From: Vulcanimicrobiota bacterium
Lineage (GTDB): Bacteria; Vulcanimicrobiota; Vulcanimicrobiia; Vulcanimicrobiales; Vulcanimicrobiaceae
Direction of reading: 5' to 3'
DNA length: 64,000 bases
NCBI GenBank assembly: GCA_013036095.1
Contig: JAAXCW010000001.1
Coordinates: forward strand, 62,001 to 126,000
The notes beneath the pieces were generated by a model. It was not told the origin of the DNA and made no database searches. It saw only the letters and a list, made by a program, of their open reading frames with translations. Position numbers and translations under genes: made by a program. Positions 1 through 64,000 of this stretch are shown here, in pieces. Position 1 is the stretch's first letter. Each line of letters opens with the position of its first letter.

Positions 1-367
1 CGACGCATAAGATAATCGCGGTACAGTTCCCCACCGGAAATAAATGATGCTCCGGGAGAATCGCCGAGGCGTTAATTTCCGGTACCACAAGCGGCACATC
101 GGAACGCATGCGGTACGTGGAGCTGTTGTCGATCACCACACCGCCCCGTTCCAAAATAGGGGGCACGAACTCCGAACTCGCCTCATCCGATCCCGCAAAG
201 AAGACGGTATCGTAGTCCGCGAGCGCTTCCGTCGAGGTTTCCAGCACCCCGCTGCGCGCGCTCGAAGCAAACAACCCTAAACGCTCGACGGGGATTTTCC
301 GCTCGCGCAGCACCTGCACGATCGTTTCACCGACGGCTCCGGTCGCGCCAACCACGGCGACGTTCAC
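1..367 (-). CDS. asd: Aspartate-semialdehyde dehydrogenase, N-terminal part (runs off the left edge)
   Basis: Reduces aspartyl phosphate to aspartate semialdehyde in the lysine/threonine/methionine pathway, in the cytoplasm. The visible 122 residues start with a Rossmann motif (VAVVGATGAVGE), contain the FAGSDEASSEF and DNSSTYRM segments typical of the family, and reach the catalytic cysteine in VGNCTAIIL. The start is a GTG at 365-367. It lies downstream of dapB on the same strand, separated by a dispersed repeat, so the two are probably a lysine biosynthesis operon. The C-terminal dimerisation half is outside the window. Confidence 0.93.
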   Translation of the reverse strand, partial: MNVAVVGATGAVGETIVQVLRERKIPVERLGLFASSARSGVLETSTEALADYDTVFFAGSDEASSEFVPPILERGGVVIDNSSTYRMRSDVPLVVPEINASAILPEHHLFPVGNCTAIILCV

Positions 368-372
368 CTAAT

Positions 373-437
373 TGTCATCCTGAGTAGCGCATTTGTGATG
401 CGCGTCGTCGAAGGACGCCCGAGCCGGGTCGAGGGCC
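373..437. repeat. Dispersed TGTCATCCTGAG repeat, copy 1
   Basis: Copy of the short element found repeatedly in this window, between dapB and asd. It starts TGTCATCCTGAGTAGCGCAT, has an internal hairpin (GCGCAT, five-base loop, ATGCGC) and ends with GTCGAAGGACG followed by a G-rich tail. Confidence 0.8.
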
Positions 438-443
438 GCTCGA

Positions 444-1130
444 TCACAGCTTCAAACCCACTTCAAGGCCCTCGAGTGAACGCACCATTCGGATCGCCGC
501 AATAATGCCCGGTGCGAAGGACTCACTCGAGAAAGAATCGTGCCGGATGGTGAGCAGCTCGCCTTCATTAGAGAAAAGCACTTCTTGGTGCGAGAGCAGT
601 CCTTTCATACGGATGCTGTGAATGGGTACGTCGGCACGGCCTCCCCCGACGTGAATGCGCTCGGCCGTGGCCGAAGCGGTCCCACTCGGTTTGTCGCGCT
701 TATCGGCGCGGTGCATCTCGACGATTTCAACCGACGGAAAAAACTTTGCGGCCTGCTCGGCAAAGCTCATCATAAGAATCGCCCCGATAGCAAAGTTCGG
801 AACGATCAGCGCTCCGGTTTTGTGCCGATCGCAGAGCTTTTCCAACTCGCCGCGTTCGGCCGCATTCCATTCGCTCGAACCGACCACTGGCGAAATGCCG
901 CGCGAGACGGCGGCGCGCGCGACGACTTGCGTCACCGGGCGCGGCGTAAAGTCAACGATAACATCAGGTTTACGCTCGTCCAGCAGCTGCTCGACGTTAT
1001 CGTAGATTCCCGTCGACTGATCGGCAACCCGCGCTAAACCACCGGCGAATTCCAAGTCCGGGACCCGCTTAATCGCCTCAAATGCGAGGCGCCCCATGCG
1101 CCCTTGAGCGCCGGCGATCGCTACCTTCAC
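444..1130 (-). CDS. dapB: 4-hydroxy-tetrahydrodipicolinate reductase
   Basis: Second dedicated step of lysine/diaminopimelate synthesis: NAD(P)H-dependent reduction of hydroxytetrahydrodipicolinate. The 228-residue protein is slightly short for the family. It has the dinucleotide motif GAQGRMG (residues 7-13), DFTPRP near 60, and the active-site stretch EMHRADKRDKPSGTA, where H140 and K144 match the catalytic His/Lys pair; the usual second histidine of the HH motif is arginine here. The C-terminal HSIRMKGLLSHQEVLF stretch is also typical. Start is a GTG (1128-1130). asd follows on the same strand. Confidence 0.96.
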   Translation of the reverse strand: MKVAIAGAQGRMGRLAFEAIKRVPDLEFAGGLARVADQSTGIYDNVEQLLDERKPDVIVDFTPRPVTQVVARAAVSRGISPVVGSSEWNAAERGELEKLCDRHKTGALIVPNFAIGAILMMSFAEQAAKFFPSVEIVEMHRADKRDKPSGTASATAERIHVGGGRADVPIHSIRMKGLLSHQEVLFSNEGELLTIRHDSFSSESFAPGIIAAIRMVRSLEGLEVGLKL

Positions 1131-1179
1131 TCGCTATTCTTCGGCCAACCCCGGCTCGCGGCCCGCGAATGCGCCGCGT

Positions 1180-1644
1180 CTAACGCGCGGCGCGCAAGCA
1201 GGTATCGACGGAGGCGATCGTTTTACCGCCCGAGTGCACCGTCGCGTGCTGCGTGTACTCCGTCGCCGAGATGCGGTCGAACGTTGTGGCGATGCTTGCG
1301 TCGGGGTAGACGCTTCGGTAAGCAATATGGTTCGGATCGCTACCGGGCGCGCGCAGGATCGTGGCCGTTCCTTGGTCGTCGAGCACAACCGCCGTCCAGC
1401 CGCGGCGCTGCGCGTCATAGGCGACTAACTCTTCGGAGCCGCCCCCCGTAAAGGACGCGGTCTGCCGGAATGTGTGGCCGTCGCGATCGTACGCGTACGT
1501 GGCGTCGTAAGGCAAGCGTACCGCTCCCGCGCGGTACGTGCACTTCCACGAACCGACAAGGAAGTGCAGGCCGGCGATCGGCGAGGCCGTCGCCGGCAAC
1601 GTCGCAGCAAGCACGACGGCCGCGAACGTCGCGACGAAGCCCAC
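1180..1644 (-). CDS. Exported protein, DUF1579-like
   Basis: A 154-residue protein with an N-terminal signal peptide (FVATFAAVVLAATLPATAS) and a mature domain beginning HFLVGSWKC, the opening typical of DUF1579/lipocalin-like exported domains. Two cysteines (SWKC and VDTC near the end) could form a disulfide. It sits between uvrD and dapB on the same strand, a few bases after the uvrD stop. No enzyme motif is visible and the function is unknown. Confidence 0.7.
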   Translation of the reverse strand: MGFVATFAAVVLAATLPATASPIAGLHFLVGSWKCTYRAGAVRLPYDATYAYDRDGHTFRQTASFTGGGSEELVAYDAQRRGWTAVVLDDQGTATILRAPGSDPNHIAYRSVYPDASIATTFDRISATEYTQHATVHSGGKTIASVDTCLRAAR

Positions 1645-1649
1645 TTATC

Positions 1650-3806
1650 TTAGAGTTTCTCCAGCGGTGCGTATTTCAGCATCACCATTTTTTGGCCGAC
1701 GTTGGGGAAATCGATCGTGACGAGGCCGTCGCCGCCCGCGCCGATGACGCCGGATATCTTGCCTTCGCCCCATTTGGGGTGACGCACGCGATCGCCTGAC
1801 TGCAGATTCATCTTGATGCCGGCGCCCGCCGACTCGTGAATTGCGACCTCGCGCCAACGCCCGCCCGAAGGGCGAGGCAGCGCGATGCTGCCCAGCATTT
1901 CGATGTTGGGCATCTCTTCTAGAAAGCGCGACTTGGGATGCGCGAACGTGTTGCCGTACAACGTGCGGCGCTCCGCATACGAGAGGAAGAGGCGGTTCAT
2001 GGCGCGCGTCACGCCGACATACGCCAAACGGCGCTCTTCTTCGAGCTCGGTCATGTCGACGAGCGCACGCGAGTGCGGGAAGACGCCTTCTTCCAAGCCC
2101 GTCAAAAAGACGTTCGGGAATTCCAACCCTTTGGCGGAGTGCATCGTCATCATGGTGATATACGAGGCCGAATCGTCGAGCGTGTCGAGGTCGCTGATCA
2201 GCGCGACATTGGCGAGGAAACCCGCCAGCGTTGCTTCCGGATCGCCGGATTCGTACTCCCGAGCAACGCCCACCAGTTCTTCCAGATTCTCCATGCGCGT
2301 GCGCGAATCGGGCGTATCTTCGTTACGCAATTCGCGCAGGTAGCCGGACTCTTCCATGACCGCGACCAGCAAGTCGGCGATCGTAAACTCTCCCAGGCGC
2401 GAACGCAGCGACTCGATGAGCTCGGCGAACCGCTCGAGCTCGCGCGTCTTCTTCGGAACCGCCTTCTTCAGCAGCTCCTTATCGAAGATCGCTTGCCCTA
2501 CCGGCACTTTTGCGGCGTCCGCAGCGGTGACGAGGCTGGCGAGCGTTTGCGATCCGATGCTGCGGCGCGGCACGTTGACGATTCGCTTGAATGCAATCGC
2601 GTCCGAGGGGTTGTCGATATAGCGCAGATAGGCGATGACGTCTTTGATTTCGGTCCGCGCGTAGAATCCGACGCCGCCGATGACGCGGTAAGGAATGCCT
2701 TCGGCGATAAACGCTTCTTCGAATACGCGTGACTGCGCGTTCGTGCGATAAAGCGCCAGGAAGTCGCTGTACGAAGCGCCTTCGCGCACGAGCTCTTTGA
2801 CTTTTTCTACGACGTAGCGCGCTTCAGAGCGTTCCGTATCCGCCGCGAATGCCGTAATCGGTTCCCCCGCGTCGCGGCTAGTGAAAAGTTTCTTCGGAGC
2901 GCGCGTCTTATTATTGGAGACCAGCGCGTTTGCCGCGTCGAGAATCGTCTGCGTACTGCGGTAGTTTTCTTCCAGCGTAAAGACTTTTGCGCCCGGGAAA
3001 TCTTCTTCGAACCGCAGGATCATCTTGTAGTCGCTGCCGCGCCACGAGTAGATCGACTGGTCGTCGTCGCCGACGACGGTAACGTTGCGATGCTTCTCGC
3101 CTAAAATCGCGATCAGTTTGTACTGTGCGAAGTTGACGTCTTGGTATTCGTCGACCATGACGTAACGGAAACGGTTCTGCCATTTCGTGCGGGCGGTTTC
3201 GTCTTTTTCGAAGAGGTCGATCGTGCGGACGATCAGGTCGTCGAAATCGAGGCTGTTCGATTCTGAAAGCCGGCGCTGATATTCCTGATAGACGTTTGCG
3301 TAACGCTCGCCCAAGAACGAAGTATTGCGCTCGTGATATTCCTTGGGCCAGACCAGCGCGTTCTTCGCCTTGCTGATTTCCGCCAAACATGCGCCCGGCG
3401 TTGTTTGGCGCTCGTCGTAATCGAGATCGGTCAGGATCTCGCGAACGACCGTGCGCTGATCGGCGTCATCGATGATGGCAAAGTTCGAAGCGATTCCGGC
3501 CCGCGAACCTTCGCGGCGCAAGATGCGCACGCACATGGAATGAAACGTGCCGACCCATAAGTCGCGCGCTGGCGCCCCGACCATGCGTTCCAAACGCGTT
3601 TTCATTTCGCCGGCGGCTTTGTTCGTAAAAGTGACGGCGAGAATTTGATCCGGCGAAACCTCGAGCTCGTCGAGCAGATACGCAATGCGGTGTGTCAGCA
3701 CGCGGGTTTTTCCGCTGCCCGCACCGGCAAAAATCAAACACGGGCCATTGGTATGTCGGACGGCGGCCGACTGGACGTCGTTGAGAGCATCGGTTTCCAG
3801 GATCAT
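1650..3806 (-). CDS. pcrA: ATP-dependent DNA helicase UvrD/PcrA
   Basis: Superfamily 1A 3'-5' helicase for nucleotide excision and mismatch repair and removal of recombination intermediates. The 718 residues carry all SF1 motifs: AGAGSGKT (about 28-35), AVTFTNKAAGEM, TFHSMCVRILR, VDEYQDVNFAQ, GDDDQSIYSWRG, LEENYRST, MTMHSAKGLEFPNVF and VGVTRAMN. A C-terminal Tudor-like domain (GDRVRHPKWGEGKI) as in PcrA is present. Length and order are normal. Whether it is closer to UvrD or PcrA is not decidable by eye; the Tudor-like tail favours PcrA. Confidence 0.96.
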   Translation of the reverse strand: MILETDALNDVQSAAVRHTNGPCLIFAGAGSGKTRVLTHRIAYLLDELEVSPDQILAVTFTNKAAGEMKTRLERMVGAPARDLWVGTFHSMCVRILRREGSRAGIASNFAIIDDADQRTVVREILTDLDYDERQTTPGACLAEISKAKNALVWPKEYHERNTSFLGERYANVYQEYQRRLSESNSLDFDDLIVRTIDLFEKDETARTKWQNRFRYVMVDEYQDVNFAQYKLIAILGEKHRNVTVVGDDDQSIYSWRGSDYKMILRFEEDFPGAKVFTLEENYRSTQTILDAANALVSNNKTRAPKKLFTSRDAGEPITAFAADTERSEARYVVEKVKELVREGASYSDFLALYRTNAQSRVFEEAFIAEGIPYRVIGGVGFYARTEIKDVIAYLRYIDNPSDAIAFKRIVNVPRRSIGSQTLASLVTAADAAKVPVGQAIFDKELLKKAVPKKTRELERFAELIESLRSRLGEFTIADLLVAVMEESGYLRELRNEDTPDSRTRMENLEELVGVAREYESGDPEATLAGFLANVALISDLDTLDDSASYITMMTMHSAKGLEFPNVFLTGLEEGVFPHSRALVDMTELEEERRLAYVGVTRAMNRLFLSYAERRTLYGNTFAHPKSRFLEEMPNIEMLGSIALPRPSGGRWREVAIHESAGAGIKMNLQSGDRVRHPKWGEGKISGVIGAGGDGLVTIDFPNVGQKMVMLKYAPLEKL

Positions 3807-3813
3807 TGAGAGT

Positions 3814-4941
3814 TTATTCGCCGCCTGTGGATAAAGCGCCTATAATCGCGCGTCCCTTTCCGTGGCTGTCATCCTGAGCTTGTCGCAGGAGCGCCATCGA
3901 ATACGCGGCCGACAAATACGCCAGCGTGGATTCGGCCCCCATATTAAGGTTGACGGAAGTTTCGTTGAGTCCGTCGAGACAGCCGCCGCCGTTGGCCATC
4001 GCGATACCGCGGGAGTTCCTCCCCAAGTACCAGTCCAAGCCAAGTTGGGCGGTCTTCGCGAACGCGAGGTCCCCGGTCGCCTCGTATGCAGCCAGCGCCG
4101 CATCGACCAGCGAAACGGCTTCCAAGGGCTGCTGAGAATAGCGGGGCCGCGGCCCGCCGCGGGGATACCACCCTTCGTTTCCGATCGGCACGAAGACGCC
4201 GTCTTCGATCGTCACGCGCTCGTAAAATGCGAGGCTGCGCAATCCTATGGACTTGACGTCTTCGTCGGCCAGCGCCGCGCCCGCGCGCAGCATCGCTTCG
4301 GAGAGACGCGCATTATCGTAGGTCATGACATCTTCGAACCACTCCCAGTCCGCGGCGCAGGTCGCTTCGAAGCGCGCTTTCAGCGAGCCGGCCAGTTTGC
4401 GAAGCGCCTCGCTGTAGGCGGGCAGTTCGATGTCGGCGATGCTCGCGTGACATGCGTGCGCCAGCCCGATGACCGCATACGATTGTGAACGCGCGTACTG
4501 CAGCCAGTCGATCGAGTTCAAGCCTTTATTGAAGAGCCGCTTGCACAGCCGGCGCCAGGTTGCGCGCGGCGCGTGGCGCATGCCGAAGCCCAGCGCCCAT
4601 AGGGCGCGCCCAACGGAATCGTGCGTTCCCACGCAGTCGAGCCACTGCCGGTCATAGCCCATGAAATTGTGGAAACGTCCGTCGGGCAGTTGTGCGTCTT
4701 GCAAGAAAGCCAGATAAATTGGAGCCAGCCGCAGCGCTTCGGCGTCGCGCGGATCGATGGCCAATTTTTGGTAGACGACGATCAGCGCGCGGGCGACGTC
4801 GTCGGTGCAGTATCCCGTTGCGCGATTCGGAATATCTTCCGTCGCGTGTTGAATAACGCCCACGTCGTCGCTGAGCGTTATGAGATGTTCGAGACTAGGC
4901 TGAATGGACGAGCTCCAATTCGGGCGGAGCCAGCTCGGCAA
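3814..4941 (-). CDS. Alpha/alpha-barrel protein paired with a glycosyltransferase
   Basis: A 375-residue cytoplasmic-looking protein without signal peptide. Segments such as GYCTDDVARAL, LPDGRFHNFM, WGL-type helices and GWYPRGGPRPRYSQQPLEA look like the helical-barrel (six-hairpin) proteins that commonly accompany GT4 glycosyltransferases. Its start overlaps the 3' end of the upstream glycosyltransferase by 47 bases, so the two are co-translated. The last roughly 27 residues (containing RQAQDDSHG) are encoded by a copy of the dispersed repeat, so the C-terminus is probably a recent extension. Substrate unknown; a role in sugar or glycan handling is inferred. Confidence 0.75.
   Translation of the reverse strand: MPSWLRPNWSSSIQPSLEHLITLSDDVGVIQHATEDIPNRATGYCTDDVARALIVVYQKLAIDPRDAEALRLAPIYLAFLQDAQLPDGRFHNFMGYDRQWLDCVGTHDSVGRALWALGFGMRHAPRATWRRLCKRLFNKGLNSIDWLQYARSQSYAVIGLAHACHASIADIELPAYSEALRKLAGSLKARFEATCAADWEWFEDVMTYDNARLSEAMLRAGAALADEDVKSIGLRSLAFYERVTIEDGVFVPIGNEGWYPRGGPRPRYSQQPLEAVSLVDAALAAYEATGDLAFAKTAQLGLDWYLGRNSRGIAMANGGGCLDGLNETSVNLNMGAESTLAYLSAAYSMALLRQAQDDSHGKGRAIIGALSTGGE
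3866..3895. repeat. Dispersed repeat fragment inside a coding 3' end, copy 2
   Basis: Contains TGTCATCCTGAGCTTGTCGC, the start of the dispersed element, inside the last codons of the upstream-paired helical protein. It encodes the AQDDSHG stretch. Confidence 0.65.
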
Positions 4942-6061
4942 AGAGGCGGCCGTATTCGACTGCGACGTGCGGCCATGTCATCTGACGGCCGAAGCGGTAC
5001 GCGCGCCGTTCGGTCGCGCGCCGGAGCGCGTCGTCGTCGAGCAGCGCGCCGGCGAGGTCGGCGATCGATTTGGCGTCGCGGAACATGCAGAGAAAGCCGC
5101 GGTTGTGCGCGAGCAGTTCTTGCGCGTAAAGATAAGGCGTGGAAACGATCGCTTTTCCGCAGCCGACGGCGTACGCCAGCGTGCCGCTGACGATTTGCGT
5201 CGGATTCAAATAGGGCGTCAAATAAATGTCGGTCGCTTCCAGATAGCCCACCAGTTCGTCGAACTCCAAATATTTGTCGACCAATTTTACGTTGTATTGC
5301 AGCCCGTGTTCCGCCACCAACGCTTGCAGCGACTCGCGGTACGACTCGCCTTCGCGCCGGCGCACCACCGGATGCGTCTCGCCCAAAATGAGATAGAGCA
5401 CTTCGGGGTGGCGCTTGACGACTTCACGCATCGCTTCGATCGCGTACTCTAGACCCTTACCGCGATTGATCAGCCCGAACGTCGAGACAACCATGCGCTG
5501 GCCAATGCCGAACGACGCCTTCGCGGCGTCCGTGTCGCGGAACGGTACGTCAGGCACGCCGTGATGGATCACGCGCAGCCGCTTCGGGTCGACGTCGTAG
5601 ACGCGTTCCAGCAAGTCGCGGCCCGTTTCGGAAAGCGCGACGACCGTACTGGCGTAACGGCAGAGCTCGCGCGTGACGCGCAGCATCGTTTCGTCGGGCT
5701 CCGGTAAAATCGTGTGCATCGTCAGTGCAATCGGTTTCTCGATCGCGCGCAGCGCATCGATCAGCCACTCGCCGCGCTCACCGCCGAAAAGACCGTACTC
5801 GTGCTGAATGTTCAGCACACCGGCGGGATGCGCGTTGACGATGGCGGCGATATCGCCGTAGGATTCGCGGCGGTCCTCGCGCAGGCGCGCCACGACTTCG
5901 GGCCCGTAATGGCGGACTTCACCGCCCGGCTCGTCGATCGCGATAATTTCGGAGCTGGTGCCGTAGGCGCGGTCGAACGATTCCACCGTGTCGCGCGTAA
6001 AGGTCGCGATGCCGCACTCCCGGGGCGGGAAGGAGCCCATGAAGAGGGTGCGCGGAACCAC
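4895..6061 (-). CDS. Glycosyltransferase, GT4 family
   Basis: Retaining GT-B glycosyltransferase of 388 residues. The N-terminal domain begins FMGSFPPRECGIATFT, a form seen in GT4 mannosyl/glucosyl transferases. The C-terminal donor-binding domain has FGLINRGKGLEYAIEAM, the LGETHP segment and a Glu-containing stretch (NPTQIVSGTLAYAVGCGKAIVSTPYLYAQELL) matching the E-x7-E region. It has no membrane segment. It leads a two-gene operon with the helical partner. Donor and acceptor cannot be read from the sequence. Confidence 0.9.
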   Translation of the reverse strand: MVPRTLFMGSFPPRECGIATFTRDTVESFDRAYGTSSEIIAIDEPGGEVRHYGPEVVARLREDRRESYGDIAAIVNAHPAGVLNIQHEYGLFGGERGEWLIDALRAIEKPIALTMHTILPEPDETMLRVTRELCRYASTVVALSETGRDLLERVYDVDPKRLRVIHHGVPDVPFRDTDAAKASFGIGQRMVVSTFGLINRGKGLEYAIEAMREVVKRHPEVLYLILGETHPVVRRREGESYRESLQALVAEHGLQYNVKLVDKYLEFDELVGYLEATDIYLTPYLNPTQIVSGTLAYAVGCGKAIVSTPYLYAQELLAHNRGFLCMFRDAKSIADLAGALLDDDALRRATERRAYRFGRQMTWPHVAVEYGRLFAELAPPELELVHSA

Positions 6062-6364
6062 TCCATACTCCTAACTCCGGCTCTTCAAAATGGAACGCGA
6101 AACCTGGCAAGGGGAAAGCCGGTGGGGACCCCTGCTCGTGCGCGATTTATACCCGTGGGCTCTTGTTTCTTAACCTTTAAAACGCAGCAAAGGTTACAAA
6201 GCGCTTGTTCGCTTGCCAATCCCTGTCATCCTGAGTAGCGTCGCCCCGCCAATCCCTGTCATCCTGAGTAGCGTTCGCCCGCGGCGAACGCGTAGTCGAA
6301 GGACGGACGGGGAGGGCTTTCGGACCCAAGGGGGCAGGCGGGCGCTGCCGCGTATAGCTTCAGG
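6062..6364. other. Intergenic region between divergent genes
   Basis: Lies between the glycosyltransferase operon (minus) and the phosphoesterase (plus). It holds an inverted repeat AACCTTT (6172-6178) / AAAGGTT (6189-6195), a possible hairpin or operator, and two adjoining copies of the dispersed repeat. No gene is seen. Confidence 0.6.
6224..6314. repeat. Dispersed repeat, tandem copies 3 and 4
   Basis: One short copy (TGTCATCCTGAGTAGCG at 6224) is followed by a fuller copy from 6257 with an internal hairpin whose arms (GCGTTCGCC / GGCGAACGC) differ from other copies but still pair, then GTCGAAGGACG and a G-rich tail. Confidence 0.75.
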
Positions 6365-7732
6365 GTGAAATCATATTTTCTGCCCGTTGCGCTGGTTGCG
6401 GCGGCCATTGTCACTTTTGCCGTAACGCGAGCTCCGGCGCAAGATACCGGCAACATTCATAGGATCCGTCACATCGTCATCATCATGCAAGAGAATCGCT
6501 CGTTCGATTCTTATTTTGGAACGTATTCCGGCGCCGACGGCATCCCCGCGGGCGTCTGCATTCCAAATCCGGCGATCGGATGCAGCCGGCCTTATCACGA
6601 CAGTAACGATCTCAATCAAGGCGGTCCGCACGGACATACGAATGCGATCGCGGATATTGACGGCGGAAAAATGGACGGATTTTCGCGCCAGGCGCGGCGC
6701 GGCCGGCGGGCATGCGCCGGCACGAACGATCCCCGCTGCGGCGGCGGTGACGTGATGGGCTATCACGATGGCGGTGAACTCGTGAACTACTGGCGTTACG
6801 CGCGCGACTTCGTACTGCAGGATCGCATGTTCCAGCCCAACGCGTCGTGGAGTCTACCGCAGCATCTTTTCATGGTCTCGGAATGGTCGGCCAGCTGCGC
6901 GAAGCTCGGCGATCCGATGAGCTGTGTCAACGAAGTGCAGAATCCCGACCTTCCTCCAGACTTCGGACGCAATTCGCGCGCGCGAGCGCAGGGCCGCCCG
7001 GATTATCCTTGGACCGACCTCACGTACTTGCTGCACAAGAATCACATTTCGTGGGCGTACTATGTCATGACCGGGACGGAACCAGACTGTCGCGACGACA
7101 GCGCCGGCTGCCAGCTCCGGCGGCAAAACGTGCACACGCCGGGCATTTGGAATCCTCTGCCTTCGTTCGACACCGTGAAGCAAGACGGTGAATTAGCAAA
7201 CGTGCAAGATCTGCGCAAATTTTACGTCGCGGCCAAAAACGGAACGCTGCCGAACGTCGTTTGGCTCTGCCCAGCCGGAAAATACAGCGAGCATCCTCCT
7301 GGACTCGTGAGCGCCGGACAAGCGTACGTCACGGGTGTGATCAACGCGGTCATGCAAGGCCCCGACTGGAGCAGCACAGCGATCTTCGTAAGTTGGGACG
7401 ACTGGGGCGGCTTTTACGACCACGTTGCGCCGCCGGTTGTCGACAGCGACGGATACGGTTTACGCGTTCCCGGTTTGGTAATCAGTCCGTACGCTCGCCG
7501 AGGCTTCATCGATCACCAAACGCTCAGCCACGACGCGTACGTCAAATTTATTGAAGACGACTTTTTGGCGGGCGCACGCATCGATCCGAAAACCGACGGC
7601 CGCGCCGACACCCGTCCTTTCGTGCGCGAAAGCTATTCCCAACTCGGCGACCTGCGCCGTGACTTCGATTTCACGCAGACTCCGCGCCACCCGGAAATAC
7701 TTCCGGGGGGCTATGTGTGGAACGGAAGCTAG
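6365..7732 (+). CDS. Secreted phosphoesterase (phospholipase C / acid phosphatase family)
   Basis: A 455-residue exported enzyme of the PF04185 phosphoesterase family, which includes bacterial phospholipase C and AcpA-type acid phosphatases. A signal peptide ([21 protein letters not shown]) precedes the metal/nucleophile motif [18 protein letters not shown]. Further family landmarks are [26 protein letters not shown] and [16 protein letters not shown] with the metal-binding Asp and His. The GTG start at 6365 directly precedes the signal peptide. It probably hydrolyses phosphate or phospholipid esters in the periplasm or outside. It stands alone between two repeat-containing gaps. Confidence 0.9.
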
Positions 7733-7757
7733 CATCGTCGTGGTGAGCAGCCCATAT

Positions 7758-7812
7758 TGTCATCCTGAGTAGCCTGTCCTGAGCTCGTCGAAGGGTCGAA
7801 GGGCGAGGCCCG
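7758..7812. repeat. Dispersed repeat, copy 5
   Basis: Begins TTGTCATCCTGAGTAGC and contains a rearranged middle (CCTGTCCTGAGCTCGTCGAAGG) before the G-rich tail, downstream of the phosphoesterase gene. Confidence 0.7.
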
Positions 7813-7819
7813 CGCGAAG

Positions 7820-8083
7820 CTAGCGCTGCTCTAAAAGATTAAAGCGTCTCTCGAAGACATCGAACCGAACATCAACCGAATCAAATCGCTTGTTCATGTC
7901 GTAGCGCAAGTTGCCGAGACCGTGCTCCACGCGCTCCATGCGACCTTCCATGGAATCGAAGCGACCTTCCAGGGAACCCAAGCGACCATCGAGCGAATCG
8001 ATGCGCCCTCCAAGCCCTCCAAGGCCATCCCGAAGATCCAGGATAGCCGCCATGAGATCCGCGGAGGAATATCTCTTAGCCAT
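7820..8083 (-). CDS. Small coiled-coil protein
   Basis: An 87-residue protein made almost entirely of heptad repeats (GGRIDSLDGRLGSLEGRFDSMEGRM...), with hydrophobic residues at regular a/d spacing and many charged pairs. The first 15 residues (MAKRYSSADLMAAIL) are a short amphipathic head. It resembles small coiled-coil ORFs common in many genomes. No function can be read. The start codon lacks a clear ribosome binding site. Confidence 0.55.
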   Translation of the reverse strand: MAKRYSSADLMAAILDLRDGLGGLGGRIDSLDGRLGSLEGRFDSMEGRMERVEHGLGNLRYDMNKRFDSVDVRFDVFERRFNLLEQR

Positions 8084-8145
8084 GCGGTCAGCCTAGAGTA
8101 CGGCTGTTACCGAGATGTTTCCTAGCCGTTTCGAGTTCGCGCGGG

Positions 8146-8718
8146 TTATGGGCTGTCCGCCTCGACGTTGAGCGAGATGTCGATACTGTTGCCGACGATG
8201 ACCGGACCGAAGCCCATGCCCCACTGCGAGCGTTCGATGGTGCCCGTCGCAGCGTAAGCAATAACAGAACGTCCGCGCGGCGTCTTTCCTGCGCCGACCA
8301 CGCCCGCGCTAAGCGTGACGGGATGCGTTTGGCCGTGCATCGTCAGGTTGCCGACGATCGTAAAATGTTTCGGATCCGTGCCCGTGATCTTCGTGCTTTG
8401 GAAAGTCATGTTGGGATACGTTGCGACATCGAAGTAATGGCCCGAACGAATGTCGTTGTCGCGCGTACCGTTATGCGTATCGACGTTCGACGGGTCGAGC
8501 TCCGCGCTGACCTCGATCGGAATCTGACTTCCCGACGGCAGCTTTACAACCGCACTCTTTATCGGAATGGTACCGATGACCGGCACGATGCCGAAATGAC
8601 GGGCGGTAAACTGCGCCGTGCTGTGGTTCGGGTCAACGCTCCACGTCTCGGTCGCGGCGAGCGCGATCGCCGTCGTGGCAACGGAAAATGCGAGGCTGAG
8701 CGCGGCTAATCGTTTCAT
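8146..8718 (-). CDS. YceI-family exported lipid-binding protein (copy B)
   Basis: A 190-residue periplasmic lipocalin-like YceI protein that by family knowledge binds isoprenoid or other amphiphilic molecules. It has a signal peptide (LAALSLAFSVATTAIALAA), ETWSVDPNHSTAQFTARHFG at the start of the domain, and the motifs DIRSGHYFDVATYPNMTFQS and VVGNLTMHGQTHPVTL. It is a close tandem duplicate of the gene at 8761-9333, same length and direction, so the pair arose by local duplication. Confidence 0.93.
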   Translation of the reverse strand: MKRLAALSLAFSVATTAIALAATETWSVDPNHSTAQFTARHFGIVPVIGTIPIKSAVVKLPSGSQIPIEVSAELDPSNVDTHNGTRDNDIRSGHYFDVATYPNMTFQSTKITGTDPKHFTIVGNLTMHGQTHPVTLSAGVVGAGKTPRGRSVIAYAATGTIERSQWGMGFGPVIVGNSIDISLNVEADSP

Positions 8719-8760
8719 GATCTACAGGAAACCGTACGAGCCTGAACGGTTGCTGAAAGC

Positions 8761-9333
8761 TTAGGGGCGGGCCGCCTCGACGTTCAGCGAGATATCGATG
8801 CCGTTGGCGACGACAATAGGCCCGAAACCCAGCCCCCACAGCCTGCGATCGAGCGAGCCCTTCGCAGCGTAGGCGATTACGGCACCGCCCCGCGGCGTTT
8901 TGAGCTCGCCCACTACAGCCGCATTCAACGTTACCGCATGCGTTTGGCCATGCATTGTCAGATTGCCGACAATGGTAAAGTGCCTTGGATCGGTGCCGGT
9001 GATTTTGGTGCTTTGAAACGTCATGCTTGGAAAGGTCGCGACGTCAAAATAGTTGCCGGAGCGTAAATCTTTGTCGCGCGAGCCATTGTGCGTATCCACA
9101 TTCGAGGGGTCGAGTTCCGCGCTGACCTCGATTGGAATCTGGCTGTCCGGGTCGAGCTTCACGACGACCTTCTTCACCGGAATACTGCCGGCGACCGGGA
9201 CGATGCCGAAATGACGCGCCGTAAATTGCGCGGCCACGTGGCCGGGATCGACCGTCCAAGCCTCTGTAGCGGCCACGGCACTCGTGCACGTGGCGACCGA
9301 GAAAAGCAAGCCGAGCGCGGCAGATCTTGTCAT
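8761..9333 (-). CDS. YceI-family exported lipid-binding protein (copy A)
   Basis: 190 residues with signal peptide (LGLLFSVATCTSAVAA) and the YceI domain: EAWTVDPGHVAAQFTARHFG, DLRSGNYFDVATFPSMTFQS and VGNLTMHGQTHAVTL. It is the upstream gene of the tandem pair, separated by about 40 bases from copy B, and the two probably share a promoter. Differences between the copies are scattered, which fits an older duplication kept by selection. Confidence 0.93.
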   Translation of the reverse strand: MTRSAALGLLFSVATCTSAVAATEAWTVDPGHVAAQFTARHFGIVPVAGSIPVKKVVVKLDPDSQIPIEVSAELDPSNVDTHNGSRDKDLRSGNYFDVATFPSMTFQSTKITGTDPRHFTIVGNLTMHGQTHAVTLNAAVVGELKTPRGGAVIAYAAKGSLDRRLWGLGFGPIVVANGIDISLNVEAARP

Positions 9334-9383
9334 CCTTCTATTAAGGTAAACCGCACCTCTGAATCGTTCCTGAATTTCGGCGT

Positions 9384-9746
9384 CTACATCTTGCGCTTGT
9401 GGAGCGTTACGCTATTCCCCTCAGTATCTTGAATCATCGCAAGGAAGCATTTGTCCGTCTCGTGCTCCATAACGACTGGAACGCCACGCTTTTTTAGGCT
9501 GGACACCGTGCCGTCGAAATCGTCCACCGCAAAAAGAATGCCGTTGCTCGGCTGGAACGGCATCATGCCGCCGCCGGACCAAAGACCGAACGCCGTGCCG
9601 TCGGCAAATTCATACTCTGCACCGTTATTGTCCGGATACACCGTGGTCGGTTCGAGGCCCAGCGTGTCGCGGTAAAAGGCGATCGCGCGCGCCGCATCTT
9701 TGACCATGTAAGCGCTCAAGTCCAGACCGTGAATTTTAGAAGCCAT
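9384..9746 (-). CDS. VOC-superfamily (glyoxalase-like) protein
   Basis: A 120-residue single-domain VOC protein. The fold is indicated by DLSAYMVKDAARAIAFYRDTLGLEP at the start and FLAMIQDTEGNSVTLHKRK at the end, with an FAVDDFDGTVSSLKKRGV middle. The Glu/His metal positions are only partly evident. I choose the ATG at 9744-9746 because AAAGGA lies just upstream, rather than a longer reading. The specific substrate is unknown. Confidence 0.85.
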   Translation of the reverse strand: MASKIHGLDLSAYMVKDAARAIAFYRDTLGLEPTTVYPDNNGAEYEFADGTAFGLWSGGGMMPFQPSNGILFAVDDFDGTVSSLKKRGVPVVMEHETDKCFLAMIQDTEGNSVTLHKRKM

Positions 9747-9756
9747 TATGTTTCCT

Positions 9757-10365
9757 TTAAGGCTCGTTGAGCCACATTTGACGTTCGAGGGGATACGGAT
9801 TAACCAGGGGCATTCGAGCGACGCCGCGCGCATAGCTATTCGGATGGCGCTTGGCCCATTCCGCGGAGATGACCGTCAGGTATTCAAAATCTTCAAACAG
9901 ACTGTCGGCGCCGGTATATTGCCTGGCCATTGCAATATATTCTTTCATCCGGTCCCACGTATTGGTGACAACCCACCAATAGTTTGCCAGGAAAATTTCC
10001 GGCGCCACCACGCGATTCCGAACCATTCCGCCGATGAGCTCGAAACTATTCCCGAGTGCGACGGCCGCTTCGAGAAGATCAATGTACCTTTGAGGCACAT
10101 CCTCGACCGGAAGCCTTTTGGAGATTCTGTAGAGGTAGCGCCGAAACTGAGGATCCTCGAGTTCGCGCGCAAGATCTCCGCCACGCAGCAACCGGTTGGC
10201 CTTGCGGTGCTCATCGTCTTCAAGCATCGCGCGGAAGGATAGAACCGCTTCTATCAAATTTCCCGACCGCATGTGGCGCAGCTGAATCACGGCGGCAACA
10301 GCAGTCGCTGCAATAACCGCCGCGGTCAGGGCTGACGAAATCGCGGTAATTGTTTCGGGCGACAT
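9757..10365 (-). CDS. DUF4760-like membrane-anchored protein (paralog 1)
   Basis: 202 residues: one N-terminal membrane helix (ISSALTAAVIAATAVAAVIQL) followed by a soluble helical domain with RHMRSGNLIEAVLSF, LIGGMVRNRVVAPEIFLANYWWVVTNTWDRMKEYIAMAR and FEDFEYLTVISAEWAKRHP. The same layout recurs in the genes at 54199-54789 and 54911-55483. It ends 10 bases before the VOC gene start, so the two are likely co-transcribed. Function unknown. Confidence 0.75.
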   Translation of the reverse strand: MSPETITAISSALTAAVIAATAVAAVIQLRHMRSGNLIEAVLSFRAMLEDDEHRKANRLLRGGDLARELEDPQFRRYLYRISKRLPVEDVPQRYIDLLEAAVALGNSFELIGGMVRNRVVAPEIFLANYWWVVTNTWDRMKEYIAMARQYTGADSLFEDFEYLTVISAEWAKRHPNSYARGVARMPLVNPYPLERQMWLNEP

Positions 10366-10371
10366 ACGCTT

Positions 10372-11454
10372 CTAGCGTGCGCCGATTGGCGCGGAGGGTC
10401 CAATGCGCGAACCTTCTGGCGCGACCGTACCCGGTTCGATCCGCGCATCGTGTCCGATGACCGAGCCTTTGCCGATCTTCGCGTTTGCACCGACGATCGA
10501 ACGGCTCGCGATGATCGTTTCTTCAATCGTCGCACCTTCTTCAACTGCGACGTCATCCCACAGCACGGAGTCCCTAATCGCAGCATTGGCCGCAATCCGG
10601 CAATTTTTTCCAAGAACCACGTTCGGGCCGACTTGCGCCGCGCGCGCGATGATCGTGCCTTCACCGATATGCACCGGCGCGACGAGATTAGCGCAATCTG
10701 CATGAACCGCGCCTGGCCCGCTGATTCCGGGCTCGATCTTGAGCGGCATCACTCCGCTCAGCACGTCGCGATGCAGGGTGAGGTAGTGCTCCGGCCGTCC
10801 GACGTCGATCCAATAGTCTTCCGTCGGATAGGCGTAAAGCGGCTGCCCGTCGGCTAGGATTTTCGGAAACGTTTCGCGTTCGATCGATACGTTTCGCCCA
10901 GGTGGAATGAATCTCAAAACTTCGGGCTCGAGCAGATAGGTGCCCGCGTTGATTTCGTTGGTCGGCTCCGTCCCTTTGGGCGGCTTCTCAATGAATTGGG
11001 AGATGCGGCCGGACTCGTCATGCACCACACAGCCAAATGACGACGGGTCTTCTACCTTTATAAGGTGCAGCACGCCGAGGCCCCCTTTCTCCTTGTGGTA
11101 GGCGATCATCGCGCGCAGATCGAGGCTCGTGAGCACATCGCCGTTCATCATAAAGAACGGACCGGTGATGTGTTGTTCGACGTTTTTTATGGCGCCCGCG
11201 GTTCCGAGCGGCTCGTCCTCGATCACATACGTAATCTTCATATCGAGGCGCGAGCCGTCGCCGAAATATTCGGTAATCGCCTGCGGCATATAGCCCGCGG
11301 GCAGAATCACATCGCGAATGCCGGCCTCGTATAAGCGTTCGAGCGTTCGCGCCAAAAAGGGCACGCCTACAATCGGAACCATGGGTTTTGGCGTGCCGAA
11401 GGTAAGCGGCCGCAGCCGCGTTCCTTCACCACCGACCAAGATGACCGCTTGCAC
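10372..11454 (-). CDS. Sugar-1-phosphate nucleotidyltransferase (GMPP/GlmU-like)
   Basis: 360-residue NDP-sugar pyrophosphorylase. The N-terminal Rossmann-like nucleotidyltransferase has the signature ILVGGEGTRLRPLTFGTPKPM (residues about 5-24), IEDEPLGTAGAIKN, FMMNGDVLTSLDL and FIEKPP. The C-terminal third is a left-handed beta-helix with hexapeptide repeats (VAPVHIGEGTIIARAAQVGP, VLGKNCRIAANA, IGKGSVIGHD). This arrangement is that of eukaryote-like GDP-mannose pyrophosphorylases and bacterial RfbA/ManC-like enzymes. The sugar is uncertain; mannose-1-phosphate is a reasonable guess. Confidence 0.88.
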   Translation of the reverse strand: MQAVILVGGEGTRLRPLTFGTPKPMVPIVGVPFLARTLERLYEAGIRDVILPAGYMPQAITEYFGDGSRLDMKITYVIEDEPLGTAGAIKNVEQHITGPFFMMNGDVLTSLDLRAMIAYHKEKGGLGVLHLIKVEDPSSFGCVVHDESGRISQFIEKPPKGTEPTNEINAGTYLLEPEVLRFIPPGRNVSIERETFPKILADGQPLYAYPTEDYWIDVGRPEHYLTLHRDVLSGVMPLKIEPGISGPGAVHADCANLVAPVHIGEGTIIARAAQVGPNVVLGKNCRIAANAAIRDSVLWDDVAVEEGATIEETIIASRSIVGANAKIGKGSVIGHDARIEPGTVAPEGSRIGPSAPIGAR

Positions 11455-11551
11455 GCTAAAACCTCCGGAGGGGCATCTTCCCTTCCGCGCAGCGGCGCAA
11501 AACGCTTGCGCGAATCGGCCACGGTTGTGTACGATAGGCGTCGCGCACCCA

Positions 11552-11622
11552 TCCCGGGTCGTTCAACGGTAGGACAGCAGACTCTGAATCTGCTTATCGG
11601 AGTTCGAATCTCTGCCCGGGAG
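11552..11622 (+). tRNA. tRNA-Gln (anticodon CTG)
   Basis: Cloverleaf: acceptor TCCCGGG pairs with CCCGGGA, the anticodon stem GCAGA/TCTGC encloses loop CTCTGAA (anticodon CTG), and the T arm is CGGAG-TTCGAAT-CTCTG. The discriminator is G. CCA is not encoded. Only three bases separate it from the next tRNA. Confidence 0.95.
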
Positions 11623-11625
11623 CGC

Positions 11626-11698
11626 GGCCCCATCGTCTAGAGGCCTAGGACGCCGGGTTCTCAACTCGGTAACACCGGTTCGAATCCGGTTGGGGCTA
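11626..11698 (+). tRNA. tRNA-Glu (anticodon CTC)
   Basis: Acceptor GGCCCCA pairs with TGGGGCT (first pair G-T). Anticodon stem CCGGG/CTCGG holds loop TTCTCAA (anticodon CTC), and T arm is ACCGG-TTCGAAT-CCGGT. Discriminator A; CCA not encoded. The borosin methyltransferase gene ends 12 bases beyond it on the other strand. Confidence 0.95.
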
Positions 11699-11710
11699 AA
11701 AACTCACACG

Positions 11711-12484
11711 TTACGCAAGCCCAAGCTTGCGAACCATTTCGCGATCAGGCTGCGCGGTTGCGGTGGGCGGGACGTACAGGGTCGACAACGCGCCGATTTT
11801 GGCTTCGAGCATACGCCCAAGGTCGACTCGCGCGATCACCGGGTCGCAACAAACATACTGCGCGGCATCATAGATTTGTACTTCATGAGATGCGGGATAA
11901 AACTCAAGTAAACGATCACGGAGCACTTCCAAACCGGCCAAGCTCCAGGCATCGAACTGTTTTTTGAACCCCTTTTCTGCGATCACGCCAATTTGCCAGA
12001 GCACCAGGGCACTGCGTGTATCGAACGTTCGCGCATAGACCAGGAAGTCGGTTGCCTCGAAGCTTTGACAGCCTGCATTTCCGGGATCGACGCCGAGGTC
12101 TGCGAACAAACAGTCCTCCGCCGAAATCGCGGGAAGCATCGTCGCCTGGTAACCCTCGGCGCGAGCGCGACGTACAGCTTCGTGCATCGGCTGCGCAAAG
12201 ACCCCTGGATGGCCATATGATACGAAGCAAACTTCACTGCCCTCGCGCACCGGTTTCAGCACTCGCTCGACCATTTCTTCATACGTCTGCGTGCGCTCTT
12301 TTTCGACCGCGTAGAGATCGTGCAATGACTGTGTCGAATCGTTCAGCTCTTCGAGCCAGTATTGCGTTAGCGGATCAGCCGGCAGAAAGAAAACCTTGTG
12401 TGCGCGCTCGATGCATGCAAGCGCTTCGGGCGAGGTTTGCGCCGCTATTTTGATTCCCGTCCCGACGACGGTAAGAGAACCTGA
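11711..12484 (-). CDS. Split-borosin alpha-N-methyltransferase (SonM-like), start codon uncertain
   Basis: Tetrapyrrole-methylase-fold enzyme of about 257 residues resembling the borosin backbone N-methyltransferases (Shewanella SonM, fungal OphMA). From the N-terminus it reads GSLTVVGTGIK (SAM site), ERTQTYEEMV (Arg and Tyr four apart, matching the catalytic Arg/Tyr), YGHPGVF, ISAEDCLFADLGVDPGN, QSFEATDFLVYA and VLWQIGVIAEKG. All of these segments match SonM in order, from recollection of the SonM sequence. Odd: no ATG, GTG or TTG lies between the in-frame stop at 12539-12541 and GSLTVVG; the first is a TTG at 12323-12325 that would delete the SAM motif. The coordinate given is the point aligned to the SonM start. 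The precursor gene lies 22 bases upstream. Confidence 0.85.
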   Translation of the reverse strand, partial: SGSLTVVGTGIKIAAQTSPEALACIERAHKVFFLPADPLTQYWLEELNDSTQSLHDLYAVEKERTQTYEEMVERVLKPVREGSEVCFVSYGHPGVFAQPMHEAVRRARAEGYQATMLPAISAEDCLFADLGVDPGNAGCQSFEATDFLVYARTFDTRSALVLWQIGVIAEKGFKKQFDAWSLAGLEVLRDRLLEFYPASHEVQIYDAAQYVCCDPVIARVDLGRMLEAKIGALSTLYVPPTATAQPDREMVRKLGLA

Positions 12485-12506
12485 CTTCCTAGCGGGCGAT
12501 GCCGCG

Positions 12507-12767
12507 CTATGCGGGCCTATCGAAACTAAGGCTGATGGTCAGCGTGCAGCTGTTCAACGCCCCTTGTAGTGCGGCTGAGGCCGGCATCTCGCCGGTAATA
12601 GCCTTCGTTATGTCCGCTTGATCGCCGTCGAGCAAAAGCTTCTTGTGTTCGTCTTTTAGGCCCGCCGCGTCCATTGCTTCATTCGCTGACGCTCTGGACT
12701 TACTGAACTTCGCACGCTCGGCCGGATCGCGGGCCAAACGCAGCACATATTCGCTGAGGGATGCCAT
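12507..12767 (-). CDS. Split-borosin precursor peptide (SonA-like)
   Basis: 86 residues. The leader MASLSEYVLRLARDPAERAKF...ANEAMDAAGLKDEHKKLLLDGD matches the helical borosin-binding-domain pattern (LSE.L.RL..DP, A...AGL..E....LL.GD), followed by a linker (MPASAALQGAL) and a C-terminal core NSCTLTISLSFDRPA rich in beta-branched and hydrophobic residues, as in borosin cores. The ATG at 12765-12767 has GGAAGGGG upstream. The SonM-like gene follows immediately on the same strand. Modification of the core by iterative backbone N-methylation is the inference; the exact residues and any proteolytic release are unknown. Confidence 0.82.
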   Translation of the reverse strand: MASLSEYVLRLARDPAERAKFSKSRASANEAMDAAGLKDEHKKLLLDGDQADITKAITGEMPASAALQGALNSCTLTISLSFDRPA

Positions 12768-12901
12768 TAAATGCCCCTTCCATAAAAAGGATGAAGATTT
12801 CGCCTGCATTGCTTCATTGGACAGCTTCGACTCCCTGCCCGAACCAATCGGGTACCTCGGGGAGTGCCGGAAAAGCTCACGTGCTCCAAGAATTGAGACA
12901 T

Positions 12902-15685
12902 GTGCGACGATCCGCAGGGAAATCGATCCTGCCAACAGGCACGGTAACGTTTCTGTTTACCGACATCGAAGGCAGCACGCACCGCTGGGAAGCATTTCAT
13001 GACGAGATGGCGCGTACCGTCAAACGTCACGATGCCATTCTCGACCGGGTTCTCAAAAAGCATGGCGGCGTCGTCTTCAAGAAGGCGGGCGACGCTTTCT
13101 GCGCGGCCTTCGATCGCGCATCGAACGCGGCCACCGCTGCGGTCGCTGCTCAGCGGGCGTTTGCGGACGAAGATTTTTCAGAGATCGAAGGCCTGTATGT
13201 GCGCATGGCCTTGCACACCGGAGAAGCGGAAGAACGTGCCGGCGACTATTTCGGGTCAACCGTGAATCGCGTCGCGCGGCTACTCTCAATCGGCTGCGGC
13301 GGACAGGTCTTGGTTTCAGGAATCTGCGCCGATCTCGTCGGCGAAGACTTGGGTCCCAAGATGCAGCTGCGCGATCTTGGCGTGCACCGTCTGAAGGACC
13401 TCACGGAAGCAGAGCACATTTTTCAACTGTGCGCGCCAGGCCTGCGCACAGATTTTCCGCCGCTACGTTCATCCGACGTTTGGCCAAATAATCTACCGCT
13501 TCAACTCACCAGTTTCGTCGGACGCAAGAAAGATCTAGAGTCGCTCAAGCAAGGCGTGCGGACGTCGCGCCTGATCACCATAGTCGGCGCGGGCGGGGTT
13601 GGGAAGACGAGGCTTGCGATACAGCTCGGCGCCGAAGTTTTAGATCAATATGCAGATGGTGGCGTATGGCTCTTAGAGTTCGCTTCGATCACCGACCCAG
13701 CTTTACTTGTCCACGTTCTGGCCTCAACACTCAACGTACGTGAATCCCGCGATCCCCTCACGGTGAAACACGTCGTAAAATCGCTTGCGGCCAAGCATGC
13801 CCTCTTGATTTTCGACAATTGCGAGCACCTCATCGGCGAAGTAGCGAAGATTGCGGATGCGCTATTACGCGAATGTCCGAATGTCAGAATTATCGCGACG
13901 TCTCGGCAACCACTGCAGATAGCCGGCGAATGGATTCATCAACTCGCTCCAATGGCAGTCCCGCGCGACAGCGGGGTGATTAGCCTCGACGAAGCGATGC
14001 ACTACAGTGCAATAGCATTGTTTGTCGAACGCGCCCGCGCGGCAGATAATAAATTCCTTCTTACGCCTGAAAACGCAACAACGGTCGCGGATATATGCCG
14101 GCGGCTGGACGGCATCGCGCTGGCTATCGAGCTTGCGGCCGCGCGCGTCAAAGTGCTCAACGTCGAAACCCTGGAGGAGCGCCTAAACGAACGGCTCCGG
14201 CTCCTAACCGGCGGAAGCCGGGCCGACTTGCCGCGACACCAGACGATGCGCGCGCTCATCGATTGGAGCTATGATCTTCTCGATCCGCGCGAAAGACTGC
14301 TGTTCGATCGCTGCGCAATATTTGCGGGCGCATTCTCATTCCAAGCGGCTAGTGCCATCTGCGCGGATGACTTTCTGAAGGCCGATGATATTTTCGACGT
14401 GCTTATATCGCTGGCAGAAAAGTCGCTCCTGGTGTCGGACCCAGACGAGTTGAACGCGCATTACCGGTTACTGGAATCGACCCGAGAATATGCGCTCGAA
14501 AAACTCAAAGAGTCCGGCAACTACCAGCAACTAGCGACGAAGCATGCCGAGTTTTATCGTGCGATCGTCCAAGAGGCGGACGTAAACTTCCACAAAATCC
14601 CGCAGCTAGAATGGTACAGCCGCTTGCGGGATCACGTGGAGAATTTCCGCTCCGCGCTCCAGTGGTCGCTCGGCGAGCGGCAAGACGCGGCTTTGGGCGG
14701 AGCGCTCGCGGGCGGCTTGGAGCGGTTTTGGTACGAGACGGGGCGCCTCGGGGAAGGGCGTCTTTGGATCTCCCGCGCGCTGGAGCTCACCGACGAGAAA
14801 CAGAATCCTGAAATAGCCGCACGGCTGTGGCTCGCGCGCGCCGTTCTCTTGGCCGGCACCTCGCGGGGAGCCGAGAGCCAAAAGGCAGCCGAACGCGCCC
14901 AAACACTTTATGAATCCGTGGGCGACAAGCGCGGTACGGCTTATGCTTTACGCGCGTGCGCGATTGCTTTGCGCGATACTCACCAGTTGCCGGAAGCCGA
15001 AAACATGTTGCGTCGAGCGGCAGATCTTTTTGAGGAGACGGGCGACGGTGGCGGTTTGGCGCTGGCGCTCGCGACGCTCGGCTCCATCTGTTCCTACCGC
15101 GGTGACCTCGAGACGGCTCGCACGCTTTGCGCCCGGGGGCTTGATGCGGCTCGCGCGCAAGGTGCTGAATTCGCGTTCACGCTAGGATCGCTCTATCTCG
15201 CTGACATCGAATTCCAATGCGGAAGATTCGAAGAGGCGCTCACCCACGCTGAAGATGCGCTGACGTTCGCCGAACGTAACAAGAACTCGCGCGTCGCCGC
15301 GAACCTTCGAAACAATTTGGCCGCATACCGTATCGCCCTCAACCAACATGACGCGGCTGCAGCGGATGCGCGTCAAGCCTTGAGCATGTTGCGGGAGAGC
15401 CAGAACAGCTATGATATCGGAATCGCCGTGCAACACTTGGCGTTGATTGCTGCCTTGCGCGGAGACGCCACGCGGGCATCCCGGCTCACCGGCTATGTGG
15501 ATGCCTACTTCAAAAACAGTGGAATTCAACGCGAACCGACCGAAAAATGGTGCTACGACCGCATAATGGCGTCGCTTCACGATCAACTAGAAGAGCACAA
15601 CATTTCGTTACTCATGCGCGATGGCGCGTCCCTCACGGAGCCGGAAGCCGTCGCTCAGGCGTTGGCCGGAAACCCACTTTTTTAA
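12902..15685 (+). CDS. Class III adenylate/guanylate cyclase - STAND ATPase - TPR regulator
   Basis: About 927 residues. Residues 10-170 are a class III cyclase domain: TVTFLFTDIEGSTHRWE with the metal Asp, KKAGDAFCAAF with the second Asp, and GDYFGSTVNRVARLL with the Asn/Arg transition-state pair. Next is an NB-ARC-type ATPase with Walker A GAGGVGKT (about 229-236), Walker B LLIFDNCEHL and IATSRQPL, then TPR-like helices from about 660 to the end. No DNA-binding domain is seen. The frame is open from 12761, but that ATG would overlap the divergent borosin gene; GTG at 12902 puts the usual few residues before LPTGTVTF. Signalling role is inferred. Confidence 0.85.
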   Translation: MRRSAGKSILPTGTVTFLFTDIEGSTHRWEAFHDEMARTVKRHDAILDRVLKKHGGVVFKKAGDAFCAAFDRASNAATAAVAAQRAFADEDFSEIEGLYVRMALHTGEAEERAGDYFGSTVNRVARLLSIGCGGQVLVSGICADLVGEDLGPKMQLRDLGVHRLKDLTEAEHIFQLCAPGLRTDFPPLRSSDVWPNNLPLQLTSFVGRKKDLESLKQGVRTSRLITIVGAGGVGKTRLAIQLGAEVLDQYADGGVWLLEFASITDPALLVHVLASTLNVRESRDPLTVKHVVKSLAAKHALLIFDNCEHLIGEVAKIADALLRECPNVRIIATSRQPLQIAGEWIHQLAPMAVPRDSGVISLDEAMHYSAIALFVERARAADNKFLLTPENATTVADICRRLDGIALAIELAAARVKVLNVETLEERLNERLRLLTGGSRADLPRHQTMRALIDWSYDLLDPRERLLFDRCAIFAGAFSFQAASAICADDFLKADDIFDVLISLAEKSLLVSDPDELNAHYRLLESTREYALEKLKESGNYQQLATKHAEFYRAIVQEADVNFHKIPQLEWYSRLRDHVENFRSALQWSLGERQDAALGGALAGGLERFWYETGRLGEGRLWISRALELTDEKQNPEIAARLWLARAVLLAGTSRGAESQKAAERAQTLYESVGDKRGTAYALRACAIALRDTHQLPEAENMLRRAADLFEETGDGGGLALALATLGSICSYRGDLETARTLCARGLDAARAQGAEFAFTLGSLYLADIEFQCGRFEEALTHAEDALTFAERNKNSRVAANLRNNLAAYRIALNQHDAAAADARQALSMLRESQNSYDIGIAVQHLALIAALRGDATRASRLTGYVDAYFKNSGIQREPTEKWCYDRIMASLHDQLEEHNISLLMRDGASLTEPEAVAQALAGNPLF

Positions 15686-15755
15686 GTATCCGCCCGATCG
15701 TTTTCCAAATGCATTTCCCAGCACCGGTTAGAAAACGAGTGGCGCGAAAACCGCT

Positions 15756-16121
15756 ATGTTACGGGCTTTTCACACGTCCTGCCGTGGCGCCGTTCGAACT
15801 CTTCGATCGAAAGCGGCCTCGAGACCAGGTCGAACGCATCCGGAAATGGGCACACTTAATTGCTTGCTGCGCGTGCGTGACGATGTGTTCTTAGAAGTGA
15901 TCGCTTCCGATTCGGCCGCTGATCGGCCCGCGCGGTCGCGCTGGTTCGGGCTCGATGACGCGAAAGATTGCTCGTCACGGCGCCGTACTCGGCCGGGAAA
16001 CTCGAATCTCTCGTGGAGATCGATCGTGGTTTTTCGCGGTGCTCCGGGACGGGTCGCTTCCGAACGAGATTGCGTGAACGCTCGAAAAAATAGAACGCGT
16101 GTATGGCCGCCGCTCCCATAA
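15756..16121 (+). pseudogene. Remnant of a Glyoxalase_3-like (VOC) gene
   Basis: The stretch translated from 15846 reads MGTLNCLLRVRDDVFLEVIASDSAADRPARSRWFGLDD, which follows the pattern G.HNAL..L.DD.YLEVI.PDP....PARPRWFGLDD of glyoxalase-like domain proteins. Residues before and after this island do not continue the family, and the expected C-terminal half is absent or scrambled in other frames. I read it as a degraded gene. No ribosome binding site is evident. Confidence 0.5.
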
Positions 16122-16210
16122 ATTATGGTTTCTGGAGGACCACCCCACCAACGGCGCCCGGGTGGCCGGACCACGCAGATATATTCGCACCGACCCGACC
16201 TACAAATGAG

Positions 16211-16316
16211 GGCCTGGAGGGAGCCCCAGGCCGGGGACGCCCTTGGGGCCGTAAAGATGAAAGGTTTGTTCCAAGTCTAAGTACCAAGTTAGCGGCCCCC
16301 AGGCATGCCTGGGGGC
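16211..16316. other. GC-rich hairpin and perfect palindrome upstream of an exported-protein gene
   Basis: A hairpin with arms GGCCTGG (16211-16217) and CCAGGCC (16226-16232) is followed by a perfect 22-base palindrome at 16295-16316 centred on GCATGC. No T-run follows, so it is not a standard terminator. It may be a structured 5' leader or a protein-binding site. Confidence 0.45.
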
Positions 16317-16371
16317 TCACCCTATTGCTACAAATTCGGTTAACAAACCGGACACTTTTTCCGGAGGGTAA

Positions 16372-16695
16372 ATGTCGAAATTAGTTGCCTTTTTTCTCGC
16401 GATTTCGGTACTTCTGCCGATTGCTGGCGCCCAAGCCGCATCTTCGATTCCAAAGGGCGGGGTCGGCGTTCATAACGGGACCAATATGGTCACCATTAAG
16501 AACCACAAATTCGTCATCGTCGTGAAAAACAACGAGGTCGTCAGCGTCAACGAGAATCGCGGCGGCAAAATGGTGGCGGTCAAAGGCTCGGCATCAAAGC
16601 GCAAAGGCTTTACTGTATATTATCGTGACTGCTCCGCCGCTGTCTATAGCAACTACTATCCCTACCGGTGGCTGTACTGGTTCTGGTGGTGCTAG
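16372..16695 (+). CDS. Small exported protein with aromatic C-terminus
   Basis: 107 residues: signal peptide (LVAFFLAISVLLPIAGAQAA), a short basic domain (NGTNMVTIKNHKFVIVVKNNEVVSVNENRGGKMVAVKG) and an unusual Tyr/Trp-rich tail ending YYPYRWLYWFWWC. Two cysteines (YRDC and the last residue). GGAGGG precedes the ATG; a CCGGA/TCCGG hairpin sits right before that site. A strong terminator follows the gene. Not assigned to any known family. Confidence 0.65.
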   Translation: MSKLVAFFLAISVLLPIAGAQAASSIPKGGVGVHNGTNMVTIKNHKFVIVVKNNEVVSVNENRGGKMVAVKGSASKRKGFTVYYRDCSAAVYSNYYPYRWLYWFWWC

Positions 16696-16722
16696 CCTTA
16701 GTAGAATAGCGCTTCCGTAAAG

Positions 16723-16752
16723 AGAGCCGGAGCGATAGCTCCGGCTCTTTTT
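16723..16752 (+). terminator. Rho-independent terminator
   Basis: Stem AGAGCCGGAGC / GCTCCGGCTCT with a GATA loop, followed by TTTTC. It closes the small exported-protein gene at 16372-16695. Confidence 0.9.
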
Positions 16753-16768
16753 CTTCGGCGAAGAGCCC

Positions 16769-16981
16769 GTGCGAAAGGGTTTCCTCGCGACATCACTCTT
16801 CCCGGCGAGCATCAGCGCCGCTACGGCGGCCGTGCCGGCCCACGAGCTCATCTCGCAAAAAGCAGCGCAGCCGCAAGCGGCTGCCTTGACCACATCCGGA
16901 CACGGCATGGCGTCGTCAAAGAAGGCGAAGCCGGCATCGCACAAGTTTGCCAGCGTCGGCCCAAACGGAAAAAAGAAGTAA
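16769..16981 (+). CDS. Possible small protein, weak support
   Basis: A 70-residue frame starting with GTG (MRKGFLATSLFPASISAATAA...) that looks like a weak signal sequence followed by an Ala/Lys-rich tail ending PNGKKK. There is no clear ribosome binding site, and it lies immediately after a terminator. It may be chance. Confidence 0.25.
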   Translation: MRKGFLATSLFPASISAATAAVPAHELISQKAAQPQAAALTTSGHGMASSKKAKPASHKFASVGPNGKKK

Positions 16982-17160
16982 CCCACTCAAACGTTCGATA
17001 GTCAAAACGCCTCGAGAGCTGGGTGCCGGTGGCGGATCCTCTACTTCCCTTCTACTTACAGGCTATAACCGAACGTACTCCATTGTAATCGCGTGCGCCG
17101 ATCCTGCCATCCTCACCGAGTCCGGCAATCCATGTGAACGCGTATTAACCAGCCAGCAAG

Positions 17161-17182
17161 TTCGAATCCCGTTGGGCTACCA
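17161..17182 (+). other. tRNA 3'-end fragment (possible attachment-site remnant)
   Basis: Reads TTCGAATCCCGTTGGGCTA followed by CCA: a T-loop, 3' T-stem strand, 3' acceptor strand and an encoded CCA. The 5' part of the tRNA is missing and the bases before it do not pair with the T-stem. The three intact tRNAs in this window do not encode CCA, so the fragment probably came with foreign DNA. Confidence 0.55.
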
Positions 17183-17231
17183 AGAGTTTTTCGGGAGACC
17201 ACGAAAATGCGTGCGACAAAAGGAGACGTGA

Positions 17232-17657
17232 ATGATCCATAGGACGCTCGCAATCTTGGGATTGCTATCGTTAGTGGCGATTCCCGCTACCGGCGCAACC
17301 AATCCGTTTATCGGCACGTGGCAGGCGACGACGGTCACCTCCGGCGTCCGGCTTACCATTCAACTCGTGCTGAACCCGCAAGGCGGATTCAGTGAACTCG
17401 ATCAGGGTATCAGCTCGGGCAATAGAATGATAACGCAAGAAACGGGCACGTACGCTCTGTTCGCACCGAACACGTTGCGTTTAAACGTCCTGAACTGGCA
17501 GCCGAAGGTGCAGTGTATGGCGCCGTCAGGATGTTTCCCGATCCGAAAACCACCGGGCACGACTTATCGCTACCGGTTCACTTCGGCGACGACGTTCATG
17601 GCTCAAGACGTCACCTTTGGCAACGGTCCCATCTTCATTTATCACCGAATCCAGTAG
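17232..17657 (+). CDS. Exported lipocalin-like protein
   Basis: 141 residues with signal peptide (TLAILGLLSLVAIPATGA) and a domain beginning NPFIGTWQATTVTSGVRLTIQLVLNPQGGFSE, the F.G.W.......... pattern of small exported beta-barrel domains. The C-terminal half has two cysteines (QCMAPSGCF) that could form a disulfide. AGGAG lies just before the ATG. Function unknown. Confidence 0.7.
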   Translation: MIHRTLAILGLLSLVAIPATGATNPFIGTWQATTVTSGVRLTIQLVLNPQGGFSELDQGISSGNRMITQETGTYALFAPNTLRLNVLNWQPKVQCMAPSGCFPIRKPPGTTYRYRFTSATTFMAQDVTFGNGPIFIYHRIQ

Positions 17658-17687
17658 AAGTCGCGGCTGGTCCGCGACGTCGCCACA

Positions 17688-18035
17688 TCAGCCCGGTGCG
17701 GCGCAAACTCCCTGCTGGACCTTGCGTGCCAGCGTCGTCGCTGTTGCCCGGGGAATTCCGTAGCGTTCCATAGACGCGACGTTGTAGGCGCGACCGCCGG
17801 CCGCTAGAACCTTCCACGACCCGTTCTTCTTCACGAGGAGAACGGACTCTGAGGTATTGCCGCTCGCTCTCGATACGCCGGCTTCGGCGTAGTTGCCGAC
17901 AATGGTGATAGGAAAGACTGTTCCAGTTACGTGGTCGTGACGCATAATGGCGCCAAAGACCGCCTTGTGATCGGCGGCGCTGGCGCATATGGCCGAGGAT
18001 AGCGCGACCGTTGTCAGGAGCAATAGAACTGGCAT
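17688..18035 (-). CDS. Small exported protein (NG.W..L..GG family, member 1)
   Basis: 115 residues with signal peptide (VLLLLTTVALSSAICASA) and a domain containing GNYAEAGVSR, VLLVKKNGSWKVLAAGG and ERYGIPRATATTLARKV. The NG.W..L..GG...... M..RYGIP.A.A..L pattern recurs in the protein at 19473-19832 and more loosely at 45745-46143. The ATG at 18033-18035 with GAGG upstream is chosen over an upstream TTG. Function unknown; probably periplasmic. Confidence 0.7.
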   Translation of the reverse strand: MPVLLLLTTVALSSAICASAADHKAVFGAIMRHDHVTGTVFPITIVGNYAEAGVSRASGNTSESVLLVKKNGSWKVLAAGGRAYNVASMERYGIPRATATTLARKVQQGVCAAPG

Positions 18036-18138
18036 AGCGCCTCGTTGTTCCAAAAAACGTGAAGCCGGCCCTTTTCAAGGAGTGGTTCACCTTTGCGGCA
18101 CAAGAGTAAACAGCTGCTCTTTTTCAGAGGAGGCCGTT

Positions 18139-18825
18139 ATGCTTTCCGTGAGTGAGGCCGTTTCTTCATCCTTCGCCGACTCGCGCGCCACGCTCATGAC
18201 ATATCGCAAGGCGCTTTACATCTGCCTCGCGCTGGCGGCATTCGCGGGTCTGCTCGGAATATTTTTCCCGATAGGATCGCAGAATCAGGCGCTGGCGGCG
18301 GTGAGCTCGTTCTATTACGTCATCATTCTCTCCGTCGTGCTCAGCTATTTCGGTCTTGCGGCCGCCGTGCGCACGATCCGGCCGCATTTTGGCATGACCG
18401 TGGGGCGTTTCTTTGGCGCTCTCCTGTACGGCCTTGCTGCGGGGATTGCCATCGAAATCGCCGCCGTCTTCTTGATCATTCCCGGCATCTGGATTGGCGC
18501 CAAACTCTCCTTGACGATTCCGATGTATTTGCTTTATCCCGATGAGGTGTTCGGAAAAACTTGGAGTGCAACGGCGTATCGCTTTTGGCCAACCCTCGGT
18601 GTAGTAATCTTGACGGCGATCATTACCGCAGTGTTGGCGGGCATCGCCACCGTCGCGGCGGTCGGAATTATCACGGTTCTGCCGTCCGCGGCGATCGTGC
18701 TGGCTCCTCTGGCGCTTTTAGTTTTTGCCTTCGTGCAGCAATTCCATTGGCTCGCACTCGTACGTTGGAGTCAAAATCTCGTAGAACATCCGGTGACTCT
18801 CGTTCCAGTCGCCGCAAATGCGTAG
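18139..18825 (+). CDS. Polytopic membrane protein
   Basis: 228 residues, about six hydrophobic helices (ALYICLALAAFAGLLGIFF, YYVIILSVVLSYFGLAAAV, ALLYGLAAGIAIEIAAVFLIIPGIW, TLGVVILTAIITAVLAGIATVAAVGII, IVLAPLALLVFAFVQQF). The segment PGIWIGAKLSLTIPMYLLYPDEVFGKTWSATAYR resembles uncharacterised membrane proteins with a glycerophosphodiesterase-type membrane domain. A very good ribosome binding site (AGAGGAGG) sets the start at 18139. Function unknown. Confidence 0.75.
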   Translation: MLSVSEAVSSSFADSRATLMTYRKALYICLALAAFAGLLGIFFPIGSQNQALAAVSSFYYVIILSVVLSYFGLAAAVRTIRPHFGMTVGRFFGALLYGLAAGIAIEIAAVFLIIPGIWIGAKLSLTIPMYLLYPDEVFGKTWSATAYRFWPTLGVVILTAIITAVLAGIATVAAVGIITVLPSAAIVLAPLALLVFAFVQQFHWLALVRWSQNLVEHPVTLVPVAANA

Positions 18826-18891
18826 CAACATGGGCACTCCCTCATGCTAGCTCCGGGAGGGGTTTTTAGCGGCGGGCGCAATCGCCATCCA

Positions 18892-19416
18892 ATGCCGCGT
18901 TTCATAGCCCTAACCGTGTGTGTTCTTATTTGCACTGTGTTGCTAGGACCGGCGGCCCAAGCAGCGTCCGTCCCGCAGACCGAGCGCGTTCGAATGCACG
19001 CGCTCACGGGGCCATACGACTTTTACCCAGCGAGTCTTCCGCCGGGGCTTAAGTACCTAAAGTGGAAACGCACCGCCCTATCACCGATGGCTTGCGGCAC
19101 AAATCTAAGCATCGTCTTTACAAATGGCGGCAAAGAAATTGATTGGTCGTCATCTCGCGATTGTAATGCCGACGCTAATGTAGCCTGTCGTGCGGACGGG
19201 TATCCAGGTTATGGATTTATTATGAGCGCAACATATAGCGCTAAAATTAATGGGCGACGCGTGTACTTCTCGTCCGGCAATCATGGATCAAATGCGTGGG
19301 CTTGCGTTCCGTTGCGCGTAGGCGGGTATGCAGACATGGCGGTCGTTGGTATATGGGAGAATTTCATGAAACCACGGGATGCGATGAATCTCGTCGCCTA
19401 CGCACAGCCTTTTTAA
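18892..19416 (+). CDS. Exported hypothetical protein
   Basis: 174 residues with a signal peptide (FIALTVCVLICTVLLGPAAQAA) and four or more cysteines in the mature part (MACGTN, RDCNADANVACRADG, WACVPL), suggesting disulfides and an extracytoplasmic location. No family recognised. The in-frame ATG at 18892 is used because the signal peptide begins there; there is no strong ribosome binding site. Confidence 0.6.
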   Translation: MPRFIALTVCVLICTVLLGPAAQAASVPQTERVRMHALTGPYDFYPASLPPGLKYLKWKRTALSPMACGTNLSIVFTNGGKEIDWSSSRDCNADANVACRADGYPGYGFIMSATYSAKINGRRVYFSSGNHGSNAWACVPLRVGGYADMAVVGIWENFMKPRDAMNLVAYAQPF

Positions 19417-19472
19417 AAAAAGAGACGCTTGATCTTTTTCATTTTTGAAAGAAAGTAAGGAGAACACACAGG

Positions 19473-19832
19473 TTGATCGCATTTGCAGCCGCGCTTTCGT
19501 TGCTCGCTGCCATCCCCGCTTACGCGGCGTCCTCAGCGCAGAAGACCGCCGTTGCGGCGCTCGTCGCAGCGTATCACGCACGCGGCTGGAGCGACATCGA
19601 GCAGCCCTCGTGTTTCGTTGTGCAAACGTGGGCGCAATGCGATTTCGGAACGGCGCACGGACGGGGGGAAGGCACCGCGTGGCTGCACCTAAAGAACGGC
19701 AAGTGGGCGTTCCTCGGTCAAGGCGGTGGCGTCACATACGCATCGATGATGGAGAAACGCTACGGCATCCCGCCGGCCGTCGCGAAACAGTTCCAAGCGA
19801 AACTCTGTCCGAACCCCTGCCCCGGTGCTTAG
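19473..19832 (+). CDS. Small exported protein (NG.W..L..GG family, member 2)
   Basis: 119 residues from a TTG start, with AAGGAG upstream. Signal peptide FAAALSLLAAIPAYAA; mature part AHGRGEGTAWLHLKNGKWAFLGQGGGVTYASMMEKRYGIPPAVAKQF and a Cys-rich end (CPNPCPGA). It shares the NGKW..LG.GGG and RYGIP motifs with the gene at 17688-18035. Function unknown. Confidence 0.68.
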   Translation: MIAFAAALSLLAAIPAYAASSAQKTAVAALVAAYHARGWSDIEQPSCFVVQTWAQCDFGTAHGRGEGTAWLHLKNGKWAFLGQGGGVTYASMMEKRYGIPPAVAKQFQAKLCPNPCPGA

Positions 19833-19835
19833 CGG

Positions 19836-20177
19836 TCATTCAAGCACTTGCCTGAGCCAGAGATAGTCGTGGGCCTTCACGGTCGTATATATGATCATCG
19901 AAACCCAATTCGCGTCCGTAAGGTTTGAACCGCATTCCGTAACGACCCGCTGACCGGGCTTAACGTCAACACGTAGCGTGTTGCTCGAACACCAATCGAG
20001 TTTTACGCAAACGTTATGCGGACCCGGAGAGACTTGCACGGTCAGCGGGTCGTTGCCATCGCCAAGCAATCCGACCTTTTGATCGTCAACAAGTACCCGG
20101 TACCGCCGACGCCGATCAGCGTAGAAACTCACACGACGAACGGAAAGACTGCCTGAGTCGGAAATCATGGATCGCAC
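19836..20177 (-). CDS. PEGA-like domain protein
   Basis: 113 residues. The middle (YRVLVDDQKVGLLGDGNDPLTVQVSPGPHNVCVKLDWCSSNTLRVDVKPGQRVV) follows the PEGA/small beta-sandwich pattern: a short strand, an L.P.VQV.PG.H.V turn, then V..G. No signal peptide is clear at this start, so the real start may differ. Convergent with the exported protein at 19473-19832. Function unknown. Confidence 0.55.
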   Translation of the reverse strand: MRSMISDSGSLSVRRVSFYADRRRRYRVLVDDQKVGLLGDGNDPLTVQVSPGPHNVCVKLDWCSSNTLRVDVKPGQRVVTECGSNLTDANWVSMIIYTTVKAHDYLWLRQVLE

Positions 20178-20241
20178 CGGCCGTCCTTAGCTTCGCCGCC
20201 AAACGAGGACGCTTTGCGTGCACCATATATATGGAGGCAAC

Positions 20242-20376
20242 GTGCGAATCACCAGCTTATCTCCGCGCATACGTGAAATCATTGCCCTACTGCGGGGGAA
20301 TGTACCGCGTCTTGTGCGCCGGCATGCGCCTCAACCTCACTTTATGACGTTGACCTTGAGCAGCATGCTCCCGTGA
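20242..20376 (+). CDS. Possible 44-residue basic protein
   Basis: A GTG start with a well-spaced GGAGG (TGGAGGCAACGTG) opens a 44-codon frame (MRITSLSPRIREIIALLRG...) rich in Arg and His, ending inside the 3' end of the opposite CuA gene. The ribosome binding site is the only positive sign. Confidence 0.25.
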   Translation: MRITSLSPRIREIIALLRGNVPRLVRRHAPQPHFMTLTLSSMLP

Positions 20377-20678
20377 CCTATGCCGCAGTACACGGCGCAA
20401 CGGGCCACAAAACTGCCAATGCGAGCGGGCGTCACTTCCACGGTCGTCGGTTTGTTACTGATCACAATCACTTTGCTTAGGCCGATCTCCGGGATCGTAA
20501 TTCCGTGCGTTCCCTGTGTACCGACGAAAACCAATTTCGCGCGTTGATGCAATTTGAGCGTTATCGTCCCCGGCGTGAACGCGAAGTTCTTCGCGGAAAC
20601 CATGGTGGATTGTTCGCGTGCCACAACCGGCGCGGCGAGGGCGGCTGCCAGGCCGAGAGTTGACGCGATAGAAGTCAT
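20337..20678 (-). CDS. Exported CuA-type cupredoxin
   Basis: 113 residues: signal peptide, then a cupredoxin domain (NFAFTPGTITLKLHQRAKLVFVGTQGTHGI) with H59 and the CuA ligand pattern C94-AVY-C98-GIG-H102-GS-M105. This is the motif of cytochrome oxidase subunit II and NosZ electron-transfer sites. The ATG lies two bases after the stop of the upstream fusion gene, so the two are translationally coupled and probably work in the same electron-transfer or copper-handling process. The role is inferred from the motif. Confidence 0.82.
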   Translation of the reverse strand: MTSIASTLGLAAALAAPVVAREQSTMVSAKNFAFTPGTITLKLHQRAKLVFVGTQGTHGITIPEIGLSKVIVISNKPTTVEVTPARIGSFVARCAVYCGIGHGSMLLKVNVIK

Positions 20679-20680
20679 TT

Positions 20681-22231
20681 TCACTGTGTAGTCCCTTTCG
20701 AGTCCGTAACGGTTATGGTGAGGGTCATGTTGGGATGCCCGGGACCGCATATGATCGCACAATGCAAGACATACACGCCGGCCTTCTTCGGAGTGACGTT
20801 GACGATGTCGCCGCCGCCGGGCTGCATGACGGTAAGCGGGATGGCGAGATCCTTGGATTGCAAACCGTGAACGCCTTGCGTGCTCACGAGACGCAATCGC
20901 GTCGTTTCGCCGGTATGCAGCGCGATCGTGCCGGGCGTAAACTTCCAGTTCGATGCGGAAATCGTAATAATCGGGCGAGCCGCGACCGGAGCTGACGTGG
21001 GAGCAGCATGAGCGGCCGAGGCGCTCTTGCCGACCGCCGGGACCGCCGGACTTGGTGTCGCGGCGGCCAATGCGCTTGTTGCTGCGGCGACATTTTGCAG
21101 CGGCATCGTCCACCACAGCATGTAGCTAAACGTCGGCGTCGTATTTTGCGCCATCGCCGTCTCCAGATACACATGGAGATATGGCAACACGTGGTAGGCG
21201 AAATCGATGTTTCCGCTCTGGGTCTGTGTTCCTAAGCCGTCCTTTTGGAGCTCTTTGCGAAACGCGATCAGACCTTTGTCGCCGACCGGCTCGTAGAACT
21301 CGATCGTTGCGGCGGTGCTCCGCGCAGGTCCCAACGGATTGCCCAGCGCGTCCTGTCCGGCGTTGCTGTCGAAAGCCGTCTGATACATCGCAAAGATGCC
21401 GGGAAACACTCCCACGGGATCGCGTTGGACGTAAGGCGTAAACGATGAGTACTGATCGAAGCCGCCTTCGGCCAGCGGGTATGAACCGCGCGCGCCCATG
21501 AGACCATATTCCAGCGGTTGTTCGGGATTTGCATGCGCCAATCGCCATTGGAACGTCTTCTCAACATCCGATGAGTATTTTCCGATGCCGCTGAGGTCAC
21601 CGCCGTCCGCGAAGTAACCGATCTCAGCGTCTAGTGAATTCTTTACGAAAATGAATTTGGAACCCCACCGGTTGCCGTCGTTTTGGTATACGTGCTCGCC
21701 GACGGTCAGCTCCGGCGTCGCAAATGAAGCGATGTCGAACCATTGGCTTAAGGGCGACGCCGTCGTCCCGGGCATTTTGCCGACAAAAAGATGCCCGTTA
21801 CGGTGAAATAAATTATTGAATGTAATCCAGGCGGTATCGATGCCGCCGGCTTGACCGCCCTGCACGATCCACTGCTGATAATGGAAGGTCGTATTTGCAT
21901 CAAACGCCCCGGCGGCGTGAAATGCGACGTTTCCGAATACCGTTCGCGGAGAGCTCGCATCTTGGGAGTTATGAGAATAGTTCGCGGTTTCGCCAATCCA
22001 GAACGGCGTCGAGCGGTGCAGCGTATGAACGTCTAGCTCAGCATAACCCGTACGTTGAAGGTAGCGGCCATACGAGTTCAAGGCGGGGACCTGCGTGTGA
22101 CAAACGCTGCATTTCATTCCGTACGCTTGCGCGAACGGCGGCATTGCAGAAACCGGCGTCGAGTTCAGCAACATCAATGTCGCTGCGATAAGCATCCCGA
22201 TAAAGACGGCCCTTGCGCGGAAAACGTTCAT
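20681..22231 (-). CDS. Fusion: c-type haem motif + beta-barrel + CuA cupredoxin
   Basis: 516 residues. A signal peptide is followed by C41-SV-C44-H45, a c-type haem site. A long central part (about 55-375) is rich in short amphipathic strands with aromatic ends (FHYQQWIVQGG, AWITFNNLFH, AEIGYFADGGDLSG, YLHVYLETAMAQN), as expected of an outer-membrane barrel. After an Ala/Pro linker (about 385-425) comes a cupredoxin domain with C491-AII-C495-GPG-H499-PN-M502. It overlaps the next upstream gene by ATGA and is followed by the separate CuA protein. It may carry electrons at or across the outer membrane; that is an inference. Confidence 0.72.
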   Translation of the reverse strand: MNVFRARAVFIGMLIAATLMLLNSTPVSAMPPFAQAYGMKCSVCHTQVPALNSYGRYLQRTGYAELDVHTLHRSTPFWIGETANYSHNSQDASSPRTVFGNVAFHAAGAFDANTTFHYQQWIVQGGQAGGIDTAWITFNNLFHRNGHLFVGKMPGTTASPLSQWFDIASFATPELTVGEHVYQNDGNRWGSKFIFVKNSLDAEIGYFADGGDLSGIGKYSSDVEKTFQWRLAHANPEQPLEYGLMGARGSYPLAEGGFDQYSSFTPYVQRDPVGVFPGIFAMYQTAFDSNAGQDALGNPLGPARSTAATIEFYEPVGDKGLIAFRKELQKDGLGTQTQSGNIDFAYHVLPYLHVYLETAMAQNTTPTFSYMLWWTMPLQNVAAATSALAAATPSPAVPAVGKSASAAHAAPTSAPVAARPIITISASNWKFTPGTIALHTGETTRLRLVSTQGVHGLQSKDLAIPLTVMQPGGGDIVNVTPKKAGVYVLHCAIICGPGHPNMTLTITVTDSKGTTQ

Positions 22232-22740
22232 GAATGCTCCGTACGGTGTGACCGCTCCGACTCGTTGAGCTGTTCATTAGTGGGGCACGCTTGCTGGAAA
22301 GCAACATGACGATCGTTGATGTAGCGGCGAAGGCGGTCAAGCAAATGGTCCATGGTACTGTTTGCGAGCCGCCCGCCGATCAACCGATCGAAAATCTGGC
22401 CGGCTAGACCACCGGGCGGTTCATACGAGCCTTCCAGAGCGAGAATCGAACCTGGAGATTGCGGGCGAACCGTAGCGAGGCCACGGAACGACGGGAATGC
22501 TGACCAACGCGGTTGCCATGAGATCGTGAGCGCGTCATGGCCACGCACGGCGTCGGTCTTGTCATCTACTAATGCGCGCTGCGTTTCCACTGTGACATTG
22601 GTAGACGCAAGGGCCTTCACGCGAAGCTGAGGTCGCTCGTTAAAAAAATCGGTAACGTACTCTATGACGCTGCTGAACGGGGCCTCGACCATGGTCGTGC
22701 GGAAAAGACTCGTTATGTGCGGCGCCTTTTGGGCCCGCAT
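22228..22740 (-). CDS. SRPBCC-like (START-fold) protein
   Basis: About 170 residues. FRTTMVEAPFSSVIEYVTDFFNERP is like the first strand and helix of coenzyme Q-binding/polyketide cyclase (SRPBCC) domains, and SILALEGSYEPPGGLAGQIFDRLIGGRLANSTMDHLLDRLRRYI like the end with its long C-terminal helix. It overlaps the haem/barrel/CuA gene by ATGA, suggesting co-translation. No signal peptide. Ligand unknown. Confidence 0.65.
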   Translation of the reverse strand: MRAQKAPHITSLFRTTMVEAPFSSVIEYVTDFFNERPQLRVKALASTNVTVETQRALVDDKTDAVRGHDALTISWQPRWSAFPSFRGLATVRPQSPGSILALEGSYEPPGGLAGQIFDRLIGGRLANSTMDHLLDRLRRYINDRHVAFQQACPTNEQLNESERSHRTEHS

Positions 22741-22866
22741 CACGTGTTGTGAGATAGATTCTCGCTCTCATTTGAAGTGCGCTGTCAACATGCCTAAGCG
22801 GCACTCTTTCCGCGCCTCACGCTTAGCATGCGCCTTATAAGGGCGAGCGTCTGTGTGAATTTAACG

Positions 22867-23445
22867 TCAGCGCGCCAATTGTGCTCGCAGGGCGCGATTC
22901 TCATCCTCGAGTTCCGCCAAGCGGACCGAGTCGAAGGCCGCCGCCACGCCGCGCGCAATTTGCGACAGCGCATCACGCTCGTCCGGCGCATAGGATTCGT
23001 TGACGCTCTTGGGTCCGCAAACGAGAAACCCCATAACTCGCCCGCGCGCAAATAGCGGGAGCACGAGCGCCTCATCGAAGGCTGAGCCTTTGAGCTGCTC
23101 CACGATCCCGTGATCGGTCCGCATTGCGACGATGGCGGCGTCGTTTTCGGAGACGCTGAGCGGCGGCACATAATCGCCGCAGTGCGCGCCAAGCGCATAG
23201 TGCTTACCGGCATCGTCACGCATATACATCGCGGACCACGCGGCGGTCGTACGCTCGCAAACGGTTTCTACCGTCCGATCGCCAATCGTTCGAGCCTCTG
23301 TTATGAACAGCACCTGACGGGCAAAATCGCGCATCGCCATTTCGTTTTCGATTCCCCACGCCGCGGGGCCCAAACCCGTGAAAAGAAAAACGTAGAGCAT
23401 CCAACCCGCAACCAGAAAGATCGCGGCGAACGCAACGCGGCGCAT
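22867..23445 (-). CDS. Membrane-anchored GAF-domain protein
   Basis: About 192 residues: one N-terminal membrane helix (VAFAAIFLVAGWMLYVFLFTGLG) and a GAF-like domain (ETVCERTTAAWSAMYMRDD, LVLPLFARGRVMGFLVCG, DERDALSQIARGVAAAFD), ending in a short coiled coil (LAELEDENRALRAQL). GAF domains bind small ligands or sense redox. No output domain is present, so it may act through a partner. Confidence 0.75.
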   Translation of the reverse strand: MRRVAFAAIFLVAGWMLYVFLFTGLGPAAWGIENEMAMRDFARQVLFITEARTIGDRTVETVCERTTAAWSAMYMRDDAGKHYALGAHCGDYVPPLSVSENDAAIVAMRTDHGIVEQLKGSAFDEALVLPLFARGRVMGFLVCGPKSVNESYAPDERDALSQIARGVAAAFDSVRLAELEDENRALRAQLAR

Positions 23446-23503
23446 CACGCGCTGCCCTGAGCGGCGCAGCTGATCATCGCTTTGCGGTAAGTAGCCAGGC
23501 CGA

Positions 23504-25420
23504 TTACGGGGCGGCGGCGTGCGAGCGCATGATACCCGCTAACATGTCCGGCACGGCGGCAATGCGCTCGAGGTGCGGATATTTCAGGCCGTCGTGATAA
23601 TCGAGATCGATCGTTTGATACCAATGGCCTTGCTTTACAAGCAGATGAACCGGCGCGCTCGAACCTTTGGCGTCTTTAATAGCCTGCGTCCAGAGGTCGG
23701 CGCTAAAATCGCGCCCGTTAACTGCAACGACTTGCATGCCGGGCGCGAGTCCCGCCTTCCAAGCTGCCGAATCCTCGCGTACGTCGCCGACCGTTCCCGT
23801 TCCGCTTAACGTGACGCCGGCGTCGAACCAAGCGGGGACTCCGCGGCCGCCGCGGCCGTTGACGAATTTATTCGGCGTCTCGTTGAAAACGAGTTTGTAA
23901 CCCGCTCGCGCGATCTCGTCGGTGGGCGGAATCGGCGCGACCGTGTAGACGTATTTCTCGAAAAATCCATGCCAGTCGTACGGGACGACTTGATTCAGAT
24001 AGTTTTCGATATCTTCACGCGTGTACGTCACGACCTTTGGACCGGAGACGCCGCCCGCGAAGAGCCGTGTGTAGTCATCCAGCGACTTCGTGCCGTGGGA
24101 TTGCTCGCGAATGATCGTGTCCGCGTCGAGCCAGACCAGCTCGCCTTCCCGGTAGAAATCGCCGGCCGTGCGCCGCAAACTCGGATAGACGCCGCGCGCG
24201 CAGCAATAGTAGTACGGCGCGCCCGTTGTCGTGTCGATCAGCGGCGTCGTGTTTCGTCCGGGTTCGTAGGCGAGACCGGAATACAGCGAAGCTAAAAACT
24301 CCGGATAATCCTTCGGATCGCGAATGCCCGAGCGGAACGAGAGCATGTCGCCGATATATTGGTTCATGCCTTCGTATTGCCAAAGCAGTTCGGTGCGTTC
24401 CGGAAAAGGCTCGTTGTAATCGGGCTGCTGCAGGTCGAACGGGCGCCGGTACTTGCCGTTCCAGGAGTGCGAAAACTCGTGCGGCACCAAATCGCCGCTG
24501 AGCATTTGCTGGCGAGGGCTTGTCAAGAAATCGTCGCCCGCGCGATCGTCGCTCGACTGGTGATGTTCGATACCTTGGAATCCGAGCGTGTTGCTGAGCG
24601 TGAGCTCAGCGTGATACACGTTCCAGTGACGACCTCCGTACACCGCCATCGCTTCGGGCGTCAACTGTTTGTAGGCAGCGATTACTTTGTCGTCGATCTT
24701 CAAATCTTCCGGCGCGTCCGCGAACAGATCGAGATAGGTCGCGGCACCGCCGCCGGTCCAGGTCGTGATGTGTTTCACGTACGCGCCCATATCGGTCGGT
24801 GAATCGACCAGCGTCTCAAGTGAAACCGTCTCGAAATTCACGCGATTGCCGGAACGCGACGCCACCGGAAGCGCCGATGCAAAATCCCAGCCGGCCGGCA
24901 GAATGATCGATGCACGCGCGAAGTACTGTGTGTTGTCGATATTGCGTTGATAAAAGATGTAGCGGTTCCAGTTGCCGACCATGATATTCCGCGTCGCCAT
25001 GTTGTCGCCGCCGCCGTTGAGCAGCACGGTGAAATCAACGTTGACGGTGGAGGTGCCAGGCGGCACGTTGAGATGAAACGCGTACATGTCGACCTGGTCG
25101 CGCTGCCAGCGCAGCTGCTTGCCGCCGGCACTTACGCGCAATTCCGAAATATCAGTGAGCGGACCGGTCGGCCCGTGTTCGCCCGGTATCCACTCCGGGT
25201 AATCGATCGTAAACGGCCCGGGCGCCGCGGGAATGGTCATGTGCGCGTACGCGCGTCCGAGCGCAGATTTCCGCGCGTCGAGCACTATGGTCATCGGATT
25301 GCTCTGCGTCGCTAGCGGCCGGTCGAACTGCGCGTTCGGCAACGTTTGCGCGGATGCAGCGCCGCCGAGACCGGCCGCAAATGCCAGTGCAACGATGCCG
25401 GCTCGAGCTGCGTGCTTCAT
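23504..25420 (-). CDS. M61-family metallopeptidase with PDZ domain (copy 2)
   Basis: Exported glycyl-aminopeptidase-like enzyme of about 638 residues. Signal peptide (AGIVALAFAAGLGGAASAQ), N-terminal beta domain (DYPEWIPGEHGPTGPL), zinc motif HEFSHSWNGKYRRP with the third ligand in LWQYEGMNQYIG, and a C-terminal PDZ domain (DVREDSAAWKAGLAPGMQVVAVNGR). The ATG at 25418-25420 is preferred because GAGAGGGA lies just before it; an upstream in-frame ATG overlaps the preceding gene by ATGA. A tandem paralog lies upstream. Confidence 0.88.
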   Translation of the reverse strand: MKHAARAGIVALAFAAGLGGAASAQTLPNAQFDRPLATQSNPMTIVLDARKSALGRAYAHMTIPAAPGPFTIDYPEWIPGEHGPTGPLTDISELRVSAGGKQLRWQRDQVDMYAFHLNVPPGTSTVNVDFTVLLNGGGDNMATRNIMVGNWNRYIFYQRNIDNTQYFARASIILPAGWDFASALPVASRSGNRVNFETVSLETLVDSPTDMGAYVKHITTWTGGGAATYLDLFADAPEDLKIDDKVIAAYKQLTPEAMAVYGGRHWNVYHAELTLSNTLGFQGIEHHQSSDDRAGDDFLTSPRQQMLSGDLVPHEFSHSWNGKYRRPFDLQQPDYNEPFPERTELLWQYEGMNQYIGDMLSFRSGIRDPKDYPEFLASLYSGLAYEPGRNTTPLIDTTTGAPYYYCCARGVYPSLRRTAGDFYREGELVWLDADTIIREQSHGTKSLDDYTRLFAGGVSGPKVVTYTREDIENYLNQVVPYDWHGFFEKYVYTVAPIPPTDEIARAGYKLVFNETPNKFVNGRGGRGVPAWFDAGVTLSGTGTVGDVREDSAAWKAGLAPGMQVVAVNGRDFSADLWTQAIKDAKGSSAPVHLLVKQGHWYQTIDLDYHDGLKYPHLERIAAVPDMLAGIMRSHAAAP

Positions 25421-25431
25421 TTCATTCCCTC

Positions 25432-27339
25432 TCATTTCGCGTGCGGCCGCATGATCTGCGCGAACATATCGGTGGTTCCCGGTATTCGGACGAGGTGCGG
25501 ATGCTTCGCGCCGCCTCGATAATTCAGGGTAATGTTCTGATAGAAATCGCCTTGCTTCACCAGCAACACGATGGGCGAGAAACTCGCCGAAGTCGCAGCG
25601 ACGGCACCGTTCCAGGCATCTGGCGCAAATTCGCGGCCGTTCAATGCGACGATCTGCATTCCGTCACCTAAGCCGGCGTTCCACGCGGCCGAACCCTCGC
25701 GCACGTCGATGATGGTTCCATCCTCCTTCAGATTTACTCCGACGTCGTACCAGGACCCGATCGTTTTTCTGAGCGTCTCGCGGTTGGCTTCATAGGTATT
25801 CGGCTTCGCAGTGAAAACCAGCCGGTAACCCGCGCGCGCGATTTCGTCGGTCGGCGGTTGCGGCGCGATGGAATAGACATACTTCTGAAAAAAACCGTGC
25901 CAGTCATACGGCGCAACCTCACCGAGGTACCGCTCCAAGTCCGCGCGGGTATAAGTGACAACGTGCGGCCCCGACGTCCCTCCCGCATACACCTTAGCGT
26001 AATCGTCGATCGATTTCTTACCCTGGGTTAGTTGCCGGATAATCGTGTCGGCGTCCAGCCACATCAGTTCGCCTTCGGTGTAAAAATCGAAAGCATTACG
26101 CCGCAGCGATCCGTATGGGCCATCTGCGAGATAAAAGTACGGCGCGCCTGTGGTCAGATCGATGATCGGCGTTGTCTTGCGTCCCGGCTCGAAGGCCATC
26201 GACGAATAAATGTACGCGAAATACTCCGGGTAGTCCGAAGGCTTCCCTTTGATGCCGCTGCGGAACGCGAGTAGATCGCCCATGTACATGTTCATGCCTT
26301 CGTACTCCCAAAGCAGTTCGGTGTGCTCGGGGAATGGGCGGTTGAAGTTGGGCTGCTGCAGATCGAATGGGCGCCGGTACTTTCCGTTCCACGAATGGGA
26401 AAACTCGTGCGTCAGCAAATCTCCGCCCGCGAGCTGCTCGGCGTGATTGGTCAAGAATGTGTCGTCGCTACGATCGTCGCTCGATTGATGGTGCTCGATT
26501 CCCTGTGGCGGAATCAAATCGCTCAGTGTGAGCTCCGAGTGATAGACGTTCCAATGCCGTCCGCCGTAGAGCGCCATCGCCTCCGGCGTCATCCTTTTAT
26601 ACGCGGCGAGTTCACTTGCCGGCATCTTGAGATCTTCGGGATGATCGGCGAACAGATCGATGTACGTGTGCGTGCCCTGCCCGCTCCAGCCGACGATGTG
26701 GCGGTAGTAGCGCCCCGAGTCCGTCGGCGAATCGACGAGCGTCTCCAGCGTCACCGTTTTAAAGTCGATCCGGTTTCCGCTTCGCGCGGCGACCGGAAGC
26801 GCGCTGGCGTAATCCCAGGCCGGCGGTAGAATAAGGCTCGCGCGCACATAATACTGCGTGTTATTGATATCGGGCTGGTACAAGATGTAGCGATTCCAGT
26901 TGCCCACCATGACGTTGCGCGTCGCCAGCTGGCCGTCGACGAAATTGTTCGGATGGTTCAGCAGCACCGTGAAGTCAACGTTGACCGTGGCGACCCCGCT
27001 CGGAACGTTAATGTGAAAGGCGTACATGTCGACGCGGTCGCGCTCCCACGGGATCGATTGGCCGCCCGCACTGATTTTGAGCTCCGCCAGATCGTTGAGC
27101 GGTCCGGTCGGACCGTGCTCGCCCGGTATCCATTCCGGATACGACAGTGTAAAGGGTCCCGGTTTGACCGGTATCGTCATGTGCGAGTAAGCGTAGCCGC
27201 GCGGCGCGGTTCGCTCGTCGAGCACGACGGTCATCGGGTTACTCTTGGTTGCCAGCGGCGTCTGAAGCGACGCCGGGAGCGCCTGGGCCTGCGCCGCAAA
27301 AACGAATAAGGCGCAGAAAAAAATAGCGGTTCGCTGCAT
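25432..27339 (-). CDS. M61-family metallopeptidase with PDZ domain (copy 1)
   Basis: 635 residues, same layout as copy 2: signal peptide (TAIFFCALFVFAAQAQA), SYPEWIPGEHGPTGPL, HEFSHSWNGKYRRP zinc motif, LWEYEGMNMYMGD and a PDZ domain (DVREGSAAWNAGLGDGMQIVALNGREF). Start ATG at 27337-27339, at the signal peptide. The two copies are very similar through the catalytic domain and are co-directional with a coupled junction, so the cluster is a tandem duplication. Substrates unknown; the family prefers N-terminal Gly/Ala peptides. Confidence 0.88.
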   Translation of the reverse strand: MQRTAIFFCALFVFAAQAQALPASLQTPLATKSNPMTVVLDERTAPRGYAYSHMTIPVKPGPFTLSYPEWIPGEHGPTGPLNDLAELKISAGGQSIPWERDRVDMYAFHINVPSGVATVNVDFTVLLNHPNNFVDGQLATRNVMVGNWNRYILYQPDINNTQYYVRASLILPPAWDYASALPVAARSGNRIDFKTVTLETLVDSPTDSGRYYRHIVGWSGQGTHTYIDLFADHPEDLKMPASELAAYKRMTPEAMALYGGRHWNVYHSELTLSDLIPPQGIEHHQSSDDRSDDTFLTNHAEQLAGGDLLTHEFSHSWNGKYRRPFDLQQPNFNRPFPEHTELLWEYEGMNMYMGDLLAFRSGIKGKPSDYPEYFAYIYSSMAFEPGRKTTPIIDLTTGAPYFYLADGPYGSLRRNAFDFYTEGELMWLDADTIIRQLTQGKKSIDDYAKVYAGGTSGPHVVTYTRADLERYLGEVAPYDWHGFFQKYVYSIAPQPPTDEIARAGYRLVFTAKPNTYEANRETLRKTIGSWYDVGVNLKEDGTIIDVREGSAAWNAGLGDGMQIVALNGREFAPDAWNGAVAATSASFSPIVLLVKQGDFYQNITLNYRGGAKHPHLVRIPGTTDMFAQIMRPHAK

Positions 27340-27497
27340 GAGGCGGCATTCTCCGGAAAACATCCGGAATGCCTTTTGGAGCCGGAGCCGCCTGCACATT
27401 TGCGCCGTCCTTCAGGATCGGGTAGAATCTTGCCGTTATGCGCTAGCGACTGAGAGCCCACCCCAAACGTCCATCCCTACCCGGAGGTTCTCGTCGC

Positions 27498-28730
27498 ATG
27501 TCGTTCGCCAGCGCGCAAGTTCGGCGCAGCATATTTTCAGTTCAACGGTTTCGGCAATATTACATCGGGCAATGCTTGAGCTTGCTCGGCGACGGTTTCC
27601 GTTTGCTTGCGATTCCGCTGCTGGTCTTCCGCTTGTCGCATTCGGCGCTTTCAACGGGCGTGGCGTACTTGTGCGAACTAGCTCCGTTCGCGCTATTCTG
27701 CGTGATCGCCGGGTCGCTGGCCGATCGGCTGAACCGGCGCGCGGTCATGTTCGTTTCGAACGCCGTTCGCTGCGCGATGATGCTCTTGTTCGCAGCGCTG
27801 TATGCGTTACACATGCTGACGGTGGGGGATATTTACGCCGGCCTCGTCGTCGTCGCGATTGCCGCCGCGCTCTTCTTGGGCGGCCAAACGTCGAGCATTC
27901 CGTTTTTGCTCGGAAAAGAGCGCGGAACCGAAGCAACGGCGGCTTTGGGGGGCGCGGAGAACTTCGCCAACCTCGTAACACCGATTATCGGCGGCGCGCT
28001 CTTCGCTCTTTTTGGCGCCTTGCCGGCGCTGCTCATTACGGCGGCGGGCTACCTCGGCTCGATGATCTCGTTATGGCGCATTCCGTCGCTTGGACCGGAA
28101 ACCGCCACGGGCATACCGTCGCATCGCGAGATACTCTCCGATATTCGAACGGGCTTTTCTCTGCTCTTCGGCGACCGGGCTATGCGCGCGCTCGCGTTTA
28201 CCAACCTCGTGATCAACATGCTCGGCTTCGGAGCTTACGCCGTGCTAGTGCCCTTTCTCAAACGCGATTTCGGCGCCAGCGATCGCGACGTCGGCATATT
28301 CTTCGGCATCTCGGCCGCGGGTGCAATCTGCGGATCGGTACTGTCGACCAAATTCGCGAGTCGCTGGGTCTTCGGCCGCGCGCTGACGATCGCGTACGTA
28401 ATCGACGCAGTGATTTTTCTGCCCGTCGTGTTCACGCGCAATGTGTGGATCGCCGGGGTCTTTTGGGCGCTCGCCAATGCGGTCGTGCAATTTGAGATCT
28501 CGCAGATCGTCGGATTTCGCCTGCGCGTCATTCGCGAGGAATATGTCGGTCGCGTTTTCGGCGCCGTCCGGCTCTTGGTGCTCTGCGGGATACCCGTTGC
28601 GGCCGTCGGTTTTGGCTACGCCGCCGACCACTGGGGAGCGCGCCTGGCGATGGGAATCTCGGCGATCGGATATCTGCTGGTCGCTCTTTGTGTGTACGCG
28701 ATCCCAGCGATCCGCAGCGAGACGCGCTAA
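27498..28730 (+). CDS. Major facilitator transporter (MFS_3/EntS-like)
   Basis: 410 residues, about 12 membrane helices. The N-terminal QRFRQYYIGQCLSLLGDGFRLLAIPLLVF and the loop GSLADRLNRRAVMFVSN (the MFS G...D..GRR motif between helices 2 and 3) match the MFS_3 group that includes enterobactin and macrolide exporters. Divergent from the M61 peptidases. GGAGG lies upstream of the ATG. Substrate unknown. It ends overlapping the opposite gene by four bases. Confidence 0.88.
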   Translation: MSFASAQVRRSIFSVQRFRQYYIGQCLSLLGDGFRLLAIPLLVFRLSHSALSTGVAYLCELAPFALFCVIAGSLADRLNRRAVMFVSNAVRCAMMLLFAALYALHMLTVGDIYAGLVVVAIAAALFLGGQTSSIPFLLGKERGTEATAALGGAENFANLVTPIIGGALFALFGALPALLITAAGYLGSMISLWRIPSLGPETATGIPSHREILSDIRTGFSLLFGDRAMRALAFTNLVINMLGFGAYAVLVPFLKRDFGASDRDVGIFFGISAAGAICGSVLSTKFASRWVFGRALTIAYVIDAVIFLPVVFTRNVWIAGVFWALANAVVQFEISQIVGFRLRVIREEYVGRVFGAVRLLVLCGIPVAAVGFGYAADHWGARLAMGISAIGYLLVALCVYAIPAIRSETR

Positions 28731-29116
28731 ACGTGAACGAAACGGGTATCGACGACCAGCCGCTTGACGTCAACGTTGCCGGGCTTGGTTAGCACACCAT
28801 AGACGAAAAGAATCGCGCCGGCACGAACGTCGGACGCGGTGCCCATAATCGTCGGCGTCCCGTCGGGAAAATAAAGCGTGACGCGGAGGCCGGTATGCAG
28901 TGAGAGCGTCTCGGTTTTTTGGCGCAGCACCTCCCCGAAGACGATCTGCCGGTTTCGCCCGGTGACCCGCACCGCTATTTGCACGTTCGCTCCAACGTGC
29001 GCGGCGGAAAACTGCGCGGGCGTCATCGGCACCGGCGGCGTGTGGCCGCCCATCATTTGGGCACCGGCAGGCACGGCAGCAAAGACGAAGGCTAAACTAA
29101 AGATCATGTACTTCAT
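28727..29116 (-). CDS. Small exported protein, DUF5666-like
   Basis: 129 residues with signal peptide (IFSLAFVFAAVPAGAQ) and a beta-rich domain: NVQIAVRVTGRNRQIVFGEVLRQ, RVTLYFPDGTPTIMGTASDVRAGAILFVYGVLTKPGNVDVKRLVVDTRFVHV, which resembles OB-like exported domains of the DUF5666 type. It lies divergent from the padR gene with the operator between them, so it could belong to that regulon. Function unknown. Confidence 0.62.
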   Translation of the reverse strand: MKYMIFSLAFVFAAVPAGAQMMGGHTPPVPMTPAQFSAAHVGANVQIAVRVTGRNRQIVFGEVLRQKTETLSLHTGLRVTLYFPDGTPTIMGTASDVRAGAILFVYGVLTKPGNVDVKRLVVDTRFVHV

Positions 29117-29167
29117 ACCGAAAGCATAGCGGAGCGCGGGGCGGCGCGACAGATGCTGCGCGCCCCC

Positions 29168-29190
29168 AATTAGTTCAACCGGAAGTAATT
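29168..29190. promoter_or_regulatory. Predicted PadR operator, site 1
   Basis: Inverted repeat AATTAGTTC - AACCG - GAAGTAATT, one mismatch from perfect, 23 bases before the padR start. It matches site 2 at 30196-30218. Positions between divergent genes suggest autoregulation. Confidence 0.75.
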
Positions 29191-29213
29191 CACATGCGCC
29201 GAAGGAGAACCTT

Positions 29214-29771
29214 ATGCTTGAGGAAGCGCGCGAGCTCCTGATCCTCGGAATATTGCGGCGCGCGCCGATGTCGGCATACGCGCTCAACCGCACCGTGCGC
29301 GCACACGCCCCCCTCTATCGCACGCTCAAACAGGGAAACGTCTATCATCTCGTCGTGAAGCTCGAGCGGCGCGGACTGCTGCTCGCGAAAACCACCGGCA
29401 GCGAGCGCGGCCCAAAACCCACGAAAAGCGTCTTCCGCTTGTCCGCCGCCGGCGAGCGCCGTTTTCATGCGCTGCTCGCCAAGATCGTTGCCGACGTGCA
29501 AGCCGCCGACCCCGCCATCGAGATCGCCTACGTGCTTCTGGCGCAACTCCCGCGCGCAAAAGCCCGAGCAATGATTGCCGCTCGGTTACAAGCCATCGGG
29601 GATCAAGAAAAACGTTTGAGCCGGCTCTTCGGAGCCGGCAGCGACCGGAGCGGCGGCGGTCACCTCGCTCTCGCCCATACGGCCGCGCGTTTGCGCAGCG
29701 AACAGCATTTTCTGCGCGAATCGCTCGCGCTCTTCGACAGCAAAAAATGGCACCCCGATTGGGAGTTGTAG
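29214..29771 (+). CDS. PadR-family transcriptional regulator
   Basis: 185 residues. The N-terminal winged helix shows the PadR pattern LLILGILRRAPMSAYALNR...LKQGNVYHLVVKLERRGLL, followed by the wing (PTKSVFRLSAAGERRFHALL) and a C-terminal helical dimerisation domain. GGAG precedes the ATG. The paired operators in front of this gene and in front of the RND pump indicate that it represses itself and the pump, as PadR proteins controlling efflux genes commonly do. The inducer is unknown. Confidence 0.88.
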   Translation: MLEEARELLILGILRRAPMSAYALNRTVRAHAPLYRTLKQGNVYHLVVKLERRGLLLAKTTGSERGPKPTKSVFRLSAAGERRFHALLAKIVADVQAADPAIEIAYVLLAQLPRAKARAMIAARLQAIGDQEKRLSRLFGAGSDRSGGGHLALAHTAARLRSEQHFLRESLALFDSKKWHPDWEL

Positions 29772-29773
29772 CG

Positions 29774-30154
29774 CTACCGGTTCAGCGCAACGTGCAACGC
29801 GCTCAATACGAGAACCGCCCAGAATAACCGGACGTGCCAGCGCCGCAAGGGTTGGCGGTACGCACCGGGATCTTGTAGACTGGCACCGCTAAACGCCTGT
29901 GCCCCCAGTCCGGCCGTTGCAAAGGTTGCCAGCCAGATGCCGTTGCCGTTTGCGCCCGGCATCGCGCTGCTCGACAGCGCGAGATGTAGCACCGCAAAGA
30001 CCAGCGCGGCATAGCCGATGATGAAATGCGGGCGCATCCGGCGGACAAACGAGCCTCGCGCGAATCTGCGCAGGATCAGCCCCGCTACCGCGGTTGTGGG
30101 GAGCAATCCCAAGGCGATCCAGCCCGCCACCGATGAAAATGGCATCGCCTTCAC
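29774..30154 (-). CDS. Four-helix membrane protein, cytochrome b561-like
   Basis: 126 residues with about four membrane helices. Paired histidines in HFIIGYAALVFAVLHLAL and RRWHVRLFWAVLVLSALHVAL sit at positions that could hold haem, as in cytochrome b561/ferric-reductase-like proteins. It is divergent from the RND gene and shares the gap holding operator 2. It may be co-regulated with the pump; a redox role is only inferred. Confidence 0.6.
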   Translation of the reverse strand: MKAMPFSSVAGWIALGLLPTTAVAGLILRRFARGSFVRRMRPHFIIGYAALVFAVLHLALSSSAMPGANGNGIWLATFATAGLGAQAFSGASLQDPGAYRQPLRRWHVRLFWAVLVLSALHVALNR

Positions 30155-30195
30155 GATAGCGCTCTGACTGCAGATTGAAAAGCCGCCACGCGGCG

Positions 30196-30218
30196 TAATT
30201 ACTTCAAGCCGAAGTAAT
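30196..30218. promoter_or_regulatory. Predicted PadR operator, site 2
   Basis: Inverted repeat AATTACTTC - AAGCC - GAAGTAATG; the inner eight bases of each arm pair perfectly. It lies between the b561-like gene and the RND pump, 52 bases upstream of the pump start, and matches site 1. Confidence 0.78.
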
Positions 30219-30269
30219 GTCGCTCGAATTGCGGCAGCGGTCCCTCAGGCAGTCACAAAATTCCCCTAA

Positions 30270-33200
30270 GTGTTCCTGACGCGGTTTTCGCTCCGCAATC
30301 CGATCGCACTCACGATCTTTTATCTTCTGATCTTCCTCGTCGGAGCGGTCGCTTTCTTTCGTATCGGTCGCGCGATCTTGCCTCCGGTGAATTTTCCGGT
30401 CGTCACCGTTACGGCGCCATATCCGGGAGCGGCCCCACAGCAAATCGAGCAACTGATCGTGGAACCGCTCGAAGATGAGCTCGACAGCCTCCCAAACGTC
30501 GAGCGCATTTCCGCTTCTGCGCAGAACGGCATCGCCGAACTCAGCGTGCGATTCCATTTCGGAAGCGACGTCGAGACCGACCGCACGAACGTTCAACAAG
30601 CCGTCAACGCAGCGCAGCCCAATCTTCCCGCCGACCTCGTCCCGCCGTCGGTTTCGAAAGACGATCCCTCGCAAGCGCCGATCCTTGAAGAATCTGTCAG
30701 TTCGCGCATCGTGGCGCCTTCCGCCGTCTCCGAAATCGTCCGGCGCAGCATCGTGCCGGCCCTCCGCGCGACGAACGGTGTCGGAAATGTTTTGATCGCC
30801 GGAGCGGTGCCGCGCCAGTTTACAATCCGCCCCAATGCGGCGGCGCTAACGGCGGTCGGCGGCACCGCCTTGGATGTTTTCCGCGCGACCGCGCGCGCTA
30901 ACGCGGTGCTTCCCGGCGGCCTGTTGCGCTCGCCGCTGACCGAAACGACTATTGGCATTAGCGCAGCCGCTTCGTCGATCGAACGGCTACGAACCGTTCC
31001 CGTCTTGCTCCCCTCCTCCACCGTACGCCTCAGCGAGGTCGCCGCGGTCGAGGACGCCTCGGCCGATCCTTCCGTGATTTCGCGTGTGGACGGCGAACCG
31101 GCTATCGTCATCTTCGTATCGCGCGCGGCCGGTGACGATTCGATCCGAACGATTCGAGCAGCGCGCAAAACGCTTCGCGCGCTTGCCCTTGAGTATCCCC
31201 TTCTGCGTTTCGAAGAATTGCGCACCGACGAACCGTACACGACTGCGGCAATCGGCGCCGTGACGCAGACGCTCGGCGAGGGAATCGCGCTGACGGTTCT
31301 CGTGATGCTGCTCTTCCTGCGCGCATGGCGAAATGCAGTCATCGCCGTCGTTGCGATTCCGGCATCGCTATGCGCGGCGTTCATTGCCATGTGGGTCATG
31401 GGATTCACGTTAAACGTACTCTCGCTGATGGGCTTGTCGCTGACGATTGGAATCCTCGTTGACGACTCGATCGTGATCATTGAAGCCATCGCGCTCAACG
31501 TCAAACGCGGGTTACGAGGCGAACGGGCGGCATTGGCAGGTCGCCGCGACCTCGGCGCGGCCGCCTTTGCGATTACGCTCATCGACGTTGCCGTATTCTT
31601 GCCTATCGCGCTGATGAACGGCATCGTCGGAGAGTTCATGCGCGAGTTCGCGCTCGTCATCGTTTTCGCTACGGTCTTTTCATTGCTCGTTGCCTATACG
31701 CTTACGCCGCTGTTGAGCGCGCGCTGGGCTCTGATCGATGTGGACCGAACCATCGACCCGGCAAGACTTCCTTGGACCCTGCGCCTTCTTTCCGTCTCGC
31801 GCGCGGCGGCCGGCTGGCGCAGATTGCTCGACGCCTTTAACCGCTGGGAAGAAAAACTCGCGGACTGGTACGCATTCGCCCTCTTGCCCCGCGCACTACA
31901 CCGCCGCGGACTGGTTCTCTCGTTTGCGGCCCTCACGTGTATCGCTTCGCTCGTGCCGCTGTTCGCGGGATGGATCGCGACGGAGTTTTCCCCGCCGGCC
32001 AATCGCGGTGCGATCGTTTTGGACCTCACGATGCCGCCGGGCACGCCGCTCGCCCGAACCGACGCTGCGGCACAGCGCATCGCGTCCACGTTGCTCCAGG
32101 ACGAACGAGTTCGGCACGTCGAGGGCAGTGCGGGACGTGCATTTAACGGGGTCTCCGACGTTTTCGCCGGAAACGTCGCGCAGATAAAGATCATCTTGGA
32201 AGATCAGAATTCCAACGGCGACGATGCCGTTCGCCGCCTGCGCGAAGCCGCTGGAATGCCACCCGAAGCCGAAATCGCGGGCGCCGGAAAAGGCATGGGC
32301 GGTGCGGCGCCGATCAGCTACAGCATTTCGGGAAAAACCAACGCCGTCGACGAGGCAGCGGCGCGGATCGCGGATTTTCTGCGTGCCGACCCGCAAGCCG
32401 CCGACGTGCGGACGACCGGTGTTGGACTGCGTCCACACCTGCAACTCACGGTGGACGCCGGGCGCGCGGAGTTGTTGAACGTCTCTACCGACGAAGCCGC
32501 GCAGACGGCGCGCATAGGGAGTGGCGGCGCGATCGCGATGAAGGCTCGCGAGCCCGACGGACTCGTGGACGTTCTGGTGCAGTCAAATGCCGGCCGGACC
32601 GCAGACGTGAATGCGCTGGGCCGGCTGACGGTACGAGCATCCAACGGGACGCTCGTGCCGCTTCGCGCGCTCGTAAAAATGCAATGGACACGCCAGCCGG
32701 TCGTGATCGAGCGCGAGAATCGGCGGCGCGTCGTCACCGTGAGCGCCAATACCGCGGGCGGCGCGCCCATAAGTGTCGTCACCGCGAGCCTGGGGAAGCT
32801 GCTCGCCGATCCGAATTTCCTGCCTGAAGGCACGCGCATCGAGCCTCGCGGTGATATCGAACAATTCCTCGATACGGTCACAAAGATGCTCGCCGCGCTG
32901 GGCCTCTCCGTGATAGCGGTCTATGCCATTCTCGCGCTTCTTTATAAGAGTTATGGCCTTCCGCTCATCATTATGGCCACCGTTCCGTTGGCTTCAATCG
33001 GCGCGTTCGGACTGCTTTTCATAACTCGTCAACCGCTCAATCTCTACTCGATGCTCGGAATCGTCTTGCTCGTCGGGCTGGTCGCAAAAAACGGCATCCT
33101 ACTCGTGGAGTACGCGGAGCGATCGCTGCGCAACGGTAACGGTGCACTCGCGGCAATTCAAAGCGCTGCGGCCTTGCGGTTCCGGCCGGTTCTCATGACC

Positions 33201-33431
33201 ACGCTCGCTATGATCGTAGGAATGCTGCCGCTGGCGTTGGGTCAGACAGTCGGCGCCGAATACCGTCAGGCGCTAGGAACCGTCGTCATCGGCGGACTGT
33301 CGAGTTCGCTGCTGCTCACGCTTTTTGTGATACCGGTCGTCTACGTCGGCTATTGCAGCCGCAGGCGGTTATCGACGCGCTTAACGCCGGGCACGCCGGT
33401 AGCAGCGCGCACGACGGTTTGCTCGACCTGA
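30270..33431 (+). CDS. RND-family efflux transporter (AcrB/MexB-like, HAE1)
   Basis: 1053 residues with the 12-helix RND plan and two large periplasmic loops. It begins FLTRFSLRNPIALTIFYLLIF, and carries the proton-relay aspartates in SLTIGILVDDSIVIIEAI and the lysine in LVGLVAKNGILLVEYA. GTG start. No membrane fusion protein or outer-membrane channel gene is next to it, so it must borrow partners encoded elsewhere. The last 82 bases overlap the convergent BON gene and encode an atypical Arg-rich tail. Predicted to be repressed by the nearby PadR. Confidence 0.92.
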   Translation: MFLTRFSLRNPIALTIFYLLIFLVGAVAFFRIGRAILPPVNFPVVTVTAPYPGAAPQQIEQLIVEPLEDELDSLPNVERISASAQNGIAELSVRFHFGSDVETDRTNVQQAVNAAQPNLPADLVPPSVSKDDPSQAPILEESVSSRIVAPSAVSEIVRRSIVPALRATNGVGNVLIAGAVPRQFTIRPNAAALTAVGGTALDVFRATARANAVLPGGLLRSPLTETTIGISAAASSIERLRTVPVLLPSSTVRLSEVAAVEDASADPSVISRVDGEPAIVIFVSRAAGDDSIRTIRAARKTLRALALEYPLLRFEELRTDEPYTTAAIGAVTQTLGEGIALTVLVMLLFLRAWRNAVIAVVAIPASLCAAFIAMWVMGFTLNVLSLMGLSLTIGILVDDSIVIIEAIALNVKRGLRGERAALAGRRDLGAAAFAITLIDVAVFLPIALMNGIVGEFMREFALVIVFATVFSLLVAYTLTPLLSARWALIDVDRTIDPARLPWTLRLLSVSRAAAGWRRLLDAFNRWEEKLADWYAFALLPRALHRRGLVLSFAALTCIASLVPLFAGWIATEFSPPANRGAIVLDLTMPPGTPLARTDAAAQRIASTLLQDERVRHVEGSAGRAFNGVSDVFAGNVAQIKIILEDQNSNGDDAVRRLREAAGMPPEAEIAGAGKGMGGAAPISYSISGKTNAVDEAAARIADFLRADPQAADVRTTGVGLRPHLQLTVDAGRAELLNVSTDEAAQTARIGSGGAIAMKAREPDGLVDVLVQSNAGRTADVNALGRLTVRASNGTLVPLRALVKMQWTRQPVVIERENRRRVVTVSANTAGGAPISVVTASLGKLLADPNFLPEGTRIEPRGDIEQFLDTVTKMLAALGLSVIAVYAILALLYKSYGLPLIIMATVPLASIGAFGLLFITRQPLNLYSMLGIVLLVGLVAKNGILLVEYAERSLRNGNGALAAIQSAAALRFRPVLMTTLAMIVGMLPLALGQTVGAEYRQALGTVVIGGLSSSLLLTLFVIPVVYVGYCSRRRLSTRLTPGTPVAARTTVCST

Positions 33432-33703
33432 TTATCCGGCACGGTTCCGCTTAACGTGACCACGCCCGCGCGCACGTCGGTTCCGACGCGGAAAACGTTG
33501 GCGCCGGCCTGCGCCGCCACTGCCGCAGTAACGCGCACCTTGAGCGCTGCGTCCTTCGCATCGATTTTCTGCAGCGCGCCGTTGACCGCTTTGAACGACT
33601 GCGCGGTTTCGTGCGAGACTTGCTGCTGCGTTTGTGCGGCTTGCTGATTGGTGCAGCCGGCTAAAGCGATTGCCAGCCAGAAACCCGTGACTATGCGCTT
33701 CAC
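33350..33703 (-). CDS. BON-domain lipoprotein
   Basis: 117 residues. Signal peptide with lipobox (LAIALAGC), then a Gln-rich spacer and one BON domain (LKVRVTAAVAAQAGANVFRVGTDVRAGVVTLSGTVPDNQVEQTVVRAATGVPGVKRVDNRLRL). BON domains are thought to bind membranes. GTG start directly after the stop of the upstream small membrane gene. The 3' end overlaps the end of the RND gene on the opposite strand by 82 bases. Confidence 0.85.
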   Translation of the reverse strand: MKRIVTGFWLAIALAGCTNQQAAQTQQQVSHETAQSFKAVNGALQKIDAKDAALKVRVTAAVAAQAGANVFRVGTDVRAGVVTLSGTVPDNQVEQTVVRAATGVPGVKRVDNRLRLQ

Positions 33704-33904
33704 CTAGGGCCGCAAATCGCGGTCGTCCCTGCGGACAGGCCCGCCCATCGTCATCGCCGGAAAACCGACGGCCGCAAAGCCCAGTACGAGCACGGCGAGC
33801 CACGGAATAAAGGCACGCAGAGTGGGGCCGGCCATCCAGAGGTCGATGAACCAGACCAGCATCAGAACCCAAAAAACGATCATGAGAGCGCCGCTTCGTA
33901 CCAT
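33704..33904 (-). CDS. Small two-helix membrane protein
   Basis: 66 residues: two hydrophobic helices (ALMIVFWVLMLVWFIDLWMA and AFIPWLAVLVLGFAAVGFPA) and a charged C-terminus. AAGGAGG is placed ideally before the ATG at 33902-33904. Its stop touches the GTG of the BON gene, so the two are coupled. No family assigned. Confidence 0.65.
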   Translation of the reverse strand: MVRSGALMIVFWVLMLVWFIDLWMAGPTLRAFIPWLAVLVLGFAAVGFPAMTMGGPVRRDDRDLRP

Positions 33905-34034
33905 TCGAACCTCCTTGCGGCCCCTTATTCCCCGGACGGCGATAGATATCGCGGCGTCCGCCGTTAACGGATAGCCGGTGGAGTCATGGTGGGGCTTCGT
34001 CACGGCGGCGCGAACTTGCTTCCCCGGAGGCATT

Positions 34035-34679
34035 ATGTACACGCGTGCAATTGTATTTTTCTTCATCGCAGCGTTCGCGCTGCCGGTCTTCGCGCGGGCC
34101 GATCAAAATCCGACTTACGCCGGCCCCCTCGGTCCGGCCGAATCGGCTTTCGTCACAGCGATTCAAGCCGATCTCATGTCGCGATTTCCCAAGGCGCAAG
34201 ACGCCGAAAAAGCGGGATACGTGCGCTACACCAACGCCGACGAGACCGGCGCGATCAGTTACGCGAATTTCCAGTGGACCTCATCCGACGCAAAGCATCC
34301 CAGTCAACTGTGGTACGACAAGGCCGGGAATTTGCTTGGGGCGGATTTCTCGGTGCTGCAAACGAGCACCACGCGACCGAGCATTTTCGGCGTGAATCCA
34401 GGGCGCCTCTACGAATTCGACGACCATGTACATTGGGTCGCGCGAAACGCGGATGGCACGATGACCTACGACAATTGGGTCGACGCGCGCAAATACCGCG
34501 CCGCGGGCGGCGATCCGGCGCATCCCACGGCCGCGCAGCTGGTTGCGATGGGCCGCGTCAAGACTGCGTCTGCGGTCGTCACGATTTTCGATATGCCGTC
34601 AATCTGGGATCTGATCGTCTGGGTGCGACCAAATCCGAACGGCGCTTTCGCCGTGAAAAACCCGCTCGTCACTCCGTAA
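34035..34679 (+). CDS. Exported hypothetical protein
   Basis: 214 residues with a signal peptide (AIVFFFIAAFALPVFARA). Mature part includes AGYVRYTNADETGAISYANFQWTS, SQLWYDKAGNLLGADF and MTYDNWVDARKYRAAGGDPAHPTAAQLVAMGRV, which looks like a secreted beta-rich domain. GGAGG sits seven bases before the ATG. No assigned function. A GNAT gene follows after five bases. Confidence 0.68.
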   Translation: MYTRAIVFFFIAAFALPVFARADQNPTYAGPLGPAESAFVTAIQADLMSRFPKAQDAEKAGYVRYTNADETGAISYANFQWTSSDAKHPSQLWYDKAGNLLGADFSVLQTSTTRPSIFGVNPGRLYEFDDHVHWVARNADGTMTYDNWVDARKYRAAGGDPAHPTAAQLVAMGRVKTASAVVTIFDMPSIWDLIVWVRPNPNGAFAVKNPLVTP

Positions 34680-34683
34680 CGGC

Positions 34684-35268
34684 GTGGCCTGGATCGAGCC
34701 GGTCACCCTATCCGGCAAGAGCGTCACGCTCGCACCGCTCTCGAAGGAACACCATGACGAGCTCGTCCCTGCGGCGAGCGATGGCGAACTCTGGAACTTG
34801 TGGTATACGACCGTCCCCGAACCTGCAGGCATGATGGCGGAAATCGACCGCCGTTTAGCGTTGCAAGAGCGCGGCTCGATGCTGCCTTTCACCATAATCG
34901 AACGCGCGACCGGCCGCGCAGCCGGTATGACGACATACATGAACATCGATAGCGAGAATCGCCGGCTCGAAATCGGCTCGACGTGGCTGCGCAAGAGCGT
35001 GCAGCGCACCGCCGTGAATACCGAGTGTAAACTTCTGCTCTTGTCGCATGCGTTCGACACGCTCAAATGCATAGCGGTTGAATTCCGCACGTCTTCCGCC
35101 AATGCTCAAAGCCGCCGCGCTATCGAACGCCTAGGCGCGAAGCTCGACGGTATTCTTCGCAGCCACGCGCTGCACAAGAACGGCACGCTGCGCGACACGG
35201 CCGCGTACAGTATTACGGTCGCCGAATGGCCTGAAATCGAGCGGCGGCTAACTGCGGCGTCATGGTGA
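34684..35268 (+). CDS. GNAT acetyltransferase, RimJ/RimL type
   Basis: 194 residues. It starts with VTLSGKSVTLAPLSKEHHDEL, like the first strand of RimL-type enzymes. LEIGSTWLRKSVQRTAVNTECKLLLLSHAFDTLKCIAVEFRTSSANAQSRRAIERLGAKLDGILRSH follows the family: the acetyl-CoA loop, then the N.QSR.A.E.LG.. segment. GTG start. It likely acetylates a small molecule or N-terminus. Confidence 0.87.
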   Translation: MAWIEPVTLSGKSVTLAPLSKEHHDELVPAASDGELWNLWYTTVPEPAGMMAEIDRRLALQERGSMLPFTIIERATGRAAGMTTYMNIDSENRRLEIGSTWLRKSVQRTAVNTECKLLLLSHAFDTLKCIAVEFRTSSANAQSRRAIERLGAKLDGILRSHALHKNGTLRDTAAYSITVAEWPEIERRLTAASW

Positions 35269-35270
35269 GC

Positions 35271-35330
35271 GGCCGCCTTGAGGCGGCCCGGTCGAAGCAC
35301 GGCCGAGGAGCGCGCCCTAGGCGCGGGCGG
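35271..35330. repeat. Hairpin and partial dispersed-repeat tail
   Basis: A strong hairpin GGCCGCC-TTGA-GGCGGCC (35271-35288) without a T-run is followed by GGTCGAAGCACGGCCGAGGAGCGC, which resembles the tail of the dispersed element seen near 61.3 kb. Confidence 0.5.
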
Positions 35331-35426
35331 CGAGGCTCGCGCCGCAACGGGGCATTCGTGCGTACGCGGCTATACAAACGCTCGTTTGGTATTTAGGTTG
35401 GGATTTAGGTGGGTATATGCCCCGTC

Positions 35427-35825
35427 ATGCAACTTGGCCCGGATCCCCAAGACGAGCGCCCGATCGAAATCCAAGCCCATGAGCACGCCATCTCGAGCGA
35501 CATCCGGGACGTCGTAAAAGAGCTGGTGGACGCACTGGGGGCGACGATGGTTGCCGCCATCGGAGGCGTCAGCGAAACCCGCGCGGTTAAGCAATGGATG
35601 ACCGACCGCGAGCCGCAACGCCCGCACCTTCTCCGCTTCGCGTTGCAGCTTGCGTGGGTCATCTGTGAAAAGGGCGACCGCAACACGGCGCGTGCTTGGT
35701 TTCAAGCGCTCAATCCGCATCTCAACGATGCCGTACCGTTGCTCTTGTTGCGCGAACGCCAGCTCGCAGACATTCAGGCCCCGCTCATGGCAGCCGCCCG
35801 CGCTTTCAGGCCGCGTCCCGTTTAG
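35427..35825 (+). CDS. Xre/MbcA/ParS-like protein
   Basis: 132 residues. The middle (AAIGGVSETRAVKQWMTDREPQRPHLLRFALQLAWVICE) looks like the degenerate helix-turn-helix, and the end (RNTARAWFQALNPHLNDAVPLLLLRE) matches the ...ARAWF.G.NP.L....P..LLRE segment of the Xre/MbcA/ParS toxin-binding domain. Antitoxins with this domain usually pair with RES toxins, but no toxin gene is next to it, so this is either a solitary regulator or an orphan. An in-frame GTG at 35409 is an alternative start. Confidence 0.72.
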   Translation: MQLGPDPQDERPIEIQAHEHAISSDIRDVVKELVDALGATMVAAIGGVSETRAVKQWMTDREPQRPHLLRFALQLAWVICEKGDRNTARAWFQALNPHLNDAVPLLLLRERQLADIQAPLMAAARAFRPRPV

Positions 35826-35886
35826 AATCCCAACTTGTATGTTGCTCGCCCACCAGCCATACTAAGGGACGAAAGGCAGGCGCACC

Positions 35887-36228
35887 ATTTCCTATCACAG
35901 CGCGGCGTTTATACGCGAGGATTTTGATGCGGTCATCGCGCTGCACGTCTTTGGCGAGCTCGATATCGCCAACTCAAAAGATTTTGAAGCCGCCGTAGTG
36001 AGCGCCGAGCCCGACATGGGCGCCGAGCGTCTTTTAGTGATCGACCTGGGCAGCTGCACCTTTTTGGACTCCACCGCGCTCCAAGTGGTCGTGCGGGTTC
36101 ACCAGCGCCAGGGCGACCGGCTTGTCGTCATCGTCCCCGAGGCCAGCGTGATCCATCGCATCTTCCGCATCACCAATCTGGACCAGCGGATCTCCATCGT
36201 CGAAAGCTTGAGCAAAGTTTTACCGTAG
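35887..36228 (+). CDS. STAS-domain protein (anti-sigma factor antagonist-like), non-standard start
   Basis: 113 residues if read from ATT at 35887. VIALHVFGELDIANSKDFEAAVV is the first strand and helix of a STAS domain, and LVIDLGSCTFLDSTALQVVVRVHQ the conserved segment with the phosphorylatable Ser (LDS). The only ordinary start is a GTG at 35998, which would delete the first third of the domain, yet the frame codes for it. AGG sits six bases before the ATT. It could work in a partner-switching pathway; no partner kinase is in the window. Confidence 0.72.
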   Translation: MSYHSAAFIREDFDAVIALHVFGELDIANSKDFEAAVVSAEPDMGAERLLVIDLGSCTFLDSTALQVVVRVHQRQGDRLVVIVPEASVIHRIFRITNLDQRISIVESLSKVLP

Positions 36229-36345
36229 GACCCCCCTAAGCTATCAACTTGGACTCAAGGGTGAGAATTAGATCGGTAAGGGTCAAAACTCGCGCTACAA
36301 CGAAGTCACCCCATGCTATAGGATTGGCGTGGAGCAAATTTTAGT

Positions 36346-36651
36346 ATGAAATACCTTACCGCAATTGTCGCGCTTGCCTTGCTGACGGCGGCGGCGCCAA
36401 AACCTGCGCTCGTCATTCACCTGACCGACTTTTCGTTCAAACCGGCATCCGCGTCCGTGAGCGCCGGCGACACGGTGGAATTTATCAATGACGACTCCTA
36501 CCCGCACACCGTGACGGCCTCCGGCGGAGCCTTCGATTCCGGCAACTTGGACGAACATGCGTCCTGGAGCTACACCTTCAAAAAGGCCGGAACGTACGCG
36601 CTGATGTGCACGTATCATCCGAACATGAAAGGCATGCTCACCGTCAGGTAA
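36346..36651 (+). CDS. Exported plastocyanin-like cupredoxin
   Basis: 101 residues: signal peptide (LTAIVALALLTAAAPKPA) and a type 1 copper domain, DFSFKPASASVSAGDTVEFINDDSYPHTVTASGG, with ligands H54, C88, H91 and M94 (LMCTYHPNM). Small periplasmic blue copper proteins of this kind carry electrons or shuttle copper. An OsmC gene follows 16 bases downstream and is probably co-transcribed. Confidence 0.9.
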   Translation: MKYLTAIVALALLTAAAPKPALVIHLTDFSFKPASASVSAGDTVEFINDDSYPHTVTASGGAFDSGNLDEHASWSYTFKKAGTYALMCTYHPNMKGMLTVR

Positions 36652-36667
36652 TAAGGGTCATCCGGCG

Positions 36668-37153
36668 ATGACGAATCACGCTTTTCAGACGACGCTTCGC
36701 TGGACAGGAAACCTCGGCACCGGAACGAGCTCGTACCGGGCATACGGACGCGACCACGAGCTTTCCGGGCCGCAGAAAACCTCCACCATAGCGGGATCCA
36801 GCGCGAAAACCTATCGCGGCGATGACGCGCGCTATAACCCCGAAGAGCTGCTGGTCGCGGCCTTGTCATCGTGCCACCTGCTGGCCTATTTGCATCTCTG
36901 CGCTGATGCCGGCATCGTGGTTACGGCGTACGACGATTTCGCTGAAGGCACGATGCGCACCAATCCCGACGGCAGCGGAGAATTCGTCGAGGTCACGCTC
37001 CATCCGCGCGTGCAGATCGCCGATCCGGCTCGCACCGCGGAAGCCACGACGCTGCACGATCGCGCGCATGACGTATGCTTCATTGCCCGCTCGGTAAACT
37101 TCCCGGTTAAGTGTGTACCAACAACGACAGCGCCACCTACGGTGTCATCCTGA
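36668..37153 (+). CDS. OsmC-family peroxiredoxin-like protein
   Basis: 161 residues. Landmarks: RWTGNLGTGTSSYRAYGRDHEL, YNPEELLVAALSSCHLLAYLHLCADAGI (peroxidatic Cys in SSCH) and DRAHDVCFIARSVNFPV (second Cys in VCFI). OsmC proteins reduce organic hydroperoxides with thiols in the cytoplasm. The final residues and the stop codon are supplied by a copy of the dispersed repeat. Confidence 0.9.
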   Translation: MTNHAFQTTLRWTGNLGTGTSSYRAYGRDHELSGPQKTSTIAGSSAKTYRGDDARYNPEELLVAALSSCHLLAYLHLCADAGIVVTAYDDFAEGTMRTNPDGSGEFVEVTLHPRVQIADPARTAEATTLHDRAHDVCFIARSVNFPVKCVPTTTAPPTVSS

Positions 37154-37213
37154 GTAGCGCATCGTAGATGCGCGTAGTCAAAGGACGCGTAGTCGAAGGG
37201 CGAAGGGCGAGGG
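37143..37213. repeat. Dispersed repeat, copy 6, at a gene junction
   Basis: Full-length copy: TGTCATCCTGAGTAGCGCAT, hairpin arms GCGCAT/ATGCGC, then GTAGTCAAAGGACG and a GTCGAAGGGCG direct repeat. It contains the end of the OsmC gene and the probable start of the next MFS gene. Confidence 0.82.
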
Positions 37214-38361
37214 CTTTCCGCTTCGTCTTCCTCATGAGCGTTGTCAGCTTATTTGCCGACATGACGTACGAAGGCGCGCGCTCGGTCACGGGCCCGTTTT
37301 TCGCGTTTCTCGGTGCGAGCGGAGCGGTCGTCGGTTTCGTCGCGGGCTTCGGCGAGCTCTTGGGCTTCGGCTTGCGTTACATTTCCGGCGTCGCAGCCGA
37401 TCGCACGGGAAAATATTGGGGAACTGCGCTGACCGGTTACGCGATCAACGTCATGGCCGTTCCGCTGCTGGCGTTGGCGCGCACGGTTCCTGGCGCGGCT
37501 GCGCTCGTTGTCGGCGAACGCGTCGGGCGCGGCATTCGCAAACCCGCTTCGAGCGCCCTTATCTCGTACGCCGGGTCCGAACTAGGACACGGCTGGGTTT
37601 TTGGATTTCGCGAAGCGATGGACCAAACCGGCGCAACCATCGGTCCCATCCTCGTCGCCGTCATCCTTTTTTATCACGGCGGTTTCGCGCGCGCGTTCGG
37701 CGTGCTCTTCGTGCCCGCGGTACTCGCGCTGATCGCGCTCGTTATCGCGTGGCGGAAGTTCCCCGTGCCGCAACACTTGGAAACGAAGCCGCTTAAGGTC
37801 GGCGGCCAGCAACTGCGATCGTTTTGGCTCTACGCAATTGGGGGAGCTTGCCTCGGGGCCGGCTTCGCCGACTTCGCGCTCATCTCGTTCCATTTCAGCA
37901 AGACGCACGTCTTTGCGCTCGGCCTCATCCCGATCTTGTACGCCGCCGCGATGCTGATGGGAGCCGTCGGCTCGCCGCTGCTGGGCAAGGCATATGACCG
38001 GTACGGCAACGCCGTTCTCGTCATTGCTTTCGCGGCAAGCGCAGTCTTCGCGCCGCTTTCATTTCTTGGAACGCCGTGGATGGCGGTCGCGGGCGTATTG
38101 TTGTGGGGATTCGGAATGGCCGCGCAAGATACGCTCTTCCCGGCCGCGATCGTGCAACTCGCGCCGCCGGATCGACGCGCTACGGCGCTCGGAACTTTTG
38201 ACGCCATCTACGGCATCGCGTGGTTTGCCGGAAGCACCGTGATGGGTTTGCTCTACGATCGCAGCTTCACGGCGCTGGTCGTCTTTTCGCTCGTGCTGCA
38301 AGCCGGCGGACTGCCGCTCTTGGTGCTCGCCGGCCGCCAACGGCGAGACGCTACGTCCTAA
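37168..38361 (+). CDS. Major facilitator transporter
   Basis: 397 residues with about 12 helices. The segment FRFVFLMSVVSLFADMTYEGARSVTGPFFAFLGASGAVVGFVAGFGELLGFGLRYISGVAADRTGKYW is strongly typical of an uncharacterised MFS group (the SLFADMTYEGARS family). The family sequence seems to begin near AFRFVFL, so the start lies in the dispersed repeat; ATG at 37168 is taken, with ATG at 37234 as the alternative that would trim the first helix. Substrate unknown. Ends overlapping the convergent lipoprotein gene by 11 bases. Confidence 0.85.
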   Translation: MRVVKGRVVEGRRARAFRFVFLMSVVSLFADMTYEGARSVTGPFFAFLGASGAVVGFVAGFGELLGFGLRYISGVAADRTGKYWGTALTGYAINVMAVPLLALARTVPGAAALVVGERVGRGIRKPASSALISYAGSELGHGWVFGFREAMDQTGATIGPILVAVILFYHGGFARAFGVLFVPAVLALIALVIAWRKFPVPQHLETKPLKVGGQQLRSFWLYAIGGACLGAGFADFALISFHFSKTHVFALGLIPILYAAAMLMGAVGSPLLGKAYDRYGNAVLVIAFAASAVFAPLSFLGTPWMAVAGVLLWGFGMAAQDTLFPAAIVQLAPPDRRATALGTFDAIYGIAWFAGSTVMGLLYDRSFTALVVFSLVLQAGGLPLLVLAGRQRRDATS

Positions 38362-38830
38362 ACGACTGCAGCGTATAGGTGCACGAATTGAACGTGCTGA
38401 CGTTCGCGACGGTCAGCTCGGCGGTATAGGTCATGCCCGGCTGCAGCGGACCAAAACCTGACTGATAGTAGTAGTCGGAGTTATACGGATGAGGACCGTT
38501 GGGATAAGAGGCCGGCTGTAACCCGCCGCCCGAGATCCGGCCGCCGAAATCGTCAACCAGCGTGATATTTAGCGACTGATAGTTCTGGCCGAGAGCATTG
38601 TTGTTGCCGTTGGCCACGATGACGATCTGACCGATGTTCGGATTGACGCCGCTTTGAAATGGTAACGGGTTAGCGAGCTGCACGTCGGTACCGGGATTAC
38701 AAGATGCTGACGATCCCAAAATGCCGCCGATGGAGCCGATGCCGCCGCCCAACAAGCCGCCGGCGCCGCTGCAGCTTGCCAATGCAAGCGCGAACGCGGA
38801 GAATGCGAGAAAACGAAGAGAGCGTATCAT
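38351..38830 (-). CDS. Lipoprotein, hypothetical
   Basis: 159 residues with a lipobox (FALALASC), a Gly-rich spacer (GAGGLLGGGIGSIGGIL) and a beta-type domain (NIGQIVIVANGNNNALGQNYQSLNITLVDDFG) ending with a Cys (TFNSCTYTLQSF). Many lipidated surface proteins in such genomes have this make-up. ATG at 38828-38830. Function unknown. Confidence 0.68.
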   Translation of the reverse strand: MIRSLRFLAFSAFALALASCSGAGGLLGGGIGSIGGILGSSASCNPGTDVQLANPLPFQSGVNPNIGQIVIVANGNNNALGQNYQSLNITLVDDFGGRISGGGLQPASYPNGPHPYNSDYYYQSGFGPLQPGMTYTAELTVANVSTFNSCTYTLQSFRT

Positions 38831-38901
38831 GTTGCGAGTACCTCGCGTGAGAAACGGTGCGGCCGTGCAGGGTGTTTCACAGAACACGTTAAGGAAACAT
38901 C

Positions 38902-40407
38902 ATGACTGGCGCTCGCTTTGCTTTGGCTGCTCTTCTTGTATTGCTGACAACCGCGGCGGCGCCGGCGCCGCAGCTCGACGCGACGTCGATGACTCCGGCG
39001 CAGCTGCTCGAACGCGCCGACAAGACTTCCGGCACGCTGACGCCCGGAAACTACCTGCGAACGTACATGTCGGACGGCGGCGGACTGCACACCGAGGGTG
39101 TAACGAAAATTTCGGGCGGTGATCGCGAGACGGTCGAGCACACCGGTCCCTTCACGACGGCCTTCGGCAGCTTTCACGGACAGCAGTGGCGTCAGAATGA
39201 AAACGGCGTCGTCATCTTGCTCAGTGGATTTCACGACACCGCCGATCCCGATGCGAACGCGCTCTCCCGCGCGGACAGCTCCACTGCTCTGCATGTGCTC
39301 GGCGTAACGCACAACGCGCCTCAGCAATACGTCCTGGAAGTCGCGCCCATCGGCGGCCCGCGCGAACGGCGCTATTACGATGTGGAAACGTATTTGCTGA
39401 ACCGGATCGAAATCACGGGCAGCGACGGCCGCACGCGTGTCTGGACGTTCTCCCGCTACCGCCCGGTCTTCAACGAGCTGATCCCATACACGGTGCGCTA
39501 CACCGATGGCCGCCCCGCCAACGACAGCGTGACGCAGATCACGTCGTTCGCTGCATCGCCCGTCTCGATCGCGGGGATTCCGGCCGGGCGCAAGCTGCTC
39601 CCCGCTTCGCAAACAAAACCCGTCGAAATCCCCGCGATCTTCAACGAAGATGGCATCATCGTGCCAGTGAAAATCGGGCGAAACACCTACAATTTTGCGC
39701 TCGACAGCGGATCCGATAGCCTGGGACTATCGCCGCGCATTGCGGCGGAGCTTGGCTACAAACGCTATGGGTTGAGTAAGGCCAACATCGCCGGCGAATT
39801 CGACGTATCGCAAACCGTCGTGCCTGACCTAGGCATCGGCGACCTGCATCTCACCAACGCGGTCTTCAGCGTGATTCCGATCGATCAGCCCGACGACAAA
39901 AACCACATCGTTGGCGTTCTTGGACTGGACTTTTGGTCGAGCGCCATCGTCGGTATAGATTTCAAAAACAAAACCGTGACGCTCTATCCCGCGAACACGA
40001 GCCCGCCCGATGCCGCAAGTTTGAGCGCCATGCCGATAGTGCTCGACGACGGCGTGCCGCGCGCGCCGGCGTCGGTCGAAGGCGTGCAGGGATATTTTCT
40101 GCTCGATACAGGTTCGGCTTCCACTATCATTTACCGTCACTATTTCGACCAGCTGCGGACAAAGACGCCGCTGGAAGTAACGCTTGAGACCCGCTGGCTG
40201 GGCGGCATCGTCGATATGGCGGGATATTCCGTCGACGACTTTGCGATGGGCCCGGCACAATTCAAACACGCCAGTATCGCGCTGCCGCCGGCAACGTCCG
40301 ACGATAATCCCGACTACGACGGCATCATCGGCCGCAATATTATGGAGTACTACCAGATGTACTTCGACTACGAAGGTCACGCAGTCTATTTGAGGCCGAA
40401 CGTTTGA
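38902..40407 (+). CDS. Exported retropepsin-like aspartic protease (member 1)
   Basis: 501 residues. A signal peptide (LAALLVLLTTAAAPAP) and an N-terminal lipoprotein-carrier-like part (about 30-215) precede two aspartyl protease-type lobes: NFALDSGSDSLGLSP and GYFLLDTGSASTIIY, each with the D-S/T-G catalytic motif, and a typical end (YDGIIGRNIMEYYQMYFDYEGHAVYLRP). Bacterial proteins of this kind (retropepsin-like PF13650) are mostly uncharacterised. The next gene overlaps by four bases. Confidence 0.85.
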   Translation: MTGARFALAALLVLLTTAAAPAPQLDATSMTPAQLLERADKTSGTLTPGNYLRTYMSDGGGLHTEGVTKISGGDRETVEHTGPFTTAFGSFHGQQWRQNENGVVILLSGFHDTADPDANALSRADSSTALHVLGVTHNAPQQYVLEVAPIGGPRERRYYDVETYLLNRIEITGSDGRTRVWTFSRYRPVFNELIPYTVRYTDGRPANDSVTQITSFAASPVSIAGIPAGRKLLPASQTKPVEIPAIFNEDGIIVPVKIGRNTYNFALDSGSDSLGLSPRIAAELGYKRYGLSKANIAGEFDVSQTVVPDLGIGDLHLTNAVFSVIPIDQPDDKNHIVGVLGLDFWSSAIVGIDFKNKTVTLYPANTSPPDAASLSAMPIVLDDGVPRAPASVEGVQGYFLLDTGSASTIIYRHYFDQLRTKTPLEVTLETRWLGGIVDMAGYSVDDFAMGPAQFKHASIALPPATSDDNPDYDGIIGRNIMEYYQMYFDYEGHAVYLRPNV

Positions 40408-41546
40408 CGGGCGCGTACGTCGCCGCGGTGGCCTTAGCGACCGCGCTCGCACAAGGCAACGCCGCCTTTGCAGCCGGAGATTTTGGGGGCGCGCTCATCG
40501 ACTACCGTGCGTCGATCGCGCACGACGGCAAGAGTTTCGCAGCATATTTCGGGGCGGCGCAAGCTGCGCTCTATGCCAACGATTTGCGCGCCGCCACGGA
40601 GTATCTGGATGCGGCGCAGGTGCTGGCCGACGCCAAGCAAACCGCGCCGGTGAAGATCTTGCTCGGCGAAGTGCAATCGCGAATTCGTATGCAGCAGGCG
40701 CGGCCGATCTCGAGGATGGCCAGCATTCCGATGGCGGCAGTGGATCCGCTCCCGCTGTTTTCCGTGCAGGTGAACGGACGCCAAGCGTACTTCATGCTCG
40801 ACACCGGGGCTCCCAATCTCATCATCGATCCCAATTTTGCTAAGGAGTTGGGATTGCCGATGACGGGCGGCTTCAACGGTACGTTTGCGGGCGGCAAGCA
40901 TGCAGAAGTACGCGATGTCCTGGTGCCGGCCTTTCGGATCGGCAGTGTGACGCTGCGCAATCTCCAGTCGTCGGCGCTTCCCACGCGCCCGATTCCATTC
41001 TTCGGCCATAAACGCGTGGACGGCATCATCGGCACGATCTTTCTTTCACAGTTTTTGTCGACGGTCGACTATCCGAACAGGCGGCTCGTGTTGCGCCCGC
41101 GCAGCGCCTCGGCCGCTTTCGAGCAGTCACTTGGGGCGGGGGCGGCCACGATACCGTTCTGGTACGTGCCCGATCACTTTCTCCTGGCGCGCGGCAGCGT
41201 GAACGCGTTAAACGACCAGTTATTTCTGGTCGACAGCGGAATGGCCGGCGGCGGCTTCGGACCGTCGCAGGAAACGGTCGCCGCGGCGAACATCGGGCTG
41301 GACGAAATGCACACGGGCACCGGGGTCGGCGGCGGCGGGGCGGTTTCGATTATTCCATTTACGCTAGATCGACTCTGTCTGGGTACCGCGTGCCAAGCGA
41401 ACGTGCGCGGCCTCTACACCCCGCAAGGCTCGCCGCTGCAAAACTTCCCGTTTAAAGTAGCCGGCATCATCTCGCATCAGTTTCTCGAGCACTTCGCCTG
41501 GACGATCGATTTCGACGCGATGCGGATGGTGCTCCAAGGCTCCTAA
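40404..41546 (+). CDS. Retropepsin-like aspartic protease with TPR-like N-terminus (member 2)
   Basis: 380 residues. A hydrophobic N-terminus (VAAVALATALAQGNAAFAAG) merges with one or two TPR-like helices (GGALIDYRASIAHDGKSFAAYFGAAQAALYA). Two protease lobes follow, with AYFMLDTGAPNLIID and LFLVDSGMAGGGFG, and the end reads HQFLEHFAWTIDFDAMRMVL. TTG start; overlap with the previous protease gene makes the two an operon. Exported or membrane-tethered. Confidence 0.82.
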   Translation: MTGAYVAAVALATALAQGNAAFAAGDFGGALIDYRASIAHDGKSFAAYFGAAQAALYANDLRAATEYLDAAQVLADAKQTAPVKILLGEVQSRIRMQQARPISRMASIPMAAVDPLPLFSVQVNGRQAYFMLDTGAPNLIIDPNFAKELGLPMTGGFNGTFAGGKHAEVRDVLVPAFRIGSVTLRNLQSSALPTRPIPFFGHKRVDGIIGTIFLSQFLSTVDYPNRRLVLRPRSASAAFEQSLGAGAATIPFWYVPDHFLLARGSVNALNDQLFLVDSGMAGGGFGPSQETVAAANIGLDEMHTGTGVGGGGAVSIIPFTLDRLCLGTACQANVRGLYTPQGSPLQNFPFKVAGIISHQFLEHFAWTIDFDAMRMVLQGS

Positions 41547-42109
41547 GCTTCGCTGTAAAAACAGCGGCCGCACGTTTGGATGTAGCGCGTCTCTCCTTCG
41601 ATGGCAATCTGCTCGCCCTGAGTGATGCGTTTTCCGAGCTCGTCGATCCGCACGTTCATGGTAGCCTTTCGTCCGCACGCGCAAATCGTTTTAATCTCTT
41701 CGATGCTGTCCGCGAGCGTCAGTAGATGCGCCGCGCCGGGAAACGGGTTACCGAGAAAATCGCTGCGCAGTCCGTAGCAAATGACCGGCACGCCCGTCAC
41801 GTGGGCGACGCGATGCAGTTCGCGGACTTGGCCGACCGTCAAGAACTGCGACTCGTCTACAAGTAAGCACGAGATCTCCGCAGTGTCGCTTCCGATCGCT
41901 TTGGTAAAATTGGTTGTCTCATCGAACGTCTCGACCTCGCGTTGCGGTCCGAGGCGCGACGTCACCAGACCGTCGCCGAAGCGCCGATCGATCGCGGCCG
42001 TAAAAATGCGAACCTTCCGGCCGTGCTCTTCATAGTTGTGGGCGACTTGCAGCAGCGCCGTGGACTTCCCCGCGTTCATTGCCGAGTAGCGGAAGTAGAG
42101 TTTCGCCAT
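41543..42109 (-). CDS. tdk: Thymidine kinase, type II
   Basis: 188 residues. Phosphorylates thymidine with ATP in the salvage route. The P-loop is YSAMNAGKSTALL, the Walker B/catalytic segment LLVDESQFL (Glu as base), the lasso ITQGEQIAIEGETRYIQTCGRCF, and a zinc site from CACGRK and CGRC. Convergent with the protease gene, overlapping by four bases at the 3' ends. Length and motifs are those of the bacterial and human TK1-like enzymes. Confidence 0.96.
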   Translation of the reverse strand: MAKLYFRYSAMNAGKSTALLQVAHNYEEHGRKVRIFTAAIDRRFGDGLVTSRLGPQREVETFDETTNFTKAIGSDTAEISCLLVDESQFLTVGQVRELHRVAHVTGVPVICYGLRSDFLGNPFPGAAHLLTLADSIEEIKTICACGRKATMNVRIDELGKRITQGEQIAIEGETRYIQTCGRCFYSEA

Positions 42110-42160
42110 CCCGGCCTAGGTACGAAGGCGGGGTATGCGAGCCCTCGAAGGAGCGTGTGC

Positions 42161-42541
42161 TTAAGCGCTAGATGCTTGTGAAAGCGCTCCGGCCTGATCG
42201 TTCAGCAGCGATTCGCCGGCGCAGAGAACCTCGACCGCGCTCTCGCGATCGCGGCGCAGCGATGCGCGGAGGAGTTGGCGCACAAGAAAAGATGCCGCCT
42301 GCGGCGCTCCAGCGTACTCCTGGCACTGCATATCAAAATAGCGGTAATCGGCCGGCTTCAAGAGACCTTTGAACGTACGCCGCGCGGCGAGATAGTCGGT
42401 CGCGCGCGCGCGAAAATATGGCGTGCCAATCGCGTCAAGCGCGTTGGCGAGTTCGATCGCCAAGCTCGCATAGGCAATGCCGATGACCGTGTTGTCGTAT
42501 GGGAAAGAACCTTCGGCCCCCCGGTTCGCGAGCGCAATCAT
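42161..42541 (-). CDS. Hypothetical helical protein
   Basis: About 126 residues, predicted to be all helical (TVIGIAYASLAIELANALDAIGTPYFRARATDYLAARRTFKGLL). One cysteine (MQC). No signal peptide or membrane helix. It could be an uncharacterised small protein; it lies between the tdk gene and a VOC gene. The ATG at 42539-42541 is preferred over a TTG two codons upstream. Confidence 0.5.
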   Translation of the reverse strand: MIALANRGAEGSFPYDNTVIGIAYASLAIELANALDAIGTPYFRARATDYLAARRTFKGLLKPADYRYFDMQCQEYAGAPQAASFLVRQLLRASLRRDRESAVEVLCAGESLLNDQAGALSQASSA

Positions 42542-42603
42542 TCCCAAATGGTAAGGGCCAAGTATGAAGAAATCCTAAAGCCCTTTCGTTCGGAGGTGTA
42601 CTC

Positions 42604-42951
42604 ATGCCCAACCCCGTTGTTCATTTTGAAGTCACCGGCAAGGATGCCAAAAAACTGCAAAATTTCTACGCCCAGGCGTTCGGCTGGAGCATGAAGGACG
42701 CCGGGAACGACTATGCGATGGTGACGACGGGCGAGAGCGCTACGCTCGCCGGCGGCGTCGGGAAAGCCCAGTTAGGCGAGGGTTGCGCGACGTTCTACGT
42801 CGGCGTTCCGGACATCGAAGCAGCTTTCCGTACGGTCGAAGGCCTTGGCGGACGCAAACTGGCCGGTCCTTACGACGTGCCCGGCGGACCGAAGATCGCG
42901 TTCTTCGCCGACCCCGAAGAGCACGTCATCGGCTTGGTAGAGACACCCTAA
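42604..42951 (+). CDS. VOC-superfamily protein
   Basis: 115 residues. VVHFEVTGKDAKKLQNFYAQAFGWSMK is the first half-module and KIAFFADPEEHVIGLVETP the second, with FYVGVPDIEAAFRTVEGLGG between. His and Glu in VHFEV and DPEEH.IGL are at the metal positions. GGAGG precedes the ATG. Two-module VOC proteins include glyoxalase, dioxygenase and resistance proteins; the actual reaction cannot be read. Confidence 0.87.
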   Translation: MPNPVVHFEVTGKDAKKLQNFYAQAFGWSMKDAGNDYAMVTTGESATLAGGVGKAQLGEGCATFYVGVPDIEAAFRTVEGLGGRKLAGPYDVPGGPKIAFFADPEEHVIGLVETP

Positions 42952-42961
42952 AACACTCAAG

Positions 42962-43012
42962 ACCTCCGGCGCTGTTTCTTGAAGGGAACTGGGTATCAGG
43001 GCCCTCGGAGGT
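42962..43012 (+). promoter_or_regulatory. Leader stem that can cover the ribosome binding site
   Basis: ACCTCCG (42962-42968) pairs with CGGAGGT (43006-43012), the Shine-Dalgarno sequence of the cupredoxin gene that starts at 43017. The stem could control translation of that gene. Confidence 0.5.
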
Positions 43013-43016
43013 TCAC

Positions 43017-43493
43017 ATGAAAATTATTTCCGCATTGCTCATGGGCGCAGCGATCGCCGCCCTCACGACCGCGGCAACGCCGAAACCCAAACCGCACTCG
43101 ACAAGCGCTTCGCGACTCGTCATGGTGCGCATGGATATCGACTTCAAGCCGCACAAGCGCTCCAGTTTCGGAAAAATTTCCGGCTACGACCCGGTCGAGC
43201 TTCACGTGCATATGGGCGACCGCATTCAGTTCGTCAATCCCGACGACCAAAATCATACGGCGACCGGTATGGCCTACACGGGCGACCAGGTGCCGGCGAA
43301 TTATAAATTTCAGAGCGATTTCACCAAGCCGCACGGGCGTATCATCGAGGCCAACGAGTGGGGCACCGGCAACGTCCGCGCGCACGGCGGCAAATCGCCC
43401 ATCTTCGTGACGAAACGAACGGGCCATTATTTCTACGCCTGCGGTTATCATATCGGCATCGGCCAGATCGGCGTCATCGTCGTCGAGCCTTAA
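43017..43493 (+). CDS. Exported cupredoxin-like protein
   Basis: 158 residues with a signal peptide (ISALLMGAAIAALTTAA) and a copper-type fold: PVELHVHMGDRIQFVNPDDQNHTATG gives H80, and FYACGYHIGIGQ gives C142 and H145. The fourth, axial ligand (usually Met three residues after the His) is missing; Q150 might take its place as in stellacyanin. Likely periplasmic redox or copper protein. An inorganic pyrophosphatase gene follows. Confidence 0.78.
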   Translation: MKIISALLMGAAIAALTTAATPKPKPHSTSASRLVMVRMDIDFKPHKRSSFGKISGYDPVELHVHMGDRIQFVNPDDQNHTATGMAYTGDQVPANYKFQSDFTKPHGRIIEANEWGTGNVRAHGGKSPIFVTKRTGHYFYACGYHIGIGQIGVIVVEP

Positions 43494-43499
43494 CGGCGC

Positions 43500-44063
43500 A
43501 TGCCCTCAATCAGCCCGACGCGATTCGATCACATCCCCATCTTTCCGGCGGGCGGGAAAGATGAGCTGCTCGTTCACGCCATCATCGAAACCCCGGCTCG
43601 CCAGCGCCACAAGTATGCATTCGTGCCGGACCTTGGCGCGTTCAAGCTGATGACGACGCTTGCCGAAGGTTTGGCGTGGCCCTACGACTACGGCTTCATC
43701 CCGAGAACTCTAGCCGAAGACGGCGACCCGCTGGATATCCTCTTTCTGGCGGACCAATCGACATTTCCGGGATGTCTTGTCGAAGCGCGCGTGATCGGCA
43801 TCGTGCATCTGAAAAAGAACGGCGACGAAAACGATCGCATCCTCGCATGCGCCAAGAAAGTCAAGGGCATAGCGCAAACGACCGACGCCTTCGACAAAAT
43901 AGGCGACGTGCCGGAGGAGAACATCCGCGGACTCTGCCGTTTTTTGGTGGAGTACTCGGTAGAACAGGGCAACGAGATCGACTTTAAGGGCGTCGATGGC
44001 CCGAAAAAGGCGATGGCCGCGATCCACGAGACGGCGGAACGCTTTAAGGAAAAGCGCTCGTGA
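43500..44063 (+). CDS. ppa: Inorganic pyrophosphatase, family I
   Basis: 187 residues. Hydrolyses pyrophosphate in the cytoplasm. Features of family I: an AIIETPARQRHKYAF opening with a Glu and Lys contact, LAWPYDYGFIPRTLAEDGDPLDILFLAD with the metal-binding Asp residues, and GNEIDF near the end. The last four bases overlap the YihY gene start, so the two are coupled. Confidence 0.94.
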   Translation: MPSISPTRFDHIPIFPAGGKDELLVHAIIETPARQRHKYAFVPDLGAFKLMTTLAEGLAWPYDYGFIPRTLAEDGDPLDILFLADQSTFPGCLVEARVIGIVHLKKNGDENDRILACAKKVKGIAQTTDAFDKIGDVPEENIRGLCRFLVEYSVEQGNEIDFKGVDGPKKAMAAIHETAERFKEKRS

Positions 44064-44902
44064 TTGCCTTACTGAAGGAAACGTGGGCTGAGTTTGGCCG
44101 CCACAAGGCACAGTGGCTCGCCGCCGCCATCTCGTACTTCACGATGTTCGCCATCGCGCCGCTCATCATCGTGGTCGTCGAAATCGCCGGCCTGTTTCTC
44201 GGCCATCATCGAGCGGCGCTCAACAACATCATGGGCTATCTGCAGCACACGGCCGGGAAAGCTGCTGCGACCGGCGTCCGCTCGATGGTGGACGCCACGT
44301 TCAGTCAGCGGCGCGCCGGCATCATCGCGCAGGTCATCGGCTGGGGCGTATTCATTCTCGGCGCCATTGGGTTGTTCTCATCGCTGCAAGAAGCGCTCAA
44401 CACGGTGTGGGACGTCGAACCCGAAAAGAAAAATTTCCTTACTCTCGTGCGCGAGCGCGCGACGTCGTTCGGGGTCGTGCTCGGCATAGCATTCGTCCTG
44501 CTCGTTTCGCTGGGTCTCAACGCCGTGCTGACGATCGCCGCCGGCGCCATGCAAGACGTCTTCCCCCTCTTCCCAACCCTGATAAAATTCGTCGACTTCG
44601 TTCTCTCCTTCGCCGTGATTACGGTGCTCTTCGCGCTGCTCTTTCGCTACTTGCCGGAAAGCGAGATCGAATGGCGCGATGTCTGGCTGGGCGGCGCCGC
44701 AACCGCGCTGCTCTTTGTGATCGGACAATTCTTGCTGGGCTGGTACTTAGGGCGCGCCGGCATCTCGACCGGCTTCGGCGCGTTTGGATCGCTGGTCGTC
44801 TTCTTGGTCTGGGTGAACTACTCGGCGCAGATCATGCTCTTCGGCGCGGAGTTCACGCACGTCTACGCCCAAAAATACGGGTCCCGCTGCAAGTCAGCGT
44901 GA
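44060..44902 (+). CDS. YihY/BrkB-family membrane protein
   Basis: 280 residues, about six membrane helices. KAQWLAAAISYFTMFAIAPLIIVVVEIAG is the conserved opening of the YihY/virulence factor BrkB family (formerly called ribonuclease BN), and FGAFGSLVVFLVWVNYSAQIMLFGAEFTHVYA the conserved end. Function of the family is not settled. GTG start overlapping ppa. Confidence 0.9.
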   Translation: MIALLKETWAEFGRHKAQWLAAAISYFTMFAIAPLIIVVVEIAGLFLGHHRAALNNIMGYLQHTAGKAAATGVRSMVDATFSQRRAGIIAQVIGWGVFILGAIGLFSSLQEALNTVWDVEPEKKNFLTLVRERATSFGVVLGIAFVLLVSLGLNAVLTIAAGAMQDVFPLFPTLIKFVDFVLSFAVITVLFALLFRYLPESEIEWRDVWLGGAATALLFVIGQFLLGWYLGRAGISTGFGAFGSLVVFLVWVNYSAQIMLFGAEFTHVYAQKYGSRCKSA

Positions 44903-45295
44903 GGGCGCGTCGTCTTTCATGCCGGATTTCGCCCAGGCAATGTCTTCTTTGACGTTTTCAATGGTTTGCTCGGGCAGAAGCGATCCGGCCGCCTGAATTT
45001 TTTTCTTGCCGCTGAGCGCCAGCGCGGCAGTGACCGCGCCCCACAGAAGCGTCACGATGAGCGCTGCGACCCAGGGGGCGACCGCAAGCGATAGCGCGAG
45101 CATCAGCAGTGCCGTGAGCGAACCAAGTGTCAAGAAAGCGGTAACCGCGGAACTGCTGAGCATGCCGACGCCGGCGCCAGCGGATTTGGCTTTCTCGGCC
45201 ATCTCTTCGCGAGCCAGTTCGAGCTCGTTGCGAACCAGAACGACGACGTCTTGCGAAAGTTGCTTCATCGACTCGGCCATCTTTTCCGCATCCAT
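44894..45295 (-). CDS. Phage holin superfamily-like membrane protein (DUF1469)
   Basis: 133 residues. An N-terminal amphipathic helix (SMKQLSQDVVVLVRNELELAREEMAEKAKSAGAGVG) precedes two membrane helices (AFLTLGSLTALLMLALSLAVAPWVAALIVTLLWGAVTAALAL), the layout of DUF1469 (putative actinobacterial holin-X). The basic nuclear-style gene is divergent from it. No phage context is present. Convergent with the YihY gene, overlapping by nine bases. Confidence 0.78.
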   Translation of the reverse strand: MDAEKMAESMKQLSQDVVVLVRNELELAREEMAEKAKSAGAGVGMLSSSAVTAFLTLGSLTALLMLALSLAVAPWVAALIVTLLWGAVTAALALSGKKKIQAAGSLLPEQTIENVKEDIAWAKSGMKDDAPSR

Positions 45296-45357
45296 ATCGC
45301 TTACTTACCCAAATCGGCGCTCGTTTGGTATCCAATTGTTGGGGAAAGAGCTTAACC

Positions 45358-45663
45358 ATGGCTAGAAAAAAACGCGGGCGCAAAAAAGCGTCCTCCAAAA
45401 AATCCGTCGCCAAGCGCGCTAAAGGCGCGGCACGGAAAGCACGCAAGACGGCCGGCAGCCTGGTAAAGCGCGCCAAGAGCGCCGTCAAGAACCGCAAGCG
45501 CACGGTTCGCAAAGCCGCGAAAAACGTCCATAAGACCGCAACGCGCGCGCGCCAAGTCGGCGAGACTGTCGTAAGCGCGGGTGAAATGATTAAGCAAACC
45601 GCCGACGTCGTGGACTCATTCGCGCAGCGAGCCGCGAAACGGACCACGCGCAAGAAAAGGTAA
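45358..45663 (+). CDS. Lys/Arg-rich histone H1-like protein
   Basis: 101 residues, more than 40 percent Lys and Arg, with blocks such as RKKRGRKKASSKKS and KGAARKARKTAG, and a short less basic stretch (VGETVVSAGEMIKQTADVVDSF). It resembles histone H1-like and Hc1-type nucleoid proteins in composition. DNA binding is an inference from charge. ATG at 45358. Confidence 0.7.
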   Translation: MARKKRGRKKASSKKSVAKRAKGAARKARKTAGSLVKRAKSAVKNRKRTVRKAAKNVHKTATRARQVGETVVSAGEMIKQTADVVDSFAQRAAKRTTRKKR

Positions 45664-45687
45664 CGACCCGGGCTAACGCCCTCTTAA

Positions 45688-45740
45688 GCCTCCTGCCGCG
45701 GGGAATTCCGGGAGACCGGAGAATCGCCGCCGCAGGAGGC
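45688..45740 (+). promoter_or_regulatory. Leader stem-loop covering the ribosome binding site
   Basis: GCCTCCTGCCGCGG (45688-45701) pairs with CCGCCGCAGGAGGC (45727-45740), a long stem with one mismatch. The AGGAGG inside the 3' arm is the ribosome binding site of the gene starting at 45745. A temperature- or ligand-sensitive switch is possible. Confidence 0.55.
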
Positions 45741-45744
45741 GTAT

Positions 45745-46143
45745 ATGAAAAAATCTCTTTCCGCCTTATGCGCTGCCGGAATTTTGCTTTGCTCCGCTGT
45801 TGCAGCCCGCGCCGACACCGGTCCGAGCTCCGACACTGCGGCGATTCGAAAACTGGCGACTGTTTCGAAGGGGCACTGTCCGCAACGCGTCTCGCACGTC
45901 TCGGTTAGTGGTAGCTACGGCCTGGCGACCGTCGAAGAGCACGGCGCTTGCGATATGGCCGCAGTCTGGGTCTTCGCGCGTAAAGGGCGCGCGTGGCGCT
46001 CCACCGGCGCCATCGGCGGCGTTCCGGACGCGTGCACCATCCACTCGAAAGGCGTGCCGCTTGCGATCGCGCCCGGCTTAATACGTGCTTTCACGGGAAG
46101 CTCCGACCCATCGCTGACCTCGACCAAATCTTGCGGCGGCTGA
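45745..46143 (+). CDS. Small exported protein (NG.W..L..GG family, distant member 3)
   Basis: 132 residues. Signal peptide (LSALCAAGILLCSAVAARA), then GSYGLATVEEHGACDMAAVWVFARKGRAWRSTGAIGG, which resembles the AxVxxxNGxWxxLxxGG segment of the genes at 17688 and 19473. Four cysteines. The leader contains a stem that hides its ribosome binding site. Confidence 0.66.
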   Translation: MKKSLSALCAAGILLCSAVAARADTGPSSDTAAIRKLATVSKGHCPQRVSHVSVSGSYGLATVEEHGACDMAAVWVFARKGRAWRSTGAIGGVPDACTIHSKGVPLAIAPGLIRAFTGSSDPSLTSTKSCGG

Positions 46144-47030
46144 TCGGCGGCGCGGCCGGCCAAGCATTCTTGCTGGCGGTTTCGATGGTCGTTCCGTTGC
46201 ACGTCGTGCAAGGAACGCACGGCGAACCTCGCTTGGGAATCGATCTTACCATCGGAAGCGATCCGGTCAGGGTACTCGTCGATACGGGTTCTTCGGGACT
46301 TCGCGTTTTGGCGAAAGTTTTGCATCCCGATGCCGCTCGGCGCAGCGGACACAGCGCGGGCGGCGGCTACGGCAGCGGTCTGCGCCTGCAGGGCGAGGAG
46401 GCTTACGCCGCGCTAACGATTGGCGGCGCGCACGGTGACGGCGTGCCGATCGAACTCGTCGACAGTTACCATTTCGAAGATAACGGGCCGCAGGGAACGC
46501 CGGAAATGTTCGGCGGCGCTTTTCCCGGCATTCTCGGAATCAATCTCGATTCGCCGCCGCGCGGAGCGTGCTGCATGAGCCCGCTTCCGGGATTGAGCGG
46601 CGGAATCGGAAAGCGCTACATACTCCGCGCGTCGTTCCGCGGTCCGCAACTCATTCTCAACCCCGATGATGCGCTCGCGCAAACTTTTACCATGGCGGAT
46701 GTCGGCGACAACGGTTGGCCGCAAGGATGCATCACGGTTGACGGGTTACTGACTTATGACTTCTGCGGCGAAGTGCTTTTCGACACGGGGTCGCCGGGAC
46801 TCACGGTGCTGGTCACTAACCCAGTCGACGCAACCGGCTACGCAGCGCCCGGTGCGGTCGCCCACCTGCGACTCGCACAGTGGGACCACGATTTTACCGC
46901 CGGGCACGGCGTGCGGATCGACGTGAGGCAAGGTCCGTTTTCGGCAATTATCGTTGGCCTGAGCGCCCTCCAGCAGATCGATCTCCTCTTTGACTTCGAT
47001 CGCCGCCAGATTGGCGTGCGCAGCCGCTAG
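46131..47030 (+). CDS. Retropepsin-like aspartic protease (member 3)
   Basis: 299 residues with a hydrophobic N-terminus (AGQAFLLAVSMVVPLHVVQG). Two protease lobes: RVLVDTGSSGLRVLAKVL and EVLFDTGSPGLTVLVTN, each with DTG. A Cys-pair (ACCMS) and the end LLFDFDRRQIGVR follow. The TTG at 46131 is chosen because it overlaps the upstream stop; ATG inside the hydrophobic segment is an alternative. Ends convergently with protease member 4. Confidence 0.8.
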   Translation: MRRLIGGAAGQAFLLAVSMVVPLHVVQGTHGEPRLGIDLTIGSDPVRVLVDTGSSGLRVLAKVLHPDAARRSGHSAGGGYGSGLRLQGEEAYAALTIGGAHGDGVPIELVDSYHFEDNGPQGTPEMFGGAFPGILGINLDSPPRGACCMSPLPGLSGGIGKRYILRASFRGPQLILNPDDALAQTFTMADVGDNGWPQGCITVDGLLTYDFCGEVLFDTGSPGLTVLVTNPVDATGYAAPGAVAHLRLAQWDHDFTAGHGVRIDVRQGPFSAIIVGLSALQQIDLLFDFDRRQIGVRSR

Positions 47031-47482
47031 CTGCCCCAGCGCGTGCGATAGCGCTCATTCGGCACGAGATAGATCGTCGCATGGTGGTAATCGAAGTAGA
47101 GATCGAAGTTGCGCAGCACGTCCTGGCCAATCAACCCGTCGTAGTCCTCTTGGTTGAACGCCTGATCTTTCTGCGTCACATAAAAGAGCCAGCGCGGAAA
47201 CTGTAGCGTTGATAATCCGAGCCCGCCGACTTCAACCGGAGCGATCGGAATCTCGCCGCCGACGCCACCGCTCTCTTGGACGAACGGAAACGACTCCATC
47301 ATCGCTTGGCCTAGCCCTTGGTCGACGGTGTCCCCCGGGTGAGCCGCCACAAACTCCTGAAAGAGCAAGCTGCGATCGGCACCCGTATCGAAGACGAATT
47401 TTTGCGCCAGCTGTCGCTGCGCAGCTTCAACGGGCGCGGCGGATTCGCGACCCCCGGCCTCAACCTGGCAGCGGCTTTTCAT
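47027..47482 (-). CDS. Retropepsin-like aspartic protease domain (member 4), 5' end unclear
   Basis: The frame downstream of ATG 47480-47482 encodes about 151 residues with one lobe: KFVFDTGADRSLLFQEFVAAHPGDTV, YDGLIGQDVLRNFDLYFDYHHATIYLVP. The coding frame stays open upstream as far as 47857 and reads IEVEVAVFGTRMKSRCQVEAGG before the DTG motif, which looks like part of the domain, but no ATG, GTG or TTG is in frame at the right place and a second frame just upstream (SVASADGEPKLR) also looks coding. A frameshift or a non-standard start is possible. Confidence 0.6.
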   Translation of the reverse strand: MKSRCQVEAGGRESAAPVEAAQRQLAQKFVFDTGADRSLLFQEFVAAHPGDTVDQGLGQAMMESFPFVQESGGVGGEIPIAPVEVGGLGLSTLQFPRWLFYVTQKDQAFNQEDYDGLIGQDVLRNFDLYFDYHHATIYLVPNERYRTRWGS

Positions 47483-47601
47483 GCGCGTACCAAAAACGGC
47501 GACCTCTACCTCAATTTTGGTTCGCCGTCGGCGGATGCTACGCTCAACCGTATGATACTCAAGTACGTGTTCCGCATCGGAGCCGACGCCGGAACGTAGC
47601 G

Positions 47602-47772
47602 TTACGGCCGGTGCCCGAGATGCCAGCCATGCTGGGCGCACGAGTACGCTGCAAGCCCAACGCTCGTGCGTGGAATCGCACGCTCGGCGAGTTTCTTCGT
47701 ACGGAAGGCACTTTTCGGCGAACCGTTCTTGTTGTAGCACGACCGGACTCCGCCCCGCTTGCGATCGGTCAT
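47602..47772 (-). CDS. Small protein with WHLGH motif
   Basis: 56 residues (MTDRKRGGVRSCYNKNGSPKSAFRTKKLAERAIPRT...) ending AYSCAQHGWHLGHRP. The pattern of two cysteines and AY.C..HG.WHLGH is that of small predicted zinc or nucleic-acid-associated proteins. It starts at an ATG (47770-47772), upstream of protease member 4. Function unknown. Confidence 0.6.
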   Translation of the reverse strand: MTDRKRGGVRSCYNKNGSPKSAFRTKKLAERAIPRTSVGLAAYSCAQHGWHLGHRP

Positions 47773-47855
47773 CCGCCGTGCTTCGCGTAAGGAGAATCCA
47801 TCGCCCCGTCCAAGAACGAGCATCTCTCATTCTGGAGCCGCGCAGGAGTTCGAAC

Positions 47856-47996
47856 ATGGAAGAGATTCAAATTACTGATTGCCCGGCCTGCGGGCATGCA
47901 ATGAGCAATCACCACGGGCATCACTGCAAAGATTGCGAGCGAGATGGCGGCGAGTGCGCCGCGCTCGAAGGCGGCGTCGAAAGCCCGGGGGGATAG
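47856..47996 (+). CDS. Small zinc-ribbon protein
   Basis: 46 residues (MEEIQITDCPACGHAMSNHHGHHCKDCERDGGECAA...). CPACG and HHCKDCE give a four-cysteine zinc ribbon with an extra His cluster. AGGAG precedes the ATG. Its stop is directly before the GTG of the GNAT gene, so the two are coupled. Function unknown; likely protein or RNA contact. Confidence 0.65.
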   Translation: MEEIQITDCPACGHAMSNHHGHHCKDCERDGGECAALEGGVESPGG

Positions 47997-48479
47997 GTGA
48001 TCCGCGACTGCACCAAAGCCGATTTCTCCGCGATCGAAACCATCATCAACGAAGCAGCGCAGGCGTACCGGGGAGTCATTCCGGACGATTGTTGGCACGA
48101 GCCATACATGTCGGGATCGCAGCTTCAGGCAGAGATAGATGAAGGCGTTAACTTCTCCGGCTGGGACGACGCAGAGGCCCTGAGAGGCGTTATGGGCCTG
48201 CAAAGGGTTCGCGACGTCACGCTCATCCGGCACGCGTATGTCCGTCGCGCTGATCAGGGACGGGGCATCGGCAGCCGTCTGCTCACGGAACTGACCGGTC
48301 GATCTGCGGAGCGGCTTTTGGTTGGGACGTGGGCTGATGCGGTCTGGGCGATACGCTTATACCAGAAACACGGCTTCAAGCTTGTTTCACGGCAAGAAAA
48401 AGACCGTTTGCTACAGACATACTGGAACATTCCGCGACGTCAGCAAGGAGTTTCCGTCGTGCTCGAACACGCGAGGTGA
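47997..48479 (+). CDS. GNAT acetyltransferase
   Basis: 160 residues with GTG start. MIRDCTKADFSAIETIINEAAQAYRG opens the domain, and LIRHAYVRRADQGRGIGSRLLTEL holds the acetyl-CoA-binding R/Q.GxG motif. WAIRLYQKHGFKLV is the typical final strand. It probably modifies a small molecule. The alkyltransferase-like gene overlaps by four bases. Confidence 0.88.
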   Translation: MIRDCTKADFSAIETIINEAAQAYRGVIPDDCWHEPYMSGSQLQAEIDEGVNFSGWDDAEALRGVMGLQRVRDVTLIRHAYVRRADQGRGIGSRLLTELTGRSAERLLVGTWADAVWAIRLYQKHGFKLVSRQEKDRLLQTYWNIPRRQQGVSVVLEHAR

Positions 48480-48802
48480 ACCGAGAGCGCGCGGCGCGCA
48501 TACTCGCTCTCGTCCGCGCAATTCCGAAAGGCTTCGTTCAAACGTACGCCGACATCGACCCGCGCGCACCGCGACTTGTCGGGCATATTCTTGCCACGAC
48601 GAGCGATGAGGTTCCGTGGCATCGCGTCGTCCGTTCCGACGGCCGCGTTACTCAGGGGCGAAGACAACTCGCGCGCCTTCGTAAGGAAGGCGTTCCGCTG
48701 CGAGGCAATCGCGTAGACTTAAACGCCGCCCGGTTGCCGCGCGGCATAACCCCTAGCGTCGGTCGAGGAAGTCCACGACAACCCACGCCGAAGCGGCGAT
48801 AG
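48476..48802 (+). CDS. Alkyltransferase-like protein (ATL)
   Basis: 108 residues. ALVRAIPKGFVQTYADI is the DNA-binding helix-turn-helix of O6-alkylguanine-DNA alkyltransferases, but the active site that should read PCHR is PWHR. Trp in place of Cys is the mark of ATL proteins, which bind alkylated bases without repairing them and pass the lesion to nucleotide excision repair. uvrC and uvrD are also in this window. The 3' end overlaps a convergent gene by 50 bases. Confidence 0.85.
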   Translation: MNRERAARILALVRAIPKGFVQTYADIDPRAPRLVGHILATTSDEVPWHRVVRSDGRVTQGRRQLARLRKEGVPLRGNRVDLNAARLPRGITPSVGRGSPRQPTPKRR

Positions 48803-49490
48803 CAAACGTCTCCACAAACTCGGACCAGTTGTCAAAATTATGAGGAGCGGCAACGACCGCCGGAAGCCAAACCAGCACGCCGAAACCCACAAGCATTGCG
48901 GTGGTCAATCGCGATGCGAGCCGCGCCATAAATCCAGTGAGCAGCGCTGCGGAGGCAAGCGCAAACGCGGCGGTGGTGGCGATCGCCCAAAACGTTTGTC
49001 CGGGCGGAATCCATTTGGGAACGAGACTTGCTGTCGCGGAGAGATAGAACAGCTGTTCCAGTCCGAACGAAAGGACGCAGATACCGAACGCGTAGTACCC
49101 GATCTGAGCCCATCGTGCGGTTCGAGCTATTGGATCGGAATACGCGTAGAGGATCATTGCGCCTGTCGTTAACGAGAACCATTCGAAGAAATTGCCGAAG
49201 CCGTTGTAGACGAGCGGATGCTTAACGATGCTCGGTACTGCCAGCAACGCGAAGATGAAGTATATGGTACCCAACGCGGCGGCGCCGGCTCGGGCGGTTC
49301 TCGGCCATAGAACGGCTGCGCCCCCAAGGACTTCGATGGTAGCCACAACGTACGTAAAAATCGCGCGCTGAGGATCGTCTGCAAGCGCCTTAATCTGATG
49401 CCAATTGATGATGTCATGGAACGCAACGGCGCAGATACCGAAACCAATCGCCGCCAAACCGTACACGTATCGCCCGAGAGAATATTTCAT
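48753..49490 (-). CDS. DoxX-like/hypothetical membrane protein
   Basis: 245 residues with about eight membrane helices (YVYGLAAIGFGICAVAF, AIFTYVVATIEVLGGAAVLW, ALGTIYFIFALLAVPSI and further). Loops are short and mostly uncharged. The N-terminal part resembles DoxX-like proteins (GFGICAVAFHDII...LGGAAVLWPRTARAGAAAL). Function unknown. It is downstream of the methyltransferase operon on the same strand. Confidence 0.72.
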   Translation of the reverse strand: MKYSLGRYVYGLAAIGFGICAVAFHDIINWHQIKALADDPQRAIFTYVVATIEVLGGAAVLWPRTARAGAAALGTIYFIFALLAVPSIVKHPLVYNGFGNFFEWFSLTTGAMILYAYSDPIARTARWAQIGYYAFGICVLSFGLEQLFYLSATASLVPKWIPPGQTFWAIATTAAFALASAALLTGFMARLASRLTTAMLVGFGVLVWLPAVVAAPHNFDNWSEFVETFAIAASAWVVVDFLDRR

Positions 49491-49549
49491 GGGGGAATAA
49501 TCAGAGAGGTGAGCTCCATAACCCTTCGAAGTTCGGAAGCATGCCCAAG

Positions 49550-50317
49550 TTACTGTAGCTGGGCGACCAGGAATATCTTGCGCGCGCGCGGAGGTGCCTT
49601 CGCTCGTTTTAGGCGCTCATCTGCTTCTTCCAGCATAGGACTGGCCGCTTCGCCGATCTCCTTGACTAAAGCGTCTCGGTAGAGATCGATCGATTCAAAG
49701 AGCGCGTTGTCCTTTTCTGCGGAATCCGCAAGCTGCTCGTAATCGCATATCGAAAAGCCCGTCGTCTTGAAAACTGCGCGATAGTCCTTGGCGACCGTCG
49801 CAACAGGCAGATCGTCGACGAGTGCTTCCATGGTGGTCAGAGCCGCGATTCCGCCCGGCCGCAGCACGCGAGCGATCTCCGTCGCGACGCTTCGTGCATC
49901 CATGAATTGGATCGCGTCGATGCTCATCAGTCCATCGAAAGATTTTTCCGGGAGCCCGGTGTCGGTGGCATCGGCGCTCACGAAAGTTGCGCGCGCAATT
50001 CCTCGGTGACGCGCAAGTGTTGTTGCAGCGCTGATAGCGGCTGCGGAAAAATCTACGCCGACGAGCGACGCTCCGGTCCGCTCGCAAATCCAAAGGCCTG
50101 GGCCGCCCATCCCGCACGCGAGATCCATGAAAGATGAGGCCGGTCCGATATTCAGAGATTGAGCAATGCGTTCGAGCAAAACAAGCGAAGGCGATACGCT
50201 ATACGGAATCAGCCATTCGGGCAAGTCCGGAAACGCGCGATGAGTGATCTGCCGGTAGACCCGGCTACCGGCGATTGCGGAATACATACTGTCGAACGCA
50301 AGGCGCGCTTCATCCAC
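49550..50317 (-). CDS. SAM-dependent class I methyltransferase
   Basis: 255 residues. SSFMDLACGMGGPGLWICERTG is the glycine-rich SAM site, followed by VGVDFSAAAIS, DGLMSIDAIQFM and ARVLRPGGIAAL, all typical of UbiE/Methyltransf_11 enzymes. GTG start overlaps the stop of the GNAT gene by eight bases (GTGGATGA). Substrate unknown. Part of a three-gene operon with a GNAT and the GrpB-TudS fusion. Confidence 0.88.
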   Translation of the reverse strand: MDEARLAFDSMYSAIAGSRVYRQITHRAFPDLPEWLIPYSVSPSLVLLERIAQSLNIGPASSFMDLACGMGGPGLWICERTGASLVGVDFSAAAISAATTLARHRGIARATFVSADATDTGLPEKSFDGLMSIDAIQFMDARSVATEIARVLRPGGIAALTTMEALVDDLPVATVAKDYRAVFKTTGFSICDYEQLADSAEKDNALFESIDLYRDALVKEIGEAASPMLEEADERLKRAKAPPRARKIFLVAQLQ

Positions 50318-50834
50318 GGCGCGTGTCGATTCGCCAGAGAACAAGTTTGCCGTCCTCGGGATCCAAGCGTTCTCCGACGCGCGCAAATCCGTTCCGCTCG
50401 AGCGCGCGCTGCGAGGCGATATTTTCGACCGGTGTGCTGGCGAGGATCGTTTTAACAGCCGGATCGTTTTCGGCGATTGCAAGCATTGCCGCAACCGCGC
50501 GAGTCGCATGACCTTTCCTCCGCCGGCTGGGCGCGACGTTGTATCCAATCTCCACTTCGCCTCCGGCTGAGGGAGGCTGATGATAACCACACAGCCCGAC
50601 AACTTCGCCGCCCGAAACCATCATCCACGTGGCGTCGCAATTTTGCTTGCGAAGGCTGGCAGCTATTGCGCGAACGTGCTCGAGGAGGTAGGTCTCATCG
50701 ATGCCTCCGGGCGGGAGGCGGAGGCCGCGATGAATGGTTCGGTGGCCCTGAAGGATCCAATCGAAATCGGAATCCGTGGCCGCGACGATTGTCGTTTCCG
50801 TCAATTCGTCAAACCGAAATAATTGCGATACCAC
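50310..50834 (-). CDS. GNAT acetyltransferase
   Basis: 174 residues from GTG at 50834, or 164 from TTG at 50804, which overlaps the upstream stop by four bases. VEIGYNVAPSRRRKGHATRAVAAMLAIA is the acetyl-CoA loop of RimJ/RimL-type enzymes and NIASQRALERNGFARVGER the conserved final segment. Middle gene of the operon. Confidence 0.87.
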   Translation of the reverse strand: MVSQLFRFDELTETTIVAATDSDFDWILQGHRTIHRGLRLPPGGIDETYLLEHVRAIAASLRKQNCDATWMMVSGGEVVGLCGYHQPPSAGGEVEIGYNVAPSRRRKGHATRAVAAMLAIAENDPAVKTILASTPVENIASQRALERNGFARVGERLDPEDGKLVLWRIDTRRG

Positions 50835-51955
50835 TCGCTCTCGTGGTGGTCGCGCAGATCGTCCCTGTGCGGAAGTTGCGGTTGCAGCTTACGCTTTATG
50901 TAGTACAGCGTTTTAAAGTCTCGCTGGCTAATTACTGGAATCCCCGATTCGATGAGAAGCGCCGCGCAGACGCCCTGGGACGACTGGTAGCGCGCTTCCG
51001 GCCGCGCTCCCGCGTAGATCACCTGCGACCCGCAGGCCGCGCTGATATCCATGAGGACTGCTACCTCACAGGCGTTCTCATGCGCGATGCGCAGCATCTT
51101 CTGAGCGGCCTCGATCATGCGGTCTGTCCAATCCTCGCCGACGGCCGAAACGACGCGCGCCCGACCCGCGAGCACATCGTGACCATCGCCACCCTGAATG
51201 TCGCAAATATCTCGGGGAGTTCCGAATGCGAAGTCTTCGGGGCAGAACGTCACCGCCTTCACATTCGGTAGCGCGATGATCTCCGCGATCTCGTTATGCG
51301 TCCCGTAGGTTGATCCATCGAAGCCGACTGGTATACCCGCCAGGCACGCGCTGACGAGCATTCGCAGCGGTCGCGACGGCGTAAACTCAGGCCAGCTCTC
51401 GATAGTCTTGCGCGATGGAAGATGGTTTGCTACTCTATCTCGTTCTTCCGAAACGACTGCTGCGACGAAGTCGCCCTTTCCGGCCAGATAAGCCAGCCGA
51501 TCATCGCGGAACGTTTCGGCCAGACGCATCTTCAGATGCGCGTATTGTTGGGCCTTAGTTTGATCGGCTCTCAGGGCGTCGCGAAAGACGATTGTCCGTT
51601 TCCGGAAGTCGCTATGATCCGGGACGATATGGAGATGGATGAGCCGCCGGCCTGTATTGTCGCGCTTGATGAAATAGAGCCAATCTGCAGCATCATCGTC
51701 ATCGCTATGCCCCCACTCATATCCCAGCGCGACCCAAAAATGATCGTTGCCCCTCGGGACCTTATTAATGTCCTCAACGCTAGCCATGATGTCGATGACA
51801 GGTTTGGCGATCATTCCGGGGATTGCCGTGCTTCCGACGTGCTCGAGGTCGCAGACCGCGTACCCCGCCAACGCGTCGCGCAACTTACTAGCCTCTTCCT
51901 CGAAAATGCGCGGCCACGCTTCGGTGTATGCGCTGAGGATTACAGCCTCACTCAT
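50801..51955 (-). CDS. Fusion: GrpB-family domain + DUF523 (TudS-like)
   Basis: 384 residues. Residues 1-165 are a GrpB/UPF0157 nucleotidyltransferase-fold domain (VILSAYTEAWPRIFEEE, LEHVGSTAIPGMIAKPVIDIM, IHLHIVP). From about 195 a DUF523 domain starts: VSACLAGIPVGFDG, VTFCPEDFAFGTPR, GGDGHDVLAGRARVV and ISAACGSQVIYAG, with the three cysteines (SACL, TFCP, AACG) that in the TudS thiouracil desulfidase hold an iron-sulfur cluster. ATG at 51953-51955. First gene of the operon. The combined function is not known. Confidence 0.82.
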   Translation of the reverse strand: MSEAVILSAYTEAWPRIFEEEASKLRDALAGYAVCDLEHVGSTAIPGMIAKPVIDIMASVEDINKVPRGNDHFWVALGYEWGHSDDDDAADWLYFIKRDNTGRRLIHLHIVPDHSDFRKRTIVFRDALRADQTKAQQYAHLKMRLAETFRDDRLAYLAGKGDFVAAVVSEERDRVANHLPSRKTIESWPEFTPSRPLRMLVSACLAGIPVGFDGSTYGTHNEIAEIIALPNVKAVTFCPEDFAFGTPRDICDIQGGDGHDVLAGRARVVSAVGEDWTDRMIEAAQKMLRIAHENACEVAVLMDISAACGSQVIYAGARPEARYQSSQGVCAALLIESGIPVISQRDFKTLYYIKRKLQPQLPHRDDLRDHHESEWYRNYFGLTN

Positions 51956-52448
51956 GGTGTGTATCGCGCCTTCGAGATCTCGCGCCAAATTGAAAGAATC
52001 TTAGCAGTCCCGCGCACTCTAGGTCTTCGCTTCGCCGTGGAGTCGCAAGGTCTTGGGAGTGATACTCGGCATCCCGACCATCGTAATCGGTTCGCTCCGG
52101 CCCGGCAAGGCAAACCCGCTTCTTCACGCCAAAGGACTGGAATGGCGCCTATCGAGGTTCCCGAGTATCGCGTTCATTCGCAACCGTCGCCCGTCGAACG
52201 CATGCGCCACATCGTCGAAATCGTTGCACTTATTGGTGCGGCACTGTGCGGCATGTGATCAACGTTGGGATGACGCACCTTCCACACGTTATGTGCCGAA
52301 GCGAGCGGCCGATGGCGCATTCGATTTGTCGGACTTCCTACAAAAAGGCCGCGTCGCTCACGCCGGAATCCAGTGTCTCGGCGCCTTCTTTGCCGGTGGA
52401 GAGTATGCGCTCTAAAATCAGAAAAGCGGGCAGTTGGAGAGGCCATCT
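51956..52448. other. Gap with a possible small protein gene
   Basis: No intact known gene. It contains the possible small membrane-protein frame at 52142-52258 and, after it, open frames without recognisable domains. Confidence 0.5.
52142..52258 (+). CDS. Possible 38-residue membrane peptide
   Basis: AAAGGA lies six bases before the ATG. The frame encodes MAPIEVPEYRVHSQPSPVER followed by a hydrophobic helix (HIVEIVALIGAALCGM). The ribosome binding site and the membrane helix are the only support. Confidence 0.3.
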   Translation: MAPIEVPEYRVHSQPSPVERMRHIVEIVALIGAALCGM

Positions 52449-54191
52449 ATGACGGCTCTGCGCGCAATTTTCGCGATCGGCCTTGCGGCGTTTTGGCTTC
52501 TCCTTGCGGCGCCGCCGATGTTTCAAACGCCTCTGGGCGGCTACACTGGGACGCACGCACTCGCGACGGGAGCGTCCTTTTATCGGCCGGTGGTAACCGT
52601 GGATCGCGGGTCGCCGGCGTACCGCGCCGGTCTGCGAACGGGCGACGTGCTGGGATGCCTTTCGATGCGCGACTTTCGGCTGCTGCTGCAGCCGACTGGC
52701 TCGGAACAAGGGTATCGTCCGGGAACCCCAATCTCGACATGCGTTAGCCGATTAGGTACTGTTCGACCGGTTCGGTTTGTTGCGCAGCCTGGTCACGCCC
52801 TACCGAACATTTATGGCGGAAATCTAATTGCTGCGCTCCGCCTGTGCGTCGTGCTTGTGTTCTTTCTTACCGGCATCGCGCTATTGACCATTCGGACGAG
52901 CCTCATGACGTGGATATTCTACGCCTATTGTCTATGTAGCGCGCCTTCGCTGAGCGCGCAACTGAATTCAACAATTCTGCCGGCATGGCAGTTCGCGATC
53001 GTTTACGGCCTGACAGCCCTGGGCACGTGGAGCGCGGTCGCATTTCTACTGCTCTTTGCGGTATTGGTGCCCGATGATCGCATTCCGCGGGGATGGCGCG
53101 GCACTGCGTTCTGGATTTCCAGTATCGTCGCCATAATTTGGGTTTCGCTGGGAATCATACGGTCGGTTTACACCGGCATCGTTATGGCGCCGGCGATTCG
53201 GTTCGACGTTGAATGGGCTCTGACCGCCGCGACGATTTTGGTAGTCATTGCGCGGCTCGTGACCATGGAACGGACGGAACGCGCGCGTTTCGGCTGGGCG
53301 GCCTTCGCGATCATCTTTGGTGTCGTTGCCAACGACCTCCGCAACGTTTTTGCAACAACACACGGTTGGACACAGGAACTGAGCACCGTCGCGGCAGTTT
53401 TGACCGTCGTCATGCCGATTGCGCTCGTATATGCTATCCTGCGACGTCACGTTATCGACGTCCGCTTTGTGATCAGCCGTACCGTTGCGTATGCGGTCAT
53501 TACAACGCTGGTCGTGGGTCTCATAGGCGTCGTCGATTGGGCGACCAGTGCGTATCTGCATGAAGCTCGCTTTGCGATGGCACTCGACGCCCTGGTGACC
53601 GTCGCACTGGGTTTTTTGCTTCACCGAACCTATCGATGGTTGGAGTACGCCGTTGACTTCTTCTTGTTCCGCCGCAAGCACGAAGGCGAAGAGTATCTGC
53701 GGCGCTTGGGACGGACTTTGACCTTTGCGCAAACGGAGGAATCCATCAACCGCGCGCTGGTGGATGCGCCGTGCGACAAGTTCGATCTCGTCGCGGCAGC
53801 TCTCTTCCGTTTACGCTCGGGCGCCTTCGCGCCGGTATACTCCGTAGGATGGAACCCCCTGGAACTGCCGGCATTCGAACGCGACGACGACGCCGTGCGC
53901 TTTCTGATGGCCGAACGAACCCGGCTCTACCTCACCGACTTGCACGCGCGCGTTCATGGCGCGTCCTTCGAGTCGGGGACGGCGCCGGCCGTTGCCATCC
54001 CGATCTTTGAGGGCAATTCCCTCACCGGTTTTGGGTTGTATGCACTGCATCGCGATGCGACCAAGCTCGATCCGGATGAGATTGAGACCTTAGAGCGGCT
54101 TTGTGAAACGGCTGCTCAAGCCTATACAGGCATCGAGCTGGCGCGGTATCGTAGTCTCACCGCGCCATCGCTCGCAACCGAAACACCGTAA
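52449..54191 (+). CDS. PDZ - multi-transmembrane - GAF sensor protein
   Basis: 580 residues. An N-terminal signal/anchor helix, a PDZ-like domain outside the cytoplasm (VVTVDRGSPAYRAGLRTGDVLGC), about eight membrane helices (about 120-380) and a cytoplasmic GAF domain (about 420-570: FDLVAAALFRLRSGAFAPVYSVGW, PAVAIPIFEGNSLTGFGLYALH). No kinase or cyclase output follows. GGAGAGG precedes the ATG at 52449. It could sense a ligand or membrane state. Confidence 0.78.
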   Translation: MTALRAIFAIGLAAFWLLLAAPPMFQTPLGGYTGTHALATGASFYRPVVTVDRGSPAYRAGLRTGDVLGCLSMRDFRLLLQPTGSEQGYRPGTPISTCVSRLGTVRPVRFVAQPGHALPNIYGGNLIAALRLCVVLVFFLTGIALLTIRTSLMTWIFYAYCLCSAPSLSAQLNSTILPAWQFAIVYGLTALGTWSAVAFLLLFAVLVPDDRIPRGWRGTAFWISSIVAIIWVSLGIIRSVYTGIVMAPAIRFDVEWALTAATILVVIARLVTMERTERARFGWAAFAIIFGVVANDLRNVFATTHGWTQELSTVAAVLTVVMPIALVYAILRRHVIDVRFVISRTVAYAVITTLVVGLIGVVDWATSAYLHEARFAMALDALVTVALGFLLHRTYRWLEYAVDFFLFRRKHEGEEYLRRLGRTLTFAQTEESINRALVDAPCDKFDLVAAALFRLRSGAFAPVYSVGWNPLELPAFERDDDAVRFLMAERTRLYLTDLHARVHGASFESGTAPAVAIPIFEGNSLTGFGLYALHRDATKLDPDEIETLERLCETAAQAYTGIELARYRSLTAPSLATETP

Positions 54192-54198
54192 GAGAGTA

Positions 54199-54789
54199 CT
54201 ATGGCGTCGCGAGCGAGGCGGCGCGCTGAGCGTCGACCGCAAGCCACGGATCGGAGAGATGCTTGCGCCGCATGCCGGCCGGATAGGTGCCATGGGGGTG
54301 TTTGGCGTTCCAGTCCTCGACTAAGACTGCCAGATACTCAAAGTTTTCCCAAAGATCGTCCCCACCCTGGCGACGAGCGATCGCCGTGTATTCCGCGAGT
54401 ACTCCCCAATAGTAATCAACGTTCCACATCTGCATGGCGAGTTCACGATCGAGGAAACCGGCCTTGATCAGCAGGCCCATATCCTCGTAGAGATTGCCCA
54501 CCATTTTTATTTTCTCGATCAGTGGGTGATTCTCGCTGGTTATCGCGGCTCTGTTTTCGATCTGGTAGCGGAACGCCGGGTCCTTGAGCTTTTCACCGAG
54601 CTCGGTGCGTATGAATTGCAACGCATCTCGAAAGTACGGCCTCTCCGTCGATTCACGAATTTCGTTGAGCGCTTCAAGCTGGTTGCTGCCCCGGGCGTGG
54701 CGCAATTGAACGAGGGCAGCTAGTGCGGTCGCGGCGATGACAAGGAATGTGCCGAATGTGGCAAAGGAGTTCCAGAGTTCTAAAGTCAT
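54199..54789 (-). CDS. DUF4760-like membrane-anchored protein (paralog 2)
   Basis: 196 residues: N-terminal membrane helix (FATFGTFLVIAATALAALVQL) followed by RHARGSNQLEALNEIRE and VDYYWGVLAEYTAIARRQGGDDLWENFEYLAVLVEDWNAKHP. The order and spacing match the protein at 9757-10365 (YWWVVTNTWDRMKEYIAMAR...FEDFEYLTVISAEWAKRHP). Divergent from paralog 3 with a 120-base gap between. Function unknown. Confidence 0.75.
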   Translation of the reverse strand: MTLELWNSFATFGTFLVIAATALAALVQLRHARGSNQLEALNEIRESTERPYFRDALQFIRTELGEKLKDPAFRYQIENRAAITSENHPLIEKIKMVGNLYEDMGLLIKAGFLDRELAMQMWNVDYYWGVLAEYTAIARRQGGDDLWENFEYLAVLVEDWNAKHPHGTYPAGMRRKHLSDPWLAVDAQRAASLATP

Positions 54790-54910
54790 GCGAGTCTCCG
54801 AGCGTGTGAGCGTGCGTTTAGGAGCTCGTTAGACCAGGCGATGGATTATCCTTACGTAGCGGCCGTGCATCACGGCAGGGGTTTTTTCGCAACCCAGAAA
54901 CGGCTGGCGA

Positions 54911-55483
54911 ATGAACTGGGAAGCGACGACCGCGCTCGCGTCGATCTCCAGCGCTATCGTAATTGCGGTATCGGCATTTGCGGCGATACGTCAGATGCGC
55001 AATGCGCAGCGCGGTCAAACCTTCGAAGGAACCGAAACGCTTTTGGAACGCTGGGAGTCGCCGGAGATGCGCACGGCCCGCCGGTATGTTCTTGATGAAC
55101 TGTCTCTTCGTTTGCAAACCGAGTCGTACCGCAAAGAACTCTTGGACATCGGTGCGCGCGGGGAGCTCTCGGAATACCCCGAGCTGACGGTGCTTCGATT
55201 CCTCGAGCGGGTCGGAATATATATCTATTATGGTGTTCTTCCAGGCGAGGCGATCTATGAACAACTTTTTATTTATGTTGCACGCGCGTGGCCCAGCCCT
55301 TTTGCGGTCGCTAAGCTCATGCGAGAGGCCGAGAACAATCCTTACGCGTTCGATAAAGCCGAAATGTTTTACGGCTGCATGATGCAGTTGGCCCAGCGGC
55401 AGTTGGGCAAGCTCAATAGAGAGTTGCCCAAAGAGAAACGGCGCGCGACCGTCAAAGACATTACCGGTCACTACTCAGATTAA
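54911..55483 (+). CDS. DUF4760-like membrane-anchored protein (paralog 3)
   Basis: 190 residues: N-terminal helix (ASISSAIVIAVSAFAAIRQM) and a soluble domain with RNAQRGQTFEGTETLLERWESPEMRTARRYVLDEL and FLERVGIYIYYGVLPGEAIYEQLFIYVARAW. More distant from the other two but same layout. ATG at 54911. Function unknown. Confidence 0.72.
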   Translation: MNWEATTALASISSAIVIAVSAFAAIRQMRNAQRGQTFEGTETLLERWESPEMRTARRYVLDELSLRLQTESYRKELLDIGARGELSEYPELTVLRFLERVGIYIYYGVLPGEAIYEQLFIYVARAWPSPFAVAKLMREAENNPYAFDKAEMFYGCMMQLAQRQLGKLNRELPKEKRRATVKDITGHYSD

Positions 55484-55530
55484 TTCTGAAGTTGCCTGTT
55501 CCACGGGTGCAAATTGGAAAATTCGAAAAT

Positions 55531-55885
55531 TGGTGGAGCTGTCGGGGTGCTGCCCCCCGAGTCCGAAAAGCCGGACCAAAGCTTTCTCCAGGCTCAGCTT
55601 CGACTTTTACTTACTCGAACGGACTCCTCAAAGCGTAGATTACCGTTCGCAGCAGACTCTGTTTCTTACACGGCCTTAGAGTCGGTCGACCGTGCCAGCC
55701 CGAATTCGTGACCGGAGAGCGAAGTAGTTCGGGCCGACTCTTCGCGTCCGGTGGCTAACCTAGATTAGGCAGCCAGTGCGTATTGGTTATTTGCGTGTAA
55801 AACGCTTGCGATCGTTTTAGGAGGGCTCGCAACTCCGCCTGCTTACGTTGACCACGGATCTTCCCGTCGAACCTATTTCAGCCCC
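55531..55885 (-). ncRNA. ssrA: Transfer-messenger RNA (tmRNA)
   Basis: Rescues stalled ribosomes and tags the nascent peptide. The 5' end GGGGCTGAAATAGGTTCGACGG and the 3' end ACAGCTCCACCA pair as an acceptor stem (GGGGCTG/CAGCTCC, with the usual third-position wobble), and CCA is encoded. The tag frame (GCA at 55794, stop TAA at 55765-55767) encodes ANNQYALAA. Odd: the T-arm loop reads GGCAGCA inside a six-pair stem instead of TTCAANT. Confidence 0.93.
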
Positions 55886-55902
55886 ATGGGTGACCGCCGT
55901 AG

Positions 55903-55908
55903 AGTATA
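55903..55908 (-). promoter_or_regulatory. Probable -10 element of the tmRNA gene
   Basis: TATACT on the minus strand, about 18 bases upstream of the mature tmRNA 5' end. A clear -35 box is not evident. Confidence 0.45.
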
Positions 55909-55960
55909 ACACGAAGTGGGTAAGAGCTGGATGCAGCCCCAGGAACCGGAGGAAACAACC

Positions 55961-56452
55961 ATGCGTACGGTCAGTGCAGTGACCATCGCCCTGCTGGCGC
56001 TCGCGCCGATCGCGGCCCGAGCCGCAGGCGACCCGTATACGGCCATCTCTCAGGTGCGGGAAGCCTTCTCGCACGTGCAATCGGTGCAGCTCGTGGAGAA
56101 ATTTCCGAGCGGCGCCGTCGCGACGGTGCAGTTTTCGCCGTCGGCTCCCGCGCGAATCGCAACCGCCGGCGTCTCACAATATCAGCTCCTGCTGGATTAC
56201 GCGACGCAGCCGGGCGGCCCGCTTTCGAGCGATGTGCGCGATCAGTTCTCGGTAACGTCGCTCGGTCACAAATCGCTCTACGGCATGCCGGTCGACGGCT
56301 ATCGCTTAATCGATCAAACCGGCGCGATTGAAACGTTGTGGGTTAACGCAAGAGCGTTGCCGATCGCAATGCACGTCGACGCGTACGGCGAATCGATGGA
56401 CGTCCTCTACGGCGATTACAACAACCCGACGTTTTTCGCCACCAAGCAATAA
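55961..56452 (+). CDS. Exported hypothetical protein
   Basis: 163 residues. A signal peptide (VTIALLALAPIAARAAG) is followed by YTAISQVREAFSHVQSVQLVEKFPSGAVATVQFSPSAPARIATAG and SLGHKSLYGMPVDGYRLIDQTGAIETLWVNARALPIAMHVD, an LolA/outer-membrane lipoprotein-sorting-like pattern of strands. GGAGG precedes the ATG, and a terminator follows the gene. Function unknown. Confidence 0.72.
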   Translation: MRTVSAVTIALLALAPIAARAAGDPYTAISQVREAFSHVQSVQLVEKFPSGAVATVQFSPSAPARIATAGVSQYQLLLDYATQPGGPLSSDVRDQFSVTSLGHKSLYGMPVDGYRLIDQTGAIETLWVNARALPIAMHVDAYGESMDVLYGDYNNPTFFATKQ

Positions 56453-56465
56453 CTAGCGTACGAGC

Positions 56466-56495
56466 AAAAAAAGAGCCGCGATTGCGGCTCTTTTT
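56466..56495. terminator. Rho-independent terminator, probably bidirectional
   Basis: AAAAAGAGCCGC - GATT - GCGGCTCTTTTT, a long stem flanked by A and T runs. It separates the exported protein gene (plus) from the holin-like gene (minus). Confidence 0.9.
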
Positions 56496-56516
56496 CTCGT
56501 GAGCTCGTTTTAAAGC

Positions 56517-56879
56517 CTAAACTGCCGCGCGGGGCGCTTCTTCCGCCTTGAAGATGTGGTTGACGATCAGCGATACGACCATCATGATCAGCGCGCCGAT
56601 AAGGGCCGGAACGAATCCGGAGACTTTGAAGTTCGGTGTGAGCCATGTGACCAACCAGAACATTAGTGCGTTGACAACGATGACGAACAGGCCCAGCGTC
56701 AAAATCGAAATCGGTAAGGTTAGCAACAGTACGATCGGCCGCACGAGTGCGTTTACGATACCGAAGATCAGCGCGGCGATAATCGGCGTCCAAGCGCCGG
56801 TCATGGAAAAGCCGGGCACGTACTTGGCGATCAGCCACAAGGCCAGCGCGTTGATTAACAGGCGGATTACGAAATGCAT
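56517..56879 (-). CDS. Phage holin superfamily IV-like membrane protein
   Basis: 120 residues, four membrane helices. FVIRLLINALALWLIAKYVPGFS and GIVNALVRPIVLLLTLPISILTLGLFVIVVNALMFWLV are the conserved core of the PF04020 family. In most bacteria these are not phage genes; the role is uncertain. It follows uvrC on the same strand by 10 bases. Confidence 0.88.
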   Translation of the reverse strand: MHFVIRLLINALALWLIAKYVPGFSMTGAWTPIIAALIFGIVNALVRPIVLLLTLPISILTLGLFVIVVNALMFWLVTWLTPNFKVSGFVPALIGALIMMVVSLIVNHIFKAEEAPRAAV

Positions 56880-56889
56880 CGTTACTCCT

Positions 56890-58932
56890 TTAAGGCGACT
56901 TCTCCAGTGCGGCTTTCACCCGCGAAGCCAAAGCCGGCGTCATGCCCTTGACCGCCGCGATCTCATCGACGCTTGCGCGCCGAATACCCGCCGCGGAACC
57001 AAAGGCAGTCAATAAGCGCTTCTTTCGAACCGGACCGACCCCTGCCAGCGCGTCGACCGCTGAACGCGTCATCTCTTTTCCGCGACGCTGACGATGATAC
57101 GTTACCGCAAACCGGTGCGCTTCGTCGCGAATCCGCATCACCAAATGCAGCGCAGCGGAGTTTGGCGGCAGAACGATCGGCTCCGGCTGACCCGGCACGT
57201 ACAGCCATTCGTTTTCCTTTGCGAGGCCGGCGACGGATAGGCCCGTCATATCCATCTGTTCGAGCACCTCCATCACCGCGCTCAACTGCCCTTTGCCGCC
57301 GTCGATCAGCAAGAGGTCCGGCTTCTTGTTGAATTTCTCTTTGCGGGCTAATTGATCGATGAGCTTCGTGCCCTCGTCCTTCGACACGCGCCCTTCGACA
57401 GCGTCGTCGCGATTGGCGACATCAATATCGGTTTTGGTGCGGAGATAACGCAGGCGGCGCCGCAACGTCTCCTGCATCATCGCAAAGTCGTTCGGACCCT
57501 TGTCGTACTGGATTTTGAATTTGCGATAGTCGCTCTTCTTCGCGCGGCCCTCCACGAAAACGACCATCGAACTGACCGCATTTGAGCCTTGAATATTCGA
57601 GATGTCATAGCACTCGATCCGGTGCGGCGGTTCGGGTAGTTCGAGCGCGTCGGCGAGTTCGGTGAGCGACTGCGCCTGCGCCGTCTCTTGCACTTCCTGA
57701 TGCGCCAGGAACGCTTTGAGATTTTGCTCCGCGTTCTTCTGCACGAGCTTGAGATAGCGCGAGCGCTCCCCCCGGAGCGGCAGCAGCACGCGCACGCGCG
57801 TTCCTTTATACTCGGTCAGCCACGCCTCGATGACGGACGTATCGCCAGGCAACGCTTGCACCAAAATCTCTTTGGGAATCGCGCTAGCCGCCGTGCGCGC
57901 GGACTTGGCATTGGCGCGCGGCAGCGGAACCGGCGCTTCAACGCCGCGTGCCGTGCGAATCGAAGCCAAGGGCGACATGCCCGGCGGCTCAGGCGCGCCG
58001 GCCGTACGGGCCGTGTAAAACTGTTTGAGGAACTGGCTGAAGAGTTCCGAGTCCGGCTGATCCGCGACGCCGTCGAGAATAAAGTGCTCCTGCGCCAGTA
58101 ACTTGCCGGCGCGCACCATAAAGACTTGCACACAGGCTTGACCCTGCGCGCGAGCGAGCCCGAGCAGGTCCATATCGATACGCGAACGCCACACGACCTT
58201 CTGCGCCTCGGTCACGCGCCGCACCGCAACGATGCGGTCGCGCAGACGCGCCGCCGCTTCAAAGTTATACGACGCCGCCGACGAGACCGTGTCGTGTTGA
58301 AGGCGCGCGAGCAGCGACTCTTGCTTGCCCGCTAAAAACAGCACGACTTCCTCGATCATTCCGTCGTAGTCGTCTTGGCTTTGGTAGCCCACGCATGGCG
58401 CCAGGCAGCGTTTGATGTGATACTGCAGACACGGGCGCCGCCGCCGTCCGTCGATCGGCTCGGGACACGTACGCAGCGGAAAGACCAAGCGCACGAGATC
58501 GATCAACTCCCGCAGCCCGTGTGCGTTCGTGTACGGCCCGAAATAGCGCGCGCCGTCGTTCTTGACAACGCGCGTAAAAAGCACGCGTGGAAACGGCTCG
58601 TTGGTGACCTTGAGGTAGGGATAGCGTTTGTCGTCGCGCAGCCGCACGTTGTAGGGCGGCTGGTAGCGCTTGATGAGGTTTGCTTCCAGAATGAGCGCTT
58701 CGACTTCGTTGGTGACGACGATCGTGCGCACATCTTGCACGCGCTCTACCATTGCCTGGGTGCGCACGTGATGCGCGGCGCTCTCCTGAAAATACGAGCG
58801 GACGCGGCTGCGCAGCGAAACCGCCTTCCCGATATAGAGTACGTCGCCATTTTTGTCCAGCATCATGTAGATGCCGGGCGCATCGGGAATCTGTCCGAGG
58901 GTCTGCGCGAGCGGCGCGGGCGGCGTGTTCAC
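56890..58932 (-). CDS. uvrC: Excinuclease ABC subunit C
   Basis: 680 residues. Cuts on both sides of a lesion in nucleotide excision repair. The N-terminal GIY-YIG nuclease (DAPGIYMMLDKNGDVLYIGKA), the Cys-rich C.....CLQYHIKRCLAPC segment, a UvrB-binding UVR motif (NFEAAARLRDRI), the C-terminal RNase H-like nuclease (IECYDISNIQGSNAVSSMVVF, PDLLLIDGGKGQL, DEAHRFAVTYHRQRR) and two helix-hairpin-helix repeats are in the usual order. Linker around 320-360 is long. Confidence 0.97.
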   Translation of the reverse strand: MNTPPAPLAQTLGQIPDAPGIYMMLDKNGDVLYIGKAVSLRSRVRSYFQESAAHHVRTQAMVERVQDVRTIVVTNEVEALILEANLIKRYQPPYNVRLRDDKRYPYLKVTNEPFPRVLFTRVVKNDGARYFGPYTNAHGLRELIDLVRLVFPLRTCPEPIDGRRRRPCLQYHIKRCLAPCVGYQSQDDYDGMIEEVVLFLAGKQESLLARLQHDTVSSAASYNFEAAARLRDRIVAVRRVTEAQKVVWRSRIDMDLLGLARAQGQACVQVFMVRAGKLLAQEHFILDGVADQPDSELFSQFLKQFYTARTAGAPEPPGMSPLASIRTARGVEAPVPLPRANAKSARTAASAIPKEILVQALPGDTSVIEAWLTEYKGTRVRVLLPLRGERSRYLKLVQKNAEQNLKAFLAHQEVQETAQAQSLTELADALELPEPPHRIECYDISNIQGSNAVSSMVVFVEGRAKKSDYRKFKIQYDKGPNDFAMMQETLRRRLRYLRTKTDIDVANRDDAVEGRVSKDEGTKLIDQLARKEKFNKKPDLLLIDGGKGQLSAVMEVLEQMDMTGLSVAGLAKENEWLYVPGQPEPIVLPPNSAALHLVMRIRDEAHRFAVTYHRQRRGKEMTRSAVDALAGVGPVRKKRLLTAFGSAAGIRRASVDEIAAVKGMTPALASRVKAALEKSP

Positions 58933-58933
58933 G

Positions 58934-59545
58934 CTAAACCGTTTTCTTGGCCGCGCGGTTCCTTACGATAAAATAGATCGCGAGTGCGACCAGGGCCACG
59001 CCCGCAATAAGCAGCGCGTAGTGACGGAACGTCTCGCCGACCAGAGTCGCGTGGGAACCCAGCGCGCTCCCCAACAACACGAAACCCCCGCAGAATATGA
59101 GCGAGCCGAGAAACGTCCAAAAGTAGAAATGCGAAAGCGGCATCTCGGCGAGGCCGGCGGGGATGCCCATCACTCCCCTGATAAAAGGAATGAAACGGCA
59201 GATAAAGATCGCGAAACTTCCCCAGCGCGCGAAGAACCTGTCGACTTTAACGAGGTCGGCATGTTCGAAATGCGCGTACTTACCGAACTTATCGACGAAG
59301 GGGCGCCCGCCGAAACGCCCGACCGCATAGCCGATGCTTTGACCCGTCAGCTCTCCGGCGACCGCAACGGCAATGACAATCCACTTGCTCGAGAGGTGGC
59401 CCGTCGCCGCGAGTGCGCCCGCCGCCGGCAGTACGAGTTCACTGCCGACGGGCGCGCCGATGTTCGCCAGCGTCATCACGACGTACAAGCCGAGATAGCC
59501 GAAGTGGTCTACCAGGCGGAGGAAAAATTCGCTAAACGCGTGCAC
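58934..59545 (-). CDS. DedA-family membrane protein
   Basis: 203 residues. ENIGAPVGSELVLPAAGALAATG-type entry loop, VAGELTGQSIGYAVGRFGG, FFARWGSFAIFICRFIPFIRGVMGIPAGLAEMPLSHFYFWTFLGSLIF are the conserved DedA/SNARE-associated segments, with the F.RF.P..R motif. DedA proteins move lipids or help keep proton balance in the membrane. It ends next to the uvrC start and overlaps the Clp-N gene. Confidence 0.92.
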   Translation of the reverse strand: MHAFSEFFLRLVDHFGYLGLYVVMTLANIGAPVGSELVLPAAGALAATGHLSSKWIVIAVAVAGELTGQSIGYAVGRFGGRPFVDKFGKYAHFEHADLVKVDRFFARWGSFAIFICRFIPFIRGVMGIPAGLAEMPLSHFYFWTFLGSLIFCGGFVLLGSALGSHATLVGETFRHYALLIAGVALVALAIYFIVRNRAAKKTV

Positions 59546-59915
59546 GCGATCGCTTGAGGGCTTCTGCGGCGCGGCTGCCGCCTTCGAGTTCGATCGCTGC
59601 GAGCAAATCTACGGGCTCGATCAGGCCCTCGGTATCTTTTTCGGCGATGGCGACGATGTTGCGGACGCGGGGCGTCACAAGGATACCTTCCCAACCCCGA
59701 TCTTCGCCGGTTCCAAGCGAACGGCGGATTTCGGAGTGCACTTCAGCGGGATCGATGCCTTCACGGTTCAAGCGCTCGGAGATCGCAGCGTCCGGCTCTT
59801 GAAGCAACGCGACGAGCAGGTGCTCGACACCGATGTAGTAGTGGTTGTGATTTCGGCACTCTTGCTCGGCCGCGCGTAAGATGCGTCCCGATGCCGGACT
59901 AAATTTTGAGAACAA
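59532..59915 (-). CDS. Clp N-terminal domain protein
   Basis: About 127 residues. FSKFSPASGRILRAAEQECRNHNHYYIGVEHLLVALLQEPDAAI and EKDTEGLIEPVDLLAAIELEG match the two halves of the ClpA/ClpC N-terminal substrate-binding domain, without the AAA+ ATPase. Stand-alone Clp-N proteins may act as adaptors. The frame is open upstream through the tRNA-Pro gene; the TTG at 59913-59915 with GGAG upstream is the start that does not overlap the tRNA. Confidence 0.8.
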   Translation of the reverse strand: MFSKFSPASGRILRAAEQECRNHNHYYIGVEHLLVALLQEPDAAISERLNREGIDPAEVHSEIRRSLGTGEDRGWEGILVTPRVRNIVAIAEKDTEGLIEPVDLLAAIELEGGSRAAEALKRSRARV

Positions 59916-59947
59916 CCAGCATTGCTCCGGGTGCCGTTGGAGTAATT

Positions 59948-60021
59948 TCGGGGCGACTGGATTCGAACCAGCGGCCTCTTCGTCCCGAACGAAGCGCTCT
60001 ACCAAGCTGAGCCACGCCCCG
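59948..60021 (-). tRNA. tRNA-Pro (anticodon CGG)
   Basis: Acceptor CGGGGCG/CGCCCCG with discriminator A; anticodon stem CTTCG/CGAAG around loop TTCGGGA (anticodon CGG); T arm GCTGG-TTCGAAT-CCAGT. CCA is not encoded. Confidence 0.96.
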
Positions 60022-60123
60022 GAAATTCGTGCTCCCGTAGGTTCGGTCGGCCCCCTCCCCCTCCTGCCGGATCCAACCGGACGGGAAAACGCGCAATGCT
60101 AGCTAAAAGTTTCCTCCAGACCC

Positions 60124-60795
60124 ATGAGATACCTCATCGTCGGCTGCGGCCGCGTCGGTTCCACCCTCGCGAAGCTGCTCGACGCAGACGGGCACGAAGT
60201 TATCGTCGTCGACGAAGACCCCAACGCTTTCAAACGCTTGGGAACAAAGTTCAAAGGACACGTCGTGGTCGGAACCGGGATAGATTACGACGTGCTCAAG
60301 CATGCGGGCGCCGCGCAAGCCGGCGGATTCGTCGCCGTGACCAACGGCGACAACCGCAACGTTATGGCCGCACTGATCGCACAGCGGATGTTCCATATCA
60401 AGAAAATCGTCGCGCGCATTTACGATCCGACGCGCGGCATGATGTACCGCGAGCTCGGCATAGATACGGTCTGTCCTACGACGACCGGGGCGAAAATGAT
60501 CCGCGACGTGTTGATGGAGGCGCCCTGGGATACGCTGCAATCGTTTGATTTCGGCAACGTGACGTCGCTGACCGCGACGATCCGCGCCTCCGACGCCGGC
60601 AAGCCCGTCTCCGATTTCGAACGGGCCGGCCGCATCCGCATTGCCGCGATCCGAACGGGCAAGAGCGTGCGCGTTGCCGCCAATGACACGGTCGTGGCCG
60701 AGAGCGACGAAATCAATGCGATCGTCGCGCCCGAAGCGATCAGTGAATTTGCCCAGATGTTCGCCGATGCGCGCATACCGGAAAAGGTCGGCTGA
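60124..60795 (+). CDS. trkA: TrkA-family potassium channel/uptake regulator
   Basis: 223 residues. An RCK domain (NAD-binding) begins MRYLIVGCGRVGSTLA with the G.G..G motif and DED at the end of the second strand, followed by a C-terminal TrkA-C domain (SDFERAGRIRIAAIRTGKS). TrkA proteins gate potassium transport subunits. The next gene overlaps the stop (TGATG). No TrkH/KtrB gene is in the window. Confidence 0.9.
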   Translation: MRYLIVGCGRVGSTLAKLLDADGHEVIVVDEDPNAFKRLGTKFKGHVVVGTGIDYDVLKHAGAAQAGGFVAVTNGDNRNVMAALIAQRMFHIKKIVARIYDPTRGMMYRELGIDTVCPTTTGAKMIRDVLMEAPWDTLQSFDFGNVTSLTATIRASDAGKPVSDFERAGRIRIAAIRTGKSVRVAANDTVVAESDEINAIVAPEAISEFAQMFADARIPEKVG

Positions 60796-61211
60796 TGTTC
60801 GTCCTGATCGTCGGCGGCGGTAAAGTCGGCTCGTATCTCACGCGCGCGCTCGTCGCGCAAGGTCACGAGGTCGTCATCGTTGAGAAGGCCGAACGCAAGG
60901 CGCGCCTACTGGAACAGCTCTTAGAGCGCAACGTCACACTCGTAGGCGACGGCTGCGACCCGCTCGTGCTCGAACAAGGCGGACTCAAACGAGCCGATGT
61001 CGTTATCGCGGACACCGGAGACGATGAAGACAACCTGGTCGTCTGCCTGATCACCAAGAAAAACTCAACGGCGCGCTGCATCGCCCGCGTCAACAACCCG
61101 CGCAACAAACTCATCTTCGAATCACTCGACGAACAGAATCCCGTCACCGTCATCTCGTCGACCGAAGTGATTCTGGACGCGATCCACAAACACGTCACCG
61201 CCCCCGTGTAG
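60795..61211 (+). CDS. TrkA-N (RCK) domain protein
   Basis: 138 residues, RCK domain only: MFVLIVGGGKVGSYLT, EKAERKARLLEQLLERNVTLVGDGCDPLVLEQGGLKRADVVIADTGDDEDNLVV. It lacks the TrkA-C domain. It is translationally coupled to the TrkA gene, so the two probably form a heteromeric gating ring. Confidence 0.9.
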   Translation: MFVLIVGGGKVGSYLTRALVAQGHEVVIVEKAERKARLLEQLLERNVTLVGDGCDPLVLEQGGLKRADVVIADTGDDEDNLVVCLITKKNSTARCIARVNNPRNKLIFESLDEQNPVTVISSTEVILDAIHKHVTAPV

Positions 61212-61236
61212 CGACGGCTGGTGGTGGCGATCACAT

Positions 61237-61312
61237 TGTCATCCTGAGTAGCGCATCTTCGATGCGCGTGTCGAAGGGTGCGTGTCGAAGGACGCCCGAG
61301 GAGCGTGCCCTT
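61237..61312. repeat. Dispersed repeat, copy 7
   Basis: Full copy: TGTCATCCTGAGTAGCGCAT, hairpin arms GCGCAT/ATGCGC, GTGTCGAAGG twice, then GACGCCCGAGGAGCGTGCCC, between two convergent genes. Confidence 0.8.
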
Positions 61313-62409
61313 TAGGCGTGCATGTCGAGGGCCTTCACCCGGCGCTCGAGCGTCAACAACCCGACAAGCAGCGTGATAACGACCACGACGAATGTTACGT
61401 TGACGACGAGCTCGCGGCCGGGAATACCCGGCGGAATGGACAAAGCTAGCGCGAGGGAAAGCGCGCCGCGAATTCCCGCCATGCGCACGACCGATAGCCA
61501 CGCGAGGTGCAGTCGAGGGCGAACGAACTCAAGCAGCCCGTGAACGATCGCAAACCGCGCCGCCAGCACAATTGCCGCGGTAAGCAGTGAAATCGGGAGT
61601 GCCCGGCCGATGTGCGTAACATCGATCGCCGATCCGATCAAAAAGAACAGCGCGGCGTTCGCGACCAGCGCGATACCTTCCCAAAAGCGGCCGACGGCCT
61701 CCGAACAAGCGGCATCCACCCTGCGTTCTTGTAACAATTTTAAAGTGACGCCAAACGCCAAGGCTGCGAAAATACCGGATGCGCCGAATCGCGTGGCAAG
61801 ATAGTACGAGCCGTAAGCGCCGGCCAACGTCACAATGCCGTACGCGATGAACTGTCTGCGCCGGCCAAGCACCAGCGCCGCTGCGCCGGCCATCGCGGCG
61901 CCGCAGACGATTCCCAAAAACGCGCCGAGCACAGCATGGCCGGTAGCCTGCCACAAACCCGCTGCCACTGTTACAGTTGCCGCCGCCGCTACCCCACGAT
62001 AGATGATGACAGCAACGGCATCGTTCAACAGCGCTTCGCTCTCCACGAGCGTCAGGAGCGAATGCGGCAATTGCAGGCGCCGGAAGATCGCCAGCACCGC
62101 CACGGGATCGGTAGCGCTCAGAATAGCGCCAAGCAGCAAGGCGGGAATCCATCCGATGCTGCCGGCGTAGTGAACGCTGACGGCAATGATTGCAGCGGTG
62201 CCGATGACACCCGGAACAGTAAGAATAAGGATCGGGCTCCACATGCGTCCCATCGTGCGCGGTTCCAGCCGCCAAGCGCCTTCGTATATGAGAGCCGGAA
62301 GAAAAACGTAGAGGGTCGCCGCACCGAATAGACCTGTAAGCCGCCCAGGAAAGATGACGCCCGCGGCGATGCCGGCAATCAAGAGCGCGGCGATGTAACC
62401 TAACTGCAT
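61312..62409 (-). CDS. Sodium/proton antiporter, CPA1 family (NhaP-like)
   Basis: 365 residues with about 11-12 membrane helices. The motif GAILSATDPVAVLAIFRRL (the DP motif on the conserved discontinuous helix) and ESEALLNDAVAVIIYRGV (the ND ion-binding pair) are those of NhaP/CPA1 exchangers. RMAGIRGALSLALALSIPPGIPGREL is the arginine-containing later helix. Its start overlaps the radical SAM stop (TGATG). Confidence 0.9.
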   Translation of the reverse strand: MQLGYIAALLIAGIAAGVIFPGRLTGLFGAATLYVFLPALIYEGAWRLEPRTMGRMWSPILILTVPGVIGTAAIIAVSVHYAGSIGWIPALLLGAILSATDPVAVLAIFRRLQLPHSLLTLVESEALLNDAVAVIIYRGVAAAATVTVAAGLWQATGHAVLGAFLGIVCGAAMAGAAALVLGRRRQFIAYGIVTLAGAYGSYYLATRFGASGIFAALAFGVTLKLLQERRVDAACSEAVGRFWEGIALVANAALFFLIGSAIDVTHIGRALPISLLTAAIVLAARFAIVHGLLEFVRPRLHLAWLSVVRMAGIRGALSLALALSIPPGIPGRELVVNVTFVVVVITLLVGLLTLERRVKALDMHA

Positions 62410-63617
62410 CAGTGTGTGTGCGTGAAGTTACCGACCCGAACGCCGGACGCGCGCATTTCTGAGATCGCCTCGCGCATGCCGGTGGGCTCGGTCGGCCGGC
62501 CCACCGTATCGAAGTACCACTCCGGGTCGATGTTCAGCGTGCGCGTTTGGATCATATCGACGCTGACCGACCCCAGAAACTCGCGCATCGCCTCCAGCTC
62601 CTCGCGATCGTCGGTAATTCCGGGATGCGTTAGCAAGTTGAGCGATACGCGCAGGCCCGCATCGCACGCCATCCGGATCGACGCGAAGACGTCGTCTAGA
62701 GCATAGCCAATCGGACGATAGTACGCGGCGTAAACGCGCGGACGAAACGAATTGAGGCTGACGCGAACGGCCTGAAGTCCCGCGTCGATGCAACGCCGCA
62801 ACGCCGATGGTAAACTGCCGTTTGTGTTGAGATTGATAACGCCGTTCGAGCGGCTAGCTCGAATCATGGTGATGGCGCGCGCGATCGCGATCGAGCGCAA
62901 CAGCGGCTCTCCCTCGCAGCCTTGACCGAACGATACAATGCCATTCGGCACGCGCTCGAGGTGATGCACCGCTATCCTCGCGAGATCGCGTGCGGCCATT
63001 TCCTCGGCGATGCGCAGCTGCGGCGAAGGCACGCCGGTCTCCGGTTCTTGTTCGGAGATGCAGCCAACACAGCGCGCGTTGCAGGCCGGCGATACCGGGA
63101 GCGCCGCTTCGCCGCGCTCCAGAAAGACGTTCTGTGCCGTAAAACAGCTGTACTCGAGCGAACATGTCGCGAGTTGCTGCAGCACGCGGTTCCCGGTACC
63201 GGCGCTAACGCGGCGCTCGACGAGCGCTTCGAGCTCGCCCCGCGCGAAGGTGCGCGGCTGCCAATCTTCCCCCTCGTCGGTGCGCATCGCGGCGACGTGC
63301 AGCGTTTCGTCGATCGCGCAGGCAAACGTGTAGCCGAACAAGGGCAGCGCCGGCGCGCCCGCGTCGCGGTTGTAGGCGGGCAACAGTAACCGCGTATATC
63401 CAGAGGGCAGCATAACGGCCAGCGTCTGGCGTCTACGCTCGACGCCTTTGGTCACGCGCGGGTGACGCGCCGGCAACACCATCGGCACCGTGCCGGGCGG
63501 GGCGGGAACGAGCTCCGCGCGGGCAACTTCGCGAACGAGGCCGCCGTCAGCCAGCGGTTCCACCTTCTTGTCGTAGAATATGCGCCCGGCTTTGTCGCAG
63601 TAAGCGAGGCCGATCAC
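62409..63617 (-). CDS. Radical SAM protein
   Basis: 402 residues from GTG at 63617. The cluster motif is SPACNARCVGC, three cysteines (about 179, 183, 186) in CxxxCxxC spacing. GQGCEGEPLL, INLNTNGSLPSALRRCIDAGLQAVRVSLNS follow as in the radical SAM barrel. The first 175 residues are an uncharacterised domain. It overlaps the GNAT stop and the antiporter start, so all three are one operon. Substrate unknown. Confidence 0.88.
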   Translation of the reverse strand: MIGLAYCDKAGRIFYDKKVEPLADGGLVREVARAELVPAPPGTVPMVLPARHPRVTKGVERRRQTLAVMLPSGYTRLLLPAYNRDAGAPALPLFGYTFACAIDETLHVAAMRTDEGEDWQPRTFARGELEALVERRVSAGTGNRVLQQLATCSLEYSCFTAQNVFLERGEAALPVSPACNARCVGCISEQEPETGVPSPQLRIAEEMAARDLARIAVHHLERVPNGIVSFGQGCEGEPLLRSIAIARAITMIRASRSNGVINLNTNGSLPSALRRCIDAGLQAVRVSLNSFRPRVYAAYYRPIGYALDDVFASIRMACDAGLRVSLNLLTHPGITDDREELEAMREFLGSVSVDMIQTRTLNIDPEWYFDTVGRPTEPTGMREAISEMRASGVRVGNFTHTH

Positions 63618-64000
63618 AGCGTTTTTTGAAAAACGTACTCGGTCTTCAGCACGTCGTAGCCAAGGCGCGCATAAAACGTATGTGCCCGCTCCCGGACGAT
63701 GTTTGAAAGCAGCCGCAGCGTCGCGCAGCCCTGCTTTCGCGCCCACTCTTCCGCCGCCTCGACGAGCATCTCGCCGATCCCGTGGCCGCGAAACTCGTCC
63801 TCAACGACCAGCCCGTAAATCGCGGCGCGCCGGCTGGCGATCAGCGTATCCTCGCGCGCCACGAATGTCCATCCTACGACGCCCGCGCGCGGGACGACCG
63901 CAACCAAGATCGCGCGATCGTCGCTTACCGAATGAACGACCGCTTCCACGTGCGCGAGTGGAGTTTCGTATCCTAACTGCAGCGCAAGCGCGACGATGCG
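63614..64000 (-). CDS. GNAT acetyltransferase, truncated at the right edge
   Basis: Runs past the window. The visible part is LALQLGYETPLAHVEAVVHSVSDD...VGWTFVA, the acetyl-CoA loop VEDEFRGHGIGEMLVEAAEEWARKQG and HTFYARLGYDVLKTEYVFQKTL, all typical of GNAT enzymes. The missing N-terminus holds the start. It is the first visible gene of the operon with the radical SAM and antiporter genes. Confidence 0.87.
   Translation of the reverse strand, partial: RIVALALQLGYETPLAHVEAVVHSVSDDRAILVAVVPRAGVVGWTFVAREDTLIASRRAAIYGLVVEDEFRGHGIGEMLVEAAEEWARKQGCATLRLLSNIVRERAHTFYARLGYDVLKTEYVFQKTL

What the first reader, a model, noticed from the sequence alone, without database searches (positions are those of the whole stretch)
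11711..12767. A split borosin RiPP system (precursor plus backbone N-methyltransferase) next to a tRNA pair
The 86-residue precursor shows the borosin-binding leader pattern and a beta-branched C-terminal core (CTLTISLSF). The next gene codes for a SonM-like enzyme with VVGTGIK, RTQTY, YGHPGVF and ISAEDCLFADLGVDPGN in the same order as SonM. Established: SonM/OphMA-type enzymes N-methylate the peptide backbone of such cores. Inference: this pair does the same. Split borosins are known, but a pair in this kind of organism with a CTLTISLSF core, a start-less enzyme gene and a divergent cyclase-ATPase may be new.
Basis: partly seen in the sequence, partly recalled or inferred. Interest (0 to 1): 0.85.

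Follow-up and report, generated by a model that had tools for sequence, protein, structure and literature searches.

The report
Mobile borosin pair, enzyme lacks start
A bacterium carries a small peptide gene and an enzyme gene predicted to methylate the peptide's backbone (a borosin); the pair looks like an ordinary family member, but the enzyme gene has no start codon in the two species known to have it, and the genes sit in a small, probably mobile unit bounded by copies of a tRNA gene end.

Summary
On the minus strand, 12767-12507 encodes an 86-residue precursor and 12538-11711 is an open frame for a methyltransferase. The enzyme is a borosin alpha-N-methyltransferase (dbOphM 1e-58, SonM 2.5e-56, first tetrapyrrole methylase 0.35) with the four probed SonM active-site residues. 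The precursor carries the SonA-type borosin-binding domain. So it is a split borosin at sequence level; methylation is inferred.

Two things go further. (1) The missing start is real: the one other species found (79% identical enzyme) also lacks every table-11 start before the Rossmann motif, yet the enzyme is strongly constrained (dN/dS 0.086); 96 of 101 located family members have ATG/GTG/TTG there. The enzyme frame overlaps the precursor's end at +1, so +1 frameshifting (a precursor-enzyme fusion) or very unusual initiation must make it. (2) Regulator, precursor and enzyme form a 4.2 kb (relative) or 5.5 kb (window) unit between direct repeats of the tRNA-Glu 3' end; three sister genomes carry tandem arrays of such repeats.

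The parts
12507..12767 (-). borosin precursor, 86 aa, ATG start, TAG stop
12588..12758 (-). borosin-binding domain (residues 4-60, five predicted helices), leader of the precursor
   Evidence: profile with this precursor among 13 rows matches SonA at 1.9e-12; predicted helices 4-13, 15-23, 25-34, 39-47, 50-60; 10 of the 11 SonA rows in Foldseek superpose at 1.9-2.1 A over 50-54 columns, E 3.4 or worse
12522..12548 (-). presumed core CTLTISLSF (residues 74-82); the alternating hydrophobic residues L76, I78, L80, F82 are the likely N-methylation sites (inference from SonA L63/I65)
12774..12780 (-). ribosome-binding-site-like GAAGGGG 6 bases ahead of the precursor ATG; the relative has AAAGGGG 7 bases ahead
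12507..12518 (-). AGG CCC GCA TAG: last three codons and stop of the precursor, 11 of 12 bases identical in the relative; in the relative a +1 shift into the enzyme frame would have to occur here or one codon earlier
11711..12538 (-). alpha-N-methyltransferase frame (open frame with stop codon), no start codon; conserved domain from about 12484
12890..15685 (+). divergent nucleotide-cyclase / ATPase / TPR gene, presumed regulator (start codon uncertain; the mechanical ORF begins at 12761)
11626..11698 (+). tRNA-Glu (CTC), presumed attachment site
11679..11698 (+). left copy of the repeat: 3' end of tRNA-Glu
17161..17183 (+). right copy of the repeat, one G fewer than the usual form, preceded by about 145 bases shared with repeat copies in sister genomes

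Best explanation
This is a split borosin system. The 86-residue precursor is made first; its N-terminal five-helix domain docks on the methyltransferase (a dimer, if like SonM), and the flexible C-terminal core (CTLTISLSF) enters the active site, where SAM methylates backbone nitrogens, probably at every second, hydrophobic residue. The enzyme has no start codon or visible ribosome site of its own and can only be translated by ribosomes coming from the precursor; I judge a low-rate +1 frameshift at the precursor's end (AGG CCC GCR TAG) slightly more likely (about 0.5) than initiation at a very poor codon (about 0.42). A frameshift would give a 351-residue chain, binding domain-core-methyltransferase, in small amounts next to abundant free precursor. 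Precursor, enzyme and a divergent cyclase-ATPase regulator travel as one small unit tied to the 3' end of tRNA-Glu. Shown: homology, conserved residues, purifying selection, absence of a start in both species, repeats at both ends. Inferred: methylation, docking, frameshift, regulation, mobility.
For: Enzyme: phmmer to PDB, dbOphM 9.9e-59, SonM 2.5e-56, MroMA 1.1e-44, only non-borosin row 0.35; Y58, R67, Y71, Y93 of SonM present (residues named; alignment). Precursor: profile A2 to SonA 1.9e-12, to the dbOphM/OphMA clasp 3.7e-6 to 2.3e-5; leave-out profile 45.1 bits; five-helix model; 11 of 21 Foldseek rows are SonA. Gene order, same strand within 3 kb: a binding-domain precursor just upstream in 60 of 97 loci, further downstream in 10, fused in 2, not found in 25. 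Selection, window against L013: dN/dS 0.086 enzyme, 0.108 precursor, dS 1.56 and 1.18. Start: no table-11 start before the Rossmann motif in L013, only an unshared ATA in the window. Same frame offset and AGGCCCGC[A/G]TAG in both. This genome's prfB keeps a classical +1 site, AAGGAG CGT CTT TGA C. Unit: exact 21-nt direct repeats 4170 bp apart around the three genes in L013; window copies at 11679 and 17161.
Against: No methylation data. Foldseek E-values for the small precursor model are 3 or worse; Pfam LigA is below cut-off (13.3 against 25.3 bits), and the only NCBIfam hit of the precursor is another domain, IniB_NTERM, 20.3 bits against a cut-off of 40. In one search two TAL-effector rows (1.3e-8 and 2.8e-8, a 17-residue stretch) rank above OphMA. 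For the frameshift: two sequences only; no downstream RNA structure (z 0.23 and -0.62); GCR re-pairs poorly after a +1 shift, unlike CTT in prfB (general knowledge); of the 8 codons between the TAG and the SGSL motif 6 change non-synonymously between the species (my reading), so that linker shows no constraint; L099 and the second enzyme copies in L022 and L044 lack ATG/GTG/TTG but have ATA or CTG, so odd initiation has precedent. The fused-chain model has pTM 0.56 and the 50 PDB rows shown have TM below 0.5. For mobility: the right-hand repeat in the window lacks one base; no integrase among the three genes; in G001 the unit is on its own 4250-base contig, so where it sits is unknown, and the tRNA-Glu on contig C23 of G001 is followed by other DNA. 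5 of 7 genus genomes show no pair (one of them, G003, is only 56% complete).
Confidence: 0.85

Rival explanations
1. Ordinary split borosin in which the enzyme starts at a rare codon (for example ATA at -18 in the window, or the AAG/ACG codons 7 positions before the Rossmann motif) by reinitiation after the precursor stop; no fusion is made.
For: 49 of the 96 members with a canonical start have their nearest one at -8, next to these codons; in near relatives the enzyme's start abuts or overlaps the precursor's stop (L007, L016; read from the translations); L099 and the second enzyme copies in L022 and L044 seem to use ATA or CTG; constraint rises at the SGSL motif.
Against: No table-11 start exists before the motif in L013; the ATA of the window is ACA there; AAG and ACG are very poor initiators (general knowledge); no ribosome-site-like sequence is visible at a normal distance ahead of them (by eye).
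Confidence: 0.42
2. The enzyme gene is a decaying pseudogene, or the missing start is an assembly error.
For: The window's genome has a contamination estimate of 6.6% and the relative is a metagenome assembly; a truncated remnant of the enzyme exists in G014 (L012).
Against: Two different species share the same junction; dN/dS 0.086 with dS about 1.6 over 257 aligned codons of an unbroken frame.
Confidence: 0.05
3. The enzyme is a tetrapyrrole (cobalamin-type) methylase and the small gene is unrelated.
For: Pfam TP_methylase 68.1 bits, the parent family of both.
Against: Precorrin-3 methylase 3nut only 0.35 in the PDB search against 1e-58 for borosin enzymes; NCBIfam tetrapyrrole models at 12-52 bits against cut-offs of 163-525; adjacent SonA-type precursor.
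Confidence: 0.02

Closest known systems
Type IV split borosin SonM/SonA of Shewanella oneidensis (PMC8429565; abstract and sections 4, 6, 7, 9 read)
   Same: Separate five-helix binding-domain precursor (about 75 residues there, 86 here) and a methyltransferase of about 260 residues with Y58/R67/Y71/Y93; SonA is methylated at L63 and I65, two residues apart, as the hydrophobic residues of this core are
   Different: Here the precursor frame overlaps the enzyme frame, the enzyme has no start codon, the core is CTLTISLSF, and the pair lies with a cyclase-ATPase regulator between tRNA-Glu repeats
Type 0 borosins (core N-terminal, methyltransferase C-terminal), known here only through PMC11395268 (abstract and sections 3, 5, 9, 27, 28 read); the original paper is not held
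   Same: The hypothetical frameshift product would have this order
   Different: Here the two parts lie in different reading frames; type 0 is described as one protein
Fungal fused borosins OphMA/dbOphMA
   Same: Methyltransferase domain (1e-58) and a binding domain matching their clasp region
   Different: In fungi enzyme first, core last, in one protein (PMC8429565, PMC11395268)
Pythonamide FkbM maturase EreM of marine Eremiobacterota (PMC9259500, passages read)
   Same: Backbone N-methylation of a RiPP in the same phylum
   Different: Unrelated enzyme family; proteusin precursor
Genomic islands in tRNA genes (Islander, PMC4383910, passages read)
   Same: tRNA gene plus a 3' tDNA fragment in the same orientation bounding the insert
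   Different: Units of about 0.45-5.5 kb in the stretches read, up to 6-8 repeats in a row; Islander lists 4 tandems of three or more among 3919 islands and counts tandems only where each member has its own integrase; integrases were not searched systematically here

Membership tests
Borosin | methyltransferase closer to OphMA/SonM than to tetrapyrrole methylases | tested here: met
   (1e-58 against 0.35)
Borosin | active-site residues Y58, R67, Y71, Y93 (SonM numbering) | tested here: met
Borosin | five-helix borosin-binding domain on the substrate | tested here: met
   fold match weak by E-value
Borosin | backbone alpha-N-methylation of the core | not testable with these tools
   needs co-expression and mass spectrometry
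Split borosin, type IV-like | enzyme and precursor are discrete proteins | tested here: inconclusive
   different reading frames, but the enzyme has no start of its own
Type 0 borosin | core and methyltransferase in one reading frame, core first | tested here: not met
   frames differ by +1; only a frameshift product would have this form
tRNA-gene genomic island | tRNA gene and displaced 3' fragment in direct orientation at the two ends | tested here: met
   window 11679 (in the tRNA) and 17161; in L013 both ends are fragments (no tRNA gene)
tRNA-gene genomic island | integrase gene inside the unit | tested here: inconclusive
   none among the three main genes; small ORFs at 15700-17160 were only partly scanned (one); an integrase fragment lies beside tRNA-Glu in G001

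The most novel reading that the evidence does not exclude
A RiPP system whose modifying enzyme is produced only by programmed +1 frameshifting at the end of its own substrate gene, giving free substrate and a substrate-enzyme fusion from one message, carried as a cassette in an integron-like array whose recombination sites are tRNA-Glu 3' ends.
Probability: 0.4. Interest if true: 0.8.

Novelty: new variant of a known kind. Interest (0 to 1): 0.6.

Why it matters
Borosin enzymes are among the very few that methylate ribosomal peptide backbones, and how split and fused forms arose from one another is open. A natural system that makes free precursor and, if the frameshift is right, a precursor-enzyme fusion from one message would be a direct intermediate, and the first frameshift-controlled RiPP enzyme that I know of (no held paper has 'borosin' with 'frameshift', or 'programmed frameshift' with 'RiPP' and 'precursor peptide'). 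The setting suggests how a complete minimal RiPP unit with its presumed regulator can be passed around.

Tried and rejected
Downstream stimulatory RNA structure: none beyond shuffles. A single-sequence PDB search with the precursor gave only chance hits; a profile was needed. A third start-less relative: not found among the matches in 7 genus, 99 family and 117 class genomes or the 79 loci; L099 and the second enzyme copies in L022 and L044 look start-less at first but have ATA or CTG. Alignment A3 (fusion with enzyme and precursor rows) gave the L013 precursor only 29% identity, a sign that precursor rows were placed on the wrong domain, and was dropped; A5 was used. The fused-chain model does not show whether the binding domain docks in cis. 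Ungapped searches for the right-hand repeat in the window failed; it was found by eye and checked by a gapped scan (score 20 against 13 at most in 3 base shuffles). TAL-effector rows rest on one 17-residue stretch and were set aside.

Survey caveats: the 97 loci are the window, 79 loci from the best 80 of 156 confirmed relatives and 17 whole-genome loci (L005-L012, L092-L100). Several pairs (L014/L093, L016/L094, L065/L067, L023/L024, L026/L041) print the same N-terminal stretch, so are copies or near-copies and count twice. L001-L004, L101 and L102 were dropped as copies or other families. 2 of 103 segments had no locatable motif. Codon usage rests on mechanically chosen ORFs.

Full report
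OBSERVATION. The window lies in a 2.58 Mb assembly in 19 contigs whose nearest named relatives are Candidatus Eremiobacterota. The enzyme frame has no ATG, GTG or TTG before the Rossmann motif. A tRNA-Gln/tRNA-Glu pair begins 12 bases beyond the enzyme's stop, and a cyclase-ATPase-TPR gene is divergent from the precursor.

WHAT THE ENZYME IS. Against all PDB sequences the frame hits dbOphM (9.9e-59), OphMA, SonM (2.5e-56) and MroMA (1.1e-44); the only non-borosin row is a precorrin methylase at 0.35. NCBIfam tetrapyrrole models score 12-52 bits against cut-offs of 163-525. Residues Y58, R67, Y71 and Y93 of SonM, tested by mutation in PMC8429565 (section 9), are all present. The protein query finds one such enzyme in the genome; the second TP_methylase hit there is just over the Pfam cut-off (28.4 against 27.8).

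WHAT THE PRECURSOR IS. Pfam LigA is only suggestive (13.3 bits, cut-off 25.3), and the one NCBIfam hit is IniB_NTERM, below its cut-off (20.3 against 40). A profile of 13 precursors, this one included, finds SonA at 1.9e-12 and the dbOphM/OphMA clasp at 3.7e-6 to 2.3e-5, with TAL-effector rows in between on a 17-residue stretch. A leave-out profile of 54 precursors from loci not titled Eremiobacterota gives the window precursor 45.1 bits, best of 200 shuffles 7.6; these 54 had been collected by iterating a profile seeded with six precursors including the window's, so the test is not wholly independent. The model is a five-helix bundle with a disordered tail (mean pLDDT 71.5); 11 of 21 Foldseek rows are SonA chains, ten of them at 1.9-2.1 A over 50-54 columns, all with E of 3 or more. 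On the same strand within 3 kb a precursor of this kind lies just upstream in 60 of 97 enzyme loci, further downstream in 10, fused at the enzyme's N-terminus in 2 (L069; L098, in the window's family), and was not found in 25. The genome has one such precursor.

THE MISSING START. One of six other same-genus genomes has the pair: G001, whose contig C84 corresponds to L013 (PLLF01000009.1). Its junction aligns closely: same TAG, same +1 offset, a TAA in the enzyme frame shortly before, and no table-11 start between that TAA and the Rossmann motif. In the window the only such codon is an ATA that reads ACA in L013. Of 101 located family members 96 have ATG/GTG/TTG at -45 to -4, 49 with the nearest at -8; besides these two, the three exceptions have ATA or CTG. 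Yet the enzyme evolves under strong constraint (dN/dS 0.086 over 257 codons, dS 1.56; first 50 codons 0.06). So the protein is very probably made. A ribosome-site-like GAAGGGG/AAAGGGG precedes the precursor in both species; none is visible for the enzyme. In L013 a shift can only occur in AAC AGG CCC GCG TAG; AGGCCCGC[A/G]TAG is 11 of 12 identical, whereas the 12 bases before are 6 of 12 and those after 8 of 12. AGG is rare (2.6 per 1000 of 14,050 codons). AGG stands three bases before the last sense codon, as AAGGAG does in this genome's own prfB site AAGGAG-CGT-CTT-TGA. Against a frameshift: two sequences only, poor re-pairing of GCR, no RNA structure, a linker in which 6 of 8 codons change non-synonymously (my reading). 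I put frameshift at about 0.5 and odd initiation at about 0.42.

SETTING. The regulator's close ortholog (79%) was found in G001 only; G002, G004, G005 and G006 have 37-42% paralogs and G003, 56% complete, none at the threshold. Four sister genomes (G006, G005, G002, G001) and a second copy in the window's own assembly share the NTP transferase and tRNA pair with the window, but similarity stops at 11698-11702, the end of tRNA-Glu, in 5 of 5 comparisons. In L013 regulator, precursor and enzyme lie between exact 21-nt direct repeats (36-56, 4206-4226) of the tRNA-Glu 3' end. In the window the second copy, one base short, is at 17161-17183, preceded by about 145 bases shared with repeat copies in G006 and G005. 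In L126 (the second copy in this assembly) DNA matching the window from 20347 follows 83 bases after tRNA-Glu: apparently an empty site. In the family-wide pattern search (up to one mismatch) G001 has 28 copies, G006 13, G005 8, own genome 2, G002 1, G003 and G004 none, with 0 for the reversed-pattern control in every genome; in each of the 13 contigs of G001, G005 and G006 listed with two or more copies all point the same way (my count). Spacings are 450 to 4641 bases in the stretches read; larger gaps, up to about 14 kb, occur elsewhere (G006 contig C4). One Phage_integrase fragment lies beside tRNA-Glu in G001; integrases were not searched systematically.

COMPARISON AND NOVELTY. It works like SonM/SonA and meets the borosin features tested; 'discrete enzyme' is open, and 'type 0' is not met as encoded. 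Eremiobacterota borosin-type enzymes as such are common (18 of 117 class genomes), though the one held paper with both words (PMC9259500; passages) describes another enzyme family in a different RiPP. No held paper joins borosin and frameshift. Tandem tRNA islands are known (PMC4383910); two searches for cassette-like arrays at tRNA genes or for Eremiobacterota islands gave no match to this arrangement in the listings seen.

Noticed in passing
window 11679-11698 and 17161-17183; L122, L123, L125, L109: Tandem arrays of same-orientation copies of the tRNA-Glu 3' end, 450-4641 bases apart in the stretches read, in sister genomes (28 copies in G001, 13 in G006, 8 in G005), with at least two kinds of shared flanking stretch beside the repeats (by eye): an integron-like cassette array.
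   Followed up: partly
window 17674-19834: Next unit of the same island: 87-92% identical to units lying between tRNA-Glu repeats in G006 and G005, slightly more alike than the flanking NTP-transferase/tRNA stretch (86.5-88%).
   Followed up: partly
window 10372-11698 and G000:C2:308162 (L121, L126): The assembly holds two copies of the NTP transferase plus tRNA pair (93% protein identity), one with and one without the island: duplication or a mixed bin (contamination estimate 6.6%).
   Followed up: partly
L012 (G014:C1:3360021-3360419): Remnant in which a binding-domain-like start is joined in frame to the C-terminal half of the methyltransferase, as if by an internal deletion.
   Followed up: no
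L098 and L069: Binding domain fused in frame ahead of the methyltransferase in a genome of the window's family and in Streptomyces melanogenes, with no evident core in the linker (by eye).
   Followed up: no
window 23504-25435 and 25432-27399: Two adjacent M61 glycyl-aminopeptidase genes, apparently a duplication (direct repeats).
   Followed up: no
window 8146-8718 and 8761-9333: Adjacent, similar secreted-looking proteins of 190 aa; the first was scanned and is YceI-like.
   Followed up: no
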